Below, one piece after another: positions 1 through 64,000 of a stretch of DNA of 64,000 nt; the first letter of the stretch is position 1; each line of letters begins with the position of its first letter. The notes under the pieces are model-generated. The model did no database searches, was not told where the DNA came from, and saw only the letters and a list, made by a program, of their open reading frames with translations. A program made the translations under genes and the position numbers. The stretch is from Neobacillus thermocopriae (GTDB lineage Bacteria > Bacillota > Bacilli > Bacillales > Cytobacillaceae). The stretch is from NCBI RefSeq assembly GCF_010975035.1, contig NZ_JAAIUV010000020.1, positions 1-64,000 on the forward strand, in the 5' to 3' direction.

Positions 1-1
1 C

Positions 2-715
2 TACGTAAAGGATGAGCGCACAAAACAATTTGCTTATTCATTTCATGCTGCGGCTGATAGAAATGGATTTATTCTGGGAACGATTGTAACTCCAGGTAAT
101 ATTCATGATAGTACGATGTTTGAACCCTTGCTTGAAAAGGTCATTGAAAACTGTGGAAAGCCTGATGCTGTTGCTGCTGACGCTGGCTATAAAACACCCG
201 CCATTGCTCAATACTTAATAGAAAATAATATACGACCTGTATTACCCTATACACGCCCACGTACAAAGAAAAGCTATTTAAGAAAACATGACTGTGTGTA
301 TGATAAACATTTTGACTGTTACATATGTCCCGAAGGACAAGTCCTAGAATATAGAACAACTACTAAGGAAGGTTATCGTCAGTATTTCTCTAATCCGACT
401 AAATGTAAGAATTGTTCTTTATTAACTCAATGCACACAGAGCCAAAATCATCAAAAATTAATTCAACGGCATGTTTGGGAAGATTATTTAGAGGAAGCTG
501 ATCACCTTCGTTATACAACAGAGAATCGAATTATATATGCAAAACGGAAAGAAACTATTGAACGTGTGTTTGCTGATGCTAAAGAAAAGCATGGTATGCG
601 GTGGACGACTTTAAGAGGCCTTAAAAAATTGTCCATGCAGGCGATGCTTACTTTTGCTGCAATGAATTTAAAGAAACTGGCAAACTGGACTTGGACTAGT
701 CCAAAAATGGTATAA
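2..715 (+). CDS. IS1182-family transposase, C-terminal part (cut by window edge)
   Basis: The reading frame is open from base 2, so the gene begins before the window and only its last 237 residues are visible. The ATG at 116 is internal. The visible part carries the second half of a DDE transposase. It has the segment AADAGYKT with a probable catalytic Asp, a four-cysteine cluster of the kind found in IS1182 proteins (CYICPEG, then CKNCSLLTQC), and a C-terminal motif ERVFADAKEKHGMRWT with the likely catalytic Glu. The protein would cut and join the element's ends. It looks intact to its stop, but the left end of the element cannot be assessed. Confidence 0.85.
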   Translation, partial: YVKDERTKQFAYSFHAAADRNGFILGTIVTPGNIHDSTMFEPLLEKVIENCGKPDAVAADAGYKTPAIAQYLIENNIRPVLPYTRPRTKKSYLRKHDCVYDKHFDCYICPEGQVLEYRTTTKEGYRQYFSNPTKCKNCSLLTQCTQSQNHQKLIQRHVWEDYLEEADHLRYTTENRIIYAKRKETIERVFADAKEKHGMRWTTLRGLKKLSMQAMLTFAAMNLKKLANWTWTSPKMV

Positions 716-775
716 TAATTGACCCCGTAGGGGTCAAATTAAAGTTTATATAGACCAAAAATTGTTTAAAATTTG

Positions 776-816
776 AAAAGGCATTTCGAATTAAGCTTAT
801 TCGGAATGCCTTTTGT
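776..816 (+). terminator. Hairpin terminator after the transposase
   Basis: GGCATTTCGAAT (780-791) pairs with ATTCGGAATGCC (799-810), with one G-T pair, flanked by A-run and T-run. It lies 60 bases past the transposase stop and fits a rho-independent terminator. A smaller perfect hairpin, GACCCC-GTA-GGGGTC, sits directly after the stop at 721-735. Confidence 0.7.
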
Positions 817-827
817 CTACAATCTGA

Positions 828-856
828 GAGGAGCTGTCACTGACAGCTCCTCTTTT
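828..856 (+). terminator. Second perfect hairpin with T-tail
   Basis: GAGGAGCTGTC (828-838) and GACAGCTCCTC (842-852) form an 11-bp perfect stem with a 3-base loop, followed by TTTT. It could be an older chromosomal terminator or part of the IS right end. The IS boundary cannot be fixed without another copy. Confidence 0.55.
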
Positions 857-1274
857 ATGTCATTTTATTAATTTAATAATTGGTAAATTAAATTACAGGA
901 TATCATGATCATACTTAGGAAATTTATGCTACGAAAATTATTAGAAAATCTACATTATCAATTTAGATAAGTACCAAAACAAAACTTTTTTCTAATGAAG
1001 ATTGTATAAGGAAAATGATAAACTTGGCAGATCAATATATCACAAAGAATTGGGATATACGGTATTGTAGTTTTGATGTGATCTTGATCAGTTTGAGATT
1101 ATGAACCGATGACTTTATCCGTAACCCCTGCTTTTATTTAAACGAACAATCTAGTCTATTCGTATAAGCCATTTTTTAATTTTAATAGCATATAGCTTAT
1201 TGTTTATGCATTGTTAATATTTTCAAAGATTCCTTCTATTAAATTTTACGCTGAACGCTTAATACTGTTATTCA
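857..1274. other. AT-rich intergenic stretch, nothing recognised
   Basis: No open frame with a plausible ribosome binding site, no strong hairpin and no recognisable RNA was seen here. The stretch lies downstream of both the transposase and the minus-strand LprI-domain gene. Confidence 0.5.
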
Positions 1275-2513
1275 TTATCTCATATAGTCTCTTACTAATT
1301 CATAGCAACGCTCTTTTGTTAGTTTAAAGAGTGTCTCAGCTTCTACCATAGCAGACATTGTTCCTCTACCTTCTTCGTCATATCTGGCTTGAGCCGTTTC
1401 ATCTCTAGTTTTAATCCATTTACGTTGTTCGTTTCTTAAGTTAGTCATTTCAGTTTCTGATAACTGAGTTTTTAGTACACCATAGATTTCATTTAACATG
1501 TCATCCCATAACTGATAGTTATAAATATAATCATCTCTCATTTGAAAGTCACTTTGATACTCATTTTTTCTTTCTTTTAATTCAGTTTCATAAAGTTTAG
1601 CCATATATTCATTCTTTCTACTAGCTGTTTTATTTTGTTCAGATTTATTTTCCTCTAACTGACTAGTAGGTTCATTATTAGCTTGATTTAATTCCTTATT
1701 GGCTGGTTTAAAGAATCCTTTCTTACCTTGATTTACTTCTTTATTTGTCGGTTTAACAGATTCTTGTGTATCTTCAAAATCATAAACTAAACTAGTATCT
1801 TTGGAACTTATAGCAACCAAACTTTCACCAGTAGAACTATGTATTTTAAAAAGATAGGCTTTACCTTTCGCTTCTTTTGATTCATATTCCTTTACAAATT
1901 CAAGCTTCTCATTGTTACTACTCAAAAGTTTTTCTGCTTCTTCTTTTGTAAGATGAATATCTTCTCCTAATAAAGAATGATGATTCCAGCTATACATTTT
2001 CCATTTATTAGCTTCTTTTTTTAATTCAAACTCCCACAATGCACCCATATTATTAATTTCTGTTGCAGGTTCTAATACGTTAATTTTTAGAATGTTATCT
2101 TTTGTTAGTTCGTAAGTAAATCTTACATCATTATGATAATTTGGTTTAAATGATTGATCACATTCACAATAGTATTCAGAAGTTAAATCTTTTAAAGTAG
2201 TATCGGTAAATTCTTTAAAAGCAAAAGATAATAAATAATTTCTAATTTTATTGAAATCAGCTGGATTATTATTTCCCCATCCATACTTTTCACCAGCCTT
2301 ATCAAAAACTTCGAAAATAGAATCAAGTGTTGTTTTCAAAATATTATTGGCTTCTTCTTTATTTAATTCTATAGCCTTTGATTCTTTTAAATTTTGTTTT
2401 TCCTTTGCCAAATCCACTTTTTCTACCTTTGGAGCAACAAATTCCTGGTATCCCCAATACCCTCCAATTCCCAATACAACTGTTGCCACAAAAATGAACA
2501 AATTTTTTAACAT
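1275..2513 (-). CDS. Membrane-anchored protein with C-terminal LprI (DUF1311) domain
   Basis: The 412-residue protein starts with a single hydrophobic segment (about residues 4-22) and then a long hydrophilic region, so it is probably anchored and mostly extracytoplasmic. Residues about 310-412 match the lysozyme-inhibitor LprI/DUF1311 family: YNYQLWDDMLNEIYGVL, LRNEQRKWIKTRDETA and TKERCYELV are its typical signatures. The middle (about 255-300) is a low-complexity linker rich in Asn, Lys, Glu and Gln. In other bacteria LprI domains inhibit lysozyme, but in Bacillaceae the role is not settled. It stands alone, with no co-directional neighbour nearby. Confidence 0.75.
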   Translation of the reverse strand: MLKNLFIFVATVVLGIGGYWGYQEFVAPKVEKVDLAKEKQNLKESKAIELNKEEANNILKTTLDSIFEVFDKAGEKYGWGNNNPADFNKIRNYLLSFAFKEFTDTTLKDLTSEYYCECDQSFKPNYHNDVRFTYELTKDNILKINVLEPATEINNMGALWEFELKKEANKWKMYSWNHHSLLGEDIHLTKEEAEKLLSSNNEKLEFVKEYESKEAKGKAYLFKIHSSTGESLVAISSKDTSLVYDFEDTQESVKPTNKEVNQGKKGFFKPANKELNQANNEPTSQLEENKSEQNKTASRKNEYMAKLYETELKERKNEYQSDFQMRDDYIYNYQLWDDMLNEIYGVLKTQLSETEMTNLRNEQRKWIKTRDETAQARYDEEGRGTMSAMVEAETLFKLTKERCYELVRDYMR

Positions 2514-2743
2514 ATGTATGTCTCCTTATTAGTCCTCAAAATATAAATGCATGTTTTAGTTGTTTTTAGGTATAAATAACTATAAAAACATAAATTCAAA
2601 ATCCTCCTCATAATGTTATATAAGTAAAAAAATTCAATTTTTATATTATCAAAATAACAATTGTATTTAAATATTTAGTAGGGACTTTTTCCTATTTATT
2701 GTATTTGCTTGTCTTTGACTTTGATTGTAAATTATAAACCTAT

Positions 2744-2780
2744 AAAAAAATCCGGCTTTGGACATCCAAAGCCGGATTTT
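2744..2780 (-). terminator. Strong hairpin terminator used as the intron target
   Basis: AAATCCGGCTTTGGA and TCCAAAGCCGGATTT form a perfect stem around 2748-2779. Read on the minus strand it ends in seven T's, so it probably was the terminator of the lutP-glcD-glcF operon. On the plus strand it is followed by TTTTGCAT and then directly by the intron 5' end. Confidence 0.8.
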
Positions 2781-2784
2781 GCAT

Positions 2785-4670
2785 GTGCGCCCGGCATGGG
2801 TGTAATCTATAGGGTGAAAGTCCCGAGCTGCGAAGGCAGAAGTAGCAGTTAGCTTAACGCAAGGGTGTCCGTGGTGACGCGGAATCTGAAGGAAGCGAGC
2901 GGCAAACTTCCGGTTTGAGGAACACGAACTTCATATGAGGCTAGGTATCACTGGGTGAGTTTGCATGACAAAACAAAGCCCTTTCTGCCGAAAGTGATAC
3001 AGAGTAAATGAAGCAGATGGATGGAAGGAAAGATTACACTCTTACCCGGGGAGGTCTGGCTGGCACGCCAAGTAACCTTGGTAACCTATCTAGTGATAGA
3101 TAGCTGAGCAGTCAGAAGTCAGCAGAAGTCATAGTACTCTTTCAAGCTCGAGATGGAAGAGGAAGGACTGAACAATGAAGGAGAACGAGTCGCTAGGCGT
3201 TCATCTTCTGTGTGGAAGCAGACAATCCGATAGGACTTACTTGAAGGAGGAAGTGGTGAATCCCACGGGGGACTTCAAGAGGGTGGAGCAGAAGATGGCA
3301 CAAATAAAAGGATTCGTTCACGTGGAGAGGATATCTAATGTTGATGGAACTGATTTTGTCACGGGAAAATCTCATAGCGGCATTTAAAAGAGTTGTACAG
3401 AATAAAGGAAGTCACGGAGTAGATGGCATGTCCGTAAAAGACCTACGAAGACACCTCTACGAAAATTGGGACTCCATTCGACAGTCGTTGAGAGAAGGGA
3501 CCTACAAGCCCTTACCCGTCCGTCGAGTCGAAATCCCGAAACCGAACGGTGGGGTAAGGCTTCTAGGGATCCCTACCGTGACTGATCGTTTCATCCAACA
3601 AGCGATTGCCCAAGTGTTGACGAAAAACTTTGATCCGACCTTTTCGGACCGTAGCTATGGTTTTCGCCCAGGTAGAAAGGGACATGATGCGGTTAGGGAA
3701 GCAAAGGGTTATATCAAAGAAGGATATCGTTGGGTAGTCGATATAGACTTAGAGAAATTCTTTGACAAGGTGAATCACGACAAACTGATGGGGATCTTGG
3801 CGAAAACGATCAAAGATCGAATTCTACTGAAGTTAATCCGTCGGTATCTTCAATCAGGCGTGATGATCAATGGAGTAGTAATGGAAACGGACATGGGAAC
3901 GCCTCAAGGCGGCCCGCTCAGTCCACTTTTATCAAACATCATGCTTCATGAATTGGATAAGGAGCTTGAGAAACGTGGACATAAGTTTGTTCGGTATGCG
4001 GATGACTGTAACATCTATGTGAAAACAAAGAAAGCAGGAATTCGTGTCATGAACTCCATTACTAACTTTATTGAGAAGGAGTTAAAACTCAAGGTAAATA
4101 AAGAGAAATCGGCGGTAGACCGTCCTTGGAAACGGAAGTTTCTCGGTTTCAGCTTCACATTCAATAAGGCTCCAAAGGTACGGATTGCGAACGAAAGTGT
4201 GAAACGTTAGAAGAACAAGATCCGTGAAATTACATCAAGGTCGAAACCGTATCCAATGGAGAAAAGGATTGAGAAACTGAACAAGTATTTAATGGGATGG
4301 TGCGGATATTTTGCCTTGGCAGAAACACCAAGTAAGTTCAAAGAATTTGATGAATGGATTAGACGAAGGCTTCGGATGTGTTTGTGGAAAGAATGGAAAA
4401 CCCCGAAAACAAGAATTCGGAAACTCAGAGGATTAGGGGTTCCAAGCCATAAGCATTCGAATGGGGAAATACACGCAAGAAATATTGGCGGATTGCCTGC
4501 AGTCCCATTCTACACAAAACCCTCGACAACTCCTATTGGAAGAGTCGAGGGTTAAGAAGTCTATTCGAAAGATATCAAGAGCTACGTCAAACTTAATTGA
4601 ACCGCCGTATACCGAACGGTACGTACGGTGGTGTGAGAGGTCGGGGGTTAGTCACCCCCTCCTACTCGAT
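2785..4670 (+). mobile_element. Group II intron, probably class IIC, with defective maturase
   Basis: The 5' end GTGCGCCCGGC at 2785 fits the group II consensus GUGYG. The 3' end shows a domain-V-like hairpin starting GAACCGCCGTATACC near 4599 and a domain-VI-like end CTCCTACTCGAT closing at 4670, giving 1,886 bases. The encoded protein has reverse transcriptase and maturase regions but no room for an endonuclease domain, as in class C. Insertion directly behind a terminator hairpin is the known class C habit. The orientation is opposite to the glcF operon, whose transcript must now read the intron in antisense before reaching the terminator at 2.75 kb. Class assignment is an inference from these traits. 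Confidence 0.85.
3338..4596 (+). pseudogene. ltrA: Group II intron maturase/reverse transcriptase, stop plus frameshift
   Basis: Intact, this would be an intron-encoded protein of about 419 residues. The RT domain is complete, with the catalytic FVRYADD box, GTPQGGPLSPLLSN and YGFRPGRKGHDA. The frame is then interrupted by TAG at 4208-4210, after SVKR, where related proteins continue with a Leu or Phe codon; one T-to-A change from TTG would explain it. Maturase domain X (KLNKYLMGWCGYFA) follows in the same frame. A second lesion near 4445-4458, equivalent to loss of one base, moves the C-terminus (EWGNTRKKYWRIACSP) into another frame that closes at 4594-4596. Splicing or mobility in cis is therefore doubtful. 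Confidence 0.9.
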
Positions 4671-4817
4671 ATTACCTTTCTTGCACCGTATTGGCCCCTA
4701 CATGAGTGGGACAGAACAACCGTATTATTAGTGACGTAGAAATCCACTTGGTTCTACTTCTACTAGGTTGTAAAGCATATTGGATTCGTCGCCTAGATCT
4801 AAAGGAGACCATGAAGA

Positions 4818-6146
4818 TTATTCCCCCACAACCGCCTCTAATAGTAAATCGACGATATGGACGGCGCGCATTTTCGTCGATAGGCCTTCTTTTTCAATCC
4901 CAAGTTTCATTTGTAGCAGGCAGCCTGGGTTGGCTGTGACAATGGTGGTGGCCTTGGTGTTTTTGGCCTGTTCCATCTTGTAATCGAGCATTTTCATCGA
5001 CATTTCCGATTCAATAATATTGTAGATTCCGGCAGAACCACAGCAATGTCCGGCATCGTTCATTTCTTGGTAGACAGACCCTTGGATGGCTTTTAGCAAA
5101 GTTCTTGGGGCCGCTTCCGTCTTCATCACGTTGCGAAGGTGGCAGGAATCTTGGTACGTAATGATTTGCTGTGGAAGCATCAGTTTCACCTTTTGATGAA
5201 ATCCGACTGCCACCAAGATTTCGGTAATATCTTTGACTTTTTCGGAAAAAGCTTTGGCCCGCTCCGCCCACATAGGTTCATCCTTTAACAAGTGGCCATA
5301 TTCGACTAGGAATCCGCCACAGCCTCCTGCATTGGTGATAATGAAATCGACATTCAGCCCTTCAAAAGCTTCGATATTTCGTTTTGCCAACTCTTTAGAT
5401 CCCGATTTTTCGCCATAGTGGCCGTGCAAAGCGCCACAGCAGGTTTGGTCTTTTGGTATAACGATTTCACAGCCAGCGAGCTGGAGCAAGCGGGTGGTCG
5501 CGTCATTTGTTTTTAAAAACATGGAATCCATGAGACAGCCACTAAAGAAGGCGACGCGATGGGTTTTCGCTCCGATCGGCTCCAAATGTTCAGGTCGATT
5601 CTTTACTTCCTGCCTTGTCGGCATATCTGGGAGTACTTTTTCCATCAATGCCATATGGGCAGGAATGAGCCCGAGGAAGCCAATTTTACGGGCTACATTT
5701 TGTAAGCCGGAGCGTTGGTAAAAACCAAGCAACCCTGCTGTCCTTTTCATCCGGTTTGGATTCGGGAACAGACCGTTGAACACCGTTTTTCGAACCGCTC
5801 TTACCGGAAAGGAATAGGAATTATTTTGTGCGAGAATATCACGGGCATCTTCGAGCAAATGGCCATATTTCACGCCCGATGGACAGACGGTTTGACAGGC
5901 CAAGCAGCCCAGGCACAGATTAAGGGATCGTTTGAACTCCTCATCTGGCTCGATCAAACCATCCATGACTCCTTTCATCATCGCAATCCGGCCTCGTGGG
6001 GATTGTGATTCCTTGAAACCAGACATCGTATAGGTTGGGCAGGACGGAAGACAAAAGCCGCAGCGCATACAATTGAGGAGTTCATCTTCATTCATCCGTT
6101 CTTTAAATAGTTCCTGTATCATTTTTTGTTTTTTGGCTGTGGTCAT
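4818..6146 (-). CDS. glcF: Glycolate oxidase iron-sulfur subunit GlcF
   Basis: The 442-residue protein is the electron-transfer subunit that works with GlcD to oxidise glycolate to glyoxylate. Two 4Fe-4S motifs are visible near the N-terminus (CMRCGFCLPSCP at about 26-37 and CLGCLACQTVCP at about 78-89). Two cysteine-rich CCG domains follow (CCGALHGHYG, CCGSAGIYN). Its ATG overlaps the glcD stop by the ATGA arrangement, so the two are translationally coupled. B. subtilis has a similar pair, ysfC-ysfD. It is the last gene of the lutP-glcD-glcF transcript; the intron lies 147 bases beyond its stop. Confidence 0.93.
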   Translation of the reverse strand: MTTAKKQKMIQELFKERMNEDELLNCMRCGFCLPSCPTYTMSGFKESQSPRGRIAMMKGVMDGLIEPDEEFKRSLNLCLGCLACQTVCPSGVKYGHLLEDARDILAQNNSYSFPVRAVRKTVFNGLFPNPNRMKRTAGLLGFYQRSGLQNVARKIGFLGLIPAHMALMEKVLPDMPTRQEVKNRPEHLEPIGAKTHRVAFFSGCLMDSMFLKTNDATTRLLQLAGCEIVIPKDQTCCGALHGHYGEKSGSKELAKRNIEAFEGLNVDFIITNAGGCGGFLVEYGHLLKDEPMWAERAKAFSEKVKDITEILVAVGFHQKVKLMLPQQIITYQDSCHLRNVMKTEAAPRTLLKAIQGSVYQEMNDAGHCCGSAGIYNIIESEMSMKMLDYKMEQAKNTKATTIVTANPGCLLQMKLGIEKEGLSTKMRAVHIVDLLLEAVVGE

Positions 6147-7555
6147 TTGTGGATCACCAACTTAGTTTTATCGTCTTTGGCAAAGATTTTTCCAGGATTC
6201 ATGATGTTGTTCGGATCAAGTGCCTGCTTGATTGCTTTCATGACGGCAAGACCTGCTTTGCCGAGCTTTAACTCAAGATATGGAGCTTTGGCAATACCGA
6301 CCCCATGTTCTCCAGTAATGGTACCACCCAGTTCGACCGCCTTTTCAAATATTTCAGCAAAGGCTTTATGGACGCGTTCCATTTCCTCGCGGTTTCTCGC
6401 ATCAGTCGGGCAGGTCGGATGAAGGTTGCCATCTCCCGCATGGCCGAATGTACAAATAAGGAGATTGTATTTTTCCGCAATTTCACCGATGGCGCGAACC
6501 ATGTTAGCGACTTCCGACCTCGGTACGGTGGCGTCTTCAAGAATGGTTGTCGGCTTAAGGCGAGCCAAGGCAGATAAAGCCCAGCGGCGAGCGGTGGTCA
6601 AAGCGGTTGCTTCCTCTTCTGTTTTGGCGACTTCCACGGAAAATGCGCCTTCTTCTCGGCAGATTGCCGTGATTTTTTCAATATCACGCTGGGCAACAGC
6701 AGGTGGGCCGTCTTGTTCAATCAAAAGAATTGCTTTCGCATCCACTGGAAGGCCGATCTTGACATAATCCTCGACCACTTGAAGGGTAGGTTGGTCAAGG
6801 AATTCAAGCGTAGCTGGGATGATTTTATTGGCAATGATTTTCGAGACGCTTCTTGCCGCCGCTTCAAGGTCATGGTAAAGGGCGAGCATCGTTTTTTTCG
6901 ATTCCGGTTTTGGTACGAGCTTGAGGGTGGCCTCGGTAATAATCCCGAGTGTTCCTTCCGAGCCGACCATTAGACTCGTTAGGTCGTATCCAGCCACATC
7001 TTTGGCGAGTTTGCCACCGGTTCTGACAATGTCCCCGTTTGGCATGACGACTTCAAGGCCGATGACGTAATCACGGGTGACTCCGTATTTGAGGCCGCGT
7101 AAGCCACCTGAGTTTTCATTGATGTTCCCGCCGATGGTGGAAATTTTCATAGAACCTGGATCGGGTGGATAGAAAAGGCCTTTGTCTTCGACGGCGGTAA
7201 TGATATCGAGTGTAAGGACTCCTGGTTGGACAGTAATGGTCAGGTTTTCTTCGTCCAGCTCGAGGATTTTGTTCATGTGTTTAAACAGCATGACAATCCC
7301 GCCCTCCACCGGACAGGTGCCACCACACAGGTTCGTCCCAGATCCGCGTGGGACAATCGGGATTCGATGTTCATTGCAAATTTTGACAATCTCAGAAACT
7401 TCTTTTGTATTTCGCGGACTGATGACGGCATCAGGCATGGCCGGCATGTCTGGTGAGGAATCAAAAGAATAGGACAAGCGCTCTACTGGAGAGTCTTGAA
7501 AATTTTCGGGTGAAACAATGGAGATAAACTTCCTTTTTATTTCTTGATGGATCAT
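6143..7555 (-). CDS. glcD: Glycolate oxidase FAD subunit GlcD
   Basis: A 470-residue FAD-linked oxidase of the GlcD/LDH-D family that oxidises glycolate, possibly also D-lactate, passing electrons to GlcF. The FAD-binding PCMH domain occupies about residues 40-220, with VPRGSGTNLCGG and the segment STIGGNINENSGG. The C-terminal FAD-oxidase domain ends with the family signature GEHGVGIAKAPYL. Its length equals that of typical GlcD/YsfC. It lies 207 bases behind lutP and overlaps glcF by 4 bases, so it most likely shares the LutR-controlled transcript. Confidence 0.93.
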   Translation of the reverse strand: MIHQEIKRKFISIVSPENFQDSPVERLSYSFDSSPDMPAMPDAVISPRNTKEVSEIVKICNEHRIPIVPRGSGTNLCGGTCPVEGGIVMLFKHMNKILELDEENLTITVQPGVLTLDIITAVEDKGLFYPPDPGSMKISTIGGNINENSGGLRGLKYGVTRDYVIGLEVVMPNGDIVRTGGKLAKDVAGYDLTSLMVGSEGTLGIITEATLKLVPKPESKKTMLALYHDLEAAARSVSKIIANKIIPATLEFLDQPTLQVVEDYVKIGLPVDAKAILLIEQDGPPAVAQRDIEKITAICREEGAFSVEVAKTEEEATALTTARRWALSALARLKPTTILEDATVPRSEVANMVRAIGEIAEKYNLLICTFGHAGDGNLHPTCPTDARNREEMERVHKAFAEIFEKAVELGGTITGEHGVGIAKAPYLELKLGKAGLAVMKAIKQALDPNNIMNPGKIFAKDDKTKLVIHK

Positions 7556-7721
7556 GATCGTTCCTCCAATCTGGTTGAATCTATAAATAAGTACTTTTTA
7601 TCCTTGTGAGGTAGTACTTTTGTAGGGTCGTCTTTGAAAAAATATTCTTCTTGCCAAAAGCCTCTCCCAATTTAGCAAGTAATATAGTCGGGTAAACTTT
7701 CACTATTCTAATAGACAGCAA

Positions 7722-7748
7722 GGCTCTTTCCGAAAACCGGATAGAGCC
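7722..7748 (-). other. Hairpin between lutP and glcD
   Basis: GGCTCTTTCCG and CGGATAGAGCC pair with one mismatch. No T-run follows on the minus strand, so it is more likely a partial terminator or an mRNA-processing or stability element that tunes glcDF against lutP. Confidence 0.45.
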
Positions 7749-7762
7749 TAACGCGTTCGTGG

Positions 7763-9469
7763 TTATGGAATCATAAAGCTCAAAACGGAATTTTGCAACC
7801 ACACCATGACTCCAATTAAAACGACGAGGAACAGACTGTGTTTAATAGTAAAGCGGAATAGCTCTGATTCCTTGCCGACTAGTCCAACAGCGGCACAAGC
7901 GACGGCAATAGATTGCGGTGAAATCATTTTTCCGGTTACTCCGCCGGATGAGTTGGCGGCAAGAGCCAGAACAGGATCCATGCCGATGGATTCGGCTGTA
8001 ATTTTTTGCAAGTTGCCGAACAAGACGTTGGCAGATGTATCCGAACCCGTTACGAATACGCCAAGCCAGCCCAGGAAAGGCGAGAAGAACGGGAACAAGA
8101 TAGCCCCTGTTTTGGAAAGGGTTAAGGCAAGGGTCGTGCTCATTCCAGCCAAATTGATTACATAGGCAAATCCAACGACGGAAGCAATGGTAATGAGCGG
8201 GAACTTCACTTCATTAATGGTTTCTCCAAAGGTGATCACCCAATTTTTCCAAGACATGCCGACAATAAATTTGGTGATTATGGCCGCAATCAAAATGGCC
8301 GTACCGGCAGCGGCAAGCAGTTCCATTTTATAAAACGCAGGAGTGGCGGCTGCACCGGCTTTGCTGAACACTTTGTTATGAACGAACGGAACTTCTGGCA
8401 TAAAGGTTAAGGACTTTCCAATGACGTTCACGGCTTTTAAGATGGCGTTGCTACCTTCATAGTGGCCGCTCAAAGCTGATTTGATGGTTGGTATTCCCCA
8501 TAGCGTGATCGTGCCCGTTAATAGGATAAAAGGAGACCAAGCTTTAAAAATTTGACCACCTGTATAATGCACGACTTGTGCTTGTTTCGTTTGGCCAGCT
8601 TGCATGGCAATGGTAGCCGCAAACTCTTGTTCATGGGAAAAACGGAAAATCGTTTTTGGTTTCCAAAACTTTAAAAACACGGCCATAGCAATTAAAGAGA
8701 CTAAAGATGATAAAATATCGGGAAGCTCAGGTCCTAAGAAGTTGGACGATACATATTGGGTGACGGAAAATGAAATTCCAGAAACGAGAATCGCCGGCAT
8801 GACTTCTTTCGTTTTTTTCCAACCGGCCATAATGAACACAAGATAAAAAGGGATAAAGACGGATAAAAATGGTAGTTGGCGTCCGATCATTTTGGACACT
8901 TCAAGAGCCGGAATCCCTGTCGGTCCTTCCAGTGCAATCACCGGGGTTCCGATCGCACCAAATGCAACAGGTGCGGTATTGGCAATCAAGCAAAGGCCAG
9001 CTGCGTAAAGGGGATGAAAGCCCAATCCAACTAACAAGGCCGCTGAAATCGCTACTGGCGCACCAAAGCCGGCCGCTCCTTCCAAGAAGGCACCAAATGA
9101 GAACGCTACCAATAAGGCCTGTAAACGACGGTCTTCGGTAATGGATAGGACAGAGTGACGAATGATATCAAATTGACCTGATTTGACGGTTAGTTTGTAC
9201 AAAAAGACAGAGGCGACGATAATCCAACCGATCGGTAAAATCCCATACACGGCCCCTTGTGAGGCAGACATGAGTGCCATCCCGGCTGGTACTTTAAAGG
9301 CAACAATAGCAAGCAGAATGGCAAGTGCTAGCGTTGTTATCCCAGCAATATGGCCTTTCATTTTCTTAATGGCCAATGCCCAGAAAAAGTAGAGGATTGG
9401 GATGAGGGCAACCGCCGCACTAACCCAAAGGTTTCCTCCGACTGGCGTAAAATTTTGAATAAATGTCAT
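7763..9469 (-). CDS. lutP: L-lactate permease, LctP family
   Basis: A 568-residue polytopic membrane protein with about 14 hydrophobic segments, of the LctP/LldP lactate-glycolate permease family. The family-typical stretches FGAFLEGAAGFGAPVA and NTAPVAFGAIGTPV are present, and the length is normal. It would import L-lactate, and probably glycolate, by proton symport. It leads the minus-strand operon with glcD and glcF and is divergent from lutR. The intergenic region carries a LutR-type palindrome and a cre site, so uptake is expected to be induced by lactate and repressed by glucose. Confidence 0.92.
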   Translation of the reverse strand: MTFIQNFTPVGGNLWVSAAVALIPILYFFWALAIKKMKGHIAGITTLALAILLAIVAFKVPAGMALMSASQGAVYGILPIGWIIVASVFLYKLTVKSGQFDIIRHSVLSITEDRRLQALLVAFSFGAFLEGAAGFGAPVAISAALLVGLGFHPLYAAGLCLIANTAPVAFGAIGTPVIALEGPTGIPALEVSKMIGRQLPFLSVFIPFYLVFIMAGWKKTKEVMPAILVSGISFSVTQYVSSNFLGPELPDILSSLVSLIAMAVFLKFWKPKTIFRFSHEQEFAATIAMQAGQTKQAQVVHYTGGQIFKAWSPFILLTGTITLWGIPTIKSALSGHYEGSNAILKAVNVIGKSLTFMPEVPFVHNKVFSKAGAAATPAFYKMELLAAAGTAILIAAIITKFIVGMSWKNWVITFGETINEVKFPLITIASVVGFAYVINLAGMSTTLALTLSKTGAILFPFFSPFLGWLGVFVTGSDTSANVLFGNLQKITAESIGMDPVLALAANSSGGVTGKMISPQSIAVACAAVGLVGKESELFRFTIKHSLFLVVLIGVMVWLQNSVLSFMIP

Positions 9470-9576
9470 GGATCATTTCCTCCTGAGATTAACTTTTGCT
9501 TTTGGCTTGGCTACGAATCTCTGAATATCATTGATTTTTGAATAGATAACAAACAGGACATTACCCCTTTCCTTTT

Positions 9577-9590
9577 AGTAACCGCTTACA
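9577..9590 (-). promoter_or_regulatory. cre site (CcpA) upstream of lutP
   Basis: Read on the minus strand the sequence is TGTAAGCGGTTACT. It fits the cre consensus TGWAANCGNTNWCA at every defined position except the last. It lies 108 bases before lutP and close to the LutR-type palindrome, which fits glucose repression of lactate use. Confidence 0.7.
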
Positions 9591-9602
9591 GATGATGAGA
9601 AG

Positions 9603-9615
9603 GTCATCTGATGAC
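9603..9615. promoter_or_regulatory. LutR-type operator 1 (lutP/lutR intergenic)
   Basis: GTCATCTGATGAC is a perfect palindrome around one central base. The same palindrome, with central A, stands upstream of lutA at 10739. It matches the TCATC-N-GATGA site I recall for LutR of B. subtilis. Its position between the divergent lutP and lutR lets one site serve both. Confidence 0.8.
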
Positions 9616-9812
9616 TAGATGTTTAATATGGTGATAGGAAAATTATAAAGGTAGATTCATAAAAAAAACAATAGAATTTTTTTAAATTTTTTCACTCTTT
9701 TGATTTTGGTTACTAAACAGAGAAAATGAAAGGGAAAGGATGCAAATTTTTTGGAAATCGGTATAATTAAATTGCGTGTTTTAGGACGATTCGTTAAAAG
9801 GAGTCCCATTCA

Positions 9813-10541
9813 ATGGAATATAAAAAAATTAAACCGAAAAAGATCTATGAACAAGTGGCGGAAGCGATTTATGAGATGATTCGTACCGGCGAGTTGAAGC
9901 CGGGCGACAGGCTCGATTCCGTGCAACAGCTTGCTGAAAATTTCAATGTTGGCCGGTCCGCCATCCGTGAAGCCTTGACTTCTTTACGGGCCATGGGCCT
10001 TGTTGAAATGAGGCATGGCGAGGGGACATTTGTGAAGGAATTTGAGAATGATCTTATTACCTTCCCGCTTTCCACAGCCATTTTGATGAATAAAGAGAAT
10101 ATTGCTCAATTGGTAGAAGTTCGGATGATTCTGGAGGCCGGGACTGCCGCGGCGGCGGCAAGACGCAGGACACAGGAACATCTGGAGAAATTGGAAGAAG
10201 CGCTGAAAGTGATGCTGGAGGCAAAAGGGGATGAAGAGCTCGGGGAAAAAGCTGATTTACAGTTCCATCTCACACTGGCTGAAGCGTCGCAAAATCAGAT
10301 GTTAATTTCTTTGATGCAGCATGTTTCCGGCATGATGGGGGAGACGATGCGGGAAACAAGAAGGCTTTGGCTGTTTTCGAAACAGACGACCATTGAGCGT
10401 TTATATCAGGACCATTTGGCCATCTACATGGCCGTCAAAGACCAGGATGAAGAAGTAGCCCGCCAGCGGATGCTTAACCATCTGGAAAGCGTCGATGCGA
10501 TCTTAAAAAAATATTATATGCATGCCCCCAAATCCATTTAA
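9813..10541 (+). CDS. lutR: FadR-type GntR regulator of lactate utilisation
   Basis: A 242-residue regulator with an N-terminal winged helix-turn-helix (about 8-75, including LKPGDRLDSVQQLAENFNVG and RSAIREAL) and a C-terminal all-helical FCD ligand-binding domain (about 95-230). Such proteins usually repress until a small organic acid binds. The AAAAGGAG site at about 9797 fixes the ATG start. It sits between lutP and lutA, with identical palindromic operators on both sides, and therefore is the obvious regulator of both operons and perhaps of itself. Confidence 0.88.
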   Translation: MEYKKIKPKKIYEQVAEAIYEMIRTGELKPGDRLDSVQQLAENFNVGRSAIREALTSLRAMGLVEMRHGEGTFVKEFENDLITFPLSTAILMNKENIAQLVEVRMILEAGTAAAAARRRTQEHLEKLEEALKVMLEAKGDEELGEKADLQFHLTLAEASQNQMLISLMQHVSGMMGETMRETRRLWLFSKQTTIERLYQDHLAIYMAVKDQDEEVARQRMLNHLESVDAILKKYYMHAPKSI

Positions 10542-10554
10542 ATAACGATAACGG

Positions 10555-10588
10555 AGCTGTCCTATCCATTGCTAGGACAGCTTTTTTT
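10555..10588 (+). terminator. Terminator after lutR
   Basis: AGCTGTCCTA (10555-10564) pairs perfectly with TAGGACAGCT (10573-10582), followed by a T-run. It isolates lutR from lutABC. Confidence 0.85.
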
Positions 10589-10738
10589 ATGTTTTCGACT
10601 TCGAAAGTCTAGTGATCGTATCGGTTTTTGCTCCACGTTTATATTTAAAAAATAGGTAGAATATTAAAAATATTTTATTGAAACCCCTTTCAACATGGTG
10701 TGTTTCTGTTGTAAGATATAAAATATTAATAGTGTTAA

Positions 10739-10751
10739 GTCATCAGATGAC
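10739..10751. promoter_or_regulatory. LutR-type operator 2 (upstream of lutA)
   Basis: GTCATCAGATGAC is identical to the site at 9603 except for the central base. It lies 32 bases before the lutA start, where bound LutR would block RNA polymerase. Confidence 0.82.
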
Positions 10752-10783
10752 CTGTTTATCGGTTAAAAGAGAGGAAGAAAAGG

Positions 10784-11500
10784 ATGAAAGTTACACTTTT
10801 TGCTACGTGCATCGTGGATCTATTCCAAAGCAATGTCGGAAAAGCGACGGTGGAATTGTTAGAAAGGCTTGGATGTGAAGTGGAATTTCCACCATCCCAA
10901 GTTTGTTGCGGCCAGCCTGCTTATAACAGTGGTTATGTAAAAGAAGCGAAAGAAGCGATGAAGCGGATGATTGAAACGTTTGAGCATGCGGAATACATTG
11001 TTTCTCCATCCGGTTCTTGTGCGTTTATGTTCCGAGAGTATCCCCATGTTTTCAAAGGGGATCCTGTATGGGAACCGAGGGCACAAAAACTAGCCGATAA
11101 AACATATGAACTGACCCAGTTTATTGTTGAGGTGTTGGGGATTGAGGATGTCGGGGCCCGGTTTGAAGGGAATGTTACCTATCATACCTCCTGCCACATG
11201 ACAAGGCTTCTTGGTGTCAAGGAACCGCCTATGATTCTATTAAAAAATGTCAAAGGGCTGAAGTTTACCGAATTACCAGGAAAAGAACGTTGCTGTGGAT
11301 TTGGTGGAACATTTTCCGTGAAAAATGTGGCCATTTCCGAGCAGATGGTGGATGAAAAAGTCCATCATGTCGAAGAAACGGGTGCCCAATATTTGGTTGG
11401 CGCGGATGCCGCTTGCTTGATGAATATTGGGGGCAGAATGGAACGTCTTGGGAAACCAATTAAAGTTCTGCATATTGCCGAGGTTTTGAATAGCCGTTAA
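10784..11500 (+). CDS. lutA: Lactate utilisation protein LutA
   Basis: A 238-residue protein with the two cysteine-rich CCG domains of the LutA/YkgE family: [12 protein letters not shown] in the N-terminal half and [12 protein letters not shown] in the C-terminal half. With LutB and LutC it forms the iron-sulfur complex that oxidises L-lactate to pyruvate. The length is the same as B. subtilis LutA as I recall it. The ATG follows AGAGAGGAAGAAAAGG. First gene of lutABC, directly behind LutR operator 2. Confidence 0.95.
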
Positions 11501-11527
11501 TTTTTTTCATAATAGGGGGAAGTACCA

Positions 11528-12955
11528 ATGGCCATGAAGATAAGCACGGAGAAATTTAATGACCGGGTCGAACAAGGAATCCATGATTCCTTCATGCGTG
11601 GTGCGGTCGCCGGGGCCCAGGACGGAATGGGGGTCAAACGACGGGTGGTGACCACGGATGAATTAAGCAACTGGGAAGACTGGCGTAACCATGCAGAAGA
11701 AATCCGCCAGCATGTCCTTGCCAATCTAGATTACTATTTGGAGCAATTAAGTGAAAATATTGCTCAACGCGGCGGCCATGTGTTTTTTGCACAAACGAAG
11801 GAAGAGGCCAATGAATATATTCGCGGTGTGGTGCAGCGGAAAAAGGCCAAAAAAATAGTCAAATCCAAGTCGATGGTTACGGAGGAAATCAGTCTGAACG
11901 CCATGCTGGAAGAGGAAGGCTGCGAGGTGGTGGAAACGGACCTTGGCGAATACATTCTTCAATTGGATGATCATGATCCGCCTTCCCATATCGTTGTACC
12001 GGCTTTGCATAAAAACAAAGAGCAGATTCGTGATGTTTTTGCCCAAAAGATCGGTTATACAAAAACATCGACACCAGAAGAGTTGGCTTACCATGCCCGC
12101 GTGACATTAAGAGAAAAGTTTTTGGAAGCGGATCTCGGCATTACCGGCTGTAATTTTGCTGTTGCGGAAACAGGATCTTTTTGTTTAGTCACAAACGAAG
12201 GAAATGCCGATTTGGTTACGGCGCTACCGAAAACCCAAATTACAGTGATGGGGATGGAGCGATTGGTTCCAACCTTCGAGGAAATGGAAGTACTGGTCAG
12301 CATGCTGACACGTAGTGCGGTTGGTCAGAAACTGACGAGTTATATTACTGTACTCACGGGTCCGAGAGAGGAGCTCGATGTGGATGGTCCGGAAGAATTT
12401 CATTTGGTGATTGTCGATAACGGACGTTCCGATATTCTCGGCACAGAGTTTCAATCGATCTTGCAGTGCATCCGTTGTGGTGCGTGCATCAATGTGTGTC
12501 CGGTGTACCGTCATATCGGCGGCCATTCGTATGGTTCGATTTATCCAGGACCGGTGGGAGCGGTTCTGTCACCATTGTTGGGTGGCTATGATGACTTTAA
12601 GGAGCTTCCATATGCTTCGACCCTTTGCGGTGCCTGTACAGAAGTATGTCCGGTGAAAATTCCGCTTCATCAGCTATTGCATAAACATCGTCAAGTGATT
12701 GTAGAAAAGGAAGGGAAAGCACCGTTTTCAGAAAAGATGTTGATGAAGGCATTTGGACTTGGAGCCGCATCGCCAGCTCTTTATAATATGGGCTCAAAAA
12801 TGGCGCCGGTCGCAATGAATCCATTTACGGTTGGGGATAAAATCTCCAAAGGACCTGGTCCGCTCAAGGCATGGACGGAAATTCGCGAATTCCCGGCACC
12901 GAATAAGGAACGATTCCGGGATTGGTTCAAAAACCGCGAAAAGGGAGGCGAATAA
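11528..12955 (+). CDS. lutB: Lactate utilisation iron-sulfur protein LutB
   Basis: A 475-residue LutB/YkgF-family protein. The N-terminal two thirds form the LUD domain. Two 4Fe-4S motifs follow, [14 protein letters not shown] at about 316 and [13 protein letters not shown] at about 366. The C-terminal DUF3390-like tail ends [14 protein letters not shown]. It is the central electron-transfer subunit of the LutABC lactate oxidase. It lies 27 bases after lutA behind a GGGGGAAG ribosome binding site. Confidence 0.95.
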
Positions 12956-12957
12956 AT

Positions 12958-13683
12958 ATGGCAAAGATCGGGACGATTCACAATCGGGATTCATTTTTAA
13001 ATAAAATCTCAAAAAGCTTAAATCGGCCACGTTTGACTGGCCCCATTCCACGTCCTGAGTGGAAATATCAGCCTCAGCATGAGGTGTTTAAAGGCGCGAG
13101 TCCGGATGAGCTGCTCGACATCATGAAGGTTCATTGCCAAAAGATTCATACGAACTTGTATGAGACCGATCTGAAAGGATTGCCGGATGTATTAAATGAA
13201 GTGGTGGAAGGATATGGTGGCGGTCCAGTGGTCATTAGTAAAGACGAGCGTTTTTCTGAGTGGGGGCTCGATTCTTTACTAAAGAAGGAATGGCCTTCCC
13301 GTGATATGGCTGTGTTCGAATGGGATTATACATTAGGAGATGAAAATGTACGCCGTGCGGAACAGGCCAATGTCGGCATCACCATCAGTGAAATCACCTT
13401 AGCTGAGTCAGCCACGGTCGTTCTCTTTTCTGACAAAGACCACGGTCGGACCATCAACTTCCTGCCGGCTACGTCTATTATGCTCATTCCAAAAAGCACT
13501 TTGGTTCCGCGCTTCACCCAGGCAGCCGTGAAAATGCGGGAAATCCACCAACAGACAGGTCGCGTTGCCTCCTGCATCAATTTCATCACCGGCCCAAGTA
13601 ACTCTGCCGACATCGAATTAAACCTAGTTGTAGGCGTACATGGCCCTATTAAAGCCAGCTACATCGTTATTCATGACCTATAG
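12958..13683 (+). CDS. lutC: Lactate utilisation protein LutC
   Basis: A 241-residue LUD-domain protein of the LutC/YkgG family, third subunit of the lactate oxidase. The start at 12958 is preferred because AAGGGAGGCG stands 9 bases before it. The frame also contains an ATG at 12922, but that lies inside lutB without a ribosome binding site. The conserved C-terminus SCINFITGPSNSADIE and the final VHGP are present. It follows the lutB stop by two bases. Confidence 0.94.
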   Translation: MAKIGTIHNRDSFLNKISKSLNRPRLTGPIPRPEWKYQPQHEVFKGASPDELLDIMKVHCQKIHTNLYETDLKGLPDVLNEVVEGYGGGPVVISKDERFSEWGLDSLLKKEWPSRDMAVFEWDYTLGDENVRRAEQANVGITISEITLAESATVVLFSDKDHGRTINFLPATSIMLIPKSTLVPRFTQAAVKMREIHQQTGRVASCINFITGPSNSADIELNLVVGVHGPIKASYIVIHDL

Positions 13684-13714
13684 GGGTGCTACTGGTTGGA
13701 ATAGGGAATAGATT

Positions 13715-13746
13715 AAGCCGAGAAAGGAGAGCTTTCTCGGCTTTTG
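13715..13746 (+). terminator. Terminator after lutABC
   Basis: AAGCCGAGAAAG and CTTTCTCGGCTT form a perfect 12-bp stem with a 5-base loop, followed by TTT. Confidence 0.85.
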
Positions 13747-13906
13747 ATGTATATCCGGCATTTCTATTTTAAACTGACTGCTATCTATCAAAGTTTACGA
13801 GTATTAGGATTGAAACATCATAATTTTTCCATAATATATAATTTTATCCAATTATTTTACAATTTCGTGTAAAATAGAGTTAGAAACTCTATGTTGGAGG
13901 AATGAT

Positions 13907-13993
13907 ATGTCATTAAATATATTCATACCAATATTGATATTAGCCTTCATTATTGGTGTAGTCTTCTTTTTCGTTAAGTTATTTAAAAAGTAG
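13907..13993 (+). CDS. 28-residue single-span membrane peptide
   Basis: This short gene has an excellent ribosome binding site, TTGGAGG, six bases before its ATG. It encodes 28 residues that are almost entirely one hydrophobic helix (about residues 5-23) ending in a basic tail KLFKK. A terminator hairpin follows at 14030, and the promoter-like AT-rich DNA before it is separate from the lut terminator, so it looks like an independent small gene. The function is unknown; membrane peptides of this kind often modulate larger membrane proteins. Confidence 0.65.
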   Translation: MSLNIFIPILILAFIIGVVFFFVKLFKK

Positions 13994-14029
13994 ATGTAAG
14001 TGCCATTCCACTATACCGAGGCAAGTTGA

Positions 14030-14066
14030 GAGGAAACCATTCAAATGGAGATTCCTCATTTTTTTA
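14030..14066 (+). terminator. Terminator after the 28-residue gene
   Basis: GAGGAA..CCAT pairs with ATGG..TTCCTC, with small internal bulges, and is followed by ATTTTTTT. Confidence 0.7.
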
Positions 14067-14189
14067 TAAACATTAACATTCCCGTTTTGCCTTTTCCCCC
14101 GATTGGGAAACTAGTAATCTTTCTGCATTTGGAATCTTTCCCCTTTCTGTTCATATAGTGTAGTAAGACGAGCTGGAAGGGTGAATGGA

Positions 14190-14519
14190 ATGGTGTTGGT
14201 GACCATTTTGGACTACTTAATCAGTCAGCGGCTAAAACACAGCATGGTAATAGACCATAGGGAGGTGTTAAAGAATATCACGCTAGAATTCTATCAAATG
14301 AAAAATCAATTCTGCTTCCTATACACGGAACAGGGACATGAACTGAAATTACCTGTACCTTCCTATCCAAGAATTTGGCTGGAATCGTTAGGAAGGGAAG
14401 CGACAGATCACGAAGAAATGAAGAAGTGTTTAAAAGAACTGGATACAAAAAAGCCCTATAGTGTTTTTTTGATAAATGATCAAGGGGGACGAGTCTATGG
14501 GTTCCACGAAATTGGGTGA
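14190..14519 (+). CDS. Hypothetical protein, 109 residues
   Basis: A soluble protein with no family I recognise. A GTG at 14181 is also possible (112 residues), but it would touch the GGAAGG ribosome binding site at 14174, so the ATG at 14190 is preferred. The sequence is rich in charged residues and ends in a segment that could form beta-strands (YSVFLINDQGGRVYGFHEIG). It lies alone between the small membrane gene and comK. No helix-turn-helix or metal-binding motif was seen. Confidence 0.5.
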   Translation: MVLVTILDYLISQRLKHSMVIDHREVLKNITLEFYQMKNQFCFLYTEQGHELKLPVPSYPRIWLESLGREATDHEEMKKCLKELDTKKPYSVFLINDQGGRVYGFHEIG

Positions 14520-14742
14520 CCATGGGGGCGAATTGGTTTGTCAGCGCTATAGGAAGAAAAGAGGGAATTCATGAAACCGCCCCAATGGTATGGTGATTTT
14601 GTTATATGAGTAGTAGAAAATGGTCTTTACAAGATGTTCGGTCTCTTGCTACTACTATCAAGAGTTCCTATTATTGGAGAAACCCTTTACATTTCTTATG
14701 TATGATGTCCTTCCTTGTTGCGGTGATATGGATACACATGGT

Positions 14743-15213
14743 TTAATGGGATGGCGTTTTTCCCAGGATTAGTTTGATTAATTGCTCGGCATTTTGCAGT
14801 TTCGTGTTAAAGGAAGAAAGCCGGCATGGAACTTTGAGATCAAATCCGTTACTAAATGTGATGATGGTGTGGTTTACGTTTCCTTTCGTTCTTTTGATGT
14901 GATCGGGGTTAAACCAAATGGTTTCTGGGTTGTTCGCTGATTTGGTTGGAAACACACAAATTTTGTATATCGGATTGACGATGAATGGACACATCGGAAT
15001 ATTTCCAAGATGCCATTTTGCCGATTCTATTGCTCCTTTTAAACTAAAGCCAATACTTCGGATACTGTCTGATAGAATTTCCAGTGGGGACTGATCTACT
15101 ATAAACATGCGATTGTTCTCCCGTACAAGGGAACAAAGCTTACCAAATCGGTCATGGTAACCTGTCATATACATAAAATTTTCATTGATAATATAATTTT
15201 TTTCGATATTCAA
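14743..15213 (-). CDS. comK: ComK-family competence transcription factor
   Basis: The 156-residue protein is recognisable as ComK from YMTGYHDRFGKLCSLVREN, the SLKGAIESAKWHLG segment and the core CPFIVNPIYKICVFPTKS-(gap)-ETIWFNPDHI. ComK binds AT boxes of the AAAA-N5-TTTT type and switches on DNA uptake and recombination genes. It is shorter than the roughly 190-residue B. subtilis protein, mainly at the C-terminus, like the shorter ComK2 paralogs of some bacilli. It starts with TTG behind GGAGAGG. The gene upstream on the same strand encodes a sigma factor. Confidence 0.85.
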   Translation of the reverse strand: MNIEKNYIINENFMYMTGYHDRFGKLCSLVRENNRMFIVDQSPLEILSDSIRSIGFSLKGAIESAKWHLGNIPMCPFIVNPIYKICVFPTKSANNPETIWFNPDHIKRTKGNVNHTIITFSNGFDLKVPCRLSSFNTKLQNAEQLIKLILGKTPSH

Positions 15214-15676
15214 TGCGAACCTCTCCTTATGGTCTAGTTTGAATAAAGGTGGAAAAAAGATATACTATCAAAATTTAGATGCTATCTTACCCAAAACTAA
15301 GAATACCGTCCTGTTCAGACCACTTACTCATAGTTTGTTCCAAACAAGCTGCTTCACATTTTCCTCACCTCCCTTATAATAAAACGCTTACATTGTTTAT
15401 AAAAATCTTTCCTCTTATAAAGAGGACAGGGATTTTTTGCTCAAGCCATTTCTATGGATGAAAAATAGTCAGATGAGATATGGAAAAACAGTGATGTTGT
15501 CTGGGGTGTCAGAGTGGAAAGGGGGAATGTCACTGTTATCATTATATTGTCATAACTTCTATCAAAAATTTTAACACAAAAAATTACAAAATTGGCACTA
15601 ATTTGTTGCAAAATTCTTAACATTTTGTGTCAAAAGTAGCAGTGAAAAATACCTATATTGTTTGTTGTTGAAAAAT
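15214..15676 (-). promoter_or_regulatory. Long comK upstream region
   Basis: These 463 bases separate the sigma-factor stop from comK. They are AT-rich with many A and T runs, but I could not find a clean pair of AAAA-N5-TTTT boxes. A small hairpin, CCTCTT-ATA-AAGAGG, lies at 15411-15425, and a weak cre-like sequence (12 of 14) at 15379-15392. No convincing gene is contained. Confidence 0.4.
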
Positions 15677-16156
15677 CTATGATTCGCTTATCCATTTCTT
15701 TAATTTTACGATGGCTTTTGATCGCCACTGTTTGACCGCAGAAACAGAGACATTTTCTTTTTCTGCTATTTCTTTCAAGGTCAAGCCCATCTGCATGTGG
15801 TAGGATAGCCATTTTCTTTGGTTTAGGGATAGGATGTGGCGACTGTCAATGAGAAGTTCTTTTTCGATGAATGGATTTGAAGAATCAGAAGCCACCTCCC
15901 AAAATTCCTCTTTTGGGCAGAAATAATGGTCGCTTTCTTTTGCTTGTTTTCTCAATTCATCTAGTAATCTACCTTTCATAAACGTATAGGCATAACTACT
16001 AAAACTTCCTTTTTCCGTTTCATAGCGCTCGCTCGCCTCCCAAAGGGCAATCAGGGCGAGTTGATAGAATTCATCCTTGTTGTAGAGGTGGAGGGAGTGG
16101 ATAATCTTATGGATCATCGGCTCGTACTGTTCGACGATTTTTTCAAAGCTTTCCAA
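15677..16156 (-). CDS. Small sigma-70 family factor (two-domain)
   Basis: A 159-residue protein with sigma region 2 (about 8-70: MIHKIIHSLHLYNKDEFYQL then GSFSSYAYTFMKGRLLDELRK) and region 4 (about 108-155: LTLKEIAEKENVSVSAVKQW). Regions 1 and 3 are missing. The layout resembles ComX/SigH-like and ECF-type factors, but no cognate anti-sigma gene is adjacent. The TTG start follows AAAGGA with 8-base spacing. It lies upstream of comK on the same strand, so a role in competence is attractive but unproven. Confidence 0.8.
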   Translation of the reverse strand: MESFEKIVEQYEPMIHKIIHSLHLYNKDEFYQLALIALWEASERYETEKGSFSSYAYTFMKGRLLDELRKQAKESDHYFCPKEEFWEVASDSSNPFIEKELLIDSRHILSLNQRKWLSYHMQMGLTLKEIAEKENVSVSAVKQWRSKAIVKLKKWISES

Positions 16157-16380
16157 GTGTTAGGTCCTTTCAGGAAAGCGCGCTTAGCCAGTGAATTCCC
16201 GGGTATTTCCACCATACCGGATTTAGCTGTTTCCATCGAACGGTACCATTTCACATTTGGAGAAGAAAACGCTCTTGATTTCACGAATTTACCATTCGAA
16301 ATTCAAATTTAACGCCGATTTTTTTCATTTCGAGAAGATTTGATAGAAAAAGAAGGAGAGAATGAGGTGTTGACAAGCAT

Positions 16381-16403
16381 AAAAAAAGCGGACAAAGTCC
16401 GCA
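16381..16403 (-). terminator. Terminator of the ABC/lipoprotein operon
   Basis: GCGGAC-AAA-GTCCGC followed on the minus strand by seven T's, directly behind the permease stop. Confidence 0.85.
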
Positions 16404-17597
16404 TTATTCAAATTCTTTTCCTTTTTTAAGTAGTTCGATCATCGATAACGAGCTCATCTTCTTGACGCCTAATAAGTAGACGAAAGCTAAGGTAATGAGC
16501 AGGATGAGGAAGTCGAGTCCGATGATGATCAAGAAATAGGAAAAACTGATCGGAATCCATTTAAAGAGATAGCTAATCAAATAGAGTAGGACAGTGATAA
16601 GGAAGATCCTACCGAGAATTCGGGTCAGTAATCGGGTGTAAATGCTCGAAATAGACGTTGTTTCGTATCCTATCAATTTCAGAATCGCCATTTCTTTTCT
16701 TTGGATTCTCATAAAATTTACCATGAGTAAAATGGCTGTGATAATAGAAATGATGAGAAATACGATTCCTAGAATGATCAGGATCATCTGGGCTGAACTA
16801 ATATTGGCTGAAAAATTTTCAAAGCTATTAAAAGTATAGCTGGTGAAATAGTTATGGTTTTTTAATAATTCCCCAATGGTATCAACATCTTTGATGTCCT
16901 TTACATATACTATTACTTTATCTAAATGCGATTGCTCTATGTATTCAAAACTATTTGGCGAGTTTTTGAACATCGTTTTCAAGAATTGATGTGCCTCTTG
17001 TTCATTGACATAGGCCTGGTAGTTATTCGGAATGGAATGGATAAGGATCGCATTTTCATTGGTTGCCCCTTGTTCGGCTGTCAATGTGACATCCGCTGTT
17101 TCATTAGATGAAAAACCTCCGTCTTTTTCCTCAATCACAGGGAGTTTAATTTGAATTTCTTTCGCATCCGCTTTTGGTAGACAAATATGGTTGTCTCTTA
17201 ATGTACAATTTTCACTTATTAGAAAGGCTAGTTCTTCACTTAGGCCCATCAGTGAAATGCCGGTTTCTAAAGAGTGGTCAAAGACCGTCGGTAAAATATA
17301 AATAGGATAGGCTTTTGCCTTATTGTCTAGTCCCTTTTTTTTCAAGAGGGTATTAATGCTTTGTACATCCTGAAGCTCAATTTGTGTGGAATTGCCTTGT
17401 TCGGCTTTTCCGTCTACATGAATGACTTTGACATTATTGTTCGTCAAATAATCTCTGTTGATCATGTAGTATTGATTCGCCAAGTAGGAGAACATCAAGT
17501 TGATCATCGTTAGGGACACTACTAGGATGATGACCGAAATGGTAAGGTAGCGGTGTGTTTTCTTCCGCAGGATCTTCACAACTAAGTTTTTATTCAT
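16404..17597 (-). CDS. FtsX/MacB-like ABC transporter permease
   Basis: A 397-residue membrane protein with one N-terminal span (about 17-40), a large extracytoplasmic domain (about 45-260) and three C-terminal spans (about 270-390), the MacB/FtsX topology. Such permeases move or release peptides, lipoproteins or antibiotics with a cytoplasmic ATPase. The start overlaps the end of the ATPase gene by 8 bases. It is the last gene of a four-gene set with a secreted protein and a lipoprotein, which suggests export of, or protection against, that secreted product. Confidence 0.8.
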   Translation of the reverse strand: MNKNLVVKILRKKTHRYLTISVIILVVSLTMINLMFSYLANQYYMINRDYLTNNNVKVIHVDGKAEQGNSTQIELQDVQSINTLLKKKGLDNKAKAYPIYILPTVFDHSLETGISLMGLSEELAFLISENCTLRDNHICLPKADAKEIQIKLPVIEEKDGGFSSNETADVTLTAEQGATNENAILIHSIPNNYQAYVNEQEAHQFLKTMFKNSPNSFEYIEQSHLDKVIVYVKDIKDVDTIGELLKNHNYFTSYTFNSFENFSANISSAQMILIILGIVFLIISIITAILLMVNFMRIQRKEMAILKLIGYETTSISSIYTRLLTRILGRIFLITVLLYLISYLFKWIPISFSYFLIIIGLDFLILLITLAFVYLLGVKKMSSLSMIELLKKGKEFE

Positions 17598-18195
17598 GCA
17601 AATGACCTCTTTCTAGGTATAACGTGATGTCGGCATATTCTTTCACTAATGGATCATGTGTGGTCACAATGATCAGCTTTTCTTTAGAGAGCTGTAGCAA
17701 TAATTTCAATAAATCGCTTTTTAAATCATGGTCAATACTTGCTGTCGGCTCGTCTAACAGAATGACATCAGGGACGTTTAGTAGGGCTCGCGCTAGTGAC
17801 ACCCGCTGTTTTTCTCCTCCAGATAGGACGGATACTTTTTTATCGATGAGCTGCTCAATGCTCAGCTTCTTGCAGGTGTCAAGGATGAGTGAATCATATT
17901 CACTTACTTTCTTGTTGGTAAGATTAAGTTTCAGATATAGATTTTCTCTCACCGTAATATTGGTTAAAAGCATATGCTCTTGCATTACATATTCTAGTCC
18001 ATGATAAGAGGAGTGGATCCGGCCGCTGTCTGGTGTATCAAAACCGGCGATTAGGTTTAATAAGGTTGATTTTCCACTGCCACTAATGCCATAGATAGCA
18101 TATAAACCTGTTTGGCTAAAAGTGTAATTCACATCTGACAGTACATGATGGGTGTAATGTTTGTTTATGTTTTCTAGTTTTAATGCGACACTCAT
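17590..18195 (-). CDS. ABC transporter ATP-binding protein
   Basis: A 201-residue ATPase with Walker A GISGSGKST (about 36-44), signature LSGGEKQR, Walker B VILLDEPT and the switch His in IIVTTHDP. The size and sequence fit the MacB/LolD class that pairs with FtsX-like permeases. It starts 4 bases after the lipoprotein stop, behind AGGGGAC, and overlaps the permease gene, so the three are co-translated. Confidence 0.9.
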   Translation of the reverse strand: MSVALKLENINKHYTHHVLSDVNYTFSQTGLYAIYGISGSGKSTLLNLIAGFDTPDSGRIHSSYHGLEYVMQEHMLLTNITVRENLYLKLNLTNKKVSEYDSLILDTCKKLSIEQLIDKKVSVLSGGEKQRVSLARALLNVPDVILLDEPTASIDHDLKSDLLKLLLQLSKEKLIIVTTHDPLVKEYADITLYLERGHLHE

Positions 18196-18199
18196 GTTT

Positions 18200-19078
18200 T
18201 TAGTCCCCTAACTTTTCCATTTTTCCTTCGCTGTAGATTCGTACTTCGGATGACTTTTCGTCAAAACCGATAAACTTGTTTCCTGATAAGAGAAGTTGTT
18301 TGTCTTTGACGGCCCTAACTTCGTAATTTCCTATGTCATCGACTTCTAGAATATATTGATCCCCGACGACCCATGCTAATACGGTCTTAGGTTGAAGTTT
18401 GGTTAAGACTTGTTTGCCACAATACAAGGTTTGATCTTTCATGTAGCATACGTCTTCATAGAGGGTGCTGAGATTTTGAGTTACATCCTTGGCAATGAGT
18501 TCAAATTTTGACAGGTTGATGTTTGTTTTGTATAAATTTTGGACACCATCTTCATGTAATAAGGTGTACATTTGATCATTGGCAGAAATACCGATGCCAA
18601 AGATTTTTTTTGTTTTTTCATTTTGTTTCGTTGGAAGCTGTTCTAGTTGATTCTTTTTTAAATGAAAGAGTCCTATAAATTTTTGCTTATCACCATCGTA
18701 ATCCATCACTGCGAAAATAGGTTCATCTTTGACATAAGCAAAGGGAAAGATGGCTTCGGTTTTACTAGGATGGACATATATCGTTTCTAGTCGTTCGTTG
18801 ACTCTTTTCATAATCTTAAATTCTGAAGTGACGGAGTTCCCATAGGTAATGTATTGATCGTATTTACTAAGCCTGTATTGAAAATCATTTTCTTTTGTGC
18901 TGATTTTTCCTGTCCGCTGCATGGAGGTTGTGTCATAGGTGATGTATTCCACCCCATCATATACAAGAATACAGTTTTCCTGTGAACAGCCTAAAAACTC
19001 CTCTGTTCCACTTGAATCCTGGCTGCAGCCAAATAATGTTAGAATCATCCCCAAAATGATGGCTAATTGTTTTTTCAT
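18200..19078 (-). CDS. Lipoprotein linked to the ABC transporter
   Basis: Starting at the ATG at 19078, preceded by GGGGGAAC, the protein has 292 residues. An in-frame start at 19099 has no such site. It begins with a signal peptide and lipobox LTLFGC, so it should be anchored on the outer face of the membrane. The rest shows repeated short beta-rich blocks (YITYGNSV, PIFAVMDYDGDK, MYTLLHEDG), reminiscent of a beta-propeller, though no family is assigned. Position suggests a binding or immunity component for the neighbouring transporter and secreted protein. Confidence 0.7.
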   Translation of the reverse strand: MKKQLAIILGMILTLFGCSQDSSGTEEFLGCSQENCILVYDGVEYITYDTTSMQRTGKISTKENDFQYRLSKYDQYITYGNSVTSEFKIMKRVNERLETIYVHPSKTEAIFPFAYVKDEPIFAVMDYDGDKQKFIGLFHLKKNQLEQLPTKQNEKTKKIFGIGISANDQMYTLLHEDGVQNLYKTNINLSKFELIAKDVTQNLSTLYEDVCYMKDQTLYCGKQVLTKLQPKTVLAWVVGDQYILEVDDIGNYEVRAVKDKQLLLSGNKFIGFDEKSSEVRIYSEGKMEKLGD

Positions 19079-19099
19079 GATTGTTCCCCCAAATACCAA

Positions 19100-19136
19100 G
19101 GGACGGTTCTACGGCTGGAAGCACAAGAACCGCCCC
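19100..19136 (-). other. Intercistronic hairpin before the lipoprotein gene
   Basis: GGGACGGTTCT and AGAACCGCCCC form a near-perfect stem (one mismatch) with a 15-base loop. No T-run follows, so it is a candidate leaky terminator or RNA-stability element separating a strongly expressed secreted protein from its transporter genes. Confidence 0.55.
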
Positions 19137-19160
19137 TGTGAAATTGTCATTTGAATAGAA

Positions 19161-19679
19161 TTAGACCGATGCGTTGATAGCCCAGGATCTAGCATCTCCT
19201 TTTAATTTAACCTTTGCTTCGTTTTGGATGGAAACGGTGCCGCTTCTGTAATCAGATTTAGGCTTAATTACCGCATTTCTCCGATTAGAGTAGGCTCCTT
19301 TACTTCCATTGGAATTTTGCCAATAAGCGCTTGCGCATATATTTTGCCAAGAGCTGCTGGCACTAGCAGATACTCCGTCGCCAGAAACACCAATGGACAT
19401 GGAGGCGCTATTTCGTAATGAAGCACAAGTTTCCCAGCTCGTTTTGATCCACTCTACCGTTTGACTACCTGAGTAGACAGCCGATGTTTGATATTCAAAT
19501 TGATAAGTATTTCCACTTGAAGTAAGACCGGATCTCCAAGCATTGGATGTTAATGTTCCGTAACTACTTGGGAGAGTTAAAGTTTTTGCTTGTGAAGCTG
19601 CATCGGCGGTGCCAATAGAATAGCTAAATATACTGACAGCTACGGCCGCACTGGCTAGTAGTTTTGAGATCTTTTTCAT
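19161..19679 (-). CDS. Secreted protein of unknown function with two cysteines
   Basis: A 172-residue protein with a clear signal peptide ending in GTADAASQ, cleaved around residue 27. The mature part of about 145 residues is rich in Ser, Ala and Asn, with two cysteines (TSWETCASL and WQNICASAYW) that could form one disulfide, and Trp-containing repeats. The AGGAGG ribosome binding site is very strong, suggesting high expression. The three genes behind it encode a lipoprotein and an ABC transporter. A bacteriocin or other secreted effector with self-protection is possible, but no family was recognised. Confidence 0.7.
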   Translation of the reverse strand: MKKISKLLASAAVAVSIFSYSIGTADAASQAKTLTLPSSYGTLTSNAWRSGLTSSGNTYQFEYQTSAVYSGSQTVEWIKTSWETCASLRNSASMSIGVSGDGVSASASSSWQNICASAYWQNSNGSKGAYSNRRNAVIKPKSDYRSGTVSIQNEAKVKLKGDARSWAINASV

Positions 19680-20166
19680 TCTTCTTCCTCCTGTTTCCCT
19701 CGTTTTTGGGTCTTTATTTATGTATGGTTTTCATGTAAGAACAAAGAAGTTTCATGATCTCCTAACCATACGATTTTACTAGTATTCAACTTTCGGCCGC
19801 GGCAACGGAAAGCAAACCTCAGTTTCTATTAGAATGTATCGATACACCCTCATATTATCACAAATTTTGGAAACCCTTATAGGGAATTTGGTAATACTTA
19901 TTGGGAAAATTTGTAGGAAAATAAGAAATAAGATCGGATAGGGTCTAAAACTCTTTATACACGAGAAAAAGTCATAGAGAATAAGAGTCCAATTCTTGCA
20001 AACTTCTATACACAACAATTGGACTTTTATTTAGCGATATAAGTAGTATATTTATAATAGATAGACAAAAACGGACATAACAGTCCAATCATTGCAAAAA
20101 AGTTTACACTTTCTTCATCGTATAGAAGGGCCCTGTTAGACATACGGAAGGAAGGGAGCGCGCTTT
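19680..20166 (+). promoter_or_regulatory. Upstream region of the ascorbate-type PTS operon
   Basis: An AT-rich region of 487 bases between divergent transcription units. Its right part contains two copies of AGTCCAATNNTTGCAAA, at 19986 and 20082. The first copy also belongs to an inverted repeat: AATAAGAGTCCAATT (19980-19994 approx.) pairs with AATTGGACTTTTATT (about 20017-20031) with one G-U pair. The copies probably bind the PRD regulator encoded next. No clear gene lies in the region. Confidence 0.5.
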
Positions 20167-22278
20167 ATGGTATTAGACCAACGATGTATGGCCATTTTGA
20201 ATAAAGTGGTTTATGCATCAGCTTATGTCTCTCCAAGCGAGATTATGGAAGAACTGAACATTTCCAAACGCACCGTTTATTATGACGTTGAAAAAATTAA
20301 TGGTTGGCTGAAGGATCAGAATATAGAATTGTTGAGTTATGTCAGATCGGCCGGCTTTTATTTAAGTGAAGAAGGGAAGAAGCGAGTTAAAGAAAAACTA
20401 GCTTCCTTTGATAAGAAAAAGAGTTATGAATTTTCTCCAAGGGAAAGAATGGCCTGGGCGGCGATTTTGATACTCACCCGGGAGAATAAAATCTTTCTTC
20501 AAGATTTATTGGATCAATTAAATGTTAGCCGAAGTACCTTGCTTTCGGACATGAAACAATTGAAAGCACAGTTGATTCCCTTTCATGTGCAGCTGAAATT
20601 TCAAAGAAGTTCAGGCTATTATATCGAAGGGCAAGAACAGGACAAAAGAAAATTGTTGCTTTACTTTTTGTCTCAAGTGATGACGAATCGCAACTGGAAT
20701 GAATTATTATCGGAAATTCAAATGACGGTTCATTCAAAGGACCCATTGCCTTTGGATTTGCTTCAGCGATCTGACCTTGAGCAAATCTATGAAATTATTA
20801 ATGAATGTGAGCGCTTTACAGGTGTTCATTATACTGATGAGGTCATCCAGGCTTTAAGTGCCCATTTGTTTCTATTAATCAAGCGGTTTACTCAAGGGAA
20901 ATACATTCAAATGGACCCGGTTGAAAAGGAAGTCATTCAGGAAACAACGGAATATCAAGCCGCCCATTTTATTTGTCAAAAAGTTGAAAGCGCATTCCGA
21001 GTTTCGGTGCCAGAAGATGAGGTTTTTTACTTAACCACTTATCTTCTGGGAGCAAAAATAAGTGATTACCGTCTGAGCGAAGTAGAAAACCAACAACTCG
21101 TTCATTTAAAACAGATGATTAAGTTAATGGTGGATGATTTTCAAAAACTGGCTTGTGTCTTTTTTCAAAATCGTCAGGAACTGGAACGAAACTTGTATAT
21201 TCATTTAAAACCGGCCTTTTTCCGGATTAAATATGGGATTGAGTATGACCATCCTTTATCCGAATCATTAAAGCATACGTATCATGACTTATTTGTTTTA
21301 ACGAAAAAGGTGGTCCACCATTTTGAATATGTGCTTGGAAAACCTGTTTCAGACGATGAAATTGCTTATATTGCGATGCATTTTGGCGGATGGTTGGATA
21401 AAGAGGGTGTAAAGGTAGCCAAAAGAAAAAAAGCTATGGTGGTATGTGCAAGTGGGATAGGGACTTCCCGCATCTTGCAAAAGCAAATTGAAGACTTGCT
21501 TCCAACCGTGGATGTCATTCAAGTGCTGACGGTTCGAGAGTATGAAAAGGTTAACTTAGCGGGAATGGATTTCGTGATTTCCACTACGCCACTTGAGGAT
21601 AAAGGTCGACCCGTTTATGTCGTTCATCCCATCTTGAATCATGCAGAAAAAACCTTACTTCTAAAACAAATTCAGTCTACCTCTGATGGAGAAGGTACTG
21701 ATATCGAAGCACTCCTTTCGATTATTCGAAAATATGCCGATATCCATCAGGAAGAAAAGCTTTATCAAGAATTAAAGAGTTTTTACCAAATCAAAAAAGA
21801 GAAAATGGAGGTGAAGTATAAACCGATGTTAAATGAATTGCTAACCATCGATAAAATTCAATTTGCCGACAAGACGGAGAGCTGGGAGGAAGCGATCCGG
21901 ATGGCAGCGAAACCACTGGTCGCGGATCAATCGATTCAAACAAGTTATGTGGAGGCCATGATTGAAAATGTAAAGGAAATGGGGCCATATATTGTTATTG
22001 CGCCAGGAATTGCCTTGCCACATGCCCGGCCAGATGCAGGAGTCAATCGGCTTGGTATGAGTTTTCTTCGGTTGAAGGAAAGCTGCTCTTTCTCTGACAA
22101 ACCGGACCACCAAGTCCAACTATTTTTTGTTCTCGCTGCCATTGACAATGAAACCCATTTAAAGGCCTTATCACAATTATCAAACATGTTATCAGATGGA
22201 AACACCCTTGAAAAATTAAAAACCGCCCAAACCGCAGGTGAAGTGGAAGAAATCATTAACCAATTTTCGAAAGAATAA
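20167..22278 (+). CDS. PRD-containing transcription regulator with EIIB- and EIIA-like domains
   Basis: The 703-residue protein has an N-terminal DeoR-type HTH (about 8-60), a second HTH-like part (about 90-150), two PTS regulation domains (about 190-405), an EIIB-like domain with VVCASGIGTS (Cys427) and a C-terminal EIIA domain of the mannitol/fructose/ascorbate type with ALPHARP (His619). Such MtlR/UlaR-like activators sense sugar through PTS phosphorylation. The EIIA domain may also be the missing EIIA of the transporter, because the following genes supply only EIIB and EIIC. Start ATG at 20167 behind GGAAGGAAGGGAG. Confidence 0.88.
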   Translation: MVLDQRCMAILNKVVYASAYVSPSEIMEELNISKRTVYYDVEKINGWLKDQNIELLSYVRSAGFYLSEEGKKRVKEKLASFDKKKSYEFSPRERMAWAAILILTRENKIFLQDLLDQLNVSRSTLLSDMKQLKAQLIPFHVQLKFQRSSGYYIEGQEQDKRKLLLYFLSQVMTNRNWNELLSEIQMTVHSKDPLPLDLLQRSDLEQIYEIINECERFTGVHYTDEVIQALSAHLFLLIKRFTQGKYIQMDPVEKEVIQETTEYQAAHFICQKVESAFRVSVPEDEVFYLTTYLLGAKISDYRLSEVENQQLVHLKQMIKLMVDDFQKLACVFFQNRQELERNLYIHLKPAFFRIKYGIEYDHPLSESLKHTYHDLFVLTKKVVHHFEYVLGKPVSDDEIAYIAMHFGGWLDKEGVKVAKRKKAMVVCASGIGTSRILQKQIEDLLPTVDVIQVLTVREYEKVNLAGMDFVISTTPLEDKGRPVYVVHPILNHAEKTLLLKQIQSTSDGEGTDIEALLSIIRKYADIHQEEKLYQELKSFYQIKKEKMEVKYKPMLNELLTIDKIQFADKTESWEEAIRMAAKPLVADQSIQTSYVEAMIENVKEMGPYIVIAPGIALPHARPDAGVNRLGMSFLRLKESCSFSDKPDHQVQLFFVLAAIDNETHLKALSQLSNMLSDGNTLEKLKTAQTAGEVEEIINQFSKE

Positions 22279-22291
22279 GGAGGAAACATCA

Positions 22292-22561
22292 ATGAAAAAA
22301 ATTCTTGTTGTTTGTGGAAATGGATTAGGAAGCAGCTTTATTGTCGAGATGAATGTAAAAAATGTTTTAGGTCAGTTAGGTGTTGAAGCAGAAGTATCAC
22401 ATACAGATTTAACGACAGCTAAGACTGAAAAGGCAGATTTATATCTTGGTTCCAAGGACTTAATTGCAGCATTAGATGATGGCACACGTACGGTTGTCGG
22501 CCTTACAAATCTTTTAGACCAAAATGAATTAAAAAGCGCGCTTGAAAAACATATCTTATAA
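22292..22561 (+). CDS. ulaB: PTS ascorbate-type EIIB
   Basis: An 89-residue EIIB of the UlaB/SgaB type with the phosphocysteine loop VVCGNGLGSS (Cys8). It transfers phosphate from EIIA to the sugar in EIIC. The ATG at 22292 follows AAGGAGGAAACATCA; a frame-open ATG at 22238 lies inside the regulator gene and is not used. It starts 13 bases after the regulator stop. Confidence 0.9.
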   Translation: MKKILVVCGNGLGSSFIVEMNVKNVLGQLGVEAEVSHTDLTTAKTEKADLYLGSKDLIAALDDGTRTVVGLTNLLDQNELKSALEKHIL

Positions 22562-22575
22562 GGTTGATAAAAAAA

Positions 22576-22655
22576 GCTGACTCTACAAACGAAGCGGTTC
22601 ATCTCCCTTCCTCATCCCGGCAGATAGGGAGGGAGCAGCGCCCTTTTGAGTCAGC
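22576..22655 (+). ncRNA. Structured intercistronic element between ulaB and ulaA
   Basis: GCTGACTC (22576-22583) pairs with GAGTCAGC (22648-22655) to close an 80-base domain. Inside, CTCCCT (22603-22608) pairs with AGGGAG (22626-22631). The element is more GC-rich than its surroundings and has no T-tail. It may be an mRNA-processing or stability element that sets EIIB:EIIC ratios, or a cis-regulatory RNA. I do not recognise it as a known riboswitch. Confidence 0.45.
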
Positions 22656-22752
22656 CATGAAAAATAGGTCCATTTTTAGTATAACTGGAAAATCGATAGA
22701 CTACTAGTTCAAAGATAGAGTTGACAAAGTAACTTTTAAAGGAGGGAAAGAT

Positions 22753-24012
22753 ATGTTGGATTTTATTATGAATGATATATTGGGGACCCCGGCCATTCTT
22801 GTCGGCTTATTTGCCTTATTGGGTCTCATTCTTCAGAAAAAAGGGATTGCCGATGTGATTTCCGGTACATTAAAAACGATTATGGGCTTTCTTATTTTAG
22901 GAGGAGGAGCTTCCATTTTAATAGGGTCTCTCGACATTTTTGGAAAGATGTTTGAAAAGGCTTTCCATATTCAAGGAATTATTCCGAACAATGAAGCGAT
23001 TGTTGCCATCGCACAGCAAACATTTGGTAGAGAGACTGCCATGATTATGCTTTTTGGGATGGTTATGAACATTGTCATTGCCCGTTTTACGCCATTTAAA
23101 TATATTTTCTTAACCGGACATCATACCTTATTTATGGCTTGTTTAATTTCTGCTGTTTTTGCCACAGGTGGAGTAACAGGCATTCCATTAATTATCATTG
23201 GTTCAATTATTCTAGGATTATTAATGGTTTTCATGCCAGCTATGCTGCAACCATTTGTACGCCAAATTACTGGTAATGATAATATTGCCGTCGGTCACTT
23301 TGGTTCTTTTGGTTATTTTACATCTGGACTGATTGGGAAGTATCTCGGTGATCAATCGAAAACGACAGAAGATATAAAGGTTCCGAAATCACTTGGGTTT
23401 TTGCGGGATACATCGGTAGCGATGTCGTTAACGATGGCCATCTTATTCTTAATTGTCGCTCCGGCGGCTGGAAAGGATTTCGTAGAATCAGAGTTAAGTG
23501 GCGGAGTGAATTTCTTAGTCTTTTCTCTCATGCAAGCGATCACGTTTGCGGCTGGAGTGTATGTCGTTCTTGCTGGGGTGCGCATGCTCATTGCAGAGAT
23601 TGTGCCAGCTTTTAAAGGGATTGCGGATAAAGTCGTGAAAGATGCCAAACCAGCTTTAGATTGTCCAGCGGTATTCCCATTTGCCCCAAATGCCGTTATT
23701 ATTGGTTTCTTATTTAGTTTTCTTGCTGGTCTTCTTTCGATGTTTTTACTTCCTGTCTTTGGCTTAAAAGTCATTGTTCCTGGATTAATTCCACATTTCT
23801 TTACAGGAGCAGCTGCAGGTGTCTTTGGGAATGCGACAGGAGGGAGACGTGGGGCGATGATCGGTTCCTTTGCGAACGGTCTATTAATCTCTTTCTTACC
23901 AGCTCTATTACTTCCTGTTCTCGGTTCACTAGGATTTGAAGGAACGACATTTGGTGACTCTGATTTCGGTGTTGTTGGAATTTTATTAAGCTTATTGGCG
24001 AAATTGTTCTAG
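22753..24012 (+). CDS. ulaA: PTS ascorbate-type EIIC (UlaA family)
   Basis: A 419-residue membrane permease with about 10-11 hydrophobic segments and the UlaA-family stretches IARFTPFKYIFLTGHH, GSFGYFTSGLIGKYLG and FFTGAAAGVFGNATGG. It imports L-ascorbate or a related sugar acid while phosphorylating it. No ula catabolic genes follow in this window, so the true substrate is uncertain. The ATG follows AAAGGAGGGAAAGAT. Confidence 0.9.
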   Translation: MLDFIMNDILGTPAILVGLFALLGLILQKKGIADVISGTLKTIMGFLILGGGASILIGSLDIFGKMFEKAFHIQGIIPNNEAIVAIAQQTFGRETAMIMLFGMVMNIVIARFTPFKYIFLTGHHTLFMACLISAVFATGGVTGIPLIIIGSIILGLLMVFMPAMLQPFVRQITGNDNIAVGHFGSFGYFTSGLIGKYLGDQSKTTEDIKVPKSLGFLRDTSVAMSLTMAILFLIVAPAAGKDFVESELSGGVNFLVFSLMQAITFAAGVYVVLAGVRMLIAEIVPAFKGIADKVVKDAKPALDCPAVFPFAPNAVIIGFLFSFLAGLLSMFLLPVFGLKVIVPGLIPHFFTGAAAGVFGNATGGRRGAMIGSFANGLLISFLPALLLPVLGSLGFEGTTFGDSDFGVVGILLSLLAKLF

Positions 24013-24048
24013 GTATAGGAAGCTTTGCATGAATTAAGGATGGATAAT

Positions 24049-24092
24049 GGCTGTCCAGGAAGCCGACTGTTCGACTTCTGGATGGCCTTTTC
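24049..24092 (+). terminator. Terminator after ulaA
   Basis: GGCTGTCCAG pairs with CTGGATGGCC through G-U pairs, with an inner GAAG/CTTC extension, followed by TTTTCC. Confidence 0.65.
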
Positions 24093-24110
24093 CTGTTTTC
24101 TTATTCCTTC

Positions 24111-24332
24111 CTATTTAAGCATTGTAAAAATTTTTCCATTATTTAATTCACACCATTCTAAATCACCATAGGATTCTTTGTCTCCATATTTCTTCATAAA
24201 AGCCTCTTTATTTTTAAATACTTCAATGGAACCATTTTCTAGTAATGTTAACATTCGATAGGTATTGATCTGAAACACTTTGGAAACAGCTATTAATTCC
24301 CCAATATGAATGTCTTTAGAAAAATCGGTCAT
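24111..24332 (-). CDS. Hypothetical protein, 73 residues
   Basis: A small soluble protein with a good AAAAAGGAG ribosome binding site 9 bases before its ATG. It contains FQINTYRMLTLLENG and an acidic/aromatic C-terminal half (YGDLEWCELNNGKIFTMLK). No family recognised. It is a single gene between the ula operon and inhA. Confidence 0.65.
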   Translation of the reverse strand: MTDFSKDIHIGELIAVSKVFQINTYRMLTLLENGSIEVFKNKEAFMKKYGDKESYGDLEWCELNNGKIFTMLK

Positions 24333-24510
24333 GGGTTTCTACTCCTTTTTACAAATTCCGTTGCTCGTCCATGAAAAACGGAGCTAATTCTATTTATTTG
24401 TTTATGGGCTCGGTTACATCCTTCCATTTTTCACGGCATATCATACCTATGTTTTGGAGGGATGGGGATAGGGGGGAGATTGTGATAGGGGTTTATAATG
24501 GGGGAAACAG

Positions 24511-24544
24511 AAAAGACATCGGGGGATAAAGCCCGATGTCTTTT
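24511..24544 (-). terminator. Terminator after inhA
   Basis: AAAAGACATCGGG and CCCGATGTCTTTT form a perfect 13-bp stem; it can work in both directions. Confidence 0.85.
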
Positions 24545-24551
24545 CTAGGTT

Positions 24552-26927
24552 TTATTTGTAAATCCAAACTGCCCCAGCAGAGTTGTCTTTGGCTTCTCCA
24601 ATGACACGGAATTTAAGGCCTAATTTAGGAACCTTACGTCCGGCATCAGGAATCAGGTCGTTCATATAGGACTTGGAATCATCAAAAAGGGTAACTCCTT
24701 GTAGTCCTGGATATTCATAGATTCCGCGGGTTGGAGAATCGATCGTCCAGGCCGGTGCCTTGTCTAAAGTAAAGGCAGCATCCGCGATTTGGTAACGGGT
24801 ACTTTGTTCGATGGAGTCAGAACCATTTAGTTTTCCGACAATTGCTTCAGGGTGAGAATCGACTACTCCTAGGAAGCCTTCACCAGGATGTACGCCAACC
24901 CAGTTATCTGTGTAGGAATCATCAGCATACCAAACGACTAATCCTGTATTATATTTTACGCCACGGGAGAATGCTAGTGCCTTGTCAGAACCAGCATAGT
25001 TTCTCCACTCCAGGTAATAGTAGTGGTCTTTTAGGAAGGTTCCATTCGTTTGAATAAAACCGTTAAGCGTAACGGCTGGAGTACCTTCAGCGCCATCTGA
25101 AAATACTTCCTTGCCATCGACGATTAACTTTAATTCATCCATGGCAAACCCTTCAGGGGCTAATCCACCATCTGTGACATAGTCAAAAGCTAGCTTCACT
25201 TTTTTGCCTGCAAAAGCACTTAAATCATATTCTTTGTCGATCCATTTTCCGTGTGTTGTTTCCATTCCGCCAGCAGTGTTTTCATCACCGATCGTATCGA
25301 TTAATGTTTCTTGTCCATCAACGATCGCATGAACATAAACAAAGTCGTAATCGTACTCTACTTCAAAGTTAGCTTTATACGTAAACTTCGCACTGGTTGC
25401 ATTGGTCAAATCAAACTCTGGAGTGACGAGGGATGTATGAAGGTCGTCCCCTTTTTGACTATAGTAATATTGGCTGCCAAAGTCTGTTTGAATGCCTTTC
25501 ACTTCTTTACCAGGAAGGTTTACTTTCACAATGCCTGGGTTTTTCGATTTTGTGATGCTTTGGTCAATAACCGTTGCGACCCCATTTTTATCAATGTCTT
25601 CATAATTGATTTCGGTAATGTTTGCCCAGTTGCCGCCCATGACTTTTTGGAAATATTCTTTGTTTTGCGGAGAGAAGCTCGTTGGCTCCGTTCCGGCAAT
25701 TTTACCGTTCCAGCTACCACCACTCATGACCGACCAGGATCCAATCGGCTCGCCATGTCCACTATAAATCGTATCGTATTCATCAGGAAGGCCTAAATCA
25801 TGTCCAAATTCGTGTGCGAACACGCCCACTGCACCATCTTCTGGTTGGATGGTGTAGTCATAGGCTCCCATTTTACCGCCCCAGTAATCTACTTTAGCTG
25901 ATGATCCAGGAACCGCATACACACCATCTAATACCCAGCGGTGTGACCAGATGGCATTGTCCCCTAAGGCTCCGCCACCAGCTTCTTGACCAGTACCGGC
26001 ATGGATAATCATTAAGTGATCAACTAATCCATCTGGCTCGTATTGGTTACCGTCTCCATCAAGGTCGTATAGGTCAAACTCATCGAATTGGGAAAGGTCG
26101 ATGCCTGAAGCGACTGCCGCATCCAGGGTGCGTTTTACAAGGTCACGTGGCCCAAGTGGATCTAGGTTATCGTGGCCACCGTCTGGATGGTCATCACCGT
26201 AGTCTTTCAGGCTGCCTGGAATGGTCAGCCATTCCGAAACCGTACCGTCCACAGTATAGCTTCCACCAGATTGTTCTTCATAAAATTGCTTAAAGGTTTT
26301 AATTTTTTCTCCATTGAAAAGAGTGAATTCTTGATCCCCGAACAGTAAATTTTCGTAATGCTGTTTGCTGAAATCATCAGCGTACATATAGCCTTCTTCT
26401 TGCACAACTTGGTTATGTTTGAAATCTTCCGTCTCCACCAATAAAACTAGCACTTTATCAGTGCGTACGGGACCGTTATAGTTTGCTTGTTTCGCAGGAT
26501 TTACTTTGACAGGTCCATTAGGTTTGCCTTTTTTATAGTTTCCATGTCCTTTTTGAAGCTGTTTGGCTAGCTTGTCTTTTTGTTTAGTGATGAAATCTTT
26601 TGTTTTCTTGTCAAACTTCTTCTGTTCATCGGTTAAATGCTTTTTACCAGGCTTTTTGTTCTCTTTTTTCTTTATGTAAGTGCTTACAGCTTTCTGGATC
26701 TCTTTTTTACTAGCATTCTTTGAAATAACCCCTCTTTTCTGTAAAGCTTTTGCTAGTCTGTCATGATCCACTATATTTAAGTCGATGGGTGCTGATTCAG
26801 CCATATTTCCTTGGTTGGCTGATACAGGTGTAGCCGTTCCTGCAAAAGTGCCGGCCAATAAGGACGCAGCCACGATGGTAGAGGCTGTAATGCTGGAAAA
26901 TACTTTTAATCTACTATTTTTTTTCAC
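24552..26927 (-). CDS. inhA: Immune inhibitor A, secreted M6 zinc metalloprotease
   Basis: A 791-residue exported protease of the M6/InhA family. A signal peptide is followed by a Lys-rich propeptide (about 75-145). The catalytic domain has the zinc motif HEFGH (His372, Glu373, His376) followed by [10 protein letters not shown], and a MAM-like carbohydrate-binding domain follows (about 500-640). InhA degrades antimicrobial peptides and matrix proteins and is often found on spores or in culture fluid. The gene uses a GTG start behind GGGGGAAAAA. A perfect 25-bp inverted repeat stands in the leader region. Confidence 0.93.
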
Positions 26928-26951
26928 TCTTTTTCCCCCTTTTCATCAATT

Positions 26952-26976
26952 AGATTATTCGATATCCGAATAATCT
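26952..26976 (-). promoter_or_regulatory. Perfect inverted repeat in the inhA upstream region
   Basis: AGATTATTCG-ATATC-CGAATAATCT has perfect 10-bp arms. It lies 25-49 bases before the inhA start, so it would be either a repressor operator or a 5' mRNA stem-loop that stabilises the transcript, as known for aprE leaders. Confidence 0.6.
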
Positions 26977-27130
26977 GATTTTATTTTCCTTCTAAAAGGC
27001 TAGGAAGTAAATGGGTATAAAACCTTAATTGTTAGAAAAATCTGATTATATTTCTAGTAAATTCTTCCTATTGAAAAAATTGGTAGAGGACAAAATGGTA
27101 GATGAAATAGATGGAAGAAAATAAATTTTA

Positions 27131-27165
27131 AAAAAAGACCGGTCCCAGTGGATCCGGCCTTTTTC
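27131..27165 (-). terminator. Terminator after the ABC-2 exporter
   Basis: On the minus strand GGCCGGATCC-ACT-GGGACCGGTC forms an imperfect stem followed by seven T's, 5-40 bases behind the permease stop. Confidence 0.75.
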
Positions 27166-27169
27166 GTGA

Positions 27170-28291
27170 TTATCTTGTTGCGACAATGGATTTTCTTTTA
27201 TAAAGGAGGGAACCTGCAATAAAGGATAGAGCGCCCCATATGACTAAAATTCCAATCCCAAACCAAAGTGTACTTGACATGACTCCTGTTTCATACACCA
27301 TGCTGTCTCTCAAGCCTTCAGCAAAATAGGTGAGTGGAAGGACTTTGGATACAGGTACGAGCCATTCAGGCATGGTTTCGATTGGAAAGAAGATCCCGCT
27401 TAAGAACATCATGAGAAAGCTGAAAATGTTGGCGATCCCCATATAGGCATTTGGTGTCGTACTGATGGAAGAAATAAAGTATCCTAGTGCATTAAAGGAA
27501 AGGGCACCAAATAAAAAGACGATGGCCAGACTGAGGTAGTTAATGTACAAATTGGCTCCAAAGATGAATACGCCGATGAGTGATAAGAGAAGGATTTGAA
27601 CGATACTAAATAACAACCTCATGATCATATCACTTAGCCCAAAAATGCCCATATTGGCAGGCGTCATCCTTAGTCTTTTGATTAATCCTTTTCTTCTCAT
27701 TTCTACTAAATCCACCATGCCAAACATTCCGCCTTGAGCAATGGATAAAGCAATCATTCCGGTTAATAGGAAGTCCGTATAGCTTAGGTTCGCATTTCCG
27801 GATGAAATGGATTGAAATTGGACATCAAAGGAAGGTGTTGCCCCGACGGCAGATAAGTTTGCCTGTTGTACAAATTTATCGAGAACACTTGAGATGACCT
27901 GAGTTGTCACTCCTTGTTCTTCTTCTTTATTGACCAAAATGAGAAATTGGCCTCCGCCTTCGGTTTCAGGAAATACGATCGCTGCATCGACGGTTTTGTT
28001 TTTCACCCATTTTTCTGCTTGTTTTCTACTGACGGGTTTGTCAGATTTGACTTCTAGGATAGGAAGCTGACTCAGTTGCGTGAACAGCATGTCAGACGTG
28101 GGATTCGGATGTTCTTTTACAATCGCTACTTCCGTTTTAAATTCATCATCGGAGTTGTCGCTAAATATCACCATAAAAATGACCATTAAGATGACAGGGA
28201 AAAAGATTCCCCAAAACCATGCTTGTTTTTCACGAAGGGTTAATTTTAATTGGGTCATGAACATTTTTTTAAATTGCTGCCAGTTATTCAA
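27170..28291 (-). CDS. ABC-2 type exporter permease
   Basis: A 373-residue permease with one N-terminal span (about 22-44), a large outer loop, and five to six spans in the C-terminal half, the YhgE/DrrB-like ABC-2 topology. I choose the TTG at 28291 because GGAGGG stands 6 bases before it and it begins one base behind the ATPase stop. The longer in-frame ATG at 28339 lies inside the ATPase gene without such a site. It exports an unknown substrate with the upstream ATPase. Confidence 0.85.
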   Translation of the reverse strand: MNNWQQFKKMFMTQLKLTLREKQAWFWGIFFPVILMVIFMVIFSDNSDDEFKTEVAIVKEHPNPTSDMLFTQLSQLPILEVKSDKPVSRKQAEKWVKNKTVDAAIVFPETEGGGQFLILVNKEEEQGVTTQVISSVLDKFVQQANLSAVGATPSFDVQFQSISSGNANLSYTDFLLTGMIALSIAQGGMFGMVDLVEMRRKGLIKRLRMTPANMGIFGLSDMIMRLLFSIVQILLLSLIGVFIFGANLYINYLSLAIVFLFGALSFNALGYFISSISTTPNAYMGIANIFSFLMMFLSGIFFPIETMPEWLVPVSKVLPLTYFAEGLRDSMVYETGVMSSTLWFGIGILVIWGALSFIAGSLLYKRKSIVATR

Positions 28292-28292
28292 T

Positions 28293-29219
28293 TTAATCCC
28301 TCCATTCTTTCCCAGTGTATGCAATAAAGACATCTTCAAGGCTCATTTCTCGAATGGAAACTTGTTCGACATGATAGTCATTCTCTTTTGTGAATTGAAA
28401 TAAGTCATGTAGGGAATCTTCCGGTTTCATCGTCCAGAGTTTTAGTGTTGTGTCCTCTCGCTCTGTTCGGATGACGGAGTCAAGATTTTTTGAAAAATGT
28501 TCTGCTTCTATGGTTGTTTTTTCATCGTGGAAAGAGAGACTTACTTCGCGTTCTTTTGTCAGTTTTTCGATAAGGGAAGAGGGGGAATCCAATGTGACAA
28601 TGTTCCCTTGATCGACAATACAGACACGGTCACTTAATTTTTCGGCTTCTTCCATATAATGTGTAGTTAAAATGATCGTTTTACCTAATGACTTTAGCTG
28701 GAGGATGATGTCCCAAATATTTCGGCGAGCCTGTGGATCTAGCCCCGTTGTCGGCTCATCGAGGAAGAGGATTTCGGGATTACTAATCATCGCCAGCCCG
28801 ATGGCCAGTCTTTGACGCTGCCCCCCTGATAATTGTTTGACGAGATTGTTTCGGTGTTCGGTGAGATTGATAAGTTCAAGAATTTCTTCAGTCGATTTCG
28901 GTTGATCATAGAAGGTGGCAAAGAGGTCTAAGTTTTCTTTCGGGGTCAATAAATCAAACATGGCACTCGATTGAGGCTGGACGCCAATTTTTTTCTTAAT
29001 GGCTACGGCATCTTTGTCCCAGGTCAAGTCCTGAAAGCGAATTTCTCCTTGATCAGGGGGAACTAAGCCTTCAATCATTTCGAGTGTTGTGGTTTTTCCA
29101 GCCCCATTTGGACCGATAATGGTGAAAACTTCTCCTGCATTTACCGAAAAACTAATGTCACGAACAGCTTCGATGGAACCAAATGACTTTTTTAAATGCT
29201 TTACTTCTAATACGGTCAT
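28293..29219 (-). CDS. ABC exporter ATP-binding protein
   Basis: A 308-residue DrrA/CcmA-type ATPase with Walker A GPNGAGKTTT (about 35-44), signature LSGGQRQR, Walker B ILFLDEPT and LTTHYMEEAE. The C-terminal extension of about 80 residues is typical of drug- and lipid-exporting ABC-2 systems. It is directly coupled to the permease gene behind it. Confidence 0.92.
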   Translation of the reverse strand: MTVLEVKHLKKSFGSIEAVRDISFSVNAGEVFTIIGPNGAGKTTTLEMIEGLVPPDQGEIRFQDLTWDKDAVAIKKKIGVQPQSSAMFDLLTPKENLDLFATFYDQPKSTEEILELINLTEHRNNLVKQLSGGQRQRLAIGLAMISNPEILFLDEPTTGLDPQARRNIWDIILQLKSLGKTIILTTHYMEEAEKLSDRVCIVDQGNIVTLDSPSSLIEKLTKEREVSLSFHDEKTTIEAEHFSKNLDSVIRTEREDTTLKLWTMKPEDSLHDLFQFTKENDYHVEQVSIREMSLEDVFIAYTGKEWRD

Positions 29220-29375
29220 GCATTTTTCCTTCCTTTCATGGTCCTATGTAGCCCTGCCCAAAAAGGGGAGTCTCATCATATTACGTAAATAAAGGGAGAA
29301 AGATTCATTGTTTTTACAAAATTATAAAAATTTAAGGGCAGGGATGGAAGGATTCGAAGGAGACTTTTTCATTGA

Positions 29376-29409
29376 AAAAGGGAGAAGCCATTGATGGCTT
29401 CTCCCTTTT
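29376..29409 (-). terminator. Terminator after the anchored protein gene
   Basis: AAAAGGGAGAAGCCA and TGGCTTCTCCCTTTT form a perfect 15-bp stem with a 4-base loop. Confidence 0.85.
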
Positions 29410-29423
29410 GTTAATGATAGGAT

Positions 29424-30284
29424 CTAATCCATTTTTTTATAAATATATTCAACTGGGTAATCAGCGAAATCTTGTCTCCACTCATCTACCACTGGATGAA
29501 GTTTATTTTTATAAGTTATATCATTCGTATAGAATTTTACTTTTTCACCATCATTTATAATATTGCCAATATAGTAATGGTTAAATGGGTCTTTTACAAT
29601 AATCCCTTCCTTGAAGGTATATAGTCCACGAACTCCGCCTTCAAAAACTAATGTATCTTCAAGCTCATAAGAATCAATTATTTGCATATTTTCTACCAAT
29701 GTATCGTAGTCATTACCTAATAACTTTTGGATATCTTTATCACTATTAGCATCTATAATACTTAGTGAAGATAAAGTAGCTTTAGGAGTCTTTGCTGCTG
29801 CTGATTGATTTTTGTATTCTCCTCCAAAGTGCGTGCCTATTCCACCAATTTCATAACAACCTTCTGTTTCATTAACTGTGATAGAATCTTTATTCAATGT
29901 TAAATCGAGTCGACAATTAAATTCATCGTTAACCAAAATAGCCGTCTTTCCCGTAACAGTTGCTTTTCCATCAATTCCACCTGTATTCGCACCGCTTAAA
30001 ACTTCAAGAGCAAGGTCAAACGTCTTTCCATTGAAATTGCTAATTTTTAACGTCCCAGGATCACTTACGGAGACACGAGTCCACTCACCATTCCAATTGT
30101 TTGATTCCTTTTTCTTTTTTTCTTTTTGAACTTGCTTACTATTTTCGGTTGTTTCCGTTTTTGAGATTTCCTTTTCTTTAATTTTTGTTGTTGTTGATTT
30201 TGAATTTCCTACTTTACTATAAACAAAATAACCGGTACCTCCGATTAGTAATAAAGTAAGAATCGCCAATAAAGCTTTCTTCAT
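29424..30284 (-). CDS. Membrane-anchored hypothetical protein
   Basis: A 286-residue protein with an N-terminal hydrophobic segment (about 4-22), a Lys/Glu/Thr-rich linker (about 27-62) and an extracytoplasmic part beginning WNGEWTRVSVSDPGTL. This part looks like a small beta-barrel (about 65-155, with two cysteines NCRLD and EGCYE that may pair) followed by a second domain to the end. The first half resembles domains seen next to LprI-type modules in other Firmicutes proteins, but that is only an impression. Function unknown. Confidence 0.65.
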   Translation of the reverse strand: MKKALLAILTLLLIGGTGYFVYSKVGNSKSTTTKIKEKEISKTETTENSKQVQKEKKKKESNNWNGEWTRVSVSDPGTLKISNFNGKTFDLALEVLSGANTGGIDGKATVTGKTAILVNDEFNCRLDLTLNKDSITVNETEGCYEIGGIGTHFGGEYKNQSAAAKTPKATLSSLSIIDANSDKDIQKLLGNDYDTLVENMQIIDSYELEDTLVFEGGVRGLYTFKEGIIVKDPFNHYYIGNIINDGEKVKFYTNDITYKNKLHPVVDEWRQDFADYPVEYIYKKMD

Positions 30285-30491
30285 TTGTTTAGTTCTCCCT
30301 TTTTATATTTGTATACGAGAAAATTATAATGAAATATTTTTCTTTTGTGTTAAAATGTTCCTATCTTTTTTACAATAAAATAGAAAAAACAGGATAATTT
30401 TCTTAGGTAAAATAATCTATATCTACTGTTGGGCTTGATACATAGTTTGAAAGTGGGAATATGGGGAGCTGTCTAAAAAGTTATATTCTCA

Positions 30492-30522
30492 ATTAAAAAC
30501 GCCCTGTGAAATAGGACGTTTT
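30492..30522 (-). terminator. Terminator after yvrJ
   Basis: AAAACG-N-CCT pairs with AGG-N-CGTTTT, ending in T's on the minus strand, 10 bases behind the yvrJ stop. Confidence 0.7.
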
Positions 30523-30531
30523 GGGTGACAA

Positions 30532-30669
30532 TTACACTTTCATCCGCTCGGGCAGACTCTGTATCGACTGGACCACTAAATCTAGCTTGGCTTCGATCCG
30601 ATAGAGTAGAAAGAGGGTTACCACGATCGGAAATCCGACCTCGCTGATGAGTGGAATCAGTTGATCCAT
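30532..30669 (-). CDS. yvrJ: YvrJ-family small membrane protein
   Basis: A 45-residue protein with one hydrophobic segment (about 11-24, VGFPIVVTLFLLYR) followed by an amphipathic tail (KLDLVVQSIQSLPERMKV), which is the YvrJ pattern. AAAGGAG stands 9 bases before the ATG. A longer open frame on the same strand overlaps it but has no such support. It follows DUF1659 and DUF2922 genes, the usual trio. In B. subtilis, yvrJ lies next to the SigO/RsoA sigma-factor genes. Confidence 0.85.
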   Translation of the reverse strand: MDQLIPLISEVGFPIVVTLFLLYRIEAKLDLVVQSIQSLPERMKV

Positions 30670-30716
30670 GAGAATTCACTCCTTTCTGGGGCCATTCGTT
30701 TATATTGCTATTGGAG

Positions 30717-30747
30717 AGAGGCCGGTTTACTAGTGAAGCCGGCCTCT
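30717..30747 (-). other. Hairpin between the DUF2922 gene and yvrJ
   Basis: AGAGGCCGG (30717-30725) and CCGGCCTCT (30739-30747) pair perfectly with a 13-base loop. There is no T-tail, so a partial terminator or stability element is likely. Confidence 0.6.
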
Positions 30748-30753
30748 AGTTGC

Positions 30754-30975
30754 CTATTCTGCCAATTCATATTCGACTACATTGCGGTCAATTACGCGTG
30801 CGCCTTTTGCTACGGCTAATTTACCGGTAGCCGTAAAGAAAACATCAGATGCAATGATTTGTTCCATGGATTGCTTGACTTGAGCCTCATCAATCGGCTC
30901 TTTCGGGTTTTCTAACGAAATTCGGGCCGTTTTCCCAAACTCTGTGCCGAATTCTAATTCCAATGTTTTTGCCAT
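30754..30975 (-). CDS. DUF2922 family protein
   Basis: A 73-residue protein of the DUF2922 family, recognised from LELEFGTEFGKTARISLENPKEPI and the pattern of a short beta-helix-beta protein. It almost always accompanies DUF1659 and YvrJ genes in bacilli; the role is unknown. A GGAGGTGAATTAA ribosome binding site precedes the ATG. Confidence 0.85.
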   Translation of the reverse strand: MAKTLELEFGTEFGKTARISLENPKEPIDEAQVKQSMEQIIASDVFFTATGKLAVAKGARVIDRNVVEYELAE

Positions 30976-31000
30976 TTAATTCACCTCCATTCTTTTGTGG

Positions 31001-31030
31001 GGCCTGTCCTATATGTTGCTGGGACAGGCC
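31001..31030 (-). other. Hairpin between the DUF1659 and DUF2922 genes
   Basis: GGCCTGTCC and GGACAGGCC pair perfectly with a 12-base loop. It is not followed by T's on the minus strand. Confidence 0.6.
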
Positions 31031-31048
31031 TTTGCTTTTTTCCTTCCA

Positions 31049-31270
31049 TTAAGCAATGATTTCGGAGCTGTCTGTACGCTCCAACGTGTTTAGCGGATCA
31101 TTGCATAAAACGGCAAGTGCGTTTGCTGCTTGGAATAATTGGTCGGCTGATGCTTCTTTACGGACATTGCTAAACGTTTTAGTTCGTAAAATTGGTTTGC
31201 CGTCATCATCGATACCAGTTTGGAATACCATTTTTAGCTTTGTGCCAACTAATAAGGATTGTGCCATCAT
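31049..31270 (-). CDS. DUF1659 family protein
   Basis: A 73-residue DUF1659 protein with LKMVFQTGIDDDGKPILRTKTFSNV and the ALAVLCNDPL helix. The GGAGGTGATGA site precedes two consecutive ATG codons; the first is used here. It leads the trio DUF1659-DUF2922-yvrJ. A CCCTATATAGAGG promoter-like motif stands only 18 bases before the start. Confidence 0.85.
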   Translation of the reverse strand: MMAQSLLVGTKLKMVFQTGIDDDGKPILRTKTFSNVRKEASADQLFQAANALAVLCNDPLNTLERTDSSEIIA

Positions 31271-31287
31271 TCATCACCTCCTTTCAC

Positions 31288-31326
31288 CCTCTATATAGGG
31301 TTTGGGCGACGAAAAGGACAGGGGGG
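31288..31326 (-). promoter_or_regulatory. Promoter-like module 1, shared with 45945-45983
   Basis: On the minus strand it reads CCCCCCTGTCCTTTT, 11 variable bases, then CCCTATATAGAGG. The same two blocks with the same 11-base gap stand before the gene at 45006-45923. The spacing and closeness to the start codon suggest -35 and -10 boxes of an alternative sigma factor. Confidence 0.65.
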
Positions 31327-31675
31327 TGGAAAATTTTTTTTTTATAAAAAATGAAAAAAGGGATATGGCTAGAGAATTTACCTCCAAAACCCCTTAATGG
31401 AGGTACGGGGATCATGCGGGAATTTTCGGTAAGAACGAGTAGAAAAAGGTGGGGTGTTAAAAATCTACTAAGGATTCTATAAACGTAGATTTTTTTCCTT
31501 ACTTAAAGGACGGATGGTTTCACTCTAATATTAATAAAATATCTTTAATTTTCATCTATGTAGATCAAAAAAATGTGATAATTACTTTGGAAACTATTAA
31601 ATTCTCTAATTCTTAAGTAATTAATTCTTCTTCTCGGGATATAATAAGACAGATAGAAAAGCAACTATAAATTTT
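31327..31675. other. Intergenic stretch, possible small RNA at its right end
   Basis: Mostly AT-rich DNA with one small hairpin, CCTCC..GGAGG near 31381-31403. A TATAAT box at 31640-31645 lies about 30 bases before the strong plus-strand terminator at 31676. A transcript of roughly 65 bases is possible, but no good -35 box is visible. Confidence 0.3.
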
Positions 31676-31717
31676 AAGGTGGAAGATAGTCTGTAATTTT
31701 TCTTCCACCTTTTTTTA
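31676..31717 (+). terminator. Strong plus-strand terminator without an obvious gene
   Basis: AAGGTGGAAGA (31676-31686) and TCTTCCACCTT (31701-31711) pair perfectly and are followed by a T-run. No plus-strand gene ends here. Confidence 0.75.
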
Positions 31718-31724
31718 GATATTA

Positions 31725-31750
31725 GCTCTGTTAAATTTGAATGTTGATTT
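31725..31750 (+). repeat. Left inverted repeat of a GNAT-carrying cassette
   Basis: GCTCTGTTAAA-N4-AATGTTGATTT. Its inverted counterpart is at 32484-32509; 22 of 26 positions match and all mismatches are in the four central bases. Confidence 0.65.
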
Positions 31751-31756
31751 TTACAT

Positions 31757-31788
31757 TAAAAAAAGGCCGACTGATTATGTCAGTCTTT
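31757..31788 (-). terminator. Terminator after the GNAT gene
   Basis: GACTGA-CATAA-TCAGTC on the minus strand, followed by GGCC and seven T's. Confidence 0.65.
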
Positions 31789-31807
31789 TCATATGCTTGC
31801 TCTTGTT

Positions 31808-31836
31808 AAACTAACGCCCTTGTTAGTTAAAGAAGA
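31808..31836 (+). repeat. Internal direct repeat, left copy
   Basis: AACTAAC-N6-GTTAGTTNAAGAAGAA, a small hairpin followed by a purine run. A second copy in the same orientation lies at about 32456-32484, so the pair flanks the GNAT gene. Confidence 0.5.
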
Positions 31837-31841
31837 AGTAG

Positions 31842-32387
31842 CTACTTTTTATTCCAATCTTCAGCTAACATTCCATAAACAATATGGTCAACATAATGGT
31901 CATACAACCATTCTGCTTGTCTAATACGTCCTTCGTTTACGAACCCCAGTCTTTCTGGAATAGCCCTACTTTTCTTATTTTCCACGGCAACCCTAATTTC
32001 AACTCGGTTTAGTTTTAATTCATTAAAAGCATAATCAGTCAAAGCCTTAGCTACTTTAGTCATAATTCCTTTACCTTGGTATTTTTCACCAAGCCAGTAA
32101 CCAATGTATGCAAATTTATGTGACCAATTTATCGTGTGATAACCTGAAACTCCAACAATTTCTCCATTAAATAGTATAACTGTATTCAAACTCTTGTTTT
32201 CAGCAAAACCCTTTAAGGATAGTTTTATATAATCTTTCGTATCTTCAATTTTTGTTACAGTATCAAGCCAAGGAAGCCATTCGCGTAGATATTCTCTTGA
32301 ATTATTTGTTAATTCGAAAATCCTTTCCGCATCTTTTAATTCTATTAACTTCAAAGATACTTCCTCATCAATCTTATGTACAAACAT
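31842..32387 (-). CDS. GNAT N-acetyltransferase, RimL/YdaF type
   Basis: A 181-residue GNAT acetyltransferase. The acetyl-CoA loop YQGKGIMTKVAKAL (about 108-121) and the following NRVEIRVAVENKKSRAIPERLGF match RimJ/RimL-like enzymes that acetylate ribosomal-protein N-termini; YdaF of B. subtilis is of similar length. I choose the ATG at 32387 with GGGGGTGTG before it; a GTG at 32393 would add two residues. The gene is framed by inverted repeats and by a pair of direct repeats, which suggests it arrived on a small mobile cassette. Confidence 0.87.
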   Translation of the reverse strand: MFVHKIDEEVSLKLIELKDAERIFELTNNSREYLREWLPWLDTVTKIEDTKDYIKLSLKGFAENKSLNTVILFNGEIVGVSGYHTINWSHKFAYIGYWLGEKYQGKGIMTKVAKALTDYAFNELKLNRVEIRVAVENKKSRAIPERLGFVNEGRIRQAEWLYDHYVDHIVYGMLAEDWNKK

Positions 32388-32455
32388 AATCACACCCCCT
32401 AAATATGGTTTAATTTGTATATTAACACACTTTATTTTAAATGAGTTTTTTATTT

Positions 32456-32484
32456 AACTAACCTTTCCGTTAGTTGAAGAAGAA
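32456..32484 (+). repeat. Internal direct repeat, right copy
   Basis: AACTAAC-CTTTCC-GTTAGTTGAAGAAGAA, matching the left copy except in the loop and one base. It abuts the right inverted repeat. Confidence 0.5.
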
Positions 32485-32509
32485 AATCAACATTATTCTT
32501 TAACAGAGC
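32484..32509 (-). repeat. Right inverted repeat of the GNAT cassette
   Basis: Reverse complement reads GCTCTGTTAAA-GAAT-AATGTTGATTT, the partner of 31725-31750. Confidence 0.65.
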
Positions 32510-32591
32510 CTAGATATTAAGCTTTTTATCAGATTCCATTTTTACCAGCGACTACGTCCCCTATAATATAATCGTACAGACAAGTACGTAA

Positions 32592-32622
32592 TCAAAAAGA
32601 TCACTGATTTTGAAATCAATGC
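32592..32622 (-). terminator. Terminator after the broken secreted-protein gene
   Basis: CATTGATTT-CAA-AATCAGTG on the minus strand, followed by ATCTTTTTG, 15 bases behind the stop. Confidence 0.6.
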
Positions 32623-32636
32623 TCTTTGTTAATAGA

Positions 32637-33207
32637 TTAATTTGGTCTAAATGTAGTAGAAACTCCTGGTAAAACTCGGTATCTACTACCTGATAATGCA
32701 TATGCTGTACCTGATAGATACGCAACTCCACCATTATTTTTGTTCATGGATACGGCACCACTAACAGTTGATCCTAAAGCTCCCATACCACCAACAACCA
32801 CATCTCTCTTAAATCCAGAATAATATCTTAACTTTACAAGACCTGAAAAATGATATGGCCAAGCAGTGGCAGGTTTTACAGACCAATACACAATTCTTCA
32901 TGAATCACCAGCTACAATACTTGCTCGTCCTCCAGGGCCAGTAACTGATGAAAAAGGCATAGTAATATTATCACTACTACTTATTCCATTTTCATTTACA
33001 ACACTATTAGGGTGATTGAAAATAGCATTAGAAATTTCGGAATCATTACCGAAACTTATAACTGTAATTTCATCATCTTTATAAATAACTTTTCCTGTTT
33101 GAGATAATCTTTCTAGTTCTTGATTATCTTGCTCATTAGCAAATGCTGGAGTAACTAATACAAGTGAAAAAAGCATAAAAAATTATTGTGAAAATAAATT
33201 TTTTCAT
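32637..33207 (-). pseudogene. Secreted protein gene with frameshift and premature TGA
   Basis: An ATG at 33207 behind GGGGG starts a signal peptide (MKKFIFTIIF). One base in the following T-run is missing, because the hydrophobic core and cleavage site (LFSLVLVTPAFANEQ) continue in the next frame. That frame then meets TGA at 32898-32900 after IVAGDS, and the same frame continues at once with RIVYWSVKPATAWPYHF to a stop at 32637. A single G-to-A change in a TGG codon would explain the stop. The intact product would be a secreted protein of about 188 residues with a Gly/Ser/Val-rich C-terminus. No family recognised. Confidence 0.75.
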
Positions 33208-33280
33208 AAACCCCCTCTATTTTCTATATTTTACATTTTTATTATATAATAACATAAAATGGAAGGAGGGGTAATTTATT

Positions 33281-33598
33281 TTGGAGAAAAATAATCATTA
33301 TAAAAATCTATTAGAAAGACTTTGTAAAGCTAATAATATTTCCCCTCGAAGGCTTAGATTTGAACAAATTGAAGATTTTGTAATTATTTATGTAAAAAAT
33401 CAATTAAAAGAAGGAGTAGATTTAGAATGCTTTAAAATCTTAAATCTAATCCATCAAACTGTTTCACCTTTAGGAATACGATTCGAGCAGCAATTATACT
33501 TATATCCAGGAGGAGATAGATTAGATAAAGTAGCAATAATGTTTAATAAAGAGGACTACGTACTTTTAAATAAAAAATTAGAAGAAGGAGACATCTAA
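33281..33598 (+). CDS. Hypothetical protein, 105 residues
   Basis: A TTG start behind GGAAGGAGGGG gives a 105-residue soluble protein with alternating helical and beta segments (FVIIYVKNQL, IRFEQQLYLYPGG, DYVLLNKKLEEGD). No family recognised. It is divergent from the broken secreted-protein gene and appears intact. Confidence 0.65.
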   Translation: MEKNNHYKNLLERLCKANNISPRRLRFEQIEDFVIIYVKNQLKEGVDLECFKILNLIHQTVSPLGIRFEQQLYLYPGGDRLDKVAIMFNKEDYVLLNKKLEEGDI

Positions 33599-33643
33599 AA
33601 TTTGCTAAAAAGGGCCAAGGACGCTTTAAAGGTAAACCAAAAT

Positions 33644-33672
33644 GGGCATAGCTTTTTTGCGCAAAAATGCCC
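33644..33672 (+). other. Compact hairpin in the gap after the 105-residue gene
   Basis: GGGCAT and ATGCCC close a hairpin whose inner part TTTTTTGCGCAAAA is itself self-complementary. The flanking sequence to about 33720 is more GC-rich than its surroundings and has no reading frame, which may mark a remnant of a mobile element or a small RNA. Confidence 0.4.
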
Positions 33673-33792
33673 TGTATGGCGTCTGTGAACAAGAGTCGTT
33701 AAAGTGATGATCAATCTATAAATCCGTACCATATTCAAATATGGGAAATTTTTTTTTATAGCCTTAACAAAGAAGAAAAAAGGGGGTTACTC

Positions 33793-34269
33793 ATGAAAAA
33801 TTTCGTTTTCTTGTTGCCTTTTTTATTATTAGTTGCTTGTAGTAATCAAACTCCAACTCTATCGAAAGAAGATGAGATTAGAATTGAACAGGAAACAAAA
33901 CAAGAACTAAAAGAAGCGGAAGAAAAGGCAAAAAAAGAAGTTGAAGAAATGCTATCTTGGCATGATCATGAAAAATATGATTTTATTGCATATCAATCAC
34001 TCAGTAGAACCGAAGAAGAGAGAAACGGAAAATTAGAATACAAATAAACGGGATATGCAGTCGACGCTGAGGTATATGGATGGAAAACATCACCTTTATT
34101 GAGTGAAGAGGATATATCATTTTCATTATGGCGTAGTGATTTGCCAAATACTCCTGAAAAAAGAGATGTTATATTAGTTAAGTTTCCTAAAAATGATCAT
34201 AGTAAATATCTAGATATAATGCTAATATATTCACCTACGGGCGAACCCATCGGTGATTGGGGTTTTTAA
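33793..34269 (+). pseudogene. Lipoprotein gene with an in-frame TAA
   Basis: A signal peptide with lipobox LLLVAC and a GGGGGTTACTC ribosome binding site start the gene. After 84 codons TAA occurs at 34045-34047. The same frame continues directly with TGYAVDAEVYGWKTSPLL and ends YSPTGEPIGDWGF at 34269. The continuation has clear protein-like composition, so the original product was a lipoprotein of about 158 residues with a Glu/Lys-rich coiled-coil segment (about 25-55). Function unknown. Confidence 0.75.
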
Positions 34270-34278
34270 GTTTGTGTT

Positions 34279-34312
34279 CTCAAGTGAGTTTACCGACGAA
34301 TCCTCACTTGAG
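34279..34312 (+). other. Perfect 10-bp hairpin behind the lipoprotein relic
   Basis: CTCAAGTGAG and CTCACTTGAG pair perfectly with a 14-base loop. The T-tail is poor, so termination is uncertain. Confidence 0.55.
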
Positions 34313-34622
34313 ATCGAGTTTGCAGAAGGAAATTAGAAAAATTGTAAATTAATAACTTTTTCTAAAATACAATAAGTAACATTACCTCATTATTTTCACT
34401 CTTTCACAATACAAATCTACTGCGTAACGTTTGTTATTTTGGATAATATGTTCCATTACATAATCCCATTAGCCATATTCCAAGAACCAAAATGATAAAT
34501 GAGATTTATAGAAGGAGGGAAGTTATGTTCTTTGTATATTAATCCTATTTTTTTACAGTACTTAGTGCGTCTTTATGTGGCTCTAACATTTTTATTAGTT
34601 GTTCTTTGTTCATTATTTCTCC
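34313..34622. other. Intergenic stretch with an orphan ribosome binding site
   Basis: AAGGAGGGAAGTT precedes an ATG near 34525, but only five codons follow before a stop. This may be the start of a decayed gene. Nothing else was recognised. Confidence 0.35.
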
Positions 34623-34850
34623 TTATATCTTCAATTCATTTTCAGAATTAAGCATTATTTTTACTATATCTTCATTAGGTGCTTTAAACATCCGCAATAA
34701 TTTAAGTAAATGATCAAATTCCTCTTTATGTGTTGTATTTTTTAATTTGTTTATAAGTGTTTCTTTAGAAACAAAGTAATTCTTTTGCTGTTCTCCTACA
34801 TAGTTTTGGTACTCAAATGAACATGTAAATATATTCATTGCATTACGCAT
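34623..34850 (-). CDS. Hypothetical protein, possibly the end of a truncated gene
   Basis: A 75-residue frame from ATG at 34850 without a visible ribosome binding site. The frame is open about 100 bases further upstream and stays protein-like there (NDDIIVFYDTQHVDM) but offers no start codon before a stop near 34940. This suggests that the real 5' end has been lost, at or near the hairpin at 34893-34932. The protein is acidic and helical (KEEFDHLLKLLRMFKAP). No family recognised. Confidence 0.4.
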   Translation of the reverse strand: MRNAMNIFTCSFEYQNYVGEQQKNYFVSKETLINKLKNTTHKEEFDHLLKLLRMFKAPNEDIVKIMLNSENELKI

Positions 34851-34892
34851 ATCTACATGTTGTGTATCATAGAAAACAATAATATCATCATT

Positions 34893-34932
34893 AAAACAAC
34901 AACAATAACTATAACTGTTTTGTTGTTGTTTT
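34893..34932. repeat. Perfect 12-bp inverted repeat
   Basis: AAAACAACAACA (34893-34904) and TGTTGTTGTTTT (34921-34932) form a perfect stem. It lies where the neighbouring truncated frame loses its 5' end. Confidence 0.55.
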
Positions 34933-35072
34933 ATTTAATATCTTGTTTTCATGTTTTTAATGTTTATATGTTTTATATTGTCGAACAAGCTAGAAGAATA
35001 AAGGCTTTTTTTACTTAAATTATCACCTTTTTTGCGTTAACTATTACTTATTTTGCGGTAGTTATCACTTAG

Positions 35073-35349
35073 ACTAATCAAACGATTGGTTAGATGAAAA
35101 AATATTTTGTGATATTAGAAGAATGGATATTTCGTAACGCAGAAGAGGAACTAATTAAACGATTGATTAAACGACAAAATTTTCCCGTGATGTAGGAAGG
35201 AATGGATCTATCACAACACATATAGAGGAATGAATCAAATGATTGATTAGACGACAAATTTTTTGCCGGGGTGTGCTAGATAGGGAAAGTGAACAAAGCA
35301 AATAGAGGGATTTATTAACCATTAGATTAGATGATAACTTTTTAAAATG
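35073..35349. repeat. Tandem degenerate ~80-bp repeats, array 1
   Basis: Units begin at 35073, 35150, 35230 and 35310 (periods 77, 80 and 80). Each starts with a variant of ATCAAACGATTGATTAGAC followed by GACAAAATTTT and ends with a purine stretch such as AGAGGA. The core ATCAA-N4-TTGAT is a palindrome of the type bound by TetR-family repressors. The same unit occurs again near 40.02 kb, on the other side of the efe operon. Confidence 0.7.
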
Positions 35350-35350
35350 T

Positions 35351-35379
35351 AAAAAATACGGCAGGATTAAGTCCTGCCG
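35351..35379 (-). terminator. Terminator of the efe operon
   Basis: CGGCAGGA and TCCTGCCG form a perfect 8-bp stem followed on the minus strand by TATTTTTT. Confidence 0.8.
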
Positions 35380-35403
35380 GTTGTTGTATGAAGTTGCTTG
35401 TCA

Positions 35404-37140
35404 TTAGGTATTTTTTGCAGCCGATTTTTTAACGAACCAAGTGGTGAAAAGAATGATGACAATGAGCAACAGCTGTGTTAAAAAGGTTTCCCAAGTTGGA
35501 TACATGCCTATCCAATCAATATATGGCAGAGATTGCACAGTGCTTGTAGATAAGATATTGGATATTTGCAGTGCATGGATGCTGACACCGATTATTTTAA
35601 AGGCCAATAAGTAGATGAGAATGGCTGCGGCTTTAAAAAATAGTCGAATCGGAATTTTTACACTGTAATGAATGATTGTAAAGCCGATAATCGCTAGAAT
35701 CCCAATGGCCAAAACTATGCCTAGAGCGAGCTGTTGCAAGCTGATATAGGGAGTAATCCCTGTGTAAAAAATAATCGTTTCTGCCCCTTCACGGAAGACG
35801 GAAAAGAAGCTAATGACTGTAAATGAAAGAAGGCTTCCTTTTGCGATGGCTTGGTGCATCTGCTGCTCAATCAACTTTTTCCAATTTCCGATGTTTGACT
35901 TATTATGAAGCCATGCCCCAATCGTTAGCATCATGATTACAGCAGCCACTCCTGTAAGACCTTCAATATATTCTCGGCTCGAAGCGGCGACGATTTTTGA
36001 AAAAGCCATATTGATAATGATGGCGAGAATTGCGCTCCCTAGAATTCCAGCAGCCACTCCACCCCAAATCCATTTTTGTTTATTGGCATGCCCCATTTTC
36101 TTTAGAAAAGCAATTAAGGTACCGACAATGAGCATGGCCTCTAATCCTTCCCTAAGTAAAATGAGGGAAGCATCCCAAAACGTATAATTCGTTTTAGCTG
36201 TTAACGGAGCGAGTCGAGAGGATAGATCCTGAACGATAGACTCGGCTTTTTGTTGATCGATATTTTTTGAATTTAAGAGACTGATGCTGGCCGGAATATT
36301 GGTTTCTATATCATTGTAGAGTTTGCTGTCTCTCGTTTGTACTTCTCCCTCGACCGTTGGCCATATGGTGAGGATTTCATTTAAATCCGTGCTTGCTTTC
36401 TCATATTCCTTGTTTGCAATTGCTTTTTTTGCTTTATCCAATAAAGTTGCTACATCTGTCAGTGAATAGCTCTCGTTTACGTCCGTTGCTGATTTACCGG
36501 AAAGGAAATTATTTACTTCATTGGTCAGCTGGTCAGTATTTTGCTTGGCTTTTTGAAGGTCTGCTGGTTCTTGTGTAATCGCAATTCGAATTAAGGCCAT
36601 GTATTTTTCGATTTGACCATAAGCAACTATACTCTCATCATGAACTGCTTTTTCCGAAGCTGTCCATTGATTCATGATGGCTTGATAGCGTGATTTTAAA
36701 ACCATGGGATCACCATCAGCGAGTGAGTCCTTTAAACGGTCAATGAGTGGTAGCAGCTGTTTGACTTGTTCTTTTGCTGCATTTTTGTCCACCGGATTTT
36801 GTTCTTGATCATATAAAACGAGCGCCGTTGATAGCGATGAAAGACTTTTGGTGACTGCCTGGCTGTCTGTATTTGGATTGGCTAGAAGTGATTGAACATT
36901 TTTTAGCTCTTGGTTTACCTTTTTGGCGTGTTGGCTGTTCATATCCTTTATGGATTCCCATTCCTGGGAAAATTGTTGCATATTTTTTGCTACGGTATCG
37001 ACATCTCCGGATTTTGCCTTCATTAAACTATCGCCAATCAAGACAAATAGTTCGTCATGGTTTTGTGCGGCAAAACTCGGGACAGCGTTCGGTAAAAGGA
37101 GCATGAAGACCAACAATAGAATTTTCCACGTTTTCATCAT
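35404..37140 (-). CDS. efeU: EfeU/FTR1-family iron permease with fused outer domain
   Basis: A 578-residue protein. A signal peptide (about 1-25) leads to an extracytoplasmic helical domain (about 25-300), followed by a seven-span FTR1 permease domain. Both iron-binding REGLE-type motifs are present (ILLREGLEAMLI and VFREGAETIIFY). It moves ferric iron across the membrane with EfeO and EfeB. The fused outer domain makes it longer than E. coli EfeU; B. subtilis YwbL is also long. Last gene of efeO-efeB-efeU, 19 bases behind efeB. Confidence 0.92.
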   Translation of the reverse strand: MMKTWKILLLVFMLLLPNAVPSFAAQNHDELFVLIGDSLMKAKSGDVDTVAKNMQQFSQEWESIKDMNSQHAKKVNQELKNVQSLLANPNTDSQAVTKSLSSLSTALVLYDQEQNPVDKNAAKEQVKQLLPLIDRLKDSLADGDPMVLKSRYQAIMNQWTASEKAVHDESIVAYGQIEKYMALIRIAITQEPADLQKAKQNTDQLTNEVNNFLSGKSATDVNESYSLTDVATLLDKAKKAIANKEYEKASTDLNEILTIWPTVEGEVQTRDSKLYNDIETNIPASISLLNSKNIDQQKAESIVQDLSSRLAPLTAKTNYTFWDASLILLREGLEAMLIVGTLIAFLKKMGHANKQKWIWGGVAAGILGSAILAIIINMAFSKIVAASSREYIEGLTGVAAVIMMLTIGAWLHNKSNIGNWKKLIEQQMHQAIAKGSLLSFTVISFFSVFREGAETIIFYTGITPYISLQQLALGIVLAIGILAIIGFTIIHYSVKIPIRLFFKAAAILIYLLAFKIIGVSIHALQISNILSTSTVQSLPYIDWIGMYPTWETFLTQLLLIVIILFTTWFVKKSAAKNT

Positions 37141-37159
37141 GGTTCATTTCATCCCCTGA

Positions 37160-38452
37160 CTAGGTGAATAATGTTTCGCCGATAAATCCGCCTGGCTTTG
37201 TGCCGGGAAGACAAGCAAAAATAGCACTACCGCGGTGAGAGATGTACTCATTCAACTTATCCATTTTTGCCAGGCGTTGTTGAATCGGAATAAACTGTTT
37301 GCTTGGCTTACGTTGGAAGCAGATAAATAATAACCCGGCATCGAAGTTCCCTGTTTTTCCATCCATCCCGTTAGAGTAAGAATAGCCTCTACGCAGTATT
37401 TGTTGGGTTCCGTCCCCATGTGCGACCCGCATATGAGAATCTACAGGAATGACATATTCGTCATTCTTGTCTTTTTGTGTAAAATCGGGTAAATCGAATT
37501 CATTATTTTTGCCCAAAGGGGCACCACTGTCACGATAACGTCCGAATGTATTTTCTTGCTCCTTTAAATGGGTTCGGTCCCATACTTCGATGAACATCTG
37601 AATCCGTCTGACGACAAGATAACTGCCGCCTGCTAGCCAGTTAGGACCGTCACCAGGTTGGATCCATACTTGCTCATTCATCACTTTTTCGTTATTGACA
37701 TCGGGATTCACTGTTCCATCCTTAAAACCAAACAAGTTTCTTGGCGTTTTTTCCTTGGGATCGGCCTGTTTGGTTCGCTGAAATCCAGGTTGTGCCCAAC
37801 GTAAAATGGCTTTGCCGCGTGCAATCCGAATCAGGTTTCTTACGGCATGAAAGACGACTTGCGGATCATCCGCACAGGCTTGGATACACAAGTCTCCTCC
37901 TGACCACTCTTCTTCCAATGCATCCAAAGGAAACTTAGGGAGATCAACTAATTCTTTTGGCTGTTTCCCTAATAATCCAAAACGGTCCACTCCATCTTTA
38001 ACGAAGAGGCTGGGGCCGACACCAAAGGTAATCGTTAATTGAGAAGGGGAAAGGCCGGCTGCCTCTCCGGTATCTTTCGGTGGTAGGAGTCCATTGCTAG
38101 ACAGTTCACCAACCGGCTTTCCTTCTGTCATTAAGGCAGCAGCTTTCGTCCAGTCCTTAAATAGCTGGATTAATGCTGTTTTGTCTGTTGCCGTGACATC
38201 TAGTGCGGCAAAATAGATATGATCTTGCGGCTTGGTTGTAATACCGCTTTGATGTTTTCCATAGAAAGGGATGATGTTATCCGGTTTCGAACTAGACGCT
38301 TTGTTTTCCGTGATGGAAAGCAATCCGCCAAAGCCGGAAGCCCCAATTAGGACACCAATTCCGCCAACCCCTGCTGTTTTTAACATCTCACGTCGGGTAA
38401 ACGTTCTGGAGGATATAGGTGAATTTTCTAACTGCGGATTAGTCTTAGCCAT
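37160..38452 (-). CDS. efeB: EfeB, Tat-exported Dyp-type haem peroxidase
   Basis: A 430-residue peroxidase of the DyP family, equivalent to YwbN of B. subtilis. The N-terminus carries a twin-arginine signal (TRREMLKTAG) before a hydrophobic stretch, so it is exported folded with its haem. The GFKDG motif typical of DyP enzymes (NLFGFKDGTVNP) and the HGDGTQQILRRGYSY region are present. EfeB oxidises ferrous iron for EfeU or extracts iron from haem. The ATG directly follows the efeO stop, with GGAGGCGGAATAA serving as both gene end and ribosome binding site. Confidence 0.94.
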   Translation of the reverse strand: MAKTNPQLENSPISSRTFTRREMLKTAGVGGIGVLIGASGFGGLLSITENKASSSKPDNIIPFYGKHQSGITTKPQDHIYFAALDVTATDKTALIQLFKDWTKAAALMTEGKPVGELSSNGLLPPKDTGEAAGLSPSQLTITFGVGPSLFVKDGVDRFGLLGKQPKELVDLPKFPLDALEEEWSGGDLCIQACADDPQVVFHAVRNLIRIARGKAILRWAQPGFQRTKQADPKEKTPRNLFGFKDGTVNPDVNNEKVMNEQVWIQPGDGPNWLAGGSYLVVRRIQMFIEVWDRTHLKEQENTFGRYRDSGAPLGKNNEFDLPDFTQKDKNDEYVIPVDSHMRVAHGDGTQQILRRGYSYSNGMDGKTGNFDAGLLFICFQRKPSKQFIPIQQRLAKMDKLNEYISHRGSAIFACLPGTKPGGFIGETLFT

Positions 38453-39301
38453 TTATTCCGCCTCCGTTATTTTGCCTAATTGCGAAAGTGGCTCTGCAAG
38501 AGCATCAATAGCCTGGCTTAACGCTTTTACCTCTTCTTGGGACAAATCGGTGTAAAGTTTATAGCCATCGTCTTGTTTGTGTGAATCTAATAGACGATAT
38601 ACTTCATCAAAGCGAGATTGTATTTCCTTTGAAAGTTCTTGATCTTTCTTTTTTAGTTCTGGTTTTAATAGTTGAAAAATCTTTTCTGCTCCTTCGACAT
38701 TGGCTGCGAAATCGTATAAATCGGTATGGGAATATCGGTCTTCTTCTCCTGTTACCTTGGAGGTGGAGACTTCATTTAATAAGTCAACGGCACCAGTGAT
38801 CAATAAATCGGGCGTTACTTCTACAGTTTCTACCTTAGCCCTAAGAAGATTGACATCCTTCATTAGCTGCTCCGCATAAGACTCGTAGCCTTTTGTGGTT
38901 TTTTCTTCCCATAATCCTTTTTCAATGCGGTGATAACCACCCCATTCAGTGTCTGGAACATCCCCATCACGGGCATCAATTTTTGGATCAAGTTCGCCAA
39001 ATATTTCAGCGATCGGTTCAGCTCGTTCATAATGCATTCTTGCAGGCGCATATAGCGCTTTTGCTTGCTCTATGTCGCCGTTTTTTACGGCATTGGTAAA
39101 TGCCTCTGTCTTTTTGATAAATTCCTCCATCTCTCCAATGGCATATTCGCGGTATTGGTTCGTTACACCTTTAAGGGAATCGGTTACTGTTTGGCTTGTT
39201 TCCTTTTTTTCGGCTTTGGAGGCGGTTTGCTCGGATTGAGAACACCCGAATAATAAACTACTTGAGAATAATAGAATGCCAGATAGTTTTGCCCATTTCA
39301 T
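38453..39301 (-). CDS. efeO: EfeO, iron-binding lipoprotein (M75/imelysin fold)
   Basis: From the ATG at 39301 (AGGAGG eleven bases before) the protein has 282 residues; an upstream in-frame ATG at 39343 lies inside the Fur box and has no ribosome binding site. Lipobox LLFGC follows the signal peptide. The M75 domain has the metal-site HRIEKGLW. The cupredoxin domain seen in E. coli EfeO is absent, as in YwbM. It captures iron outside the membrane for EfeU. First gene of the operon. Confidence 0.92.
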   Translation of the reverse strand: MKWAKLSGILLFSSSLLFGCSQSEQTASKAEKKETSQTVTDSLKGVTNQYREYAIGEMEEFIKKTEAFTNAVKNGDIEQAKALYAPARMHYERAEPIAEIFGELDPKIDARDGDVPDTEWGGYHRIEKGLWEEKTTKGYESYAEQLMKDVNLLRAKVETVEVTPDLLITGAVDLLNEVSTSKVTGEEDRYSHTDLYDFAANVEGAEKIFQLLKPELKKKDQELSKEIQSRFDEVYRLLDSHKQDDGYKLYTDLSQEEVKALSQAIDALAEPLSQLGKITEAE

Positions 39302-39327
39302 AGGTAGAGGAACCTCCTGTTTAATAA

Positions 39328-39342
39328 TGATAATCATTTTCA
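39328..39342. promoter_or_regulatory. Fur box upstream of efeO
   Basis: TGATAATCATTTTCA matches the 7-1-7 Fur consensus TGATAATNATTATCA at all but one defined position. It lies 27 bases before efeO, so iron should repress the operon. Confidence 0.85.
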
Positions 39343-39345
39343 ATC

Positions 39346-39710
39346 AATATTATTTTATGTTAAATGAGAAATGTTTTCAATTATTTTTTATAGGATTGTA
39401 CGGGAGGTTATTGGTTGGTTCGGTGATGTTAGAAACTTGCATGAAGGCGCCATACATAAAAAGTTTCTCGATAATATAATTAGAAGGAGAAAGACAAAAG
39501 AAAAGGGGTGGTCGTTGAGACCAACCCCGGGTATAAAGAGTTGTAGGAACCTGCTGTTGTTGATAAGAAAGGAATCGATCGCCTAGTGGAGGATTTAAAC
39601 ATGTCATGATATCCCTTGCAGCATGGCAATCTACATGCAGTTATTAAAAATAAAAAATATAGAAAAAGGGGCTAGGATTATGGGGATGCCGCCCCTTATT
39701 CTTTCTTTTA
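39346..39710. other. Intergenic stretch with two minus-strand terminators
   Basis: A hairpin GGGGTTGGTC/GACCACCCC with a T-rich tail on the minus strand lies at about 39495-39528. Another, AAGGGGC..GCCCCTT with TTTTTC, lies at 39663-39699 directly behind the 55-residue gene. No gene with a ribosome binding site was found between them. Confidence 0.5.
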
Positions 39711-39878
39711 TTACATAGCTTGTTTCATTTGTTTATGATCCATGCCCATTTTTTCTAGTTGGACTTGTAATTGGGCTAAATCAGATGCGTCTCTTTCTTT
39801 CAATCTATCAAAAATAACTATAGTTGTATAAATGCATGTTAGAAATAAACTAATTGTCATTAACCAAGCAAGAAACAT
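39711..39878 (-). CDS. Small membrane protein, 55 residues
   Basis: The ATG at 39878 follows GGGGGAAATGAA; a longer in-frame start at 39932 lacks a ribosome binding site. One hydrophobic segment (about 3-22) is followed by a charged amphipathic tail with a Met/Lys/Gln-rich end (KMGMDHKQMKQAM). A terminator follows. Function unknown. Confidence 0.6.
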   Translation of the reverse strand: MFLAWLMTISLFLTCIYTTIVIFDRLKERDASDLAQLQVQLEKMGMDHKQMKQAM

Positions 39879-40019
39879 TTCATTTCCCCCTTTTGTATCG
39901 GTTAAGTACATAGTAAAAAATTTTCCACTCACCTAAAGTGACATAAATCACAAAAAACAGGGAGAATTTTTGTCATTTTTGTGAAGTTTAATAGGATTGG
40001 AAAGTGATTAAGGAGAGCG

Positions 40020-40190
40020 ACTCATCAAACGATTGATTAATTGACAAAATTTTTATGTCTTTGCTTGAAAAAATGTTTCTATTACAGTGTTTTTCAAGTG
40101 TTCCATCAAACGATTAATGAATTGACCATTTTCGCATGTACTCTTTCAACAAACGTTTGGAATAGATAGAATTCATCAATCGTTTCATTG
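40020..40190. repeat. Tandem degenerate ~80-bp repeats, array 2
   Basis: The core ATCAAACGATTGATTAATTGAC starts at 40022 and recurs as ATCAAACGATTAATGAATTGACC at 40103 (period 81). More degenerate and inverted versions follow (ACAAACGTTTGG near 40150, ATCAATCGTTTCATTGAT near 40175). It shares the core and period with the array at 35073-35349. Confidence 0.6.
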
Positions 40191-40304
40191 ATTCATTCCG
40201 GTTTCATCACTAGAGAAGAAAATATGTTAAACAGACAGGGATTTGGGGTTGTTTTTGGTAGGATGAAAAATTATTCCGTTTTTGTCTAATATATACATTT
40301 TTAC

Positions 40305-40331
40305 TATACTCTCCTTGTTTTTATCCGATAA
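40305..40331 (+). promoter_or_regulatory. Possible SigD-type promoter for the chemoreceptor
   Basis: TATA, 15 bases, then TCCGATAA resembles the SigD consensus TAAA-N15-GCCGATAT (three of four and six of eight). Chemoreceptor genes of bacilli are usually SigD-controlled. Confidence 0.45.
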
Positions 40332-40366
40332 AGTAATAGGATTATCAATTTAGGAGAGAGGTTAAG

Positions 40367-42436
40367 ATGGAAACACAACAGGAACAACACCGTCAAAGAA
40401 AAGGTCTATCCATTCGGGTGAAATGGATTTTTTTCATTTGTTTAGCCATTTTAATATCCAGTGGTGCAACGGTGATCTTTAACCATTTTACAATTAGTAA
40501 GATTTTAAAACAGGATCATGCGGAATCTAGTCAAACGAATGCGCATCATGCGGCTGAAGAAGTGCGGCTTTCGCTTGAGAAGTATGAGACATCTATTAAC
40601 TATTTTGCTAGCATTGTCTCAAATGATGTTCAAGATGGGAATTTTATTCAACGTATGGAAGCGTCTATTAAAAACATTCAAAAGGAAAATAAGGATCTTA
40701 TTGCCGTTTATTATATGGATTTTACTACAGGAAAAATTCATATTTCTCCCTATACGGAATACGATGTCGATGTACGCGATACGAGAACGTATAAACAATT
40801 GAGTGAGAATCCGAAGACGCAATGGATGGATGTGTATCAGGACAAACAAACGAAAAAAATGATGACATCCATTGTAACGCCGGTTTTTACCAATGGAGAA
40901 ATGGTCGGGGCACTCGGTTATGATATTGATTTGTCAGCTATTGGAGTCATCAGGGAGCAGATTGAGAAGAAGACGAATGCTGAGCTTGTGATTTTGGATG
41001 CGACAGGTATTATTGTTAGTTCCTTTATAGAAGGTGCGGATGGGAAAAATATGAACCCAGCACAAAGTGGTGCTGTTGAAGGGGTAGCAGATTTACTAAC
41101 AGATAAGAATCAGTTTGATTCTGATTTCCAATGGGTGACTGATATTTATAAAAGTGATAAAGCGAGAAAACAAAATTGGTCATGGAATGGCGAGAAATAT
41201 ACAGGGGAAATCGTGACGATTCCTGGCGTCCATTGGAAAGTATTATCCTTTACCCCTGACGATATTTTTGCTAGTAAGATGAATCACTTTACCAAAACGG
41301 GCATTTGGTCCCTTCTTTTAGGTATTGCCATTGGTGTCATTTGTGCGATTGTTCTCGCGGAAAAACTAAGAAAGATTATTGCTCATTTCCAAAAAGTAAT
41401 TGAAAAAACAGCAGAAGGGGACTTGGTGACAGAATTCAAAGTCCATTCGAAGGATGAAGTCGAAGAGTTGGCGAAAAGTTACAATAAGATGCTAGCTCAG
41501 ATGAGAAGATTAATCATGACAGTTGTGGATAATGTCTCATCTATTCATCATTCCACGAAGGAATTAACCACCATTGCTAGTGAACATAGTACCGCTATAT
41601 CCGAAGTTTCCACATCGGTGGATTATATTGCGAAAGGAATTGGAAATCAGGCAATGGAAGTAGAAAAAGGATCGAAGGCTGTTCATGATTTAAGTGGATC
41701 CATTGAGGAACTTTCCAAACAGTCAGCGAATATTGAACATGAGGTTGGAGAGGCTTCACAAGAAATGCAGATTGGAAATGAACAAGTGAAAAACTTGGAA
41801 GATTCCTATCAAAAATTAGAGAGTGCTTTTCAAAAAGTAACCGATCGGATTGCCCAATTAAATGAAAAATCGAAATCGATCTCTGAAGTGACTAAAGTCA
41901 TTGCTGGAATAGCCGAGCAGACCAATTTGCTTTCCTTAAATGCCTCTATAGAAGCGGCAAGAGCGGGAGAACATGGTAAAGGGTTTGCGGTTGTTGCTAA
42001 TGAAGTTCGGAAGCTGGCAGATGAGTCTAAAAAAGCAACGAATGATATTCAAGCGATTATTCATAGTGTACGAACGGATACAAAACAGCTAGTGGAAGTC
42101 ATGGAAGAAACGAATCGAATTAGTATGGATCAAAAGAATGCTGTGTCAACAGTCACTTCTTCTATCAAGCAAATGAATGCTTCATTGGAAAAAATGCTTG
42201 AATCGGTCAAAGAAGAGGTAGAAACGATCCAATCGATCCAAGGGCAAAAAAGTATTGTTGTCGGTATGATTGAAGAAATCTCGGTCGTTTCTCAGCAGAC
42301 CACGGCTTCAACCGAAGAAATTGCTGCAGCTATGGAAGAACAATCTGTCACTACCAATGAAGTAGCGATCCATGCGAAGCAGCTTTCCCAATTGGTAGAT
42401 GAATTGAACGAAGCTGTTGAAAAATTTACCGTGTAG
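40367..42436 (+). CDS. Methyl-accepting chemotaxis protein with Cache sensor domain
   Basis: A 689-residue receptor. First membrane span about 21-43, extracytoplasmic double-Cache-like sensor domain about 48-300, second span about 308-328, HAMP about 330-385 and signalling domain about 400-689. The strongly conserved tip ([20 protein letters not shown] then [16 protein letters not shown]) binds CheA/CheW. The ligand is unknown; Cache domains often bind amino or carboxylic acids. The ATG follows AGGAGAGAGG. It is an isolated gene with its own promoter candidate and terminator. Confidence 0.94.
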
Positions 42437-42626
42437 AAATGGAGTAGAGAAATGTTCATCTCATATGACAAAAACTGATTTATTTCTTGGGGAATAATGG
42501 TTGAAATTGTCGAGAGGGAATATTTCAATTTGTGTCCTTAATACTTTAAAGAAAAGAGTTTAAAAGGGCAAGAATGTACAAAGAATCAGGATTTGATCAT
42601 TTGGGTCATTATGGGTTTCATTTAAT

Positions 42627-42676
42627 AAAAAAGGGACATCTAGAAGTCGGATCTTAATTTCTAGATGTCCCTTTTT
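42627..42676. terminator. Bidirectional terminator between chemoreceptor and nitroreductase
   Basis: AAAAAGGGACATCTAGAA and TTCTAGATGTCCCTTTTT form a perfect 18-bp stem between convergent genes. Confidence 0.9.
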
Positions 42677-42724
42677 CTGTTTCCCATCATTTTTCCTTTT
42701 TGGGCTCCATGCCTGTCAATCTTA

Positions 42725-43360
42725 TTAAATGAATTCAATGACATCCTTGACTGGTATGCGGGTAGTTTTATGCCCAGGAGCAGCTGCTTTTCCAATGGCA
42801 ATTAATACGATAGGCATGTATCGGTCCGATACGTTGAATTTTTCCATAAACTTTTGTTTATCAAATCCACCCATTGTAACGGTGTCATAGCCTTTTGCTT
42901 TTGCCAATAGCATAATGAGCATAGACACCAAGCCTGTATCAAAGGAAGCAATATTCTTTCGGACTTCCTCGGATGCATTAGGATATACATTGTTTATATT
43001 GTTGATGAGCTGTTGCATAGTAGATTCGTTCATATAGCCGGCTTCATAAGCACTTTGATACACCTTATCGGCATTTTTATACATTTCTTTGTCTCCTAAA
43101 ACCGCAATAACGGCTGAACAAGTTTCCACTTGTTCTTGATTGTAGGCAATCGAACGAAGTTCTTTTTTTATTTCTTGATTATCGATAACCATAAAGCGCC
43201 AAGGCTGAAGATTGCTTGAAGAAGGCGCAAGGATGGCTTCGCTTAAAATTTCTTCGATTTCCTCACGAGTCATTTGATAATTAGGGTCATATTTGCGGAC
43301 AGAGCGACGTTCTCTGATAATATCAATTAAATTTTGTGAATTTGTCGTCACTGTTGACAT
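42725..43360 (-). CDS. FMN-dependent nitroreductase family protein, YodC-like
   Basis: A 211-residue nitroreductase with the FMN-binding N-terminus RRSVRKYDPNYQMTREEIEE and ILAPSSSNLQPWRF. The C-terminal MPIVLIAIGKAA is typical. It reduces quinones or nitro compounds with NAD(P)H. The ATG follows AAGGAGGAACTTTTAC. Two YodB-like operators lie just upstream, matching the control of yodC in B. subtilis by the quinone/diamide sensor YodB, so a role in electrophile stress is likely. Confidence 0.9.
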   Translation of the reverse strand: MSTVTTNSQNLIDIIRERRSVRKYDPNYQMTREEIEEILSEAILAPSSSNLQPWRFMVIDNQEIKKELRSIAYNQEQVETCSAVIAVLGDKEMYKNADKVYQSAYEAGYMNESTMQQLINNINNVYPNASEEVRKNIASFDTGLVSMLIMLLAKAKGYDTVTMGGFDKQKFMEKFNVSDRYMPIVLIAIGKAAAPGHKTTRIPVKDVIEFI

Positions 43361-43387
43361 GTAAAAGTTCCTCCTTAAAAGCTTTTC

Positions 43388-43427
43388 TTACAAATAGTAA
43401 GTGTAAAATAAAAATTACTATTCGTAA
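43388..43427 (-). promoter_or_regulatory. Pair of YodB-like operators
   Basis: TTACAAATAGTAA (43388-43400), which reads TTACTATTTGTAA on the minus strand, and TTACTATTCGTAA (43415-43427) are inverted relative to each other and match at 12 of 13 positions, with centres 27 bases apart. They resemble the YodB box TACTATTTGTAAGTA as I recall it. No yodB-like regulator gene lies in the window. Confidence 0.65.
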
Positions 43428-43771
43428 CTGCTAGAGTCAAGGAAAAGGCTCTAATGGCATGAATGGATCCTTTTTGGAACATGAGATAAAAAAATCAGAC
43501 AGTTGAATGTACTTGGAAAAAAACGTTAGGTAAGGGACAGTGCTTAAAACGGAATGATGAATTTGTTAATAGCAGTCTTTTTTGTTTCCAGTTTTTAATG
43601 ATGGGAAAAGGTTTTTTGTACCATCATGATGCTAATCCAAAATCCCAGGCATCCTCTTTTAACATGAAGGAGTTCGTTTTTTTCTTTTGCTCTGCCTTTT
43701 TCCTGCTTAATGGATAAGTTCAAAATCAATGGGGGATACTGAATGACAGTAGTATGAACGAGGTATAGGAC
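43428..43771. other. Divergent intergenic stretch
   Basis: Apart from a small imperfect hairpin near 43432-43455, I see no gene or RNA. It should hold the promoter of the plus-strand membrane protein gene. Confidence 0.4.
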
Positions 43772-44536
43772 ATGACACAATTTCCCAACCAACGTAGGCA
43801 AAGAGCATTTTTATCTCAATTTTCCATTACACAATTGCATTTAAAAAATCCTTGGGTGGTTGCGTTTTTTTCGTTTTCCTATCCAGGGTTTGGCCATTTA
43901 ATGCAGCATCGATATGTCGTTGCGATCATTTTGATCTTATGGGAAACGTTTATCAATCGGATGGCAAATGTGAACCTTGGCATCTTGTATACCCTATTGG
44001 GTGAATTTGATAAAGCTAAAGAAGTTTTAAATGAACGATGGTTAATCTTGTACGTGGCCATTTATATGTTTGGTATATGGGATGGTTATCGTTCAACCAT
44101 TGATCAAAACAAACAATATGTATTGGCCGATCGAGAGGATGCCACCATGCCTACAATTACCATGGGTTCATGGGATATGAACTATTTGGATAAAAAGAAA
44201 CCATGGGTAGCCTTAGTATGGTCTGCTTTATTTCCTGGGCTCGGACACCTCTATCTTCATAACGTCATATTTGGCTTTTTTATTTTTATCTATACCGTTG
44301 GAATTTGTTATTTAGGTAATATTCTTCTTGGTATTGAGTATTCCATGTGGGGTGATTTTGTCAAAGCGAAAGAGGTCCTTAACATGCAATGGGTGCTCTA
44401 CTTCCCTTCCATTTACCTTTTTATCATTTTTGATTCGTATGTGACAGCGGTGGAGCAAAATAAACTGTTTGAAAAAGAAATGTCTCATTATTTGCGTAAA
44501 AAATATCAAAATCCACGCTTTAAAACTCCCATTTAA
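43772..44536 (+). CDS. Internally duplicated membrane protein
   Basis: A 254-residue protein built from two similar halves. Each half has PWV(A/V)..(S/A)..(F/Y)PG(F/L)GHL, two to three hydrophobic segments, the soluble signature G(E/D)F.KAKEVLN..W, and D.Y...(I/V)(D/E)QNK. The halves span about 26-125 and 143-240. GHL next to PG is reminiscent of TM2-like small membrane modules. Function unknown. It may form an operon with the next gene, 17 bases downstream. Confidence 0.7.
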   Translation: MTQFPNQRRQRAFLSQFSITQLHLKNPWVVAFFSFSYPGFGHLMQHRYVVAIILILWETFINRMANVNLGILYTLLGEFDKAKEVLNERWLILYVAIYMFGIWDGYRSTIDQNKQYVLADREDATMPTITMGSWDMNYLDKKKPWVALVWSALFPGLGHLYLHNVIFGFFIFIYTVGICYLGNILLGIEYSMWGDFVKAKEVLNMQWVLYFPSIYLFIIFDSYVTAVEQNKLFEKEMSHYLRKKYQNPRFKTPI

Positions 44537-44553
44537 AAAGGAGGGAGAATGCC

Positions 44554-45009
44554 ATGTTTGTGATCGCTACCTTTGAAAACTCACTTTTCATTGAAATGGC
44601 CATTTCAGAATTGGAGAAATGTGATATTTCCAACGAGCAAATCTTGGCCGCCCCACTTGATAAAAGAACGGAACCAAGGCAGCTTTTTGATACGATCCAT
44701 CGAGCAGATGGATTAAGCTTGTTTGACGTATCTGCCATTCTTGGTACTTGCTTTATGTTGTTAGGTGCCATCTATGGCTATGTATTAGAATGGGGCCCCA
44801 TTATATGGGGAATTATTGGGGCCGTCAGCGGCATACTCCTCGGATTCCTCCTAAAAATGATTCTTGTCAAGAAAAATAGGAGGGGAGTGAAAAAAATGAC
44901 ATCCGAAATTGTCCTTATGATTCGTTGTGAGAAAGACCAATGGAAAAAGGTTGAATCGATACTTTGGGAACATGGTGCTTTAGGCATCTCCCATATCAAA
45001 CATCTTTAA
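44554..45009 (+). CDS. Hypothetical membrane protein, 151 residues
   Basis: A soluble N-terminal part (about 1-55, alternating beta and helix: MFVIATFENSLFIEMAI) is followed by two hydrophobic segments rich in glycine (about 58-105) and a C-terminal domain similar in outline to the N-terminal one (SEIVLMIRCEKDQWKKVESI). The layout resembles stress-related membrane proteins with two ferredoxin-like halves, but no family is assigned. AAAGGAGGGAGAATGCC precedes the ATG. Its 3' end overlaps the convergent gene by 4 bases. Confidence 0.65.
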   Translation: MFVIATFENSLFIEMAISELEKCDISNEQILAAPLDKRTEPRQLFDTIHRADGLSLFDVSAILGTCFMLLGAIYGYVLEWGPIIWGIIGAVSGILLGFLLKMILVKKNRRGVKKMTSEIVLMIRCEKDQWKKVESILWEHGALGISHIKHL

Positions 45010-45923
45010 TAGGAGAAAGAAAGCAAGGATTTTATCTCAAAATGATCAGGTTCTAACATTCTATGATCCCAGTCTAGAATCTTTTCTAATGGCGGGATTT
45101 TTCTGTATATAACGCTATCTTCTTCTGTATCACCATGCAGGTCCTCTAAATCTTGATAGAACTGGACTCGGAGTTTTTTGAAAATAATGCCATAAAAGTA
45201 AGCGAACGGATTTTTGACCGATTGGGTATATTTTAGCTTCCTAATGAGCTGCCGGAATGCCTGGATGGCGGTTTCTAGAATTCGTTCTGGGTTCTCTTCA
45301 CACAAGTTTCTATAGGCTGCGATTTCTGCCATTTTCCAAAATTCCTCAATCGTTTTAGCTTCTGGAAAAAAGCATTTTACTATTTGCACGAATGGTTGAG
45401 GCACACGGTCGCTGACATAGGTGTCATCTAGTACCGTTCTGTTTTCCACTTGGTTCGATTGTTTTGGCGTTTCTTTACGTGATTTTTGGTTATTGGTTTT
45501 TAAAAGATTAATGGTTTCTTTATGGTGGTTCAATTTTTCCTCTTTAGGTAGTTCATTTGGAGGAAAACGATTAAAAACATAGAGATTGCTGGTTTGCGCC
45601 CCATTTTTTCGCTCGGTTTCATACACGGATAAGATTCCAAGTTTGATGGATTTTTGGATCATTCGTTTAAAAGTAGAGCGGGAAATCCCATGGTTGTTGA
45701 ATTCTTCGTGAATTGCCTTTAACATTGTACCGATTTTGGCATTTGCCACCCCTGGAACTTTAGCGGCAAAACGAGCTAGACGTTTGATTCCGATCAATTC
45801 CCCTTTGGAAAATTTCTGCTTGTGTTCTAACATCCACCACTCGAAATGAGTGTTAAACTCTTTCAGAGAAGTAAACTGCGAATATCCTTCAAATTGTGTA
45901 ATTTCGCCAGATTTTATAGGCAT
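45006..45923 (-). CDS. Winged-helix, replication-initiator-like protein of unknown role
   Basis: A 305-residue soluble protein. Residues about 60-135 look like a winged helix-turn-helix (ISRSTFKRMIQKSIKLGILS, then ERKNGAQTSNLYVFNRFP), as in plasmid and phage replication or primosome-loader proteins. The middle (about 135-175) is a charged linker. The C-terminal half is helical (EEFWKMAEIAAYRNLCE, ILETAIQAFRQLIRKLK, NPFAYFYGIIFKKLR), reminiscent of DnaD-like or primosomal domains. Its upstream region carries the same promoter-like module as the DUF1659 operon, so it is probably co-regulated with it. It may be a domesticated mobile-element gene. Confidence 0.55.
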   Translation of the reverse strand: MPIKSGEITQFEGYSQFTSLKEFNTHFEWWMLEHKQKFSKGELIGIKRLARFAAKVPGVANAKIGTMLKAIHEEFNNHGISRSTFKRMIQKSIKLGILSVYETERKNGAQTSNLYVFNRFPPNELPKEEKLNHHKETINLLKTNNQKSRKETPKQSNQVENRTVLDDTYVSDRVPQPFVQIVKCFFPEAKTIEEFWKMAEIAAYRNLCEENPERILETAIQAFRQLIRKLKYTQSVKNPFAYFYGIIFKKLRVQFYQDLEDLHGDTEEDSVIYRKIPPLEKILDWDHRMLEPDHFEIKSLLSFSY

Positions 45924-45944
45924 AACATGGCACCACCCTTTCGA

Positions 45945-45983
45945 CCTCTATATAGGGAAAACAAGGACAAAAGGTCAGGGGGG
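45945..45983 (-). promoter_or_regulatory. Promoter-like module 2, shared with 31288-31326
   Basis: On the minus strand CCCCCCTGACCTTTT, 11 bases, CCCTATATAGAGG. Both blocks and the 11-base gap are the same as at 31288-31326, with one base difference in the blocks. It ends 22 bases before the start codon. Confidence 0.65.
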
Positions 45984-46151
45984 ATTGTGACAAATTTGTG
46001 AACAATACATCATTTTCTATGCTAGTGTGGAAGGGATATAGAAAGGAAAAAATAAACTTGAAAGGTTAAGAAGAATACCGTCCAAAAAAGGCTTTCTTTG
46101 TTTTCTCTGGAATTCGTTTAGATGGATGGGATAAAAAGGAGAGGAACATTT

Positions 46152-46712
46152 ATGAAAACGGAAAAAGAAAACATGCTTCATGGGGAACTTTATTTGGCGG
46201 GAAACCCCGAATGACGACGAGATCGAATGAATGCCCGGAGGCTAACAAGATGATTGAATGAAACACCGGAAACGGATGAGAAAAAGAGAACGGAATGAAT
46301 AAAAGAGCTATTTGGTTCAACGGGATTAAATATATACATAGAACCGACGTTTCGTTGTGATGATGGCTACCATCTTCACGTCGGTGAAAATTTCTATGCC
46401 CATTTTGATTGTGTGTTTTTAGATGATTGCAAAATTCATATAGGTGACCATTGCATGCTCGGGCCGTGAGTTCATATTTATCCTGGGACACATCCTCTAA
46501 ATGCAAAGGAAAGAATATCAGGGGTAGAATATGGCAAACCTGTTACGATTGGTTACAATGTTTGGATTGGTGGGAGAGCCGTCATTCACCCTGGGGTGAA
46601 GATAGGAAATCATGTCGTTATCGCTTCAGGAGCCGTTGTATGTAAAGATGTACCGGATAAAGTGGTGGTAGGAGGCAATTCGGCAAGGGTTCTTAAACCA
46701 ATCGAGGAATAG
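46152..46712 (+). pseudogene. maa: Maltose O-acetyltransferase with four in-frame TGA codons
   Basis: Read through, the frame from ATG 46152 (AAAGGAGAGGAAC before it) gives 186 residues with the Maa layout: ENMLHGELYLAGNPE, the left-handed beta-helix repeats ([20 protein letters not shown]), and the end [19 protein letters not shown] stops interrupt at 46212, 46248, 46299 and 46467. Three fit CGA-to-TGA and one GGA-to-TGA changes. No frameshift is needed anywhere. Maa acetylates maltose or glucose; here the gene is surely inactive under the standard code. Confidence 0.88.
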
Positions 46713-46714
46713 AG

Positions 46715-46752
46715 AAAAGGTCGTTCATACAAATTAATGAACGACCTTTTTT
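46715..46752. terminator. Bidirectional terminator between maa relic and yitT-type gene
   Basis: AAAAGGTCGTTCAT and ATGAACGACCTTTT form a perfect 14-bp stem between convergent genes. Confidence 0.9.
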
Positions 46753-46766
46753 GAAACGTTGTTTCC

Positions 46767-47636
46767 TTAATGGATATCATTCTTTTTGAAATTGCCACCT
46801 CTGACTTCTGCCACATCATAGACCGTTACAAAGGCATGTTTGTCAATTTCATAAATAATTTCTTTCATTTTACTTTCTTCTAATCGGTTAATGACACAAT
46901 TGATCACTTTAATCGGTTCATTGGAATATCCACCTTGAGCCAAATTATAAGTTGCACTCCGACCTAAGCGGTCACGAATCGTTTCGACCATTTTCTCTGG
47001 TTCGCGGGTGATAATTTGAAAGGTTTTGGAGCCACTTAATCCTTCTTCGACAATGTGGATGACTTTAGAAGCAATAAAATACGCAATTCCGGACAAGATT
47101 GCCCCTTGAAGACCGAAAACAGTGGACACAACGATAAACACAAATAGATTTAAGAATAAAATCAGGTCACTCGTACCAAAAGGCAATTTACGAGAAAGCA
47201 ATACGGCTAACATATCGATGCCATCCAAAGCCCCACCATTCCGTAAGGCCAAACCCATACCGAAACCAATGATGATCCCGCCAACAACAGTTACTAATAG
47301 GGTATCCCCCTTGATAATCGTAGGTACATGGTGCATAAGAGCTGTGCCGATGGCAAGAGAGGCTATACCAATAACCGATTTAATCGCAAAACTTTTCCCG
47401 ATTTGTTTATATCCTAAAAAGACAAACGGAATATTCAGGACGGCAATGAGAATTCCAAGTGGCAATCCTGATAACTGGGATCCAACGATACTAAGGCCTG
47501 TCACTCCTCCGTCTGAAACATTATTTGGGATCAATACCGCCTCTAGTCCATAGGCCGTAATAAACGCTCCGATTATTACGAATAATCCTCGCCAAGCTAA
47601 TGTTAACATAGGTTTTTGTTGCGTATTTACACTCAT
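46767..47636 (-). CDS. YitT-family membrane protein (DUF161/DUF2179)
   Basis: A 289-residue protein with five to six membrane spans (about 12-200), including IPNNVSDGGVTGLSIV and NGGALDGIDMLAVLLSRK, followed by a soluble C-terminal DUF2179 domain (about 205-285, with YDVAEVRGGNFKK). This is the YitT/YpjC/YvjA layout. The function is not established; the C-terminal domain is thought to bind a small ligand. Single gene with its own terminator. Confidence 0.9.
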   Translation of the reverse strand: MSVNTQQKPMLTLAWRGLFVIIGAFITAYGLEAVLIPNNVSDGGVTGLSIVGSQLSGLPLGILIAVLNIPFVFLGYKQIGKSFAIKSVIGIASLAIGTALMHHVPTIIKGDTLLVTVVGGIIIGFGMGLALRNGGALDGIDMLAVLLSRKLPFGTSDLILFLNLFVFIVVSTVFGLQGAILSGIAYFIASKVIHIVEEGLSGSKTFQIITREPEKMVETIRDRLGRSATYNLAQGGYSNEPIKVINCVINRLEESKMKEIIYEIDKHAFVTVYDVAEVRGGNFKKNDIH

Positions 47637-48597
47637 CTCTTCTCCCCATTTCTATTTCATATTTTTACTTTTCCTCTTTTTTCCACTTTTTATGTATAAA
47701 AAGGTGTCAGTACCTCATTCAACCATTATTCATTGTGTTCTTCCTCTTAGAAATCGAATTCCAATTATAAAGAATATCAAAAAATCGGGAAATGGGGAAA
47801 TAAAAGGTAGGGGATAAGAAGACTAGACATATTTTGGTGTCTTTATTGGTTATTATAGATGTCACTGATATTTATTTAAGGTTCATCAATGAAAATTATT
47901 TGTTTGTTGACTTGTGTATGTGAAAAATTCAACAACATAATCCAAAATTCGACCATTTTAGACAAAATTTCCCCCATCTTAGTGTAAAAATATTGTCAAA
48001 GAATGTGCCGAAAAATGATAATGTTTTAAGGTGATTAAAAAGGTGTATTTATTGTAAATATTTGTTAGATATATAAACAAATAGACCTAAATATTGAGAG
48101 GGAAAATGGTGCGATTATTACTGCGGGAATGGGTTTTGTAGTGGAGCGATCATATGGATGAAGTGGAAAGACTTGGACGATACCGAGGATCGAAGAACCG
48201 AAAGTGTCGCCAAGTTTTCTTAACATTAGAAAAGGAAGACATTGAAAACTAACAATTTTCGATTGTCATATCTCCATATCATACTGTTTCTTAAATATCA
48301 TCCCGTTACTATTGTAAAAAATAACGAATTTTTTAATACCTTTGTTTCTCTGCTGGCGTCCAGTTGTCACTTGTTCCTTTTCAATGGTGAACAAAGAAAA
48401 AGATGAAACGATTTTAGATAATACCTTTATTGGAAGCATGGTTGATTTATGGAAGAAAACGAATTGATTTCGGAAATTCCTTTTTTATTCAAAAATGAAC
48501 GGGGAAGTCTTTATTTTAAAGATGAAACAAGTTGACGAGATGGTAACGGATGTATTTGTAAACTCGTCAATCATTCACTCTTAAAGGGGAAAATAGG
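47637..48597. other. Long intergenic stretch upstream of the FapA-like gene
   Basis: This 961-base gap holds a divergent promoter area near the yitT-type gene, one 32-codon frame with a ribosome binding site (48154-48252), and two short unsupported frames (48384-48467 and 48495-48584). The latter could be remnants of a decayed gene. No structured RNA stands out. Confidence 0.4.
48154..48252 (+). CDS. Possible 32-residue basic peptide
   Basis: GTGGAG stands 7 bases before the ATG. The product is strongly charged (GRYRGSKNRKCRQVFLTLEK) with one cysteine. An 11-codon frame with its own GAGAGGG site ends inside this ribosome binding site, which could couple the two. No family recognised; it may be spurious. 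Confidence 0.3.
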   Translation: MDEVERLGRYRGSKNRKCRQVFLTLEKEDIEN

Positions 48598-50589
48598 ATG
48601 AGTGGAAAGAATCTGTCGAAAGGAAAGAAAAACAAAAAAGAGATTAATAAAGGGTGGAACTTATCGAAGATACAGAATCCTCAAGAAAAGAGGAAGCGAA
48701 AATCAAAGAGATTTTTTCGACTACTTGGGACAAAATTGGTTTTAAGAAAACGAAATAAAGAGGATCTTACTATCGATAAAGTTCATCGATTCAGAACATC
48801 AGCCATGGAAATAGAGGAAAAGCGAACAGAAGTCCATCTAGGGAAGGTTTGGGTAAAAGATGGACAAATTTATTGTAAGGAATCATCTGCACATTTTCCT
48901 ACCATTACGGTTTCAGAAGGTATGCATCTCTATAAAAATGGAAAATTAGTCAAAAAAACCACTGTCCTTTCAGAAAAGGATCAGATAAGGGTTGATTTTC
49001 CAAACGAGCGGAAAGAAGCTTCATGGTCTATTCAGCTTCATCCTTCGAAAATGGAAGCCATCCTGAATGTCGAAATGGGCTATCAAAAAGTACATCAATT
49101 AAAGGATCAGGAACCAAGTGCACATCTTGATCTTCAAATCGAAACGAAGCTCAAAATGATTAATCCTCTTCAAGCGACTCATCTAGAACAAAGAATGAAA
49201 GAACTAGGAATCAATACGGGGATTCAACCACAGGAAATTCAAAGAGCGTTAAATGCCACTGAATCGGGACAATTTATTATTGCGAAAGGATTAGAACCTA
49301 TCCAAGGAAAAGATGGTTGGGTGGAATGGGCATCTGAATTTTTTGATTCTAGCCATTTACGTTCCAAAGAAGAGAATGGAATCCAACCTTTAACATCACA
49401 AAATTTTGTCCAATCAGGGCAGTTGATTGGAACGATTCATCCTCCTGTACCTGGAAAAGCAGGGTATTCGGTTACTGGAGAAAGCATTCCTGCAAATTCA
49501 ACAAAAGCGATTCAACTTCAATTAGGCAAAGGAACAGATCTGTTGGAGAAAGGTTCAAAGATCGTCGCTCTATTACCGGGACGAGTGTCCATTCAACAAA
49601 GCGAGGAGAAGCTGGCTGTTTGCGTAATTCCGAGATATTATCAATCAGGTCATTTGTATAATCGAGCAGGACAAATCCAATTTTATGGGGACGTAGAAAT
49701 CAAAGGAGATGTCGATGAGAAAGCAGTAGTGGAAGCCATGCACGATATTGTTGTTCATGGCATGGTCAATGAATCGAAGATTACCGCTGGGAATCACATC
49801 ATTGTCTGCAAAAATGTCCTTAATGGCCGTCTTAGTGCAGGAAAAGAGTTTACATCTGTGATGGAATTAGGAATGATCTTGAGCCAAGTCTCTTCACAAC
49901 TTCATGATTTAGCGTCTGCTGTCGTCCAAGTTTTTCAATCTCCTCTTTTTAAAAAATCAGATATGGGAAAAATGGGGATTCGCTCTTTAATCCGTCTTTT
50001 ATTACAAAAAAAGTTTCAACAATTACCCTCCCTTATTAAAAAATTAGAGAAATGGATCGTTATGAATGAACATCGGCATATGGTGGAACCTGAATTAAAA
50101 GAAATTCATTCTGAATTAGTGGATGCATTTTTCAATTTGGAATCTTCTCCATTGAAAGATGTAGCCGATATTGAGTCCATAAAAGATCGGATGGAAAAAA
50201 TTCGCGTATATTATTCCTTCAGTGAGTCAAATAATGCCAAAATCATTATCCCTTATGCTTTAAACAGTGAGATTATTTGTAGTGGAGATGTGTCCATCAT
50301 TGGAAAAGGAAGTTTGGATACGAAGATTTTTTCAGAAGGTAGAGTGGAAATTAAAGGGGTTCTTTGTGGTGGAAATGTGTATGCAGCTAAAGGAGTCGTC
50401 GTGGAAGAAACTTGGATAAGAGGCAAAGAAAAAACGAAAATTTCCGTTCCACTTGGACAATCCATCAAAATCAATCATGCGCAAGGAGGAACCATAATCC
50501 AGATTGGGAGTCAAATGTATCGCTTGGAAAATGAGAAAAAGAATGTTCATGCGGTTTTATCGAAGGAAGGAACGTTTCAATTTTTGTAA
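48598..50589 (+). CDS. FapA (DUF342) family protein
   Basis: A 663-residue DUF342/FapA-family protein. A very basic N-terminal tail (about 1-62) precedes the FapA N-terminal domain. The conserved DUF342 core begins with PPVPGKAGYSVTGE (about residue 281) and continues through parallel-beta-helix-like repeats (IQFYGDVEIKGDVDEKAVVEA, KITAGNHIIVCKNVLNGRLSAG, EGRVEIKGVLCGGNVYAAKG). A coiled-coil-like insert lies at about 420-540. The family is named for flagellar assembly, but many members are of unknown function. It opens the signalling cluster. Confidence 0.85.
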   Translation: MSGKNLSKGKKNKKEINKGWNLSKIQNPQEKRKRKSKRFFRLLGTKLVLRKRNKEDLTIDKVHRFRTSAMEIEEKRTEVHLGKVWVKDGQIYCKESSAHFPTITVSEGMHLYKNGKLVKKTTVLSEKDQIRVDFPNERKEASWSIQLHPSKMEAILNVEMGYQKVHQLKDQEPSAHLDLQIETKLKMINPLQATHLEQRMKELGINTGIQPQEIQRALNATESGQFIIAKGLEPIQGKDGWVEWASEFFDSSHLRSKEENGIQPLTSQNFVQSGQLIGTIHPPVPGKAGYSVTGESIPANSTKAIQLQLGKGTDLLEKGSKIVALLPGRVSIQQSEEKLAVCVIPRYYQSGHLYNRAGQIQFYGDVEIKGDVDEKAVVEAMHDIVVHGMVNESKITAGNHIIVCKNVLNGRLSAGKEFTSVMELGMILSQVSSQLHDLASAVVQVFQSPLFKKSDMGKMGIRSLIRLLLQKKFQQLPSLIKKLEKWIVMNEHRHMVEPELKEIHSELVDAFFNLESSPLKDVADIESIKDRMEKIRVYYSFSESNNAKIIIPYALNSEIICSGDVSIIGKGSLDTKIFSEGRVEIKGVLCGGNVYAAKGVVVEETWIRGKEKTKISVPLGQSIKINHAQGGTIIQIGSQMYRLENEKKNVHAVLSKEGTFQFL

Positions 50590-50896
50590 TTCACACAATA
50601 GCAAAGGATCAGTTATTTAGTTGTTTGAGTGAAGAGGATTTGTTAAAATTCTTAATCCGGAATGTTTTTTATGGCGGTTACATCTGTTCGGGACCTTTTA
50701 ATTAGTAATATTTACATGTTGTTTTCTTATATCATTTGCAGGATGATTAAAATGATTCCCTTTTCAAGGGAGTAAAAAAGTTGACATGTTCTTCCATTCA
50801 TGGGGGAATGTAGGGTCCATAGCCATCTTGAAGAAGGATCTGGGTATCGTTTACCTGTCAATAGTGTAGGAAAGTCTTTATGAAAGGATTGGAAGG
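50590..50896 (+). other. Gap between FapA-like and first LytTR regulator
   Basis: Contains a small hairpin, TCCCTT-TTC-AAGGGA, followed by GTAAAAAAG near 50757-50780. No gene was recognised. The weak tail makes termination uncertain. Confidence 0.4.
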
Positions 50897-51643
50897 ATGT
50901 ACCCAATAAAGGTCGTATTAGTCGATGATGACCAGGATTCATTACAAATTCTTCAATATTTTATGAAAGAAGTCGCCTTTTTTCAAGTGGTAGGTCTTGG
51001 TAGTAATGGGGAGGAATTAATTGATGAAGTGATGAAGAAAAAGCCGGACCTCATTATTACCGATATTCGAATGCCAAAGAAAAATGGTATCCAAGCTATT
51101 AAAGATAGTGTATCTATTTACCCCAATCTTAAATATATTTTTGTTTCTGCTTTTGATCACTATGCGGTCGAAGCCTTTGAAATGGAAGCCATCGATTATC
51201 TTGTAAAGCCGGTTGAAAAAGTTCGATTTTTACAGGCACTGGAGAAAGCCAAAGATAGGATTGAGTGCGAAAAGGCGTTCGTAGAAGAACATACATCCCA
51301 GCCGTCTATGGATATGTTGTCCATTAAAGACGCTGCATGTATTCGCTTTATCCCTCAGGATGATATTTTTTTTATCGAAAAAATTGGAAAAAAATGCTTA
51401 GTCCACACGAAAAAAGGGCGATATGAAACCAATCAAACATTAGGAAACTTGTTGCCCCGACTGAACAGTGATTTTTATCAAGGGCATCGCTCTTATATTA
51501 TTAATTTAAGGAAAATCGCTCAAATTTCACCCCATCATGAAACCTATATTGTTTCATTTCAAGGTTATGAACAAGTGGCCAATATATCTAAATTGAAAAT
51601 TAGCGAAGTCAAAGAAAGAATTTCTATCGTACATGAGGGATAG
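50897..51643 (+). CDS. LytTR-type response regulator 1
   Basis: A 248-residue regulator with an N-terminal receiver domain (VVLVDDDQD, phospho-acceptor Asp56 in IITDIRMP, Lys in YLVKPVEK) and a C-terminal LytTR DNA-binding domain (about 145-245: FFIEKIGKKCLVHTKKGRYE, FYQGHRSYIINLRKI). LytTR proteins bind pairs of 9-bp repeats and often control virulence, competence or cell-wall functions. It is followed 44 bases later by a paralog and then by a hybrid kinase, a natural partner. Confidence 0.9.
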   Translation: MYPIKVVLVDDDQDSLQILQYFMKEVAFFQVVGLGSNGEELIDEVMKKKPDLIITDIRMPKKNGIQAIKDSVSIYPNLKYIFVSAFDHYAVEAFEMEAIDYLVKPVEKVRFLQALEKAKDRIECEKAFVEEHTSQPSMDMLSIKDAACIRFIPQDDIFFIEKIGKKCLVHTKKGRYETNQTLGNLLPRLNSDFYQGHRSYIINLRKIAQISPHHETYIVSFQGYEQVANISKLKISEVKERISIVHEG

Positions 51644-51687
51644 AAGGTCCCAAATATTCTGCAAGTATACCACTAGGGGGGATTCCG

Positions 51688-52419
51688 ATGAATGAACTAA
51701 GGGTGATTATTGCGGATGATGACCTTTCTTCCCGATTATTGCTCGTCCATCTTATGAAGGATTTACCGGAATTGAAGGTCGTAGGAGAGGCAGAAAACGG
51801 CATCGATTTTTTTCATTTGGTTATAGAGGAAAAACCAGATATCGTGTTGGTTGATATTCATATGCCTGGCTTAAATGGATTGGAAGCGGTTATCGCTTGT
51901 AAAGAAGTTTTACCAGACTTACAGATTATTTTTATTACCGGGTATGATGAATATGCGATTGAAGCATTTCAAATCTCGGCAACGGATTATATTGTGAAAC
52001 CAGTGGAAAGGGTACGGCTTTATATGGCTCTTGAACGGGCCAAAAAACAATACCAATTGAAAAAAATGAGCCAAAAAATCAAGAATTTGAAGGAAACGAA
52101 TAAACTCTTGATTCGATCGAATCGTTCCCTCCAATATGTAGTACCTATGGATATTCTTTTTATAGAAAAAGAAGGAAGAAAGACCGTTGTCCATACGGCT
52201 AATCAAGAGATTGAAACGTCTGAACCGATCCAAAAACTAGGCGAAAGACTACCAAGTTATTTTGTTAAGACCCATCGTTCCTATTTAATCAATTTAAAAA
52301 CAATTGAAAAGATTGAACCTTCTGGTGAAACTTACACGGCCTCATTCTTTCATACGCAAAAAGTTGCCTATATTTCTAAATTAAAAATTAATGAAGTCAC
52401 TCGATTATTAAGTTCATAG
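51688..52419 (+). CDS. LytTR-type response regulator 2
   Basis: A 243-residue paralog of the preceding regulator, with receiver domain (VIIADDDLSS, Asp56 in VLVDIHMP, YIVKPVER) and LytTR domain (LFIEKEGRKTVVHTANQEIE, YFVKTHRSYLINLKTIE). Similar length and layout, and the same order with an AGGGGGGATTCCG ribosome binding site, suggest tandem duplication. The two may heterodimerise or answer different kinases. Confidence 0.9.
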   Translation: MNELRVIIADDDLSSRLLLVHLMKDLPELKVVGEAENGIDFFHLVIEEKPDIVLVDIHMPGLNGLEAVIACKEVLPDLQIIFITGYDEYAIEAFQISATDYIVKPVERVRLYMALERAKKQYQLKKMSQKIKNLKETNKLLIRSNRSLQYVVPMDILFIEKEGRKTVVHTANQEIETSEPIQKLGERLPSYFVKTHRSYLINLKTIEKIEPSGETYTASFFHTQKVAYISKLKINEVTRLLSS

Positions 52420-52537
52420 ATGTTATTCCAAATGGTTGATGAAAAATGGAATACTTGAGAGAATAATTTTTCCGCGAATTAAAGTCCCACATAACGTAGT
52501 ATTCAGCAACAGATAATGGGAATATTTTTATAAGGTT

Positions 52538-54535
52538 GTGTTTTCTATGTTCGATTTAGCTTCCATTCATGTATTTATATGGGCATTGGGATTCACGTTG
52601 ATTTTCATCGTCATCCTTTTGTCTATCAGACTTGTGAAAAAAAATCATGAGCTTCGGAAGTATCGGATGTTTGAAATTCATTATCAATCATTGATCGAGC
52701 ACAACCCGAATGTGGTATGGACAGTGGATACCGAAGGGAAGATTGTCCACGTGAATCCGAGAGCAATGGAATTATTAAAGTATGAAAAGGAGCAATTCTT
52801 GTCCAAACCCTTTTTCTCTTTTTTACATGAGGAAGATCGGAAAAAGGCGAAACAGAAGTTTTTTCATTTGCTTGAGGAAGACAGAACGTATTTTGACGCA
52901 TGCATTCAAGATGCGGAAGACAAATGGGTTCCCATGTTCATTACACTTGTTCCTATTATGATTCATGGAAAAATGACAGGAGCATTTGTGTTTGCGCGAG
53001 ATAATAGTGAAGTGGTTGAGCATAAAAATCAAATGAAGAAGGCACAGTTGGATCTCATTCATACCATACAAAAACAACAAGGTATGACATTTAAATATGT
53101 GAAAATGGGAGACCAGTTTATTCATACCTTATGTGAGGGCGAGTTAGTAGAAAAACTAGGGCTATCCTCTTCTATGGTAGTTGGAAAACCGTTGCACGGT
53201 GTATTGCCGAAAGAAGAAGCAGATGCGAAACTACTAGCTTATGAGAAAGCTTGGGAAGGGGAAGTCACACATTTTGAAGCTTCCATGAACGGAATATATT
53301 TTTATGTTACGTTGAGCCCTGTTTTTCTAGAGGGGCGGGTTGTAGAGGTCATTGGATCGGGAATTGATATTACGAAACGGAAATTGATAGAAAGAGAAAT
53401 GATTCAAGCGAAAGAAGAGGCGGTTAAAGCGAGTTTAGCCAAATCAGAGTTTTTATCCAATATGAGTCATGAATTAAGGACACCTCTTAATGCCATTCTT
53501 GGATTTTCCCAATTGTTAGAAGGGCAAGAATCCCTTACTGAACAGCAGCGTTTTTTTGTCAAGGAAATTTTAAAAGGCGGACGTCATTTGCTGGAGCTGA
53601 TTAATGAAATATTGGATCTCTCAAGAATTGAAGCAGGGCAGCTGAAAATTTCCTCCCAAATCGTGAACATTCGAACCATGATGGAGGAATGTATCAATTT
53701 AGTAGCGCCTGTGGCTGTTACTAAAGGGATTTATATCACGAATGAAAGGACCATGGCTGGGAATCAGAATGTTTATGTGGATCCAACAAGATTAAAGCAG
53801 GTGTTGTTGAACTTATTAGAGAATGCCATTAAATATAATAAAGAAAATGGAGATATCTTTATTACCTATGAATGTAAAGAGAACTTTCTTTATGTCCATA
53901 TTCAAGATACAGGTATGGGAATTCCTCCTGAAGCGCAAGAAAAAATTTTTACTCCATTCTTCCGACTTGAACACTCACAAATAGAAGGGACAGGTATGGG
54001 GCTCTCTCTTGTTAAACAACTAATTCAATTAATGGGTGGACAAGTAGGGGTAAATAGTCATTTGGGGATGGGAAGCGATTTTTGGATTAGCTTACCGCTG
54101 GCCCATCCGAATCAAAAGATAGCGCAACCGGATAATGAGAAGAAGAGAATTGTATCTCCTATCCAAAAAAACGTTACCATTTTATATATCGAAGATGATC
54201 CATCTAATTTGCTATTAGTGACGGAAATATTAAAAGAAATCCATGATGTGACCTTACATGTGGCACAGACAGGTTTGGCAGGGCTAGAAATGGCCAATCA
54301 GCAAAAGTATGATTTAATTTTATTAGATTTAAATCTGCCTGATATGAACGGTTTTCATGTCCTTGAGAAATTAAAAGAAAACGTTCGTACCGCTGACATC
54401 CCAGTCATTGCCCTTAGCTCGAATGCTAGGAAAGAGGACCTGAACCGTGCGATCAAACATGGATTTAGTGATTATTTAACAAAGCCCATTGATATTTCCT
54501 GCTTTTTAAGCATTCTATTAAAATATTTGGAATGA
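52538..54535 (+). CDS. Hybrid sensor histidine kinase with C-terminal receiver
   Basis: A 665-residue kinase: one N-terminal span (about 12-33), PAS domain (about 45-165, VVWTVDTEGKIVHVNP), a second, diverged PAS-like domain (about 180-285), HisKA with His311 in SNMSHELRTPLNAILGFS, and HATPase (NLLENAIKYN, DTGMGIPPEAQEKIF, GTGMGLSLVK). It ends in a receiver (about 545-662, ILYIEDDPSN, LILLDLNLPDMNG, YLTKPIDIS). No HPt domain is visible in the cluster, so phosphate may flow to the LytTR regulators or to an Spo0B/Spo0F-like relay elsewhere. A Spo0E-family phosphatase gene follows. Confidence 0.93.
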   Translation: MFSMFDLASIHVFIWALGFTLIFIVILLSIRLVKKNHELRKYRMFEIHYQSLIEHNPNVVWTVDTEGKIVHVNPRAMELLKYEKEQFLSKPFFSFLHEEDRKKAKQKFFHLLEEDRTYFDACIQDAEDKWVPMFITLVPIMIHGKMTGAFVFARDNSEVVEHKNQMKKAQLDLIHTIQKQQGMTFKYVKMGDQFIHTLCEGELVEKLGLSSSMVVGKPLHGVLPKEEADAKLLAYEKAWEGEVTHFEASMNGIYFYVTLSPVFLEGRVVEVIGSGIDITKRKLIEREMIQAKEEAVKASLAKSEFLSNMSHELRTPLNAILGFSQLLEGQESLTEQQRFFVKEILKGGRHLLELINEILDLSRIEAGQLKISSQIVNIRTMMEECINLVAPVAVTKGIYITNERTMAGNQNVYVDPTRLKQVLLNLLENAIKYNKENGDIFITYECKENFLYVHIQDTGMGIPPEAQEKIFTPFFRLEHSQIEGTGMGLSLVKQLIQLMGGQVGVNSHLGMGSDFWISLPLAHPNQKIAQPDNEKKRIVSPIQKNVTILYIEDDPSNLLLVTEILKEIHDVTLHVAQTGLAGLEMANQQKYDLILLDLNLPDMNGFHVLEKLKENVRTADIPVIALSSNARKEDLNRAIKHGFSDYLTKPIDISCFLSILLKYLE

Positions 54536-54799
54536 CAGGTGGTGTGTGTAGCATCATCTGTTCTTTTTTGAAAAAGTGGAAATGATGTCTGTTTGATTAT
54601 GAAAATCTTTATGAGCTGTTTTTCCATTAGTTGACGATATTAGACAATTACTGACAAAATTCCGGAAAATCCCTCCACTCCATACCGCTCTATCCGCATT
54701 TTAAGCAAAACTTCCTCTATTTAAATCCAATTCACCCAAATACGAATCTTGCTATTATAAAATAAAATTGTGACCATTGTAATGTAAAGGCGGTTGGGA

Positions 54800-54979
54800 G
54801 TGGAACATTTGGACTATCTTATTAAATTGATTGAAGAACGCCGCAATAAAATGTTTGAATTAGCAAACAAATATGGAATTTCTTCAGAACAAACGATTGA
54901 ATGCAGCCAAAAATTAGATAGTTTATTAAATTTGTTAATGGTCGAAAAGGAAAAAAGAAAAAACGAATTGGTTCGTTAA
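54800..54979 (+). CDS. Spo0E-like aspartyl-phosphate phosphatase
   Basis: A 59-residue two-helix protein of the Spo0E/YnzD family. The signature SQKLDSLLNL near residues 34-43 and the first helix with IEERRNKMFELANKYG are present. Spo0E proteins dephosphorylate Spo0A or related regulators and so delay sporulation. I choose GTG at 54800 with TAAAGGCGG before it; the TTG at 54794 would overlap that site. Placed between a hybrid kinase and a c-di-GMP enzyme. Confidence 0.8.
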   Translation: MEHLDYLIKLIEERRNKMFELANKYGISSEQTIECSQKLDSLLNLLMVEKEKRKNELVR

Positions 54980-55015
54980 CGATTTAGGTATAAGGGAAAT
55001 TAAAGGAGTTTTTCT

Positions 55016-57446
55016 ATGCAAATCATCCATCATCTCTATCAGTCTGATTTGGTGCTACTCTCTATTTTCATTGCGATACTTGGTGCGTGTTCAGCCATTC
55101 ATGTAGCCAATCAACTCTCGTCGACCATGAATAAAAGAATATATTGGTTGATTACTAGTTCTTGTAATGGGTATTAGTATGTGGTCCGTCCATTTTACAG
55201 GACTGCTTGCTTTAAATCCTTTTCATTTCTATCATTTATTTACCTTTCCGATGGTGATCGTATCTTTACTCCTTGCTATTAGTGGAGTGATGGTTTCCTA
55301 TCTTTTATTTTTTCAACAGAACGATTCCCATTGGCATAGCATTTTTAGCGGAATCACTTTTGGATCAGGAATTATCGGCATGCACTTTACTGGAGTTAAA
55401 GCGATGATGGGGAATTCGATTCGGTATGATTTCAAACTTGTTATCGTATCGATTCTTATAACCTTCTTGTTATCTATTTTATCTATGTATGTTTGGAATC
55501 GTTGTCGACAAAATGGAGAGCCATCCATCAAAAGAACTCTTGGAATGGCGGTATTAATTGGGTTAACCATTACACTTATGCATTATATGGCCATGTCCGG
55601 AGGGTTTTATATTCAAACGACAGGTACACAACCCACACTCTTGGTTAGCCGGCAAGTTTTATTGATTGTGGTAACGGTGGTTAACTTTTTTCTGTTTGCT
55701 ATCGTGTTACTTCTTTCTTATTTTAATCAAAAGAAAGCGGAGCAGAATGCCAGTGATAAGGAAAGAAGATATCGCTCCTTATTCGAACAAAACCAAGACG
55801 GGATTTTCATTTTGGATCCATTAGGAACCATCATGGAGGCAAATGAAGCAATAGAGGGGATTTCTGGCTATCGAAAAGGAGAACTTTATGGCATGGATTT
55901 TTTTCGTATGATCCATCCTGATGACCTTCCTATGACAGTGGCTTATTTTCAAGATTCTCAAAAAGGGATTCCTCATGAATTTCAAGTACGTGTTTACGAT
56001 AAACAACAAAGGGAGATCTTTCTAAGGGTTAAAAATGTTCCGATTGAGATGAACGGAAAAATGGATGGTATCTATGTCATTGTTAGAAATATTACAAGCC
56101 AAATTAAAATGGAAAAACAGTTAAAACAAATGGCGTATTATGATGCATTAACTGGAATCCCCAATCGGCGTCTATTACAGGAACGTTTGAAAAAAGCTGT
56201 TCAGCAGGCGGAACAAAATAAGACGAATGTTGCGTTATTTTATCTAGATTGTGATCGATTTAAGTGGGTAAATGATACACACGGGCATAAGACAGGTGAT
56301 TTATTATTAAAAGGTTTTGTGCAAAGAGTAGCTAAATGTATTCGTGAATCAGATACACTCGCCCGTTTAGGTGGCGATGAGTTTGCCCTTATTGTTAATG
56401 GGTTTGAATCAAAACAAGAAGTGATCCGAATCGCTGACGCGATCATTCAAAGCATGAGGAAACCTTGGAATATCAATGGAGCGGAATTTATTGTGACTAC
56501 CTCCATTGGGATCTCCATTTATTCCGGTGGTGAAACGAATATCAACCATCTTTTAGCTCAAGCAGATAAAGCATTGTATGCATCAAAAGAAAAAAGAGGC
56601 GGGACCTATCATTTTTATACAAAAGAAATTGCGGAGAAGATGGATCGAAATATCATGCTAGAAGATGGGTTAAGGCAAGCTGTCAGTCTAGGTCATTTTC
56701 ACTTAGTCTATCAGCCTCAAGTGGATATTCAAGAAAATCAATTAGCTGGGTTTGAAGTGTTACTTAGATATACCCATCCTACTATAGGAATGGTTTCTCC
56801 TTCTGAATTTATTCCTATTTGTGAAAAAATCGGAATCATTCATGAAGTAACCGAATGGGTATTAAAAGAAGTATTGAAACAGCAAAAGAAATGGAAAGAT
56901 ACCGGTTTTGGGGAAATTCCGATTGCCATCAATATTTCACCTACAACTTTGGAAAATCCATCATTTCTTCACATCGTTCAATCCCTAATGAAACAATTCG
57001 AAACGAATCCAACATCGATTGAATTTGAAATAACGGAAGATGCTTTCATGCATAATATGAACCACGTGAAAGTCATTCTTGGGAAATTGAACTTGATGGG
57101 CATTAAAATTTCGTTAGATGATTTTGGGGCAGGATATTCTTCTTTAAAGTATTTAAAGGAACTACCTATTGATAAAGTGAAGATTGACCGTTCTTTTATC
57201 AAGGGCATTCCTGAAAAAGAGCGTGAGAAGGCGATTATAGAAAGTATACTTGAATTAACACGTCGTCTTAAGGGAGAAGTCATTTGTGAAGGGATCGAAA
57301 CAGAAGAACAGCTATTATTTTTAAAAGAGCAAGGCTGTCAATTTGTCCAAGGGTACTATTATAGCAAACCATTATCAAAAGAAGAGGTAGAAAAAAAATT
57401 TATAACACAGGGATTGATTTCTCTTCGCCAAGCAGCAGGGCAATAA
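55016..57446 (+). pseudogene. MHYT-PAS-GGDEF-EAL protein split by a frameshift
   Basis: ATG 55016 behind TAAAGGAG starts the membrane MHYT domain (FIAILGACSAIHVANQLS). Near 55158-55166 the frame shifts by one base; the old frame stops at TAG just beyond, and the protein-like sequence continues in another frame (LVMGISMWSVHFTG) to 57446. The remainder has further MHYT motifs (MHFTGVKAMMG, MHYMAMSGGFY), PAS (about 205-310 of the second frame), GGDEF with intact LGGDEFALI, and EAL (FEVLLRYTHP in place of strict EAL, LDDFGAGYSSL). Without the shift it would be a c-di-GMP enzyme of about 810 residues. A sequencing error or programmed shift is possible. The downstream frame could still be translated from GTG or ATG near 55167. 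Confidence 0.8.
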
Positions 57447-57521
57447 ATTTAGAATACTAATAGGTTAGTTGAATCTATTTAAATGTTTCTATTGTCTAAC
57501 AAACATGCGTATCGTTATTTA

Positions 57522-57564
57522 GGCCACTCAAAAAGTGTAAGCTTTTTAGGTGGCTATTTTTTAT
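57522..57564 (+). terminator. Terminator after the GGDEF-EAL gene
   Basis: GCCACTCAAAAAG pairs with CTTTTTAGGTGGC, with one mismatch and one G-T pair, followed by TATTTTTT. Confidence 0.8.
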
Positions 57565-57579
57565 AAGATTAGAGCCGCT

Positions 57580-57800
57580 CAACCGACTCGAGAAATGTCT
57601 AGCTCCAGCCCCTAGCGTCTTATGCCTTTCGGTCTCCTCCCTACGATAAGTCAACATCGAATCGCTATCGCTCTTCGTGTTTCCTATATCTCAGTTGGAG
57701 GCCACCACAAGGAAGGATCCGGCAGCATCCACATCGCACGACCGAAAGCGATAGCTTTTGGGAGGAGGTCATACGACGCTGACCAGGAGGCTTCTGCTTT
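57580..57800. repeat. Dispersed long-hairpin intergenic repeat
   Basis: A GC-richer block beginning GACTCGAGAAATGTCTAGC. Nested arms pair across it: AGCGTCTTATG (57614-57624) with CATACGACGCT (57770-57780), 10 of 11; CTCCTCCC (57634-57641) with GGGAGGAG; and GCTATCGCT (57664-57672) with AGCGATAGC (57747-57755), perfect. A frame of 84 codons crosses it but looks like chance. From memory, related blocks starting TGTCTAGCTCCAGC are scattered in Bacillus and Geobacillus genomes. Confidence 0.65.
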
Positions 57801-57872
57801 TCTAATGATGACGTTTTCATGTTTCTTAAGTATAATTTTATTAGTAAAAAGTTTAATAGGACGTGAGATAAG

Positions 57873-58808
57873 GTGAAGAAAATAACGGTTGAAAACTTGG
57901 TTCAGAAGTTTTCATTGAAGGTTTTGGCGGGGGAGGATCAACTCCAGAAAGAGATTACCCAATCACGAGCTCATCGTCCGGGCTTGGAGTTTGTTGGCTA
58001 TTTTGATTTTTTTCCGACGGAACGGGTGCAAATTTTAGGGAAAAAGGAAATTACGTATTTACATAAACTGAGCAAAGAGGAACGGAAAATCCGGATTGGG
58101 AATATTGTTCATTACCATCCCCCTTGTTTTATCGTGACAGCTGGGGAAGATGGCCTTACCTATTTAAAACATCATTGTGAAGAACAAAAAATTCCTTTGC
58201 TAGTCACTAAACAGCCGGAGATTACTTCTGATTTTATTACCAAATTGGATGCGTATTTGGTGAAGGAACTTGCTCCAGAAATTGCGGTGCACGGGGTTTG
58301 TGTGAATGTCTCTGGGATCGGCATTTTGATCCGCGGTAATTCCGGTGTAGGAAAAAGTGAAACGGCGCACACATTGATTCGCCGGGGACACCGACTCGTA
58401 GCGGATGATATTGTGGTATTGAAGAAACTGAGTCCGCAAACGATTCTTGGAACGCATGATGAGAAAACGAGGGAGTTTTTGGCTCTTCGTAGTATCGGTC
58501 TGTTGAACGTAGTTCGCTTATATGGTCGCAAGGCTTTCCAGGATGAAACAAGAATCACTCTCGAAATTAATTTAACGAAATGGGAGAAAGATGCCCTATA
58601 TAATGATTTGGATCAGGAAGTTCGCTATACCGATTATATGGGAGTGAAAATTCCTACGATGGATATCCAGCTTGTTCCCGGCCGTGATGTGGCGGGCTTA
58701 ATTGAGGCAGCTGCCAATAACTGGTATTTAAAACAGCAAGGATATAATGCGGCAGAAGAATTTATGAGCAGGATTGAAGCAGAATTGTCGAACGCAGATA
58801 AACAATAA
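57873..58808 (+). CDS. hprK: HPr kinase/phosphorylase, divergent stand-alone copy
   Basis: A 311-residue HprK-type protein. The N-terminal domain (about 1-128) has RPGLEFVGYFDFFPTERVQ. The catalytic domain has the P-loop GNSGVGKSE from residue 155, then HRLVADD, and the C-terminal VPGRDVAGLIEAAANN. It would phosphorylate HPr at Ser46 and so drive CcpA-dependent repression. It differs clearly from the usual HprK sequence, and the usual lgt/ppaX neighbours are missing; instead it precedes a KDG operon. It may be a second HprK. The start is GTG with a weak ribosome binding site. Confidence 0.87.
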   Translation: MKKITVENLVQKFSLKVLAGEDQLQKEITQSRAHRPGLEFVGYFDFFPTERVQILGKKEITYLHKLSKEERKIRIGNIVHYHPPCFIVTAGEDGLTYLKHHCEEQKIPLLVTKQPEITSDFITKLDAYLVKELAPEIAVHGVCVNVSGIGILIRGNSGVGKSETAHTLIRRGHRLVADDIVVLKKLSPQTILGTHDEKTREFLALRSIGLLNVVRLYGRKAFQDETRITLEINLTKWEKDALYNDLDQEVRYTDYMGVKIPTMDIQLVPGRDVAGLIEAAANNWYLKQQGYNAAEEFMSRIEAELSNADKQ

Positions 58809-58824
58809 CGAAACAGAAAATCAG

Positions 58825-58858
58825 TCCCCTGAATCATCGCGGTGATTCGGGGGTTTTC
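58825..58858 (+). terminator. Terminator after hprK
   Basis: CCCCTGAATCA and TGATTCGGGGG form an 11-bp stem (one G-T) with a 6-base loop and a TTTT tail. Confidence 0.85.
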
Positions 58859-59006
58859 TATTTAATGAAGAAGGTTTGAACTTTGTTCATTTTGAAATAT
58901 GGGGGAAAACGGTATTGCTTATTTTTCCATACAAATTATGCGTTTTCCTAAAAAATTTAAGCGCTTTTAGGGTAAAAGTGTAAAAAATATTGTCTAAATC
59001 TTATTA

Positions 59007-59035
59007 TTGCAAAGCGCTTACATTAGGTTTATAAT
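59007..59035 (+). promoter_or_regulatory. KDG operon promoter with overlapping cre-like site
   Basis: TTGCAA (59007-59012) and TATAAT (59030-59035) are separated by 17 bases. GCAAAGCGCTTACA (59009-59022) within it matches the cre consensus at 12 of 14 positions, so CcpA could block the promoter. Confidence 0.7.
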
Positions 59036-59040
59036 GTTTA

Positions 59041-59065
59041 TAAACCGATTTACTAAACCGATTTA
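59041..59065 (+). promoter_or_regulatory. Tandem KdgR-type operators before the KDG operon
   Basis: TAAACCGATTTA occurs twice (59041-59052 and 59054-59065), 13 bases apart, at the presumed transcription start. The related TAAACCGGTTTA stands at the window end, so both probably bind the LacI-type KdgR encoded at 62905. Confidence 0.75.
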
Positions 59066-59091
59066 TTAAATGAAAAGGAGGTGCCCATGCC

Positions 59092-59850
59092 ATGCACCAT
59101 GTCATTGTTCCGTTAAATGCTTTTAATAGAGTTGAAGTTTTAAAGAGGGGGCAAGCTTCATTTTTTCCAATGATTGCTCAATCAGGTGCTTTTGGGGTGG
59201 AGATTCGGCGTGAACTACTCACGGAACAGGATTTGCCTTTACACATCATGAGAGAAGAAATGGAGCAATATCAATTGTTCACTGTTTTCTCGGCCCCGAT
59301 TGAGTTATGGAAAAAGAATCATCAGTTTAATGAAAAGGAATTAACAGTCATTTTCCAAGAAGGTAAAGAGCTTGGAGCGAAATGGATCAAAGTGTCACTA
59401 GGGCATTTTCACAAAGAACAATCCAATGTTGCTGATCTTCTTTTGTTTTTAAACGAGCATAAAGAAATACAATTGCTTGTTGAAAATGATCAAACACTTT
59501 ATGGCGGGAATATCCATCAATTGAAAACGTTTTTTGAAAGCGCCTACGAGAATGGTGTACCAGTTAAAATGACGTTTGATATTGGGAATTGGCATTATTC
59601 CAAACAGAATGTGGATGAGGCATTAAGGGAACTTGCTCCTTATGTCCATTACCTTCATTTAAAACAAGTGGAAAACCAAGATGGGGAATGGGTAACTGTA
59701 CCACTCCAAAAAAATAACTACTGGGAATTCCTACTGAAGAGGTTTCCACCCGAAATGATGAAAGCGCTTGAGTTCCCTATTGAACCTCCGGAAAAGACTA
59801 AGGAGTATATTCAAATGATGGTAGAAAGGGTGGTATTATGCAACCACTAG
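59092..59850 (+). CDS. TIM-barrel sugar isomerase/epimerase-like protein
   Basis: A 252-residue protein of the xylose-isomerase-like TIM-barrel superfamily, with the metal-site patterns FGVEIRRELL (Glu), LLVENDQT (Glu), MTFDIGNWHY (Asp/His) and MKALEFPI (Glu). The exact substrate is unknown; its place at the head of a KDG operon suggests isomerisation of a hexuronate-derived keto-sugar. The ATG follows AAAAGGAGGTGCCCATGC. It overlaps kdgK by 13 bases. Confidence 0.75.
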   Translation: MHHVIVPLNAFNRVEVLKRGQASFFPMIAQSGAFGVEIRRELLTEQDLPLHIMREEMEQYQLFTVFSAPIELWKKNHQFNEKELTVIFQEGKELGAKWIKVSLGHFHKEQSNVADLLLFLNEHKEIQLLVENDQTLYGGNIHQLKTFFESAYENGVPVKMTFDIGNWHYSKQNVDEALRELAPYVHYLHLKQVENQDGEWVTVPLQKNNYWEFLLKRFPPEMMKALEFPIEPPEKTKEYIQMMVERVVLCNH

Positions 59851-60818
59851 ATGTGGTGACATTTGGAGAAGCAATGGCCATGTTCATTGCTAACGAGCCT
59901 GGTAGGTTACATGAAATTAGTCAGTTTACCCGTGAGCTTGCTGGTGCGGAAACAAATGTGGCCATCGGTCTTGCACGCCTTGGTCTAAGAACTGGCTGGG
60001 CTAGCAAAGTGGGAAATGATGCTTTTGGAAAATTTATCATCGAGCGGCTCCAACGTGAACAGGTAGATATTAACCATGTATTGATCGACAACCACTATCC
60101 GACAGGCTTTCAACTAAAATCAGTCGTCACAGAAGGTGATCCCGAAGTCCAATATTTCCGAAAAGGATCGGCAGCCAGCCATCTAAGTCCGGCTGATTTT
60201 CAAGAAGAGTATTTTCAAAGTGCGAGGCACCTTCATATGACAGGGATTCCATTAGCCATTTCCGAAGCTGCTAGAAGATTTGCTCACCATGCTTTAACCT
60301 ATATGAAAAAGAACGGCCGAAAAGTCTCCTTTGATCCGAATTTAAGGCCCACTCTTTGGTCTTCCCAAGATCAAATGGTGAAGGAAATCAATGAGGTGGC
60401 GTTTCAGGCAGATTACGTTTTACCGGGAATCGCCGAGGGGGAAACATTAACAGGCTATAAAGAACCTCGTGATATTGCTTCTTTCTACTTGGATATGGGA
60501 GTGGAACTGGTTGTGATTAAGCTAGGACCAGAAGGAGCTTTTTATAAAACCGCTTCTGAAGAAGGAATGGTTCCTGGGTTCCGAGTAGAAAAAGTAGTGG
60601 ATACCGTTGGTGCCGGGGATGGGTTTGCTGTTGGGGTAATTAGTGGACTTCTGGAAGGACTCCCCATCCACGATGCTGTTTTAAGAGGAAATGCGATTGG
60701 TTCTTTGGCTGTTCAATCACCTGGCGACAATGATGGTTATCCAACGAGAACGGCACTTGAAAAATATATGGAAAATAATTTGCAGGGAGTGAAAGTTTAT
60801 GAATCAAACCATTGCTAG
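59838..60818 (+). CDS. kdgK: 2-keto-3-deoxygluconate kinase
   Basis: A 326-residue PfkB-family sugar kinase. N-terminal signature GGAETNVAIGLARLG-like stretch (AGAETNVAIGLARLG), substrate region, and the ATP/catalytic motif DTVGAGDGFAVGVISGLLEG near residue 255 with the catalytic Asp. It phosphorylates KDG to KDPG, which KdgA then cleaves. It overlaps the upstream gene and the transporter gene downstream, indicating one operon. Confidence 0.9.
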   Translation: MQPLDVVTFGEAMAMFIANEPGRLHEISQFTRELAGAETNVAIGLARLGLRTGWASKVGNDAFGKFIIERLQREQVDINHVLIDNHYPTGFQLKSVVTEGDPEVQYFRKGSAASHLSPADFQEEYFQSARHLHMTGIPLAISEAARRFAHHALTYMKKNGRKVSFDPNLRPTLWSSQDQMVKEINEVAFQADYVLPGIAEGETLTGYKEPRDIASFYLDMGVELVVIKLGPEGAFYKTASEEGMVPGFRVEKVVDTVGAGDGFAVGVISGLLEGLPIHDAVLRGNAIGSLAVQSPGDNDGYPTRTALEKYMENNLQGVKVYESNHC

Positions 60819-62079
60819 AAAACGCTGGTTGTATCTGATTCCTATTGCTTTTATCACATATAGTCTTGCCTATTTGGATCGTGCCAACTATGGGTTTGGT
60901 GCAGCTGCCGGATTAGCCGAGGATCTCCATATTACGGCGGCTACTTCCTCCCTGCTAGGATCCTTATTTTTCTTAGGATATTTCTTTTTCCAAGTACCTG
61001 GGGCTGCTTATGCAGAGAGAAAGAGTGCCAAAGTCCTCATTTTCTGGTCACTAATTGCCTGGGGGTTGTTAGCTGCCTTTACCGGGATGGTAACCGATAT
61101 AAAGTTGTTATATGTCATTCGCTTTGCCCTTGGAGTGGTTGAAAGTGCGGTCATGCCATCTATGCTTGTCCTTTTAAGCAACTGGTTTACGAAGCAAGAA
61201 CGTTCTCGGGCGAATACGTTTTTAATTTTGGGAAATCCTGCAACGGTATTATGGATGTCGATTGTTTCCGGTTATTTAGTGGAATCGGTCGGTTGGAGAT
61301 GGATGTTTATTATTGAAGGTCTTCCTGCGGTCCTTTGGGCATTTATTTGGTGGAAAGTGGTCGATGATAAACCGAGAGAGGCAAAATGGTTAACGGATCA
61401 AGAAAAGGCGGACCTTGAAGAGCAATTGGCCAAAGAACAACAGGGCATTAAGCCGGTGAAGAATTACCGTGAGGCGTTCCGATCCAAACCTGTCATTTTG
61501 TTAAGTGCTCAATATTTCCTTTGGAGCATTGGTGTGTATGGATTTGTGATGTGGCTTCCTTCGATTATTAAGGCGGCACCAAATATGGATATGGTCACAA
61601 CTGGATGGTTGTCGTCTGTTCCTTATATTTTAGCTATTATTCTTATGTTCACAGCCTCGTATTTTTCAGATAAATCGTTAAAACGGAGCGTTTTTGTTTG
61701 GCCATTCTTGCTTATTGGAGCTATCGCCTTCTATACTTCTTATGCTTTAGGAACGAATCATTTTTGGCTGTCATTTATATTGTTGGTTATTGCTGGTGGG
61801 GCTATGTATGCTCCATATGGTCCTTTCTTTGCGATCATTCCGGAAATCCTTCCTCGTAATGTCGCGGGAGGTGCCATGGCTCTCATTAACAGTATGGGGG
61901 CATTAGGTTCCTTTGCTGGTTCCTATATTGTCGGCTATTTAAATGGGGTTACAGGCGGATTTGGCGCTTCCTATATTTTCATGGCTGGCTCCCTATTATT
62001 TTCTGCGATTTTAACGATTTGGGCAGTTAAAGTAGCTGGAGGCCCAAGCGGTAAAGCTACTATTAAAAGAATTGCTTAA
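60799..62079 (+). CDS. MFS transporter, anion:cation symporter (hexuronate/KDG) type
   Basis: A 426-residue, 12-span major facilitator of the ACS group (ExuT/GudP/phthalate-like). LDRANYGFGAAAGL near residue 24 matches the ACS signature, as do GVVESAVMPSMLVLLSNWF and the central loop. It would take up a sugar acid such as KDG, a hexuronate or an aldarate. B. subtilis KdgT belongs to another family, so this is a functional substitute rather than its ortholog. It overlaps the kdgK end by 20 bases, behind GGGAG. Confidence 0.87.
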   Translation: MNQTIARKRWLYLIPIAFITYSLAYLDRANYGFGAAAGLAEDLHITAATSSLLGSLFFLGYFFFQVPGAAYAERKSAKVLIFWSLIAWGLLAAFTGMVTDIKLLYVIRFALGVVESAVMPSMLVLLSNWFTKQERSRANTFLILGNPATVLWMSIVSGYLVESVGWRWMFIIEGLPAVLWAFIWWKVVDDKPREAKWLTDQEKADLEEQLAKEQQGIKPVKNYREAFRSKPVILLSAQYFLWSIGVYGFVMWLPSIIKAAPNMDMVTTGWLSSVPYILAIILMFTASYFSDKSLKRSVFVWPFLLIGAIAFYTSYALGTNHFWLSFILLVIAGGAMYAPYGPFFAIIPEILPRNVAGGAMALINSMGALGSFAGSYIVGYLNGVTGGFGASYIFMAGSLLFSAILTIWAVKVAGGPSGKATIKRIA

Positions 62080-62097
62080 TTCGAAACCGCTTTCGAA
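62080..62097 (+). other. Palindrome between transporter gene and kdgA
   Basis: TTCGAAA-CCGC-TTTCGAA has perfect 7-bp arms. It matches the cre consensus at 12 of 14 positions and could equally be an mRNA hairpin that sets kdgA expression. Confidence 0.5.
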
Positions 62098-62141
62098 GAC
62101 CTAAAAGTCTATCAATCTATTTTGACAAAAAGGAGTTTTAA

Positions 62142-62783
62142 ATGATGGGAGTAGAAGAAATCCAAAAGCGGAGAGTGGTGGCAGTCATCCGCGGTGCCAC
62201 GATGGAAACGATCATTCCGGTGGCTCAAGCATTAAAGAATGGCGGAATTACTGCCATTGAGATTACGATGGAAACACCAAAAGCACTGTCCATCATTGAA
62301 AGAGTAGCAGATGTATTTGGGGATGAAATGTTTGTAGGGGCTGGGACTGTCTTAGATCCAGAAACGGCAAGGGCGGCTATTTTATCTGGGGCAAAGTTTG
62401 TTTTTTCGCCAACGGTACGAAAAGAAACGATTGAAATGACGAAACGGTATGGAATCATAAGTGTCCCAGGTGCCTTTACTGCAACAGAAATTTTAACCGC
62501 TTATGAATATGGGGCTGATGTGGTAAAAGTATTTCCAGCGGGAAGTGTTGGACCTGGTTATTTTAAAAATTTAGCTGGCCCTCTTCCTCATATTCCTCTT
62601 ATGCCAACAGGGGGAATTAACACGGAGAATGCCAAAGACTATATTCGTGCTGGTGCTGTGGCTGTTGGCGTGGGAAGTTCTCTCGTGGATCCAACAAAAG
62701 AGTTAACCGAACTGTATTTACGTTCCATCACAGAGAAAGCCCAACAATTAATGATGGAAGTTCAGTTTGCTCAAAAGGTCTAA
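62142..62783 (+). CDS. kdgA: KDPG aldolase
   Basis: A 213-residue class I aldolase that splits 2-keto-3-deoxy-6-phosphogluconate into pyruvate and glyceraldehyde 3-phosphate. The active-site Glu (ITMETP near residue 42), GAGTVLDPE, the Schiff-base Lys in ADVVKVFPAG and LMPTGGINTEN are all present. AAAAAGGAG precedes the ATG. Last gene of the KDG operon before its terminator. Confidence 0.94.
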   Translation: MMGVEEIQKRRVVAVIRGATMETIIPVAQALKNGGITAIEITMETPKALSIIERVADVFGDEMFVGAGTVLDPETARAAILSGAKFVFSPTVRKETIEMTKRYGIISVPGAFTATEILTAYEYGADVVKVFPAGSVGPGYFKNLAGPLPHIPLMPTGGINTENAKDYIRAGAVAVGVGSSLVDPTKELTELYLRSITEKAQQLMMEVQFAQKV

Positions 62784-62788
62784 AATAG

Positions 62789-62836
62789 AGGATGACAGAA
62801 AGCGGAACCCCTTCGCTAGCTGTCATCCTTGTTTTT
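62789..62836 (+). terminator. Terminator after kdgA
   Basis: AGGATGACAG and CTGTCATCCT form a perfect 10-bp stem followed by TGTTTTTT. Confidence 0.85.
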
Positions 62837-62904
62837 TGAGGGAGGACTGGAAATGGGGAATGATAGGGGCTAAAATGAAAGCGATGAAATAAGAGGAATG
62901 AGGA

Positions 62905-63891
62905 ATGGGTATGGAAAAAGTAACAATGGCCGATGTGGCACGTGCGGCCGGCGTTTCGAAAAGTACGGTTTCCCAATATTTAAATAAACGTTACGAATAT
63001 ATGGGAGAAAAAACAAGACAAAAGATTGAAGAAGCGATTAAAACCCTTGGCTATCAACCAAATTTTTTAGCAAGAAGTCTTAAACAAAAGCGCACTTCTT
63101 TTATTGGAATCATCGTCGCCAATATCACACATTATTTTTCAACTGAAGTAAGCCGAGCAATCGAGGATTTCTTTCATCAACATGATTTGCAAGCGATTGT
63201 TTGTAATGCTGATGATGATCCTGAAAAAGAAAAGAAATATATTGAAATGCTAAGAGCCAAGCAGGTAGACGGGCTCATTATTTTTCCAACTGGACAAAAT
63301 CATGATTTATATAAAAACATGGTCGAGCAAGGCTATCCAGTTGTGTTTATGGATCGAAAAGTAGAGGAAAGTCTTAATGTATTTTCCATCTTAACAGATA
63401 ATACCGAGTCCACCTACAAAGCGGTTCAACGATTCATTGATAAGGGACATAAACATATTGCCTTTGTTGTACAACCATTACGGGTCAGTACGCGCTTGGA
63501 TCGTTTGGAGGGATATAAAAGAGCTTTGAACGATGCTGGGATAGAGATCAATCCGGACTATATTGTAGAAGCCGACATTCCGGATATGAAAGCCAAATTA
63601 GAACGGCTCTTTTCCATGGAATTGAAGCCCACGGCTCTTTTTGCGGCTAATGATCGTGCCTTTATGGCGGTGGTTGAGTTTTTAAAAGAAAAGAAAATCC
63701 AACTTGGAGAGGACCTCGAGTTGATTGTATTTGACAATATCCCATTTGCTCATTTACTTGATACGCCTATTTCGTTTATTATACAGCCGGCAAGAGAAAT
63801 GGGATTCAAAGCGGCGGAGCTTTTATATGGACAAATTAAACAAGAAGACAGGACTCCTGAAGTGTTTGTTTTTCCGAGTAAAATGATATAG
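62905..63891 (+). CDS. kdgR: LacI-family regulator, KdgR type
   Basis: A 328-residue LacI/GalR repressor. The helix-turn-helix at the N-terminus (VTMADVARAAGVSKSTVSQYL) with hinge helix LARSLKQKRT is followed by a periplasmic-binding-protein-like sensor domain to the end (TALFAANDRAFMAVVEFL, LIVFDNIPFAHLL). KdgR represses KDG genes until KDG binds. Its gene follows the KDG operon, and TAAACC-type operators stand before the operon and at the window's right edge. ATG 62905 or the ATG two codons later may be used. Confidence 0.88.
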   Translation: MGMEKVTMADVARAAGVSKSTVSQYLNKRYEYMGEKTRQKIEEAIKTLGYQPNFLARSLKQKRTSFIGIIVANITHYFSTEVSRAIEDFFHQHDLQAIVCNADDDPEKEKKYIEMLRAKQVDGLIIFPTGQNHDLYKNMVEQGYPVVFMDRKVEESLNVFSILTDNTESTYKAVQRFIDKGHKHIAFVVQPLRVSTRLDRLEGYKRALNDAGIEINPDYIVEADIPDMKAKLERLFSMELKPTALFAANDRAFMAVVEFLKEKKIQLGEDLELIVFDNIPFAHLLDTPISFIIQPAREMGFKAAELLYGQIKQEDRTPEVFVFPSKMI

Positions 63892-63925
63892 ATGGCCGGT
63901 CGTGGAACTGGCTATCATTTTTTTA
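63891..63925 (+). terminator. Terminator after kdgR
   Basis: GATGGCCGGT pairs with ACTGGCTATC through G-U pairs, followed by seven T's. Confidence 0.7.
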
Positions 63926-63934
63926 TACCTATCA

Positions 63935-63995
63935 TTGAAGAGCCTTTACAAATGCCGTATAATGGTTTTATAAACCGGTTTAGTAAATCGTTTTA
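63935..63995 (+). promoter_or_regulatory. Promoter with tandem KdgR-type operators at the window edge
   Basis: TTGAAG (63935-63940), 17 bases, TATAAT (63958-63963), then TAAACCGGTTTA (63971-63982) and TAAATCGTTTTA (63984-63995) with the same 13-base step as at 59041. The gene it drives lies beyond the window and probably belongs to the same sugar-acid regulon. Confidence 0.72.
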
Positions 63996-64000
63996 TTTTT

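Follow-up and report, generated by a model that had tools for sequence, protein, structure and literature searches.

A recurring promoter-like module in Neobacillus thermocopriae and a SigS-like sigma factor as its candidate reader

The module and the genes behind it

The window analysed here is a 64,000-nucleotide stretch of Neobacillus thermocopriae DNA (contig NZ_JAAIUV010000020.1). It contains two copies of a two-block sequence module, one before an operon for DUF1659, DUF2922 and YvrJ-family proteins and one before a gene for a 305-aa protein, here HTH305 (Table 1). Both sites had been described in an earlier note made from the sequence alone, and each was recovered with zero mismatches; the module pattern, at up to three mismatches, had no match in 100 shuffles. 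TGTCCT and TATATA are 17 bp apart at both sites, a spacing ideal for putative -35 and -10 boxes, and the spacer between the blocks is little conserved. The module lies just before start codons, as claimed: the ATG follows the block by 17 nt at the first site (31270) and by 21 nt at the second (45923), with a Shine-Dalgarno sequence in between at both. The bases 3' of TATATA (AGAGGTGAAAGG) are also conserved, and partly contain the Shine-Dalgarno sequence.

Table 1. Features of the window that bear on the module and its candidate reader.
Feature	Position	Strand	Evidence or detail
Second, divergent ComK paralogue adjoining the sigma gene	14743..15213	-	PF06338 4.2e-32
Orphan SigS-like sigma factor, proposed module reader	15677..16156	-	PF04542 9.3e-13, PF04545 7.1e-7, TTG start
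Conserved element before the sigma gene	16157..16241	-	TTCG box 16233-16241; TATGGT and CCCGGGAAT block 16195-16216
Sigma-leader parts	palindrome AAGCGCGCTT 16176-16185; Shine-Dalgarno 16163-16173	-	within the 16157..16241 element
YvrJ-family small protein	30532..30669	-	PF12841 8e-15; phrog_4898 phage holin 2.8e-8
DUF2922 protein, second gene (SroB position)	30754..30975	-	PF11148 1.2e-23
DUF1659 protein (SroA-like)	31049..31270	-	PF07872 2e-26
Candidate promoter module before the DUF1659-DUF2922-YvrJ operon	31288..31326	-	-35 TGTCCTTTT, -10 CCCTATATAGAGG
HTH305, 305-aa winged-helix protein, phage HTH family	45006..45923	-	phrog_1835 9e-36 and N-terminal winged-helix model
Candidate promoter module upstream of HTH305	45945..45983	-	read in the sequence; recurs in own genome

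Domain searches bore out the identity of the three genes behind the first module. The DUF1659 protein matches the SroA model NF049869 weakly (E 0.0078, 16.2 bits; cut-off 80). HTH305 belongs with the phrog family annotated "HTH DNA binding protein", and its predicted structure agrees with the earlier winged-helix assignment: the winged helix is modelled over residues ~8-117 at a pLDDT of mostly 77-88, and confidence beyond them is low. The modelled winged helix is not diagnostic, because Foldseek returned nothing at E<=0.001 (best 1.1e-2); the DnaD N-domain ranked 23 and replication terminator protein ranked 26, 29, 33 and 36. No solved-structure relatives were found for HTH305 or the DUF1659 protein (one match at E 0.14), and the structure model of the latter (mean pLDDT 53.8) was left unused.

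Recurrence and target genes

The earlier note had made its reading depend on further copies of the module, and these exist: the genome contains seven matches versus none for the reversed pattern. One of the seven, on contig C51, has no recognised gene downstream and was set aside as chance. A looser pattern picked up a credible copy before an amidase gene on C1; as a whole this pattern was not above its control in the genome (77 versus 81 matches) and was used for that site only. Of the seven credible copies, two stand before DUF1659-DUF2922 operons, two before paralogous HTH genes, two before replication-initiator/DnaB-helicase operons and one before the amidase. The flanks of the two replication operons (contigs C12 and C32), read by eye only, hold what appear to be non-phage genes.

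Among 186 genomes of the same family the pattern matched 429 sites, versus 91 for the reversed control; at least one site occurs in 160 genomes and a control match in 71. We read 98 sites, comprising 8 own-genome loci, 30 family loci and 60 chosen among the matches listed. Recognised regulon families lie within 350 nt after 67 of them, the first such gene being HTH305 (25), DUF1659 (20), Phg_2220-like (10), DnaD-like (9), amidase (2) or YvrJ (1), and no recognised gene was found within that distance of the other 31. At all 67 classified sites the module is oriented with the gene, often ~25 nt from it. Overall, in this genome and in many relatives, the module precedes one recurring gene set that comprises small SroA-type proteins, phage-like starters of DNA replication and a cell-wall-cutting enzyme.

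A sigma factor as candidate reader

The window also encodes the orphan sigma factor named in the earlier note, with regions 2 and 4 in a single ORF. It scores 112.7 bits against the NCBIfam equivalog model NF005248 (PRK06759), below the curated cut-off of 133. Spacing, recurrence, recurring targets and co-occurrence with one sigma family all support the earlier suggestion that the blocks are -35 and -10 boxes of an alternative sigma factor, and this one is the best candidate reader. A gap of 16-46 bases separates the end of the sigma match from a module behind it in 11 genomes (12 pairs). The row HTH305-sigma-DUF1659-DUF2922-YvrJ occurs at 5 of 79 sigma loci, three of which have the module (<=2 mismatches) before DUF1659. 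At the same threshold, none of the 79 loci has the module directly before the sigma gene itself. Read-through from the module and HTH305 into the sigma gene is possible at six loci (L083, L084, L266, L270, L319 and L352), because there the sigma gene lies downstream on the same strand.

Co-occurrence extends beyond the family. A matrix trained without DUF1659 sites was run on 77 DUF1659 upstream regions outside the family, and exceeded z>3 at 21/37 loci from sigma-bearing genomes (E<=1e-12) versus 3/40 from genomes without the sigma (p=2.7e-6, uncorrected for phylogeny). Among 200 genomes of the class, those with the sigma at E<=1e-12 have DUF1659 in 48 cases and lack it in one; the remaining genomes divide 66 versus 85, again uncorrected for phylogeny, such that DUF1659 occurs without the sigma in 66 of the 200. 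On both sides of these tests, scores rise with closeness to the family. At 16 of the 37 loci from sigma-bearing genomes the matrix does not exceed z>3, and strong sigma matches are present in three of these cases (G237, G361 and G380); many distant DUF1659 promoters differ from the module code.

Alternatively, the -35 block could bind a dedicated activator for ordinary SigA polymerase, which would then start from TATATA as a weak -10. This hexamer resembles the SigA -10, and two or three draft genomes have sites where the sigma was not found: G107 (280 contigs) and G151 (490 contigs), with sites before regulon genes, and, as the third, G027, with one site before an amidase-like ORF. Against an activator stand the sigma gene directly upstream of the module in the 11 genomes and the conserved bases past TATATA, though these are partly Shine-Dalgarno; no activator gene was found to track the sites (no systematic search was made). 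We regard this explanation as unlikely.

Less probable still is a reader resembling the two-part SigO-RsoA sigma, or another resident sigma. The earlier note had named yvrJ as a neighbour of the SigO and RsoA genes, and that part stands: in three subtilis-type genomes yvrJ adjoins ORFs that we take, by position, to be SigO (3/3) and RsoA (seen in two). Similarity of SigO and RsoA to the sigma profile is weak (E 1.8e-4 and 0.14), and CCTATATAGAAG occurs in one of the yvrJ upstream regions (L386). The three genomes show no sigma match better than 3e-9, in a 255-aa frame. What did not carry over is the code, since the TGTCC block at module spacing is absent from all three of these regions, and the same genomes lack DUF1659. 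A search with PF04542 and PF04545, profiles that may overlook RsoA, revealed no split pair in the N. thermocopriae genome; a region-4-only protein on C51, considered as SigO, reads by eye as a GerE-type regulator. SigO-RsoA (YvrI-YvrHa) is reported to control yvrJ in B. subtilis (PMC8103513), and a YvrJ-family gene is also among the module-associated genes here, by sequence association only. However, SigO-RsoA consists of two proteins and drives oxdC, whereas the window sigma holds both regions in one ORF, and we rejected it as the reader. A reading of the module as mobile or repeated DNA, such as a recombination or integration site, deserves almost no credence: several target genes come from phage families, but the orientation and proximity of the 67 classified sites, the little-conserved spacer and the non-phage flanks (by eye) of the C12 and C32 operons all argue against it. 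Very probably, the module is a promoter read by the window's own small, specialised sigma.

The ComK neighbour, related systems and a proposed programme

Beside the sigma gene lies a ComK paralogue that the earlier note had missed; a better-scoring comK is located elsewhere in the genome (C2:23403-23852). ComK falls inside the fetched flanks at 30 of the 79 sigma loci. Upstream of the sigma gene in 50 relatives, AAAAN5TTTT boxes (<=1 mismatch) number 122 versus 19.8 expected from mononucleotide shuffles; in the window these boxes are poor, with two mismatches at best. Only palindrome statistics point to a possible hairpin in the sigma leader, for which Rfam gave no match and RNAalifold predicted no pair; single folds there did not outdo shuffles (z -0.88 to +1.02).

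Two published systems resemble parts of this arrangement. In S. aureus, SigS is reported to activate sroAB directly (PMC13192611) and to transcribe its own gene (PMC2585143). Like the window sigma, SigS is a small region 2+4 sigma; an SroA-type (DUF1659)-DUF2922 operon is present in both cases, and SroA itself is DUF1659-like. In genomes that we label SroA-type by the NCBIfam SroA model (f17), the proteins in the DUF1659 position at four loci match that model, three above cut-off. The sigma profile matches in 11 of these genomes (E 4e-9 to 3e-23; 1.4e-9 to 8.7e-19 at five fetched loci), and at 1e-8 has no match in two others that have DUF1659 (G283 and G294). As in the window, a ComK-family gene adjoins the sigma gene: the gene after it is ComK above the Pfam cut-off at four of four loci tested (five fetched; L419 left out). 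Sequence similarity between these sigmas and that of the window is distant, and the latter is a putative relative of staphylococcal SigS. In B. cereus, ComK2 overexpression is reported to raise the adjacent sigma gene BC5251 more than 1000-fold (PMC3128618). By its published description this system likewise pairs a second ComK with a sigma gene; unlike in the window, the gene orientation differs, and the part of that report consulted gives neither a promoter code nor a sigma regulon.

We consider it quite probable that these elements form one chain, leading from the ComK paralogue and a stress signal through the sigma and the module to a dispersed regulon. What is read directly is the module with its recurrence, the genes behind it, their order and the co-occurrence, and from these we infer the ComK step, binding, transcription starts and the purpose of the regulon. 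The ComK paralogue, with some stress signal, would turn on the sigma gene. RNA polymerase with this sigma would then bind TGTCCTTTT (-35) and CTATATA (-10) and transcribe the SroA/SroB-like DUF1659-DUF2922(-YvrJ) operons. The same regulon would include a cell-wall amidase as well as replication initiators of winged-helix and DnaD type, which come with DnaB-type helicases of their own.

A more speculative extension, to which we give only a modest chance, is that a dedicated ComK paralogue and the SigS-like sigma control a chromosomal programme whose parts once belonged to phages: spare replication initiators and the helicases that go with them, the holin-like peptide and the wall amidase. Under stress, part of the population would use this programme to begin extra DNA synthesis away from oriC and to open the wall, and staphylococcal SigS-SroAB would be its reduced descendant. 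If true, such a programme would serve DNA amplification, exchange or release.

Activation of sroAB by SigS and of an adjacent sigma by ComK2 have been reported (PMC13192611, PMC3128618). Among open-licence PMC papers, searched by title, we found none on DUF1659, DUF2922 or YvrJ in this role, and nothing further on a ComK-sigma link, a sigma-replication link or sroAB; the B. cereus ComK2 study was reached via a reference list. New here are the candidate promoter code, the replication and wall regulon, and the linkage. For a sigma family with almost unknown targets, the module may provide a promoter code that is readable, and one that relatives appear to use for replication-initiation and wall-hydrolase genes as well. 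It would join two separate published observations, ComK2-sigma in B. cereus and SigS-sroAB in S. aureus, as one testable chain, and thereby make the purpose of SigS and of the second ComK directly testable in harmless Bacillaceae.

Module sites and the genes behind them

The two modules described in the earlier note are present exactly as it had them in the window sequence, with 17 bp from TGTCCT (or TGACCT) to TATATA and start codons 17-21 nt past the end of the block. Their occurrence is far above chance: shuffles of the window gave no match even with three mismatches permitted. Across the 3.2-Mb genome, both blocks with at most three mismatches were found in seven places, versus none for the reversed pattern. 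Six of these precede genes of the target set, and the place on contig C51 precedes nothing recognized. Loosening the pattern adds one place, before an amidase, although as a whole the loose pattern does not exceed its control (77 versus 81); with the six strict sites this gives seven credible targets (see table). No phage structural genes were seen by eye in the flanks of the C12 and C32 operons, which suggests stand-alone replication operons.

Element before the sigma gene, credible module targets in the genome (C numbers are contigs) and intron matches
Feature	Location	Strand	Remark
Conserved element before sigma start codon	window 16157-16216	-	CC-NN-GGAA block and palindrome
DUF1659-DUF2922-YvrJ	window 31270		credible target
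305-aa HTH gene	window 45923		credible target
Paralogue of 305-aa HTH gene	C23		credible target
Second DUF1659-DUF2922 pair	C31		credible target
DnaD-domain protein, then DnaB-type helicase	C12		credible target
Phg_2220_C replisome-organiser protein, helicase-loader-like protein and DnaB helicase	C32		credible target
Amidase with SPOR domain	C1		credible target (looser pattern)
Two Rfam group II intron matches (RF02001, RF01998)	window 2868-3168	+	side observation

A search of 186 same-family genomes gave 429 matches to the pattern versus 91 to its reverse; a site is present in 160 genomes and a control match in 71. We read 98 sites, comprising eight loci of the own genome, 30 given by the family search and 60 hand-chosen among the matches listed, which included none from the window's own genus. 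Genes for the 305-aa winged-helix family (HTH305; 25), DUF1659 (20), Phg_2220-like (10), DnaD-like (9), amidase (2) and YvrJ (1) proteins follow 67 of them. Nothing was recognized downstream of the other 31, several of which lie inside other genes. An additional amidase target was identified in relative G151. In G065, a two-mismatch module (L277) precedes an ORF whose end resembles, by eye, a LysM wall-binding repeat; it may add a second type of wall hydrolase to the regulon.

A SigS-like sigma factor as candidate reader

The earlier note proposed -35/-10 boxes of an alternative sigma factor or a dedicated activator, with the orphan sigma factor of the window as candidate reader; the sequence evidence supports a sigma promoter and this reader. 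Relatives of this sigma factor were found in nearly all 186 family genomes. In 11 of these (12 pairs) the module lies 16-46 bases past the end of the sigma match, leading into DUF1659 wherever the locus was read. Of 79 sigma loci from Neobacillus, Cytobacillus, Mesobacillus, Rossellomorea and others, 13 have DUF1659 in the vicinity, 9 have HTH305 and 30 have ComK.

DUF1659 scores above its cut-off in 110 of 200 class-level genomes. Two tests relate it to the sigma; both ignore kinship, and closeness to the window's family helps both sides of the comparison. First, DUF1659 occurs in 48 of the 49 class-level genomes where the sigma matches at E<=1e-12 versus 66 of the other 151. Second, a matrix trained only on the family's HTH305, DnaD and Phg_2220 sites reaches z>3 on DUF1659 upstreams of other families in 21 of 37 loci from genomes with sigma versus 3 of 40 from genomes without. 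Two of these three are genomes of f17, the group of SroA-type genomes, and in one of the two (G248) the sigma match narrowly misses the limit. G186 is the only class-level genome with a sigma match within that limit (1.4e-20) yet no DUF1659 match.

Seven family genomes gave no clear sigma match. G007 and G185 also have no module site, the two sites of G143 precede nothing recognized, and in G170, where a site precedes DUF1659, a fragment of the sigma lies at the edge of a contig. No sigma was found in G107 and G151, which have sites before regulon genes; G027 has a single site before an amidase-like ORF. These three exceptions are all drafts of 220-490 contigs, so the gene may be missing from the assemblies.

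The suggestion, from yvrJ, of a tie to the B. subtilis SigO-RsoA system fared less well: that system is a distant relative at most. Upstreams of subtilis-type yvrJ (L384-L386) share a TATATA-like block but lack the module's TGTCC. In L386 this block (CCTATATAGAAG) is nearly the module's -10, a hint of common ancestry with SigO-RsoA.

The region upstream of the sigma gene

Sigma upstreams with the conserved element were taken from the window and L095-L124, L215-L244, L305-L383 and L417-L421. This strongly conserved element lies immediately upstream of the start codon. It has a CC-NN-GGAA block in 112 of 126 distinct upstreams and, after the block, a perfect palindrome, which in 107 is centred 21-25 nt from the start. 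Palindromes of at least 8 nt occur in 102 (9.7% in shuffles), with 33 different ones, and of at least 10 nt in 55 (2.1% in shuffles). The sequence varies between species while self-complementarity is kept, centre included. Neither RNA fold predictions nor Rfam families account for the element; its symmetry could reflect a dimeric-regulator site or RNA pairing.

Upstream of sigma in 50 relatives we identified 122 ComK-box-like sites (at most one mismatch); mononucleotide shuffles gave 19.8. The sites are most frequent around -55 and -105 relative to the leader. The window's sigma upstream has ComK boxes with two mismatches only.

Relation to SigS and a second ComK

In S. aureus, SigS directly activates the sroAB operon, and SroA/SroB-type proteins feed back on SigS (PMC13192611). 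Four proteins at the DUF1659 position in f17 hit the SroA model, three of them exceeding its cut-off; DUF2922 comes next, and the window-sigma profile matches f17 sigma genes. Directly after the SigS-like sigma in the staphylococcus-like f17 genomes (L417-L421) lies a divergent ComK-family gene; all four products tested scored over the Pfam cut-off. A 2008 S. aureus study, in its account of the gene after sigS, reports no discernible homology (PMC2585143); since the intergenic gap differs, it is at most a candidate for the same gene. In B. cereus, the sigma gene next to comK2, BC5251, rises more than 1000-fold on ComK2 overexpression; with ComK1 or B. subtilis ComK the rise is only about two-fold (PMC3128618). 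Of the two comK genes in the window genome, the one beside the sigma scores lower.

The best reading is that the ComK paralogue would activate the SigS-like sigma, which would in turn drive the module regulon. As in S. aureus, the SroA/SroB-type proteins may feed back on the sigma; the initiator-helicase operons could start DNA synthesis independent of oriC, and the amidase and holin-like YvrJ may act on the envelope. Neither a regulon of this size nor the ComK link was found in the open-licence PMC papers searched. Compared with the known SigS system, the larger regulon and the ComK link would be new.
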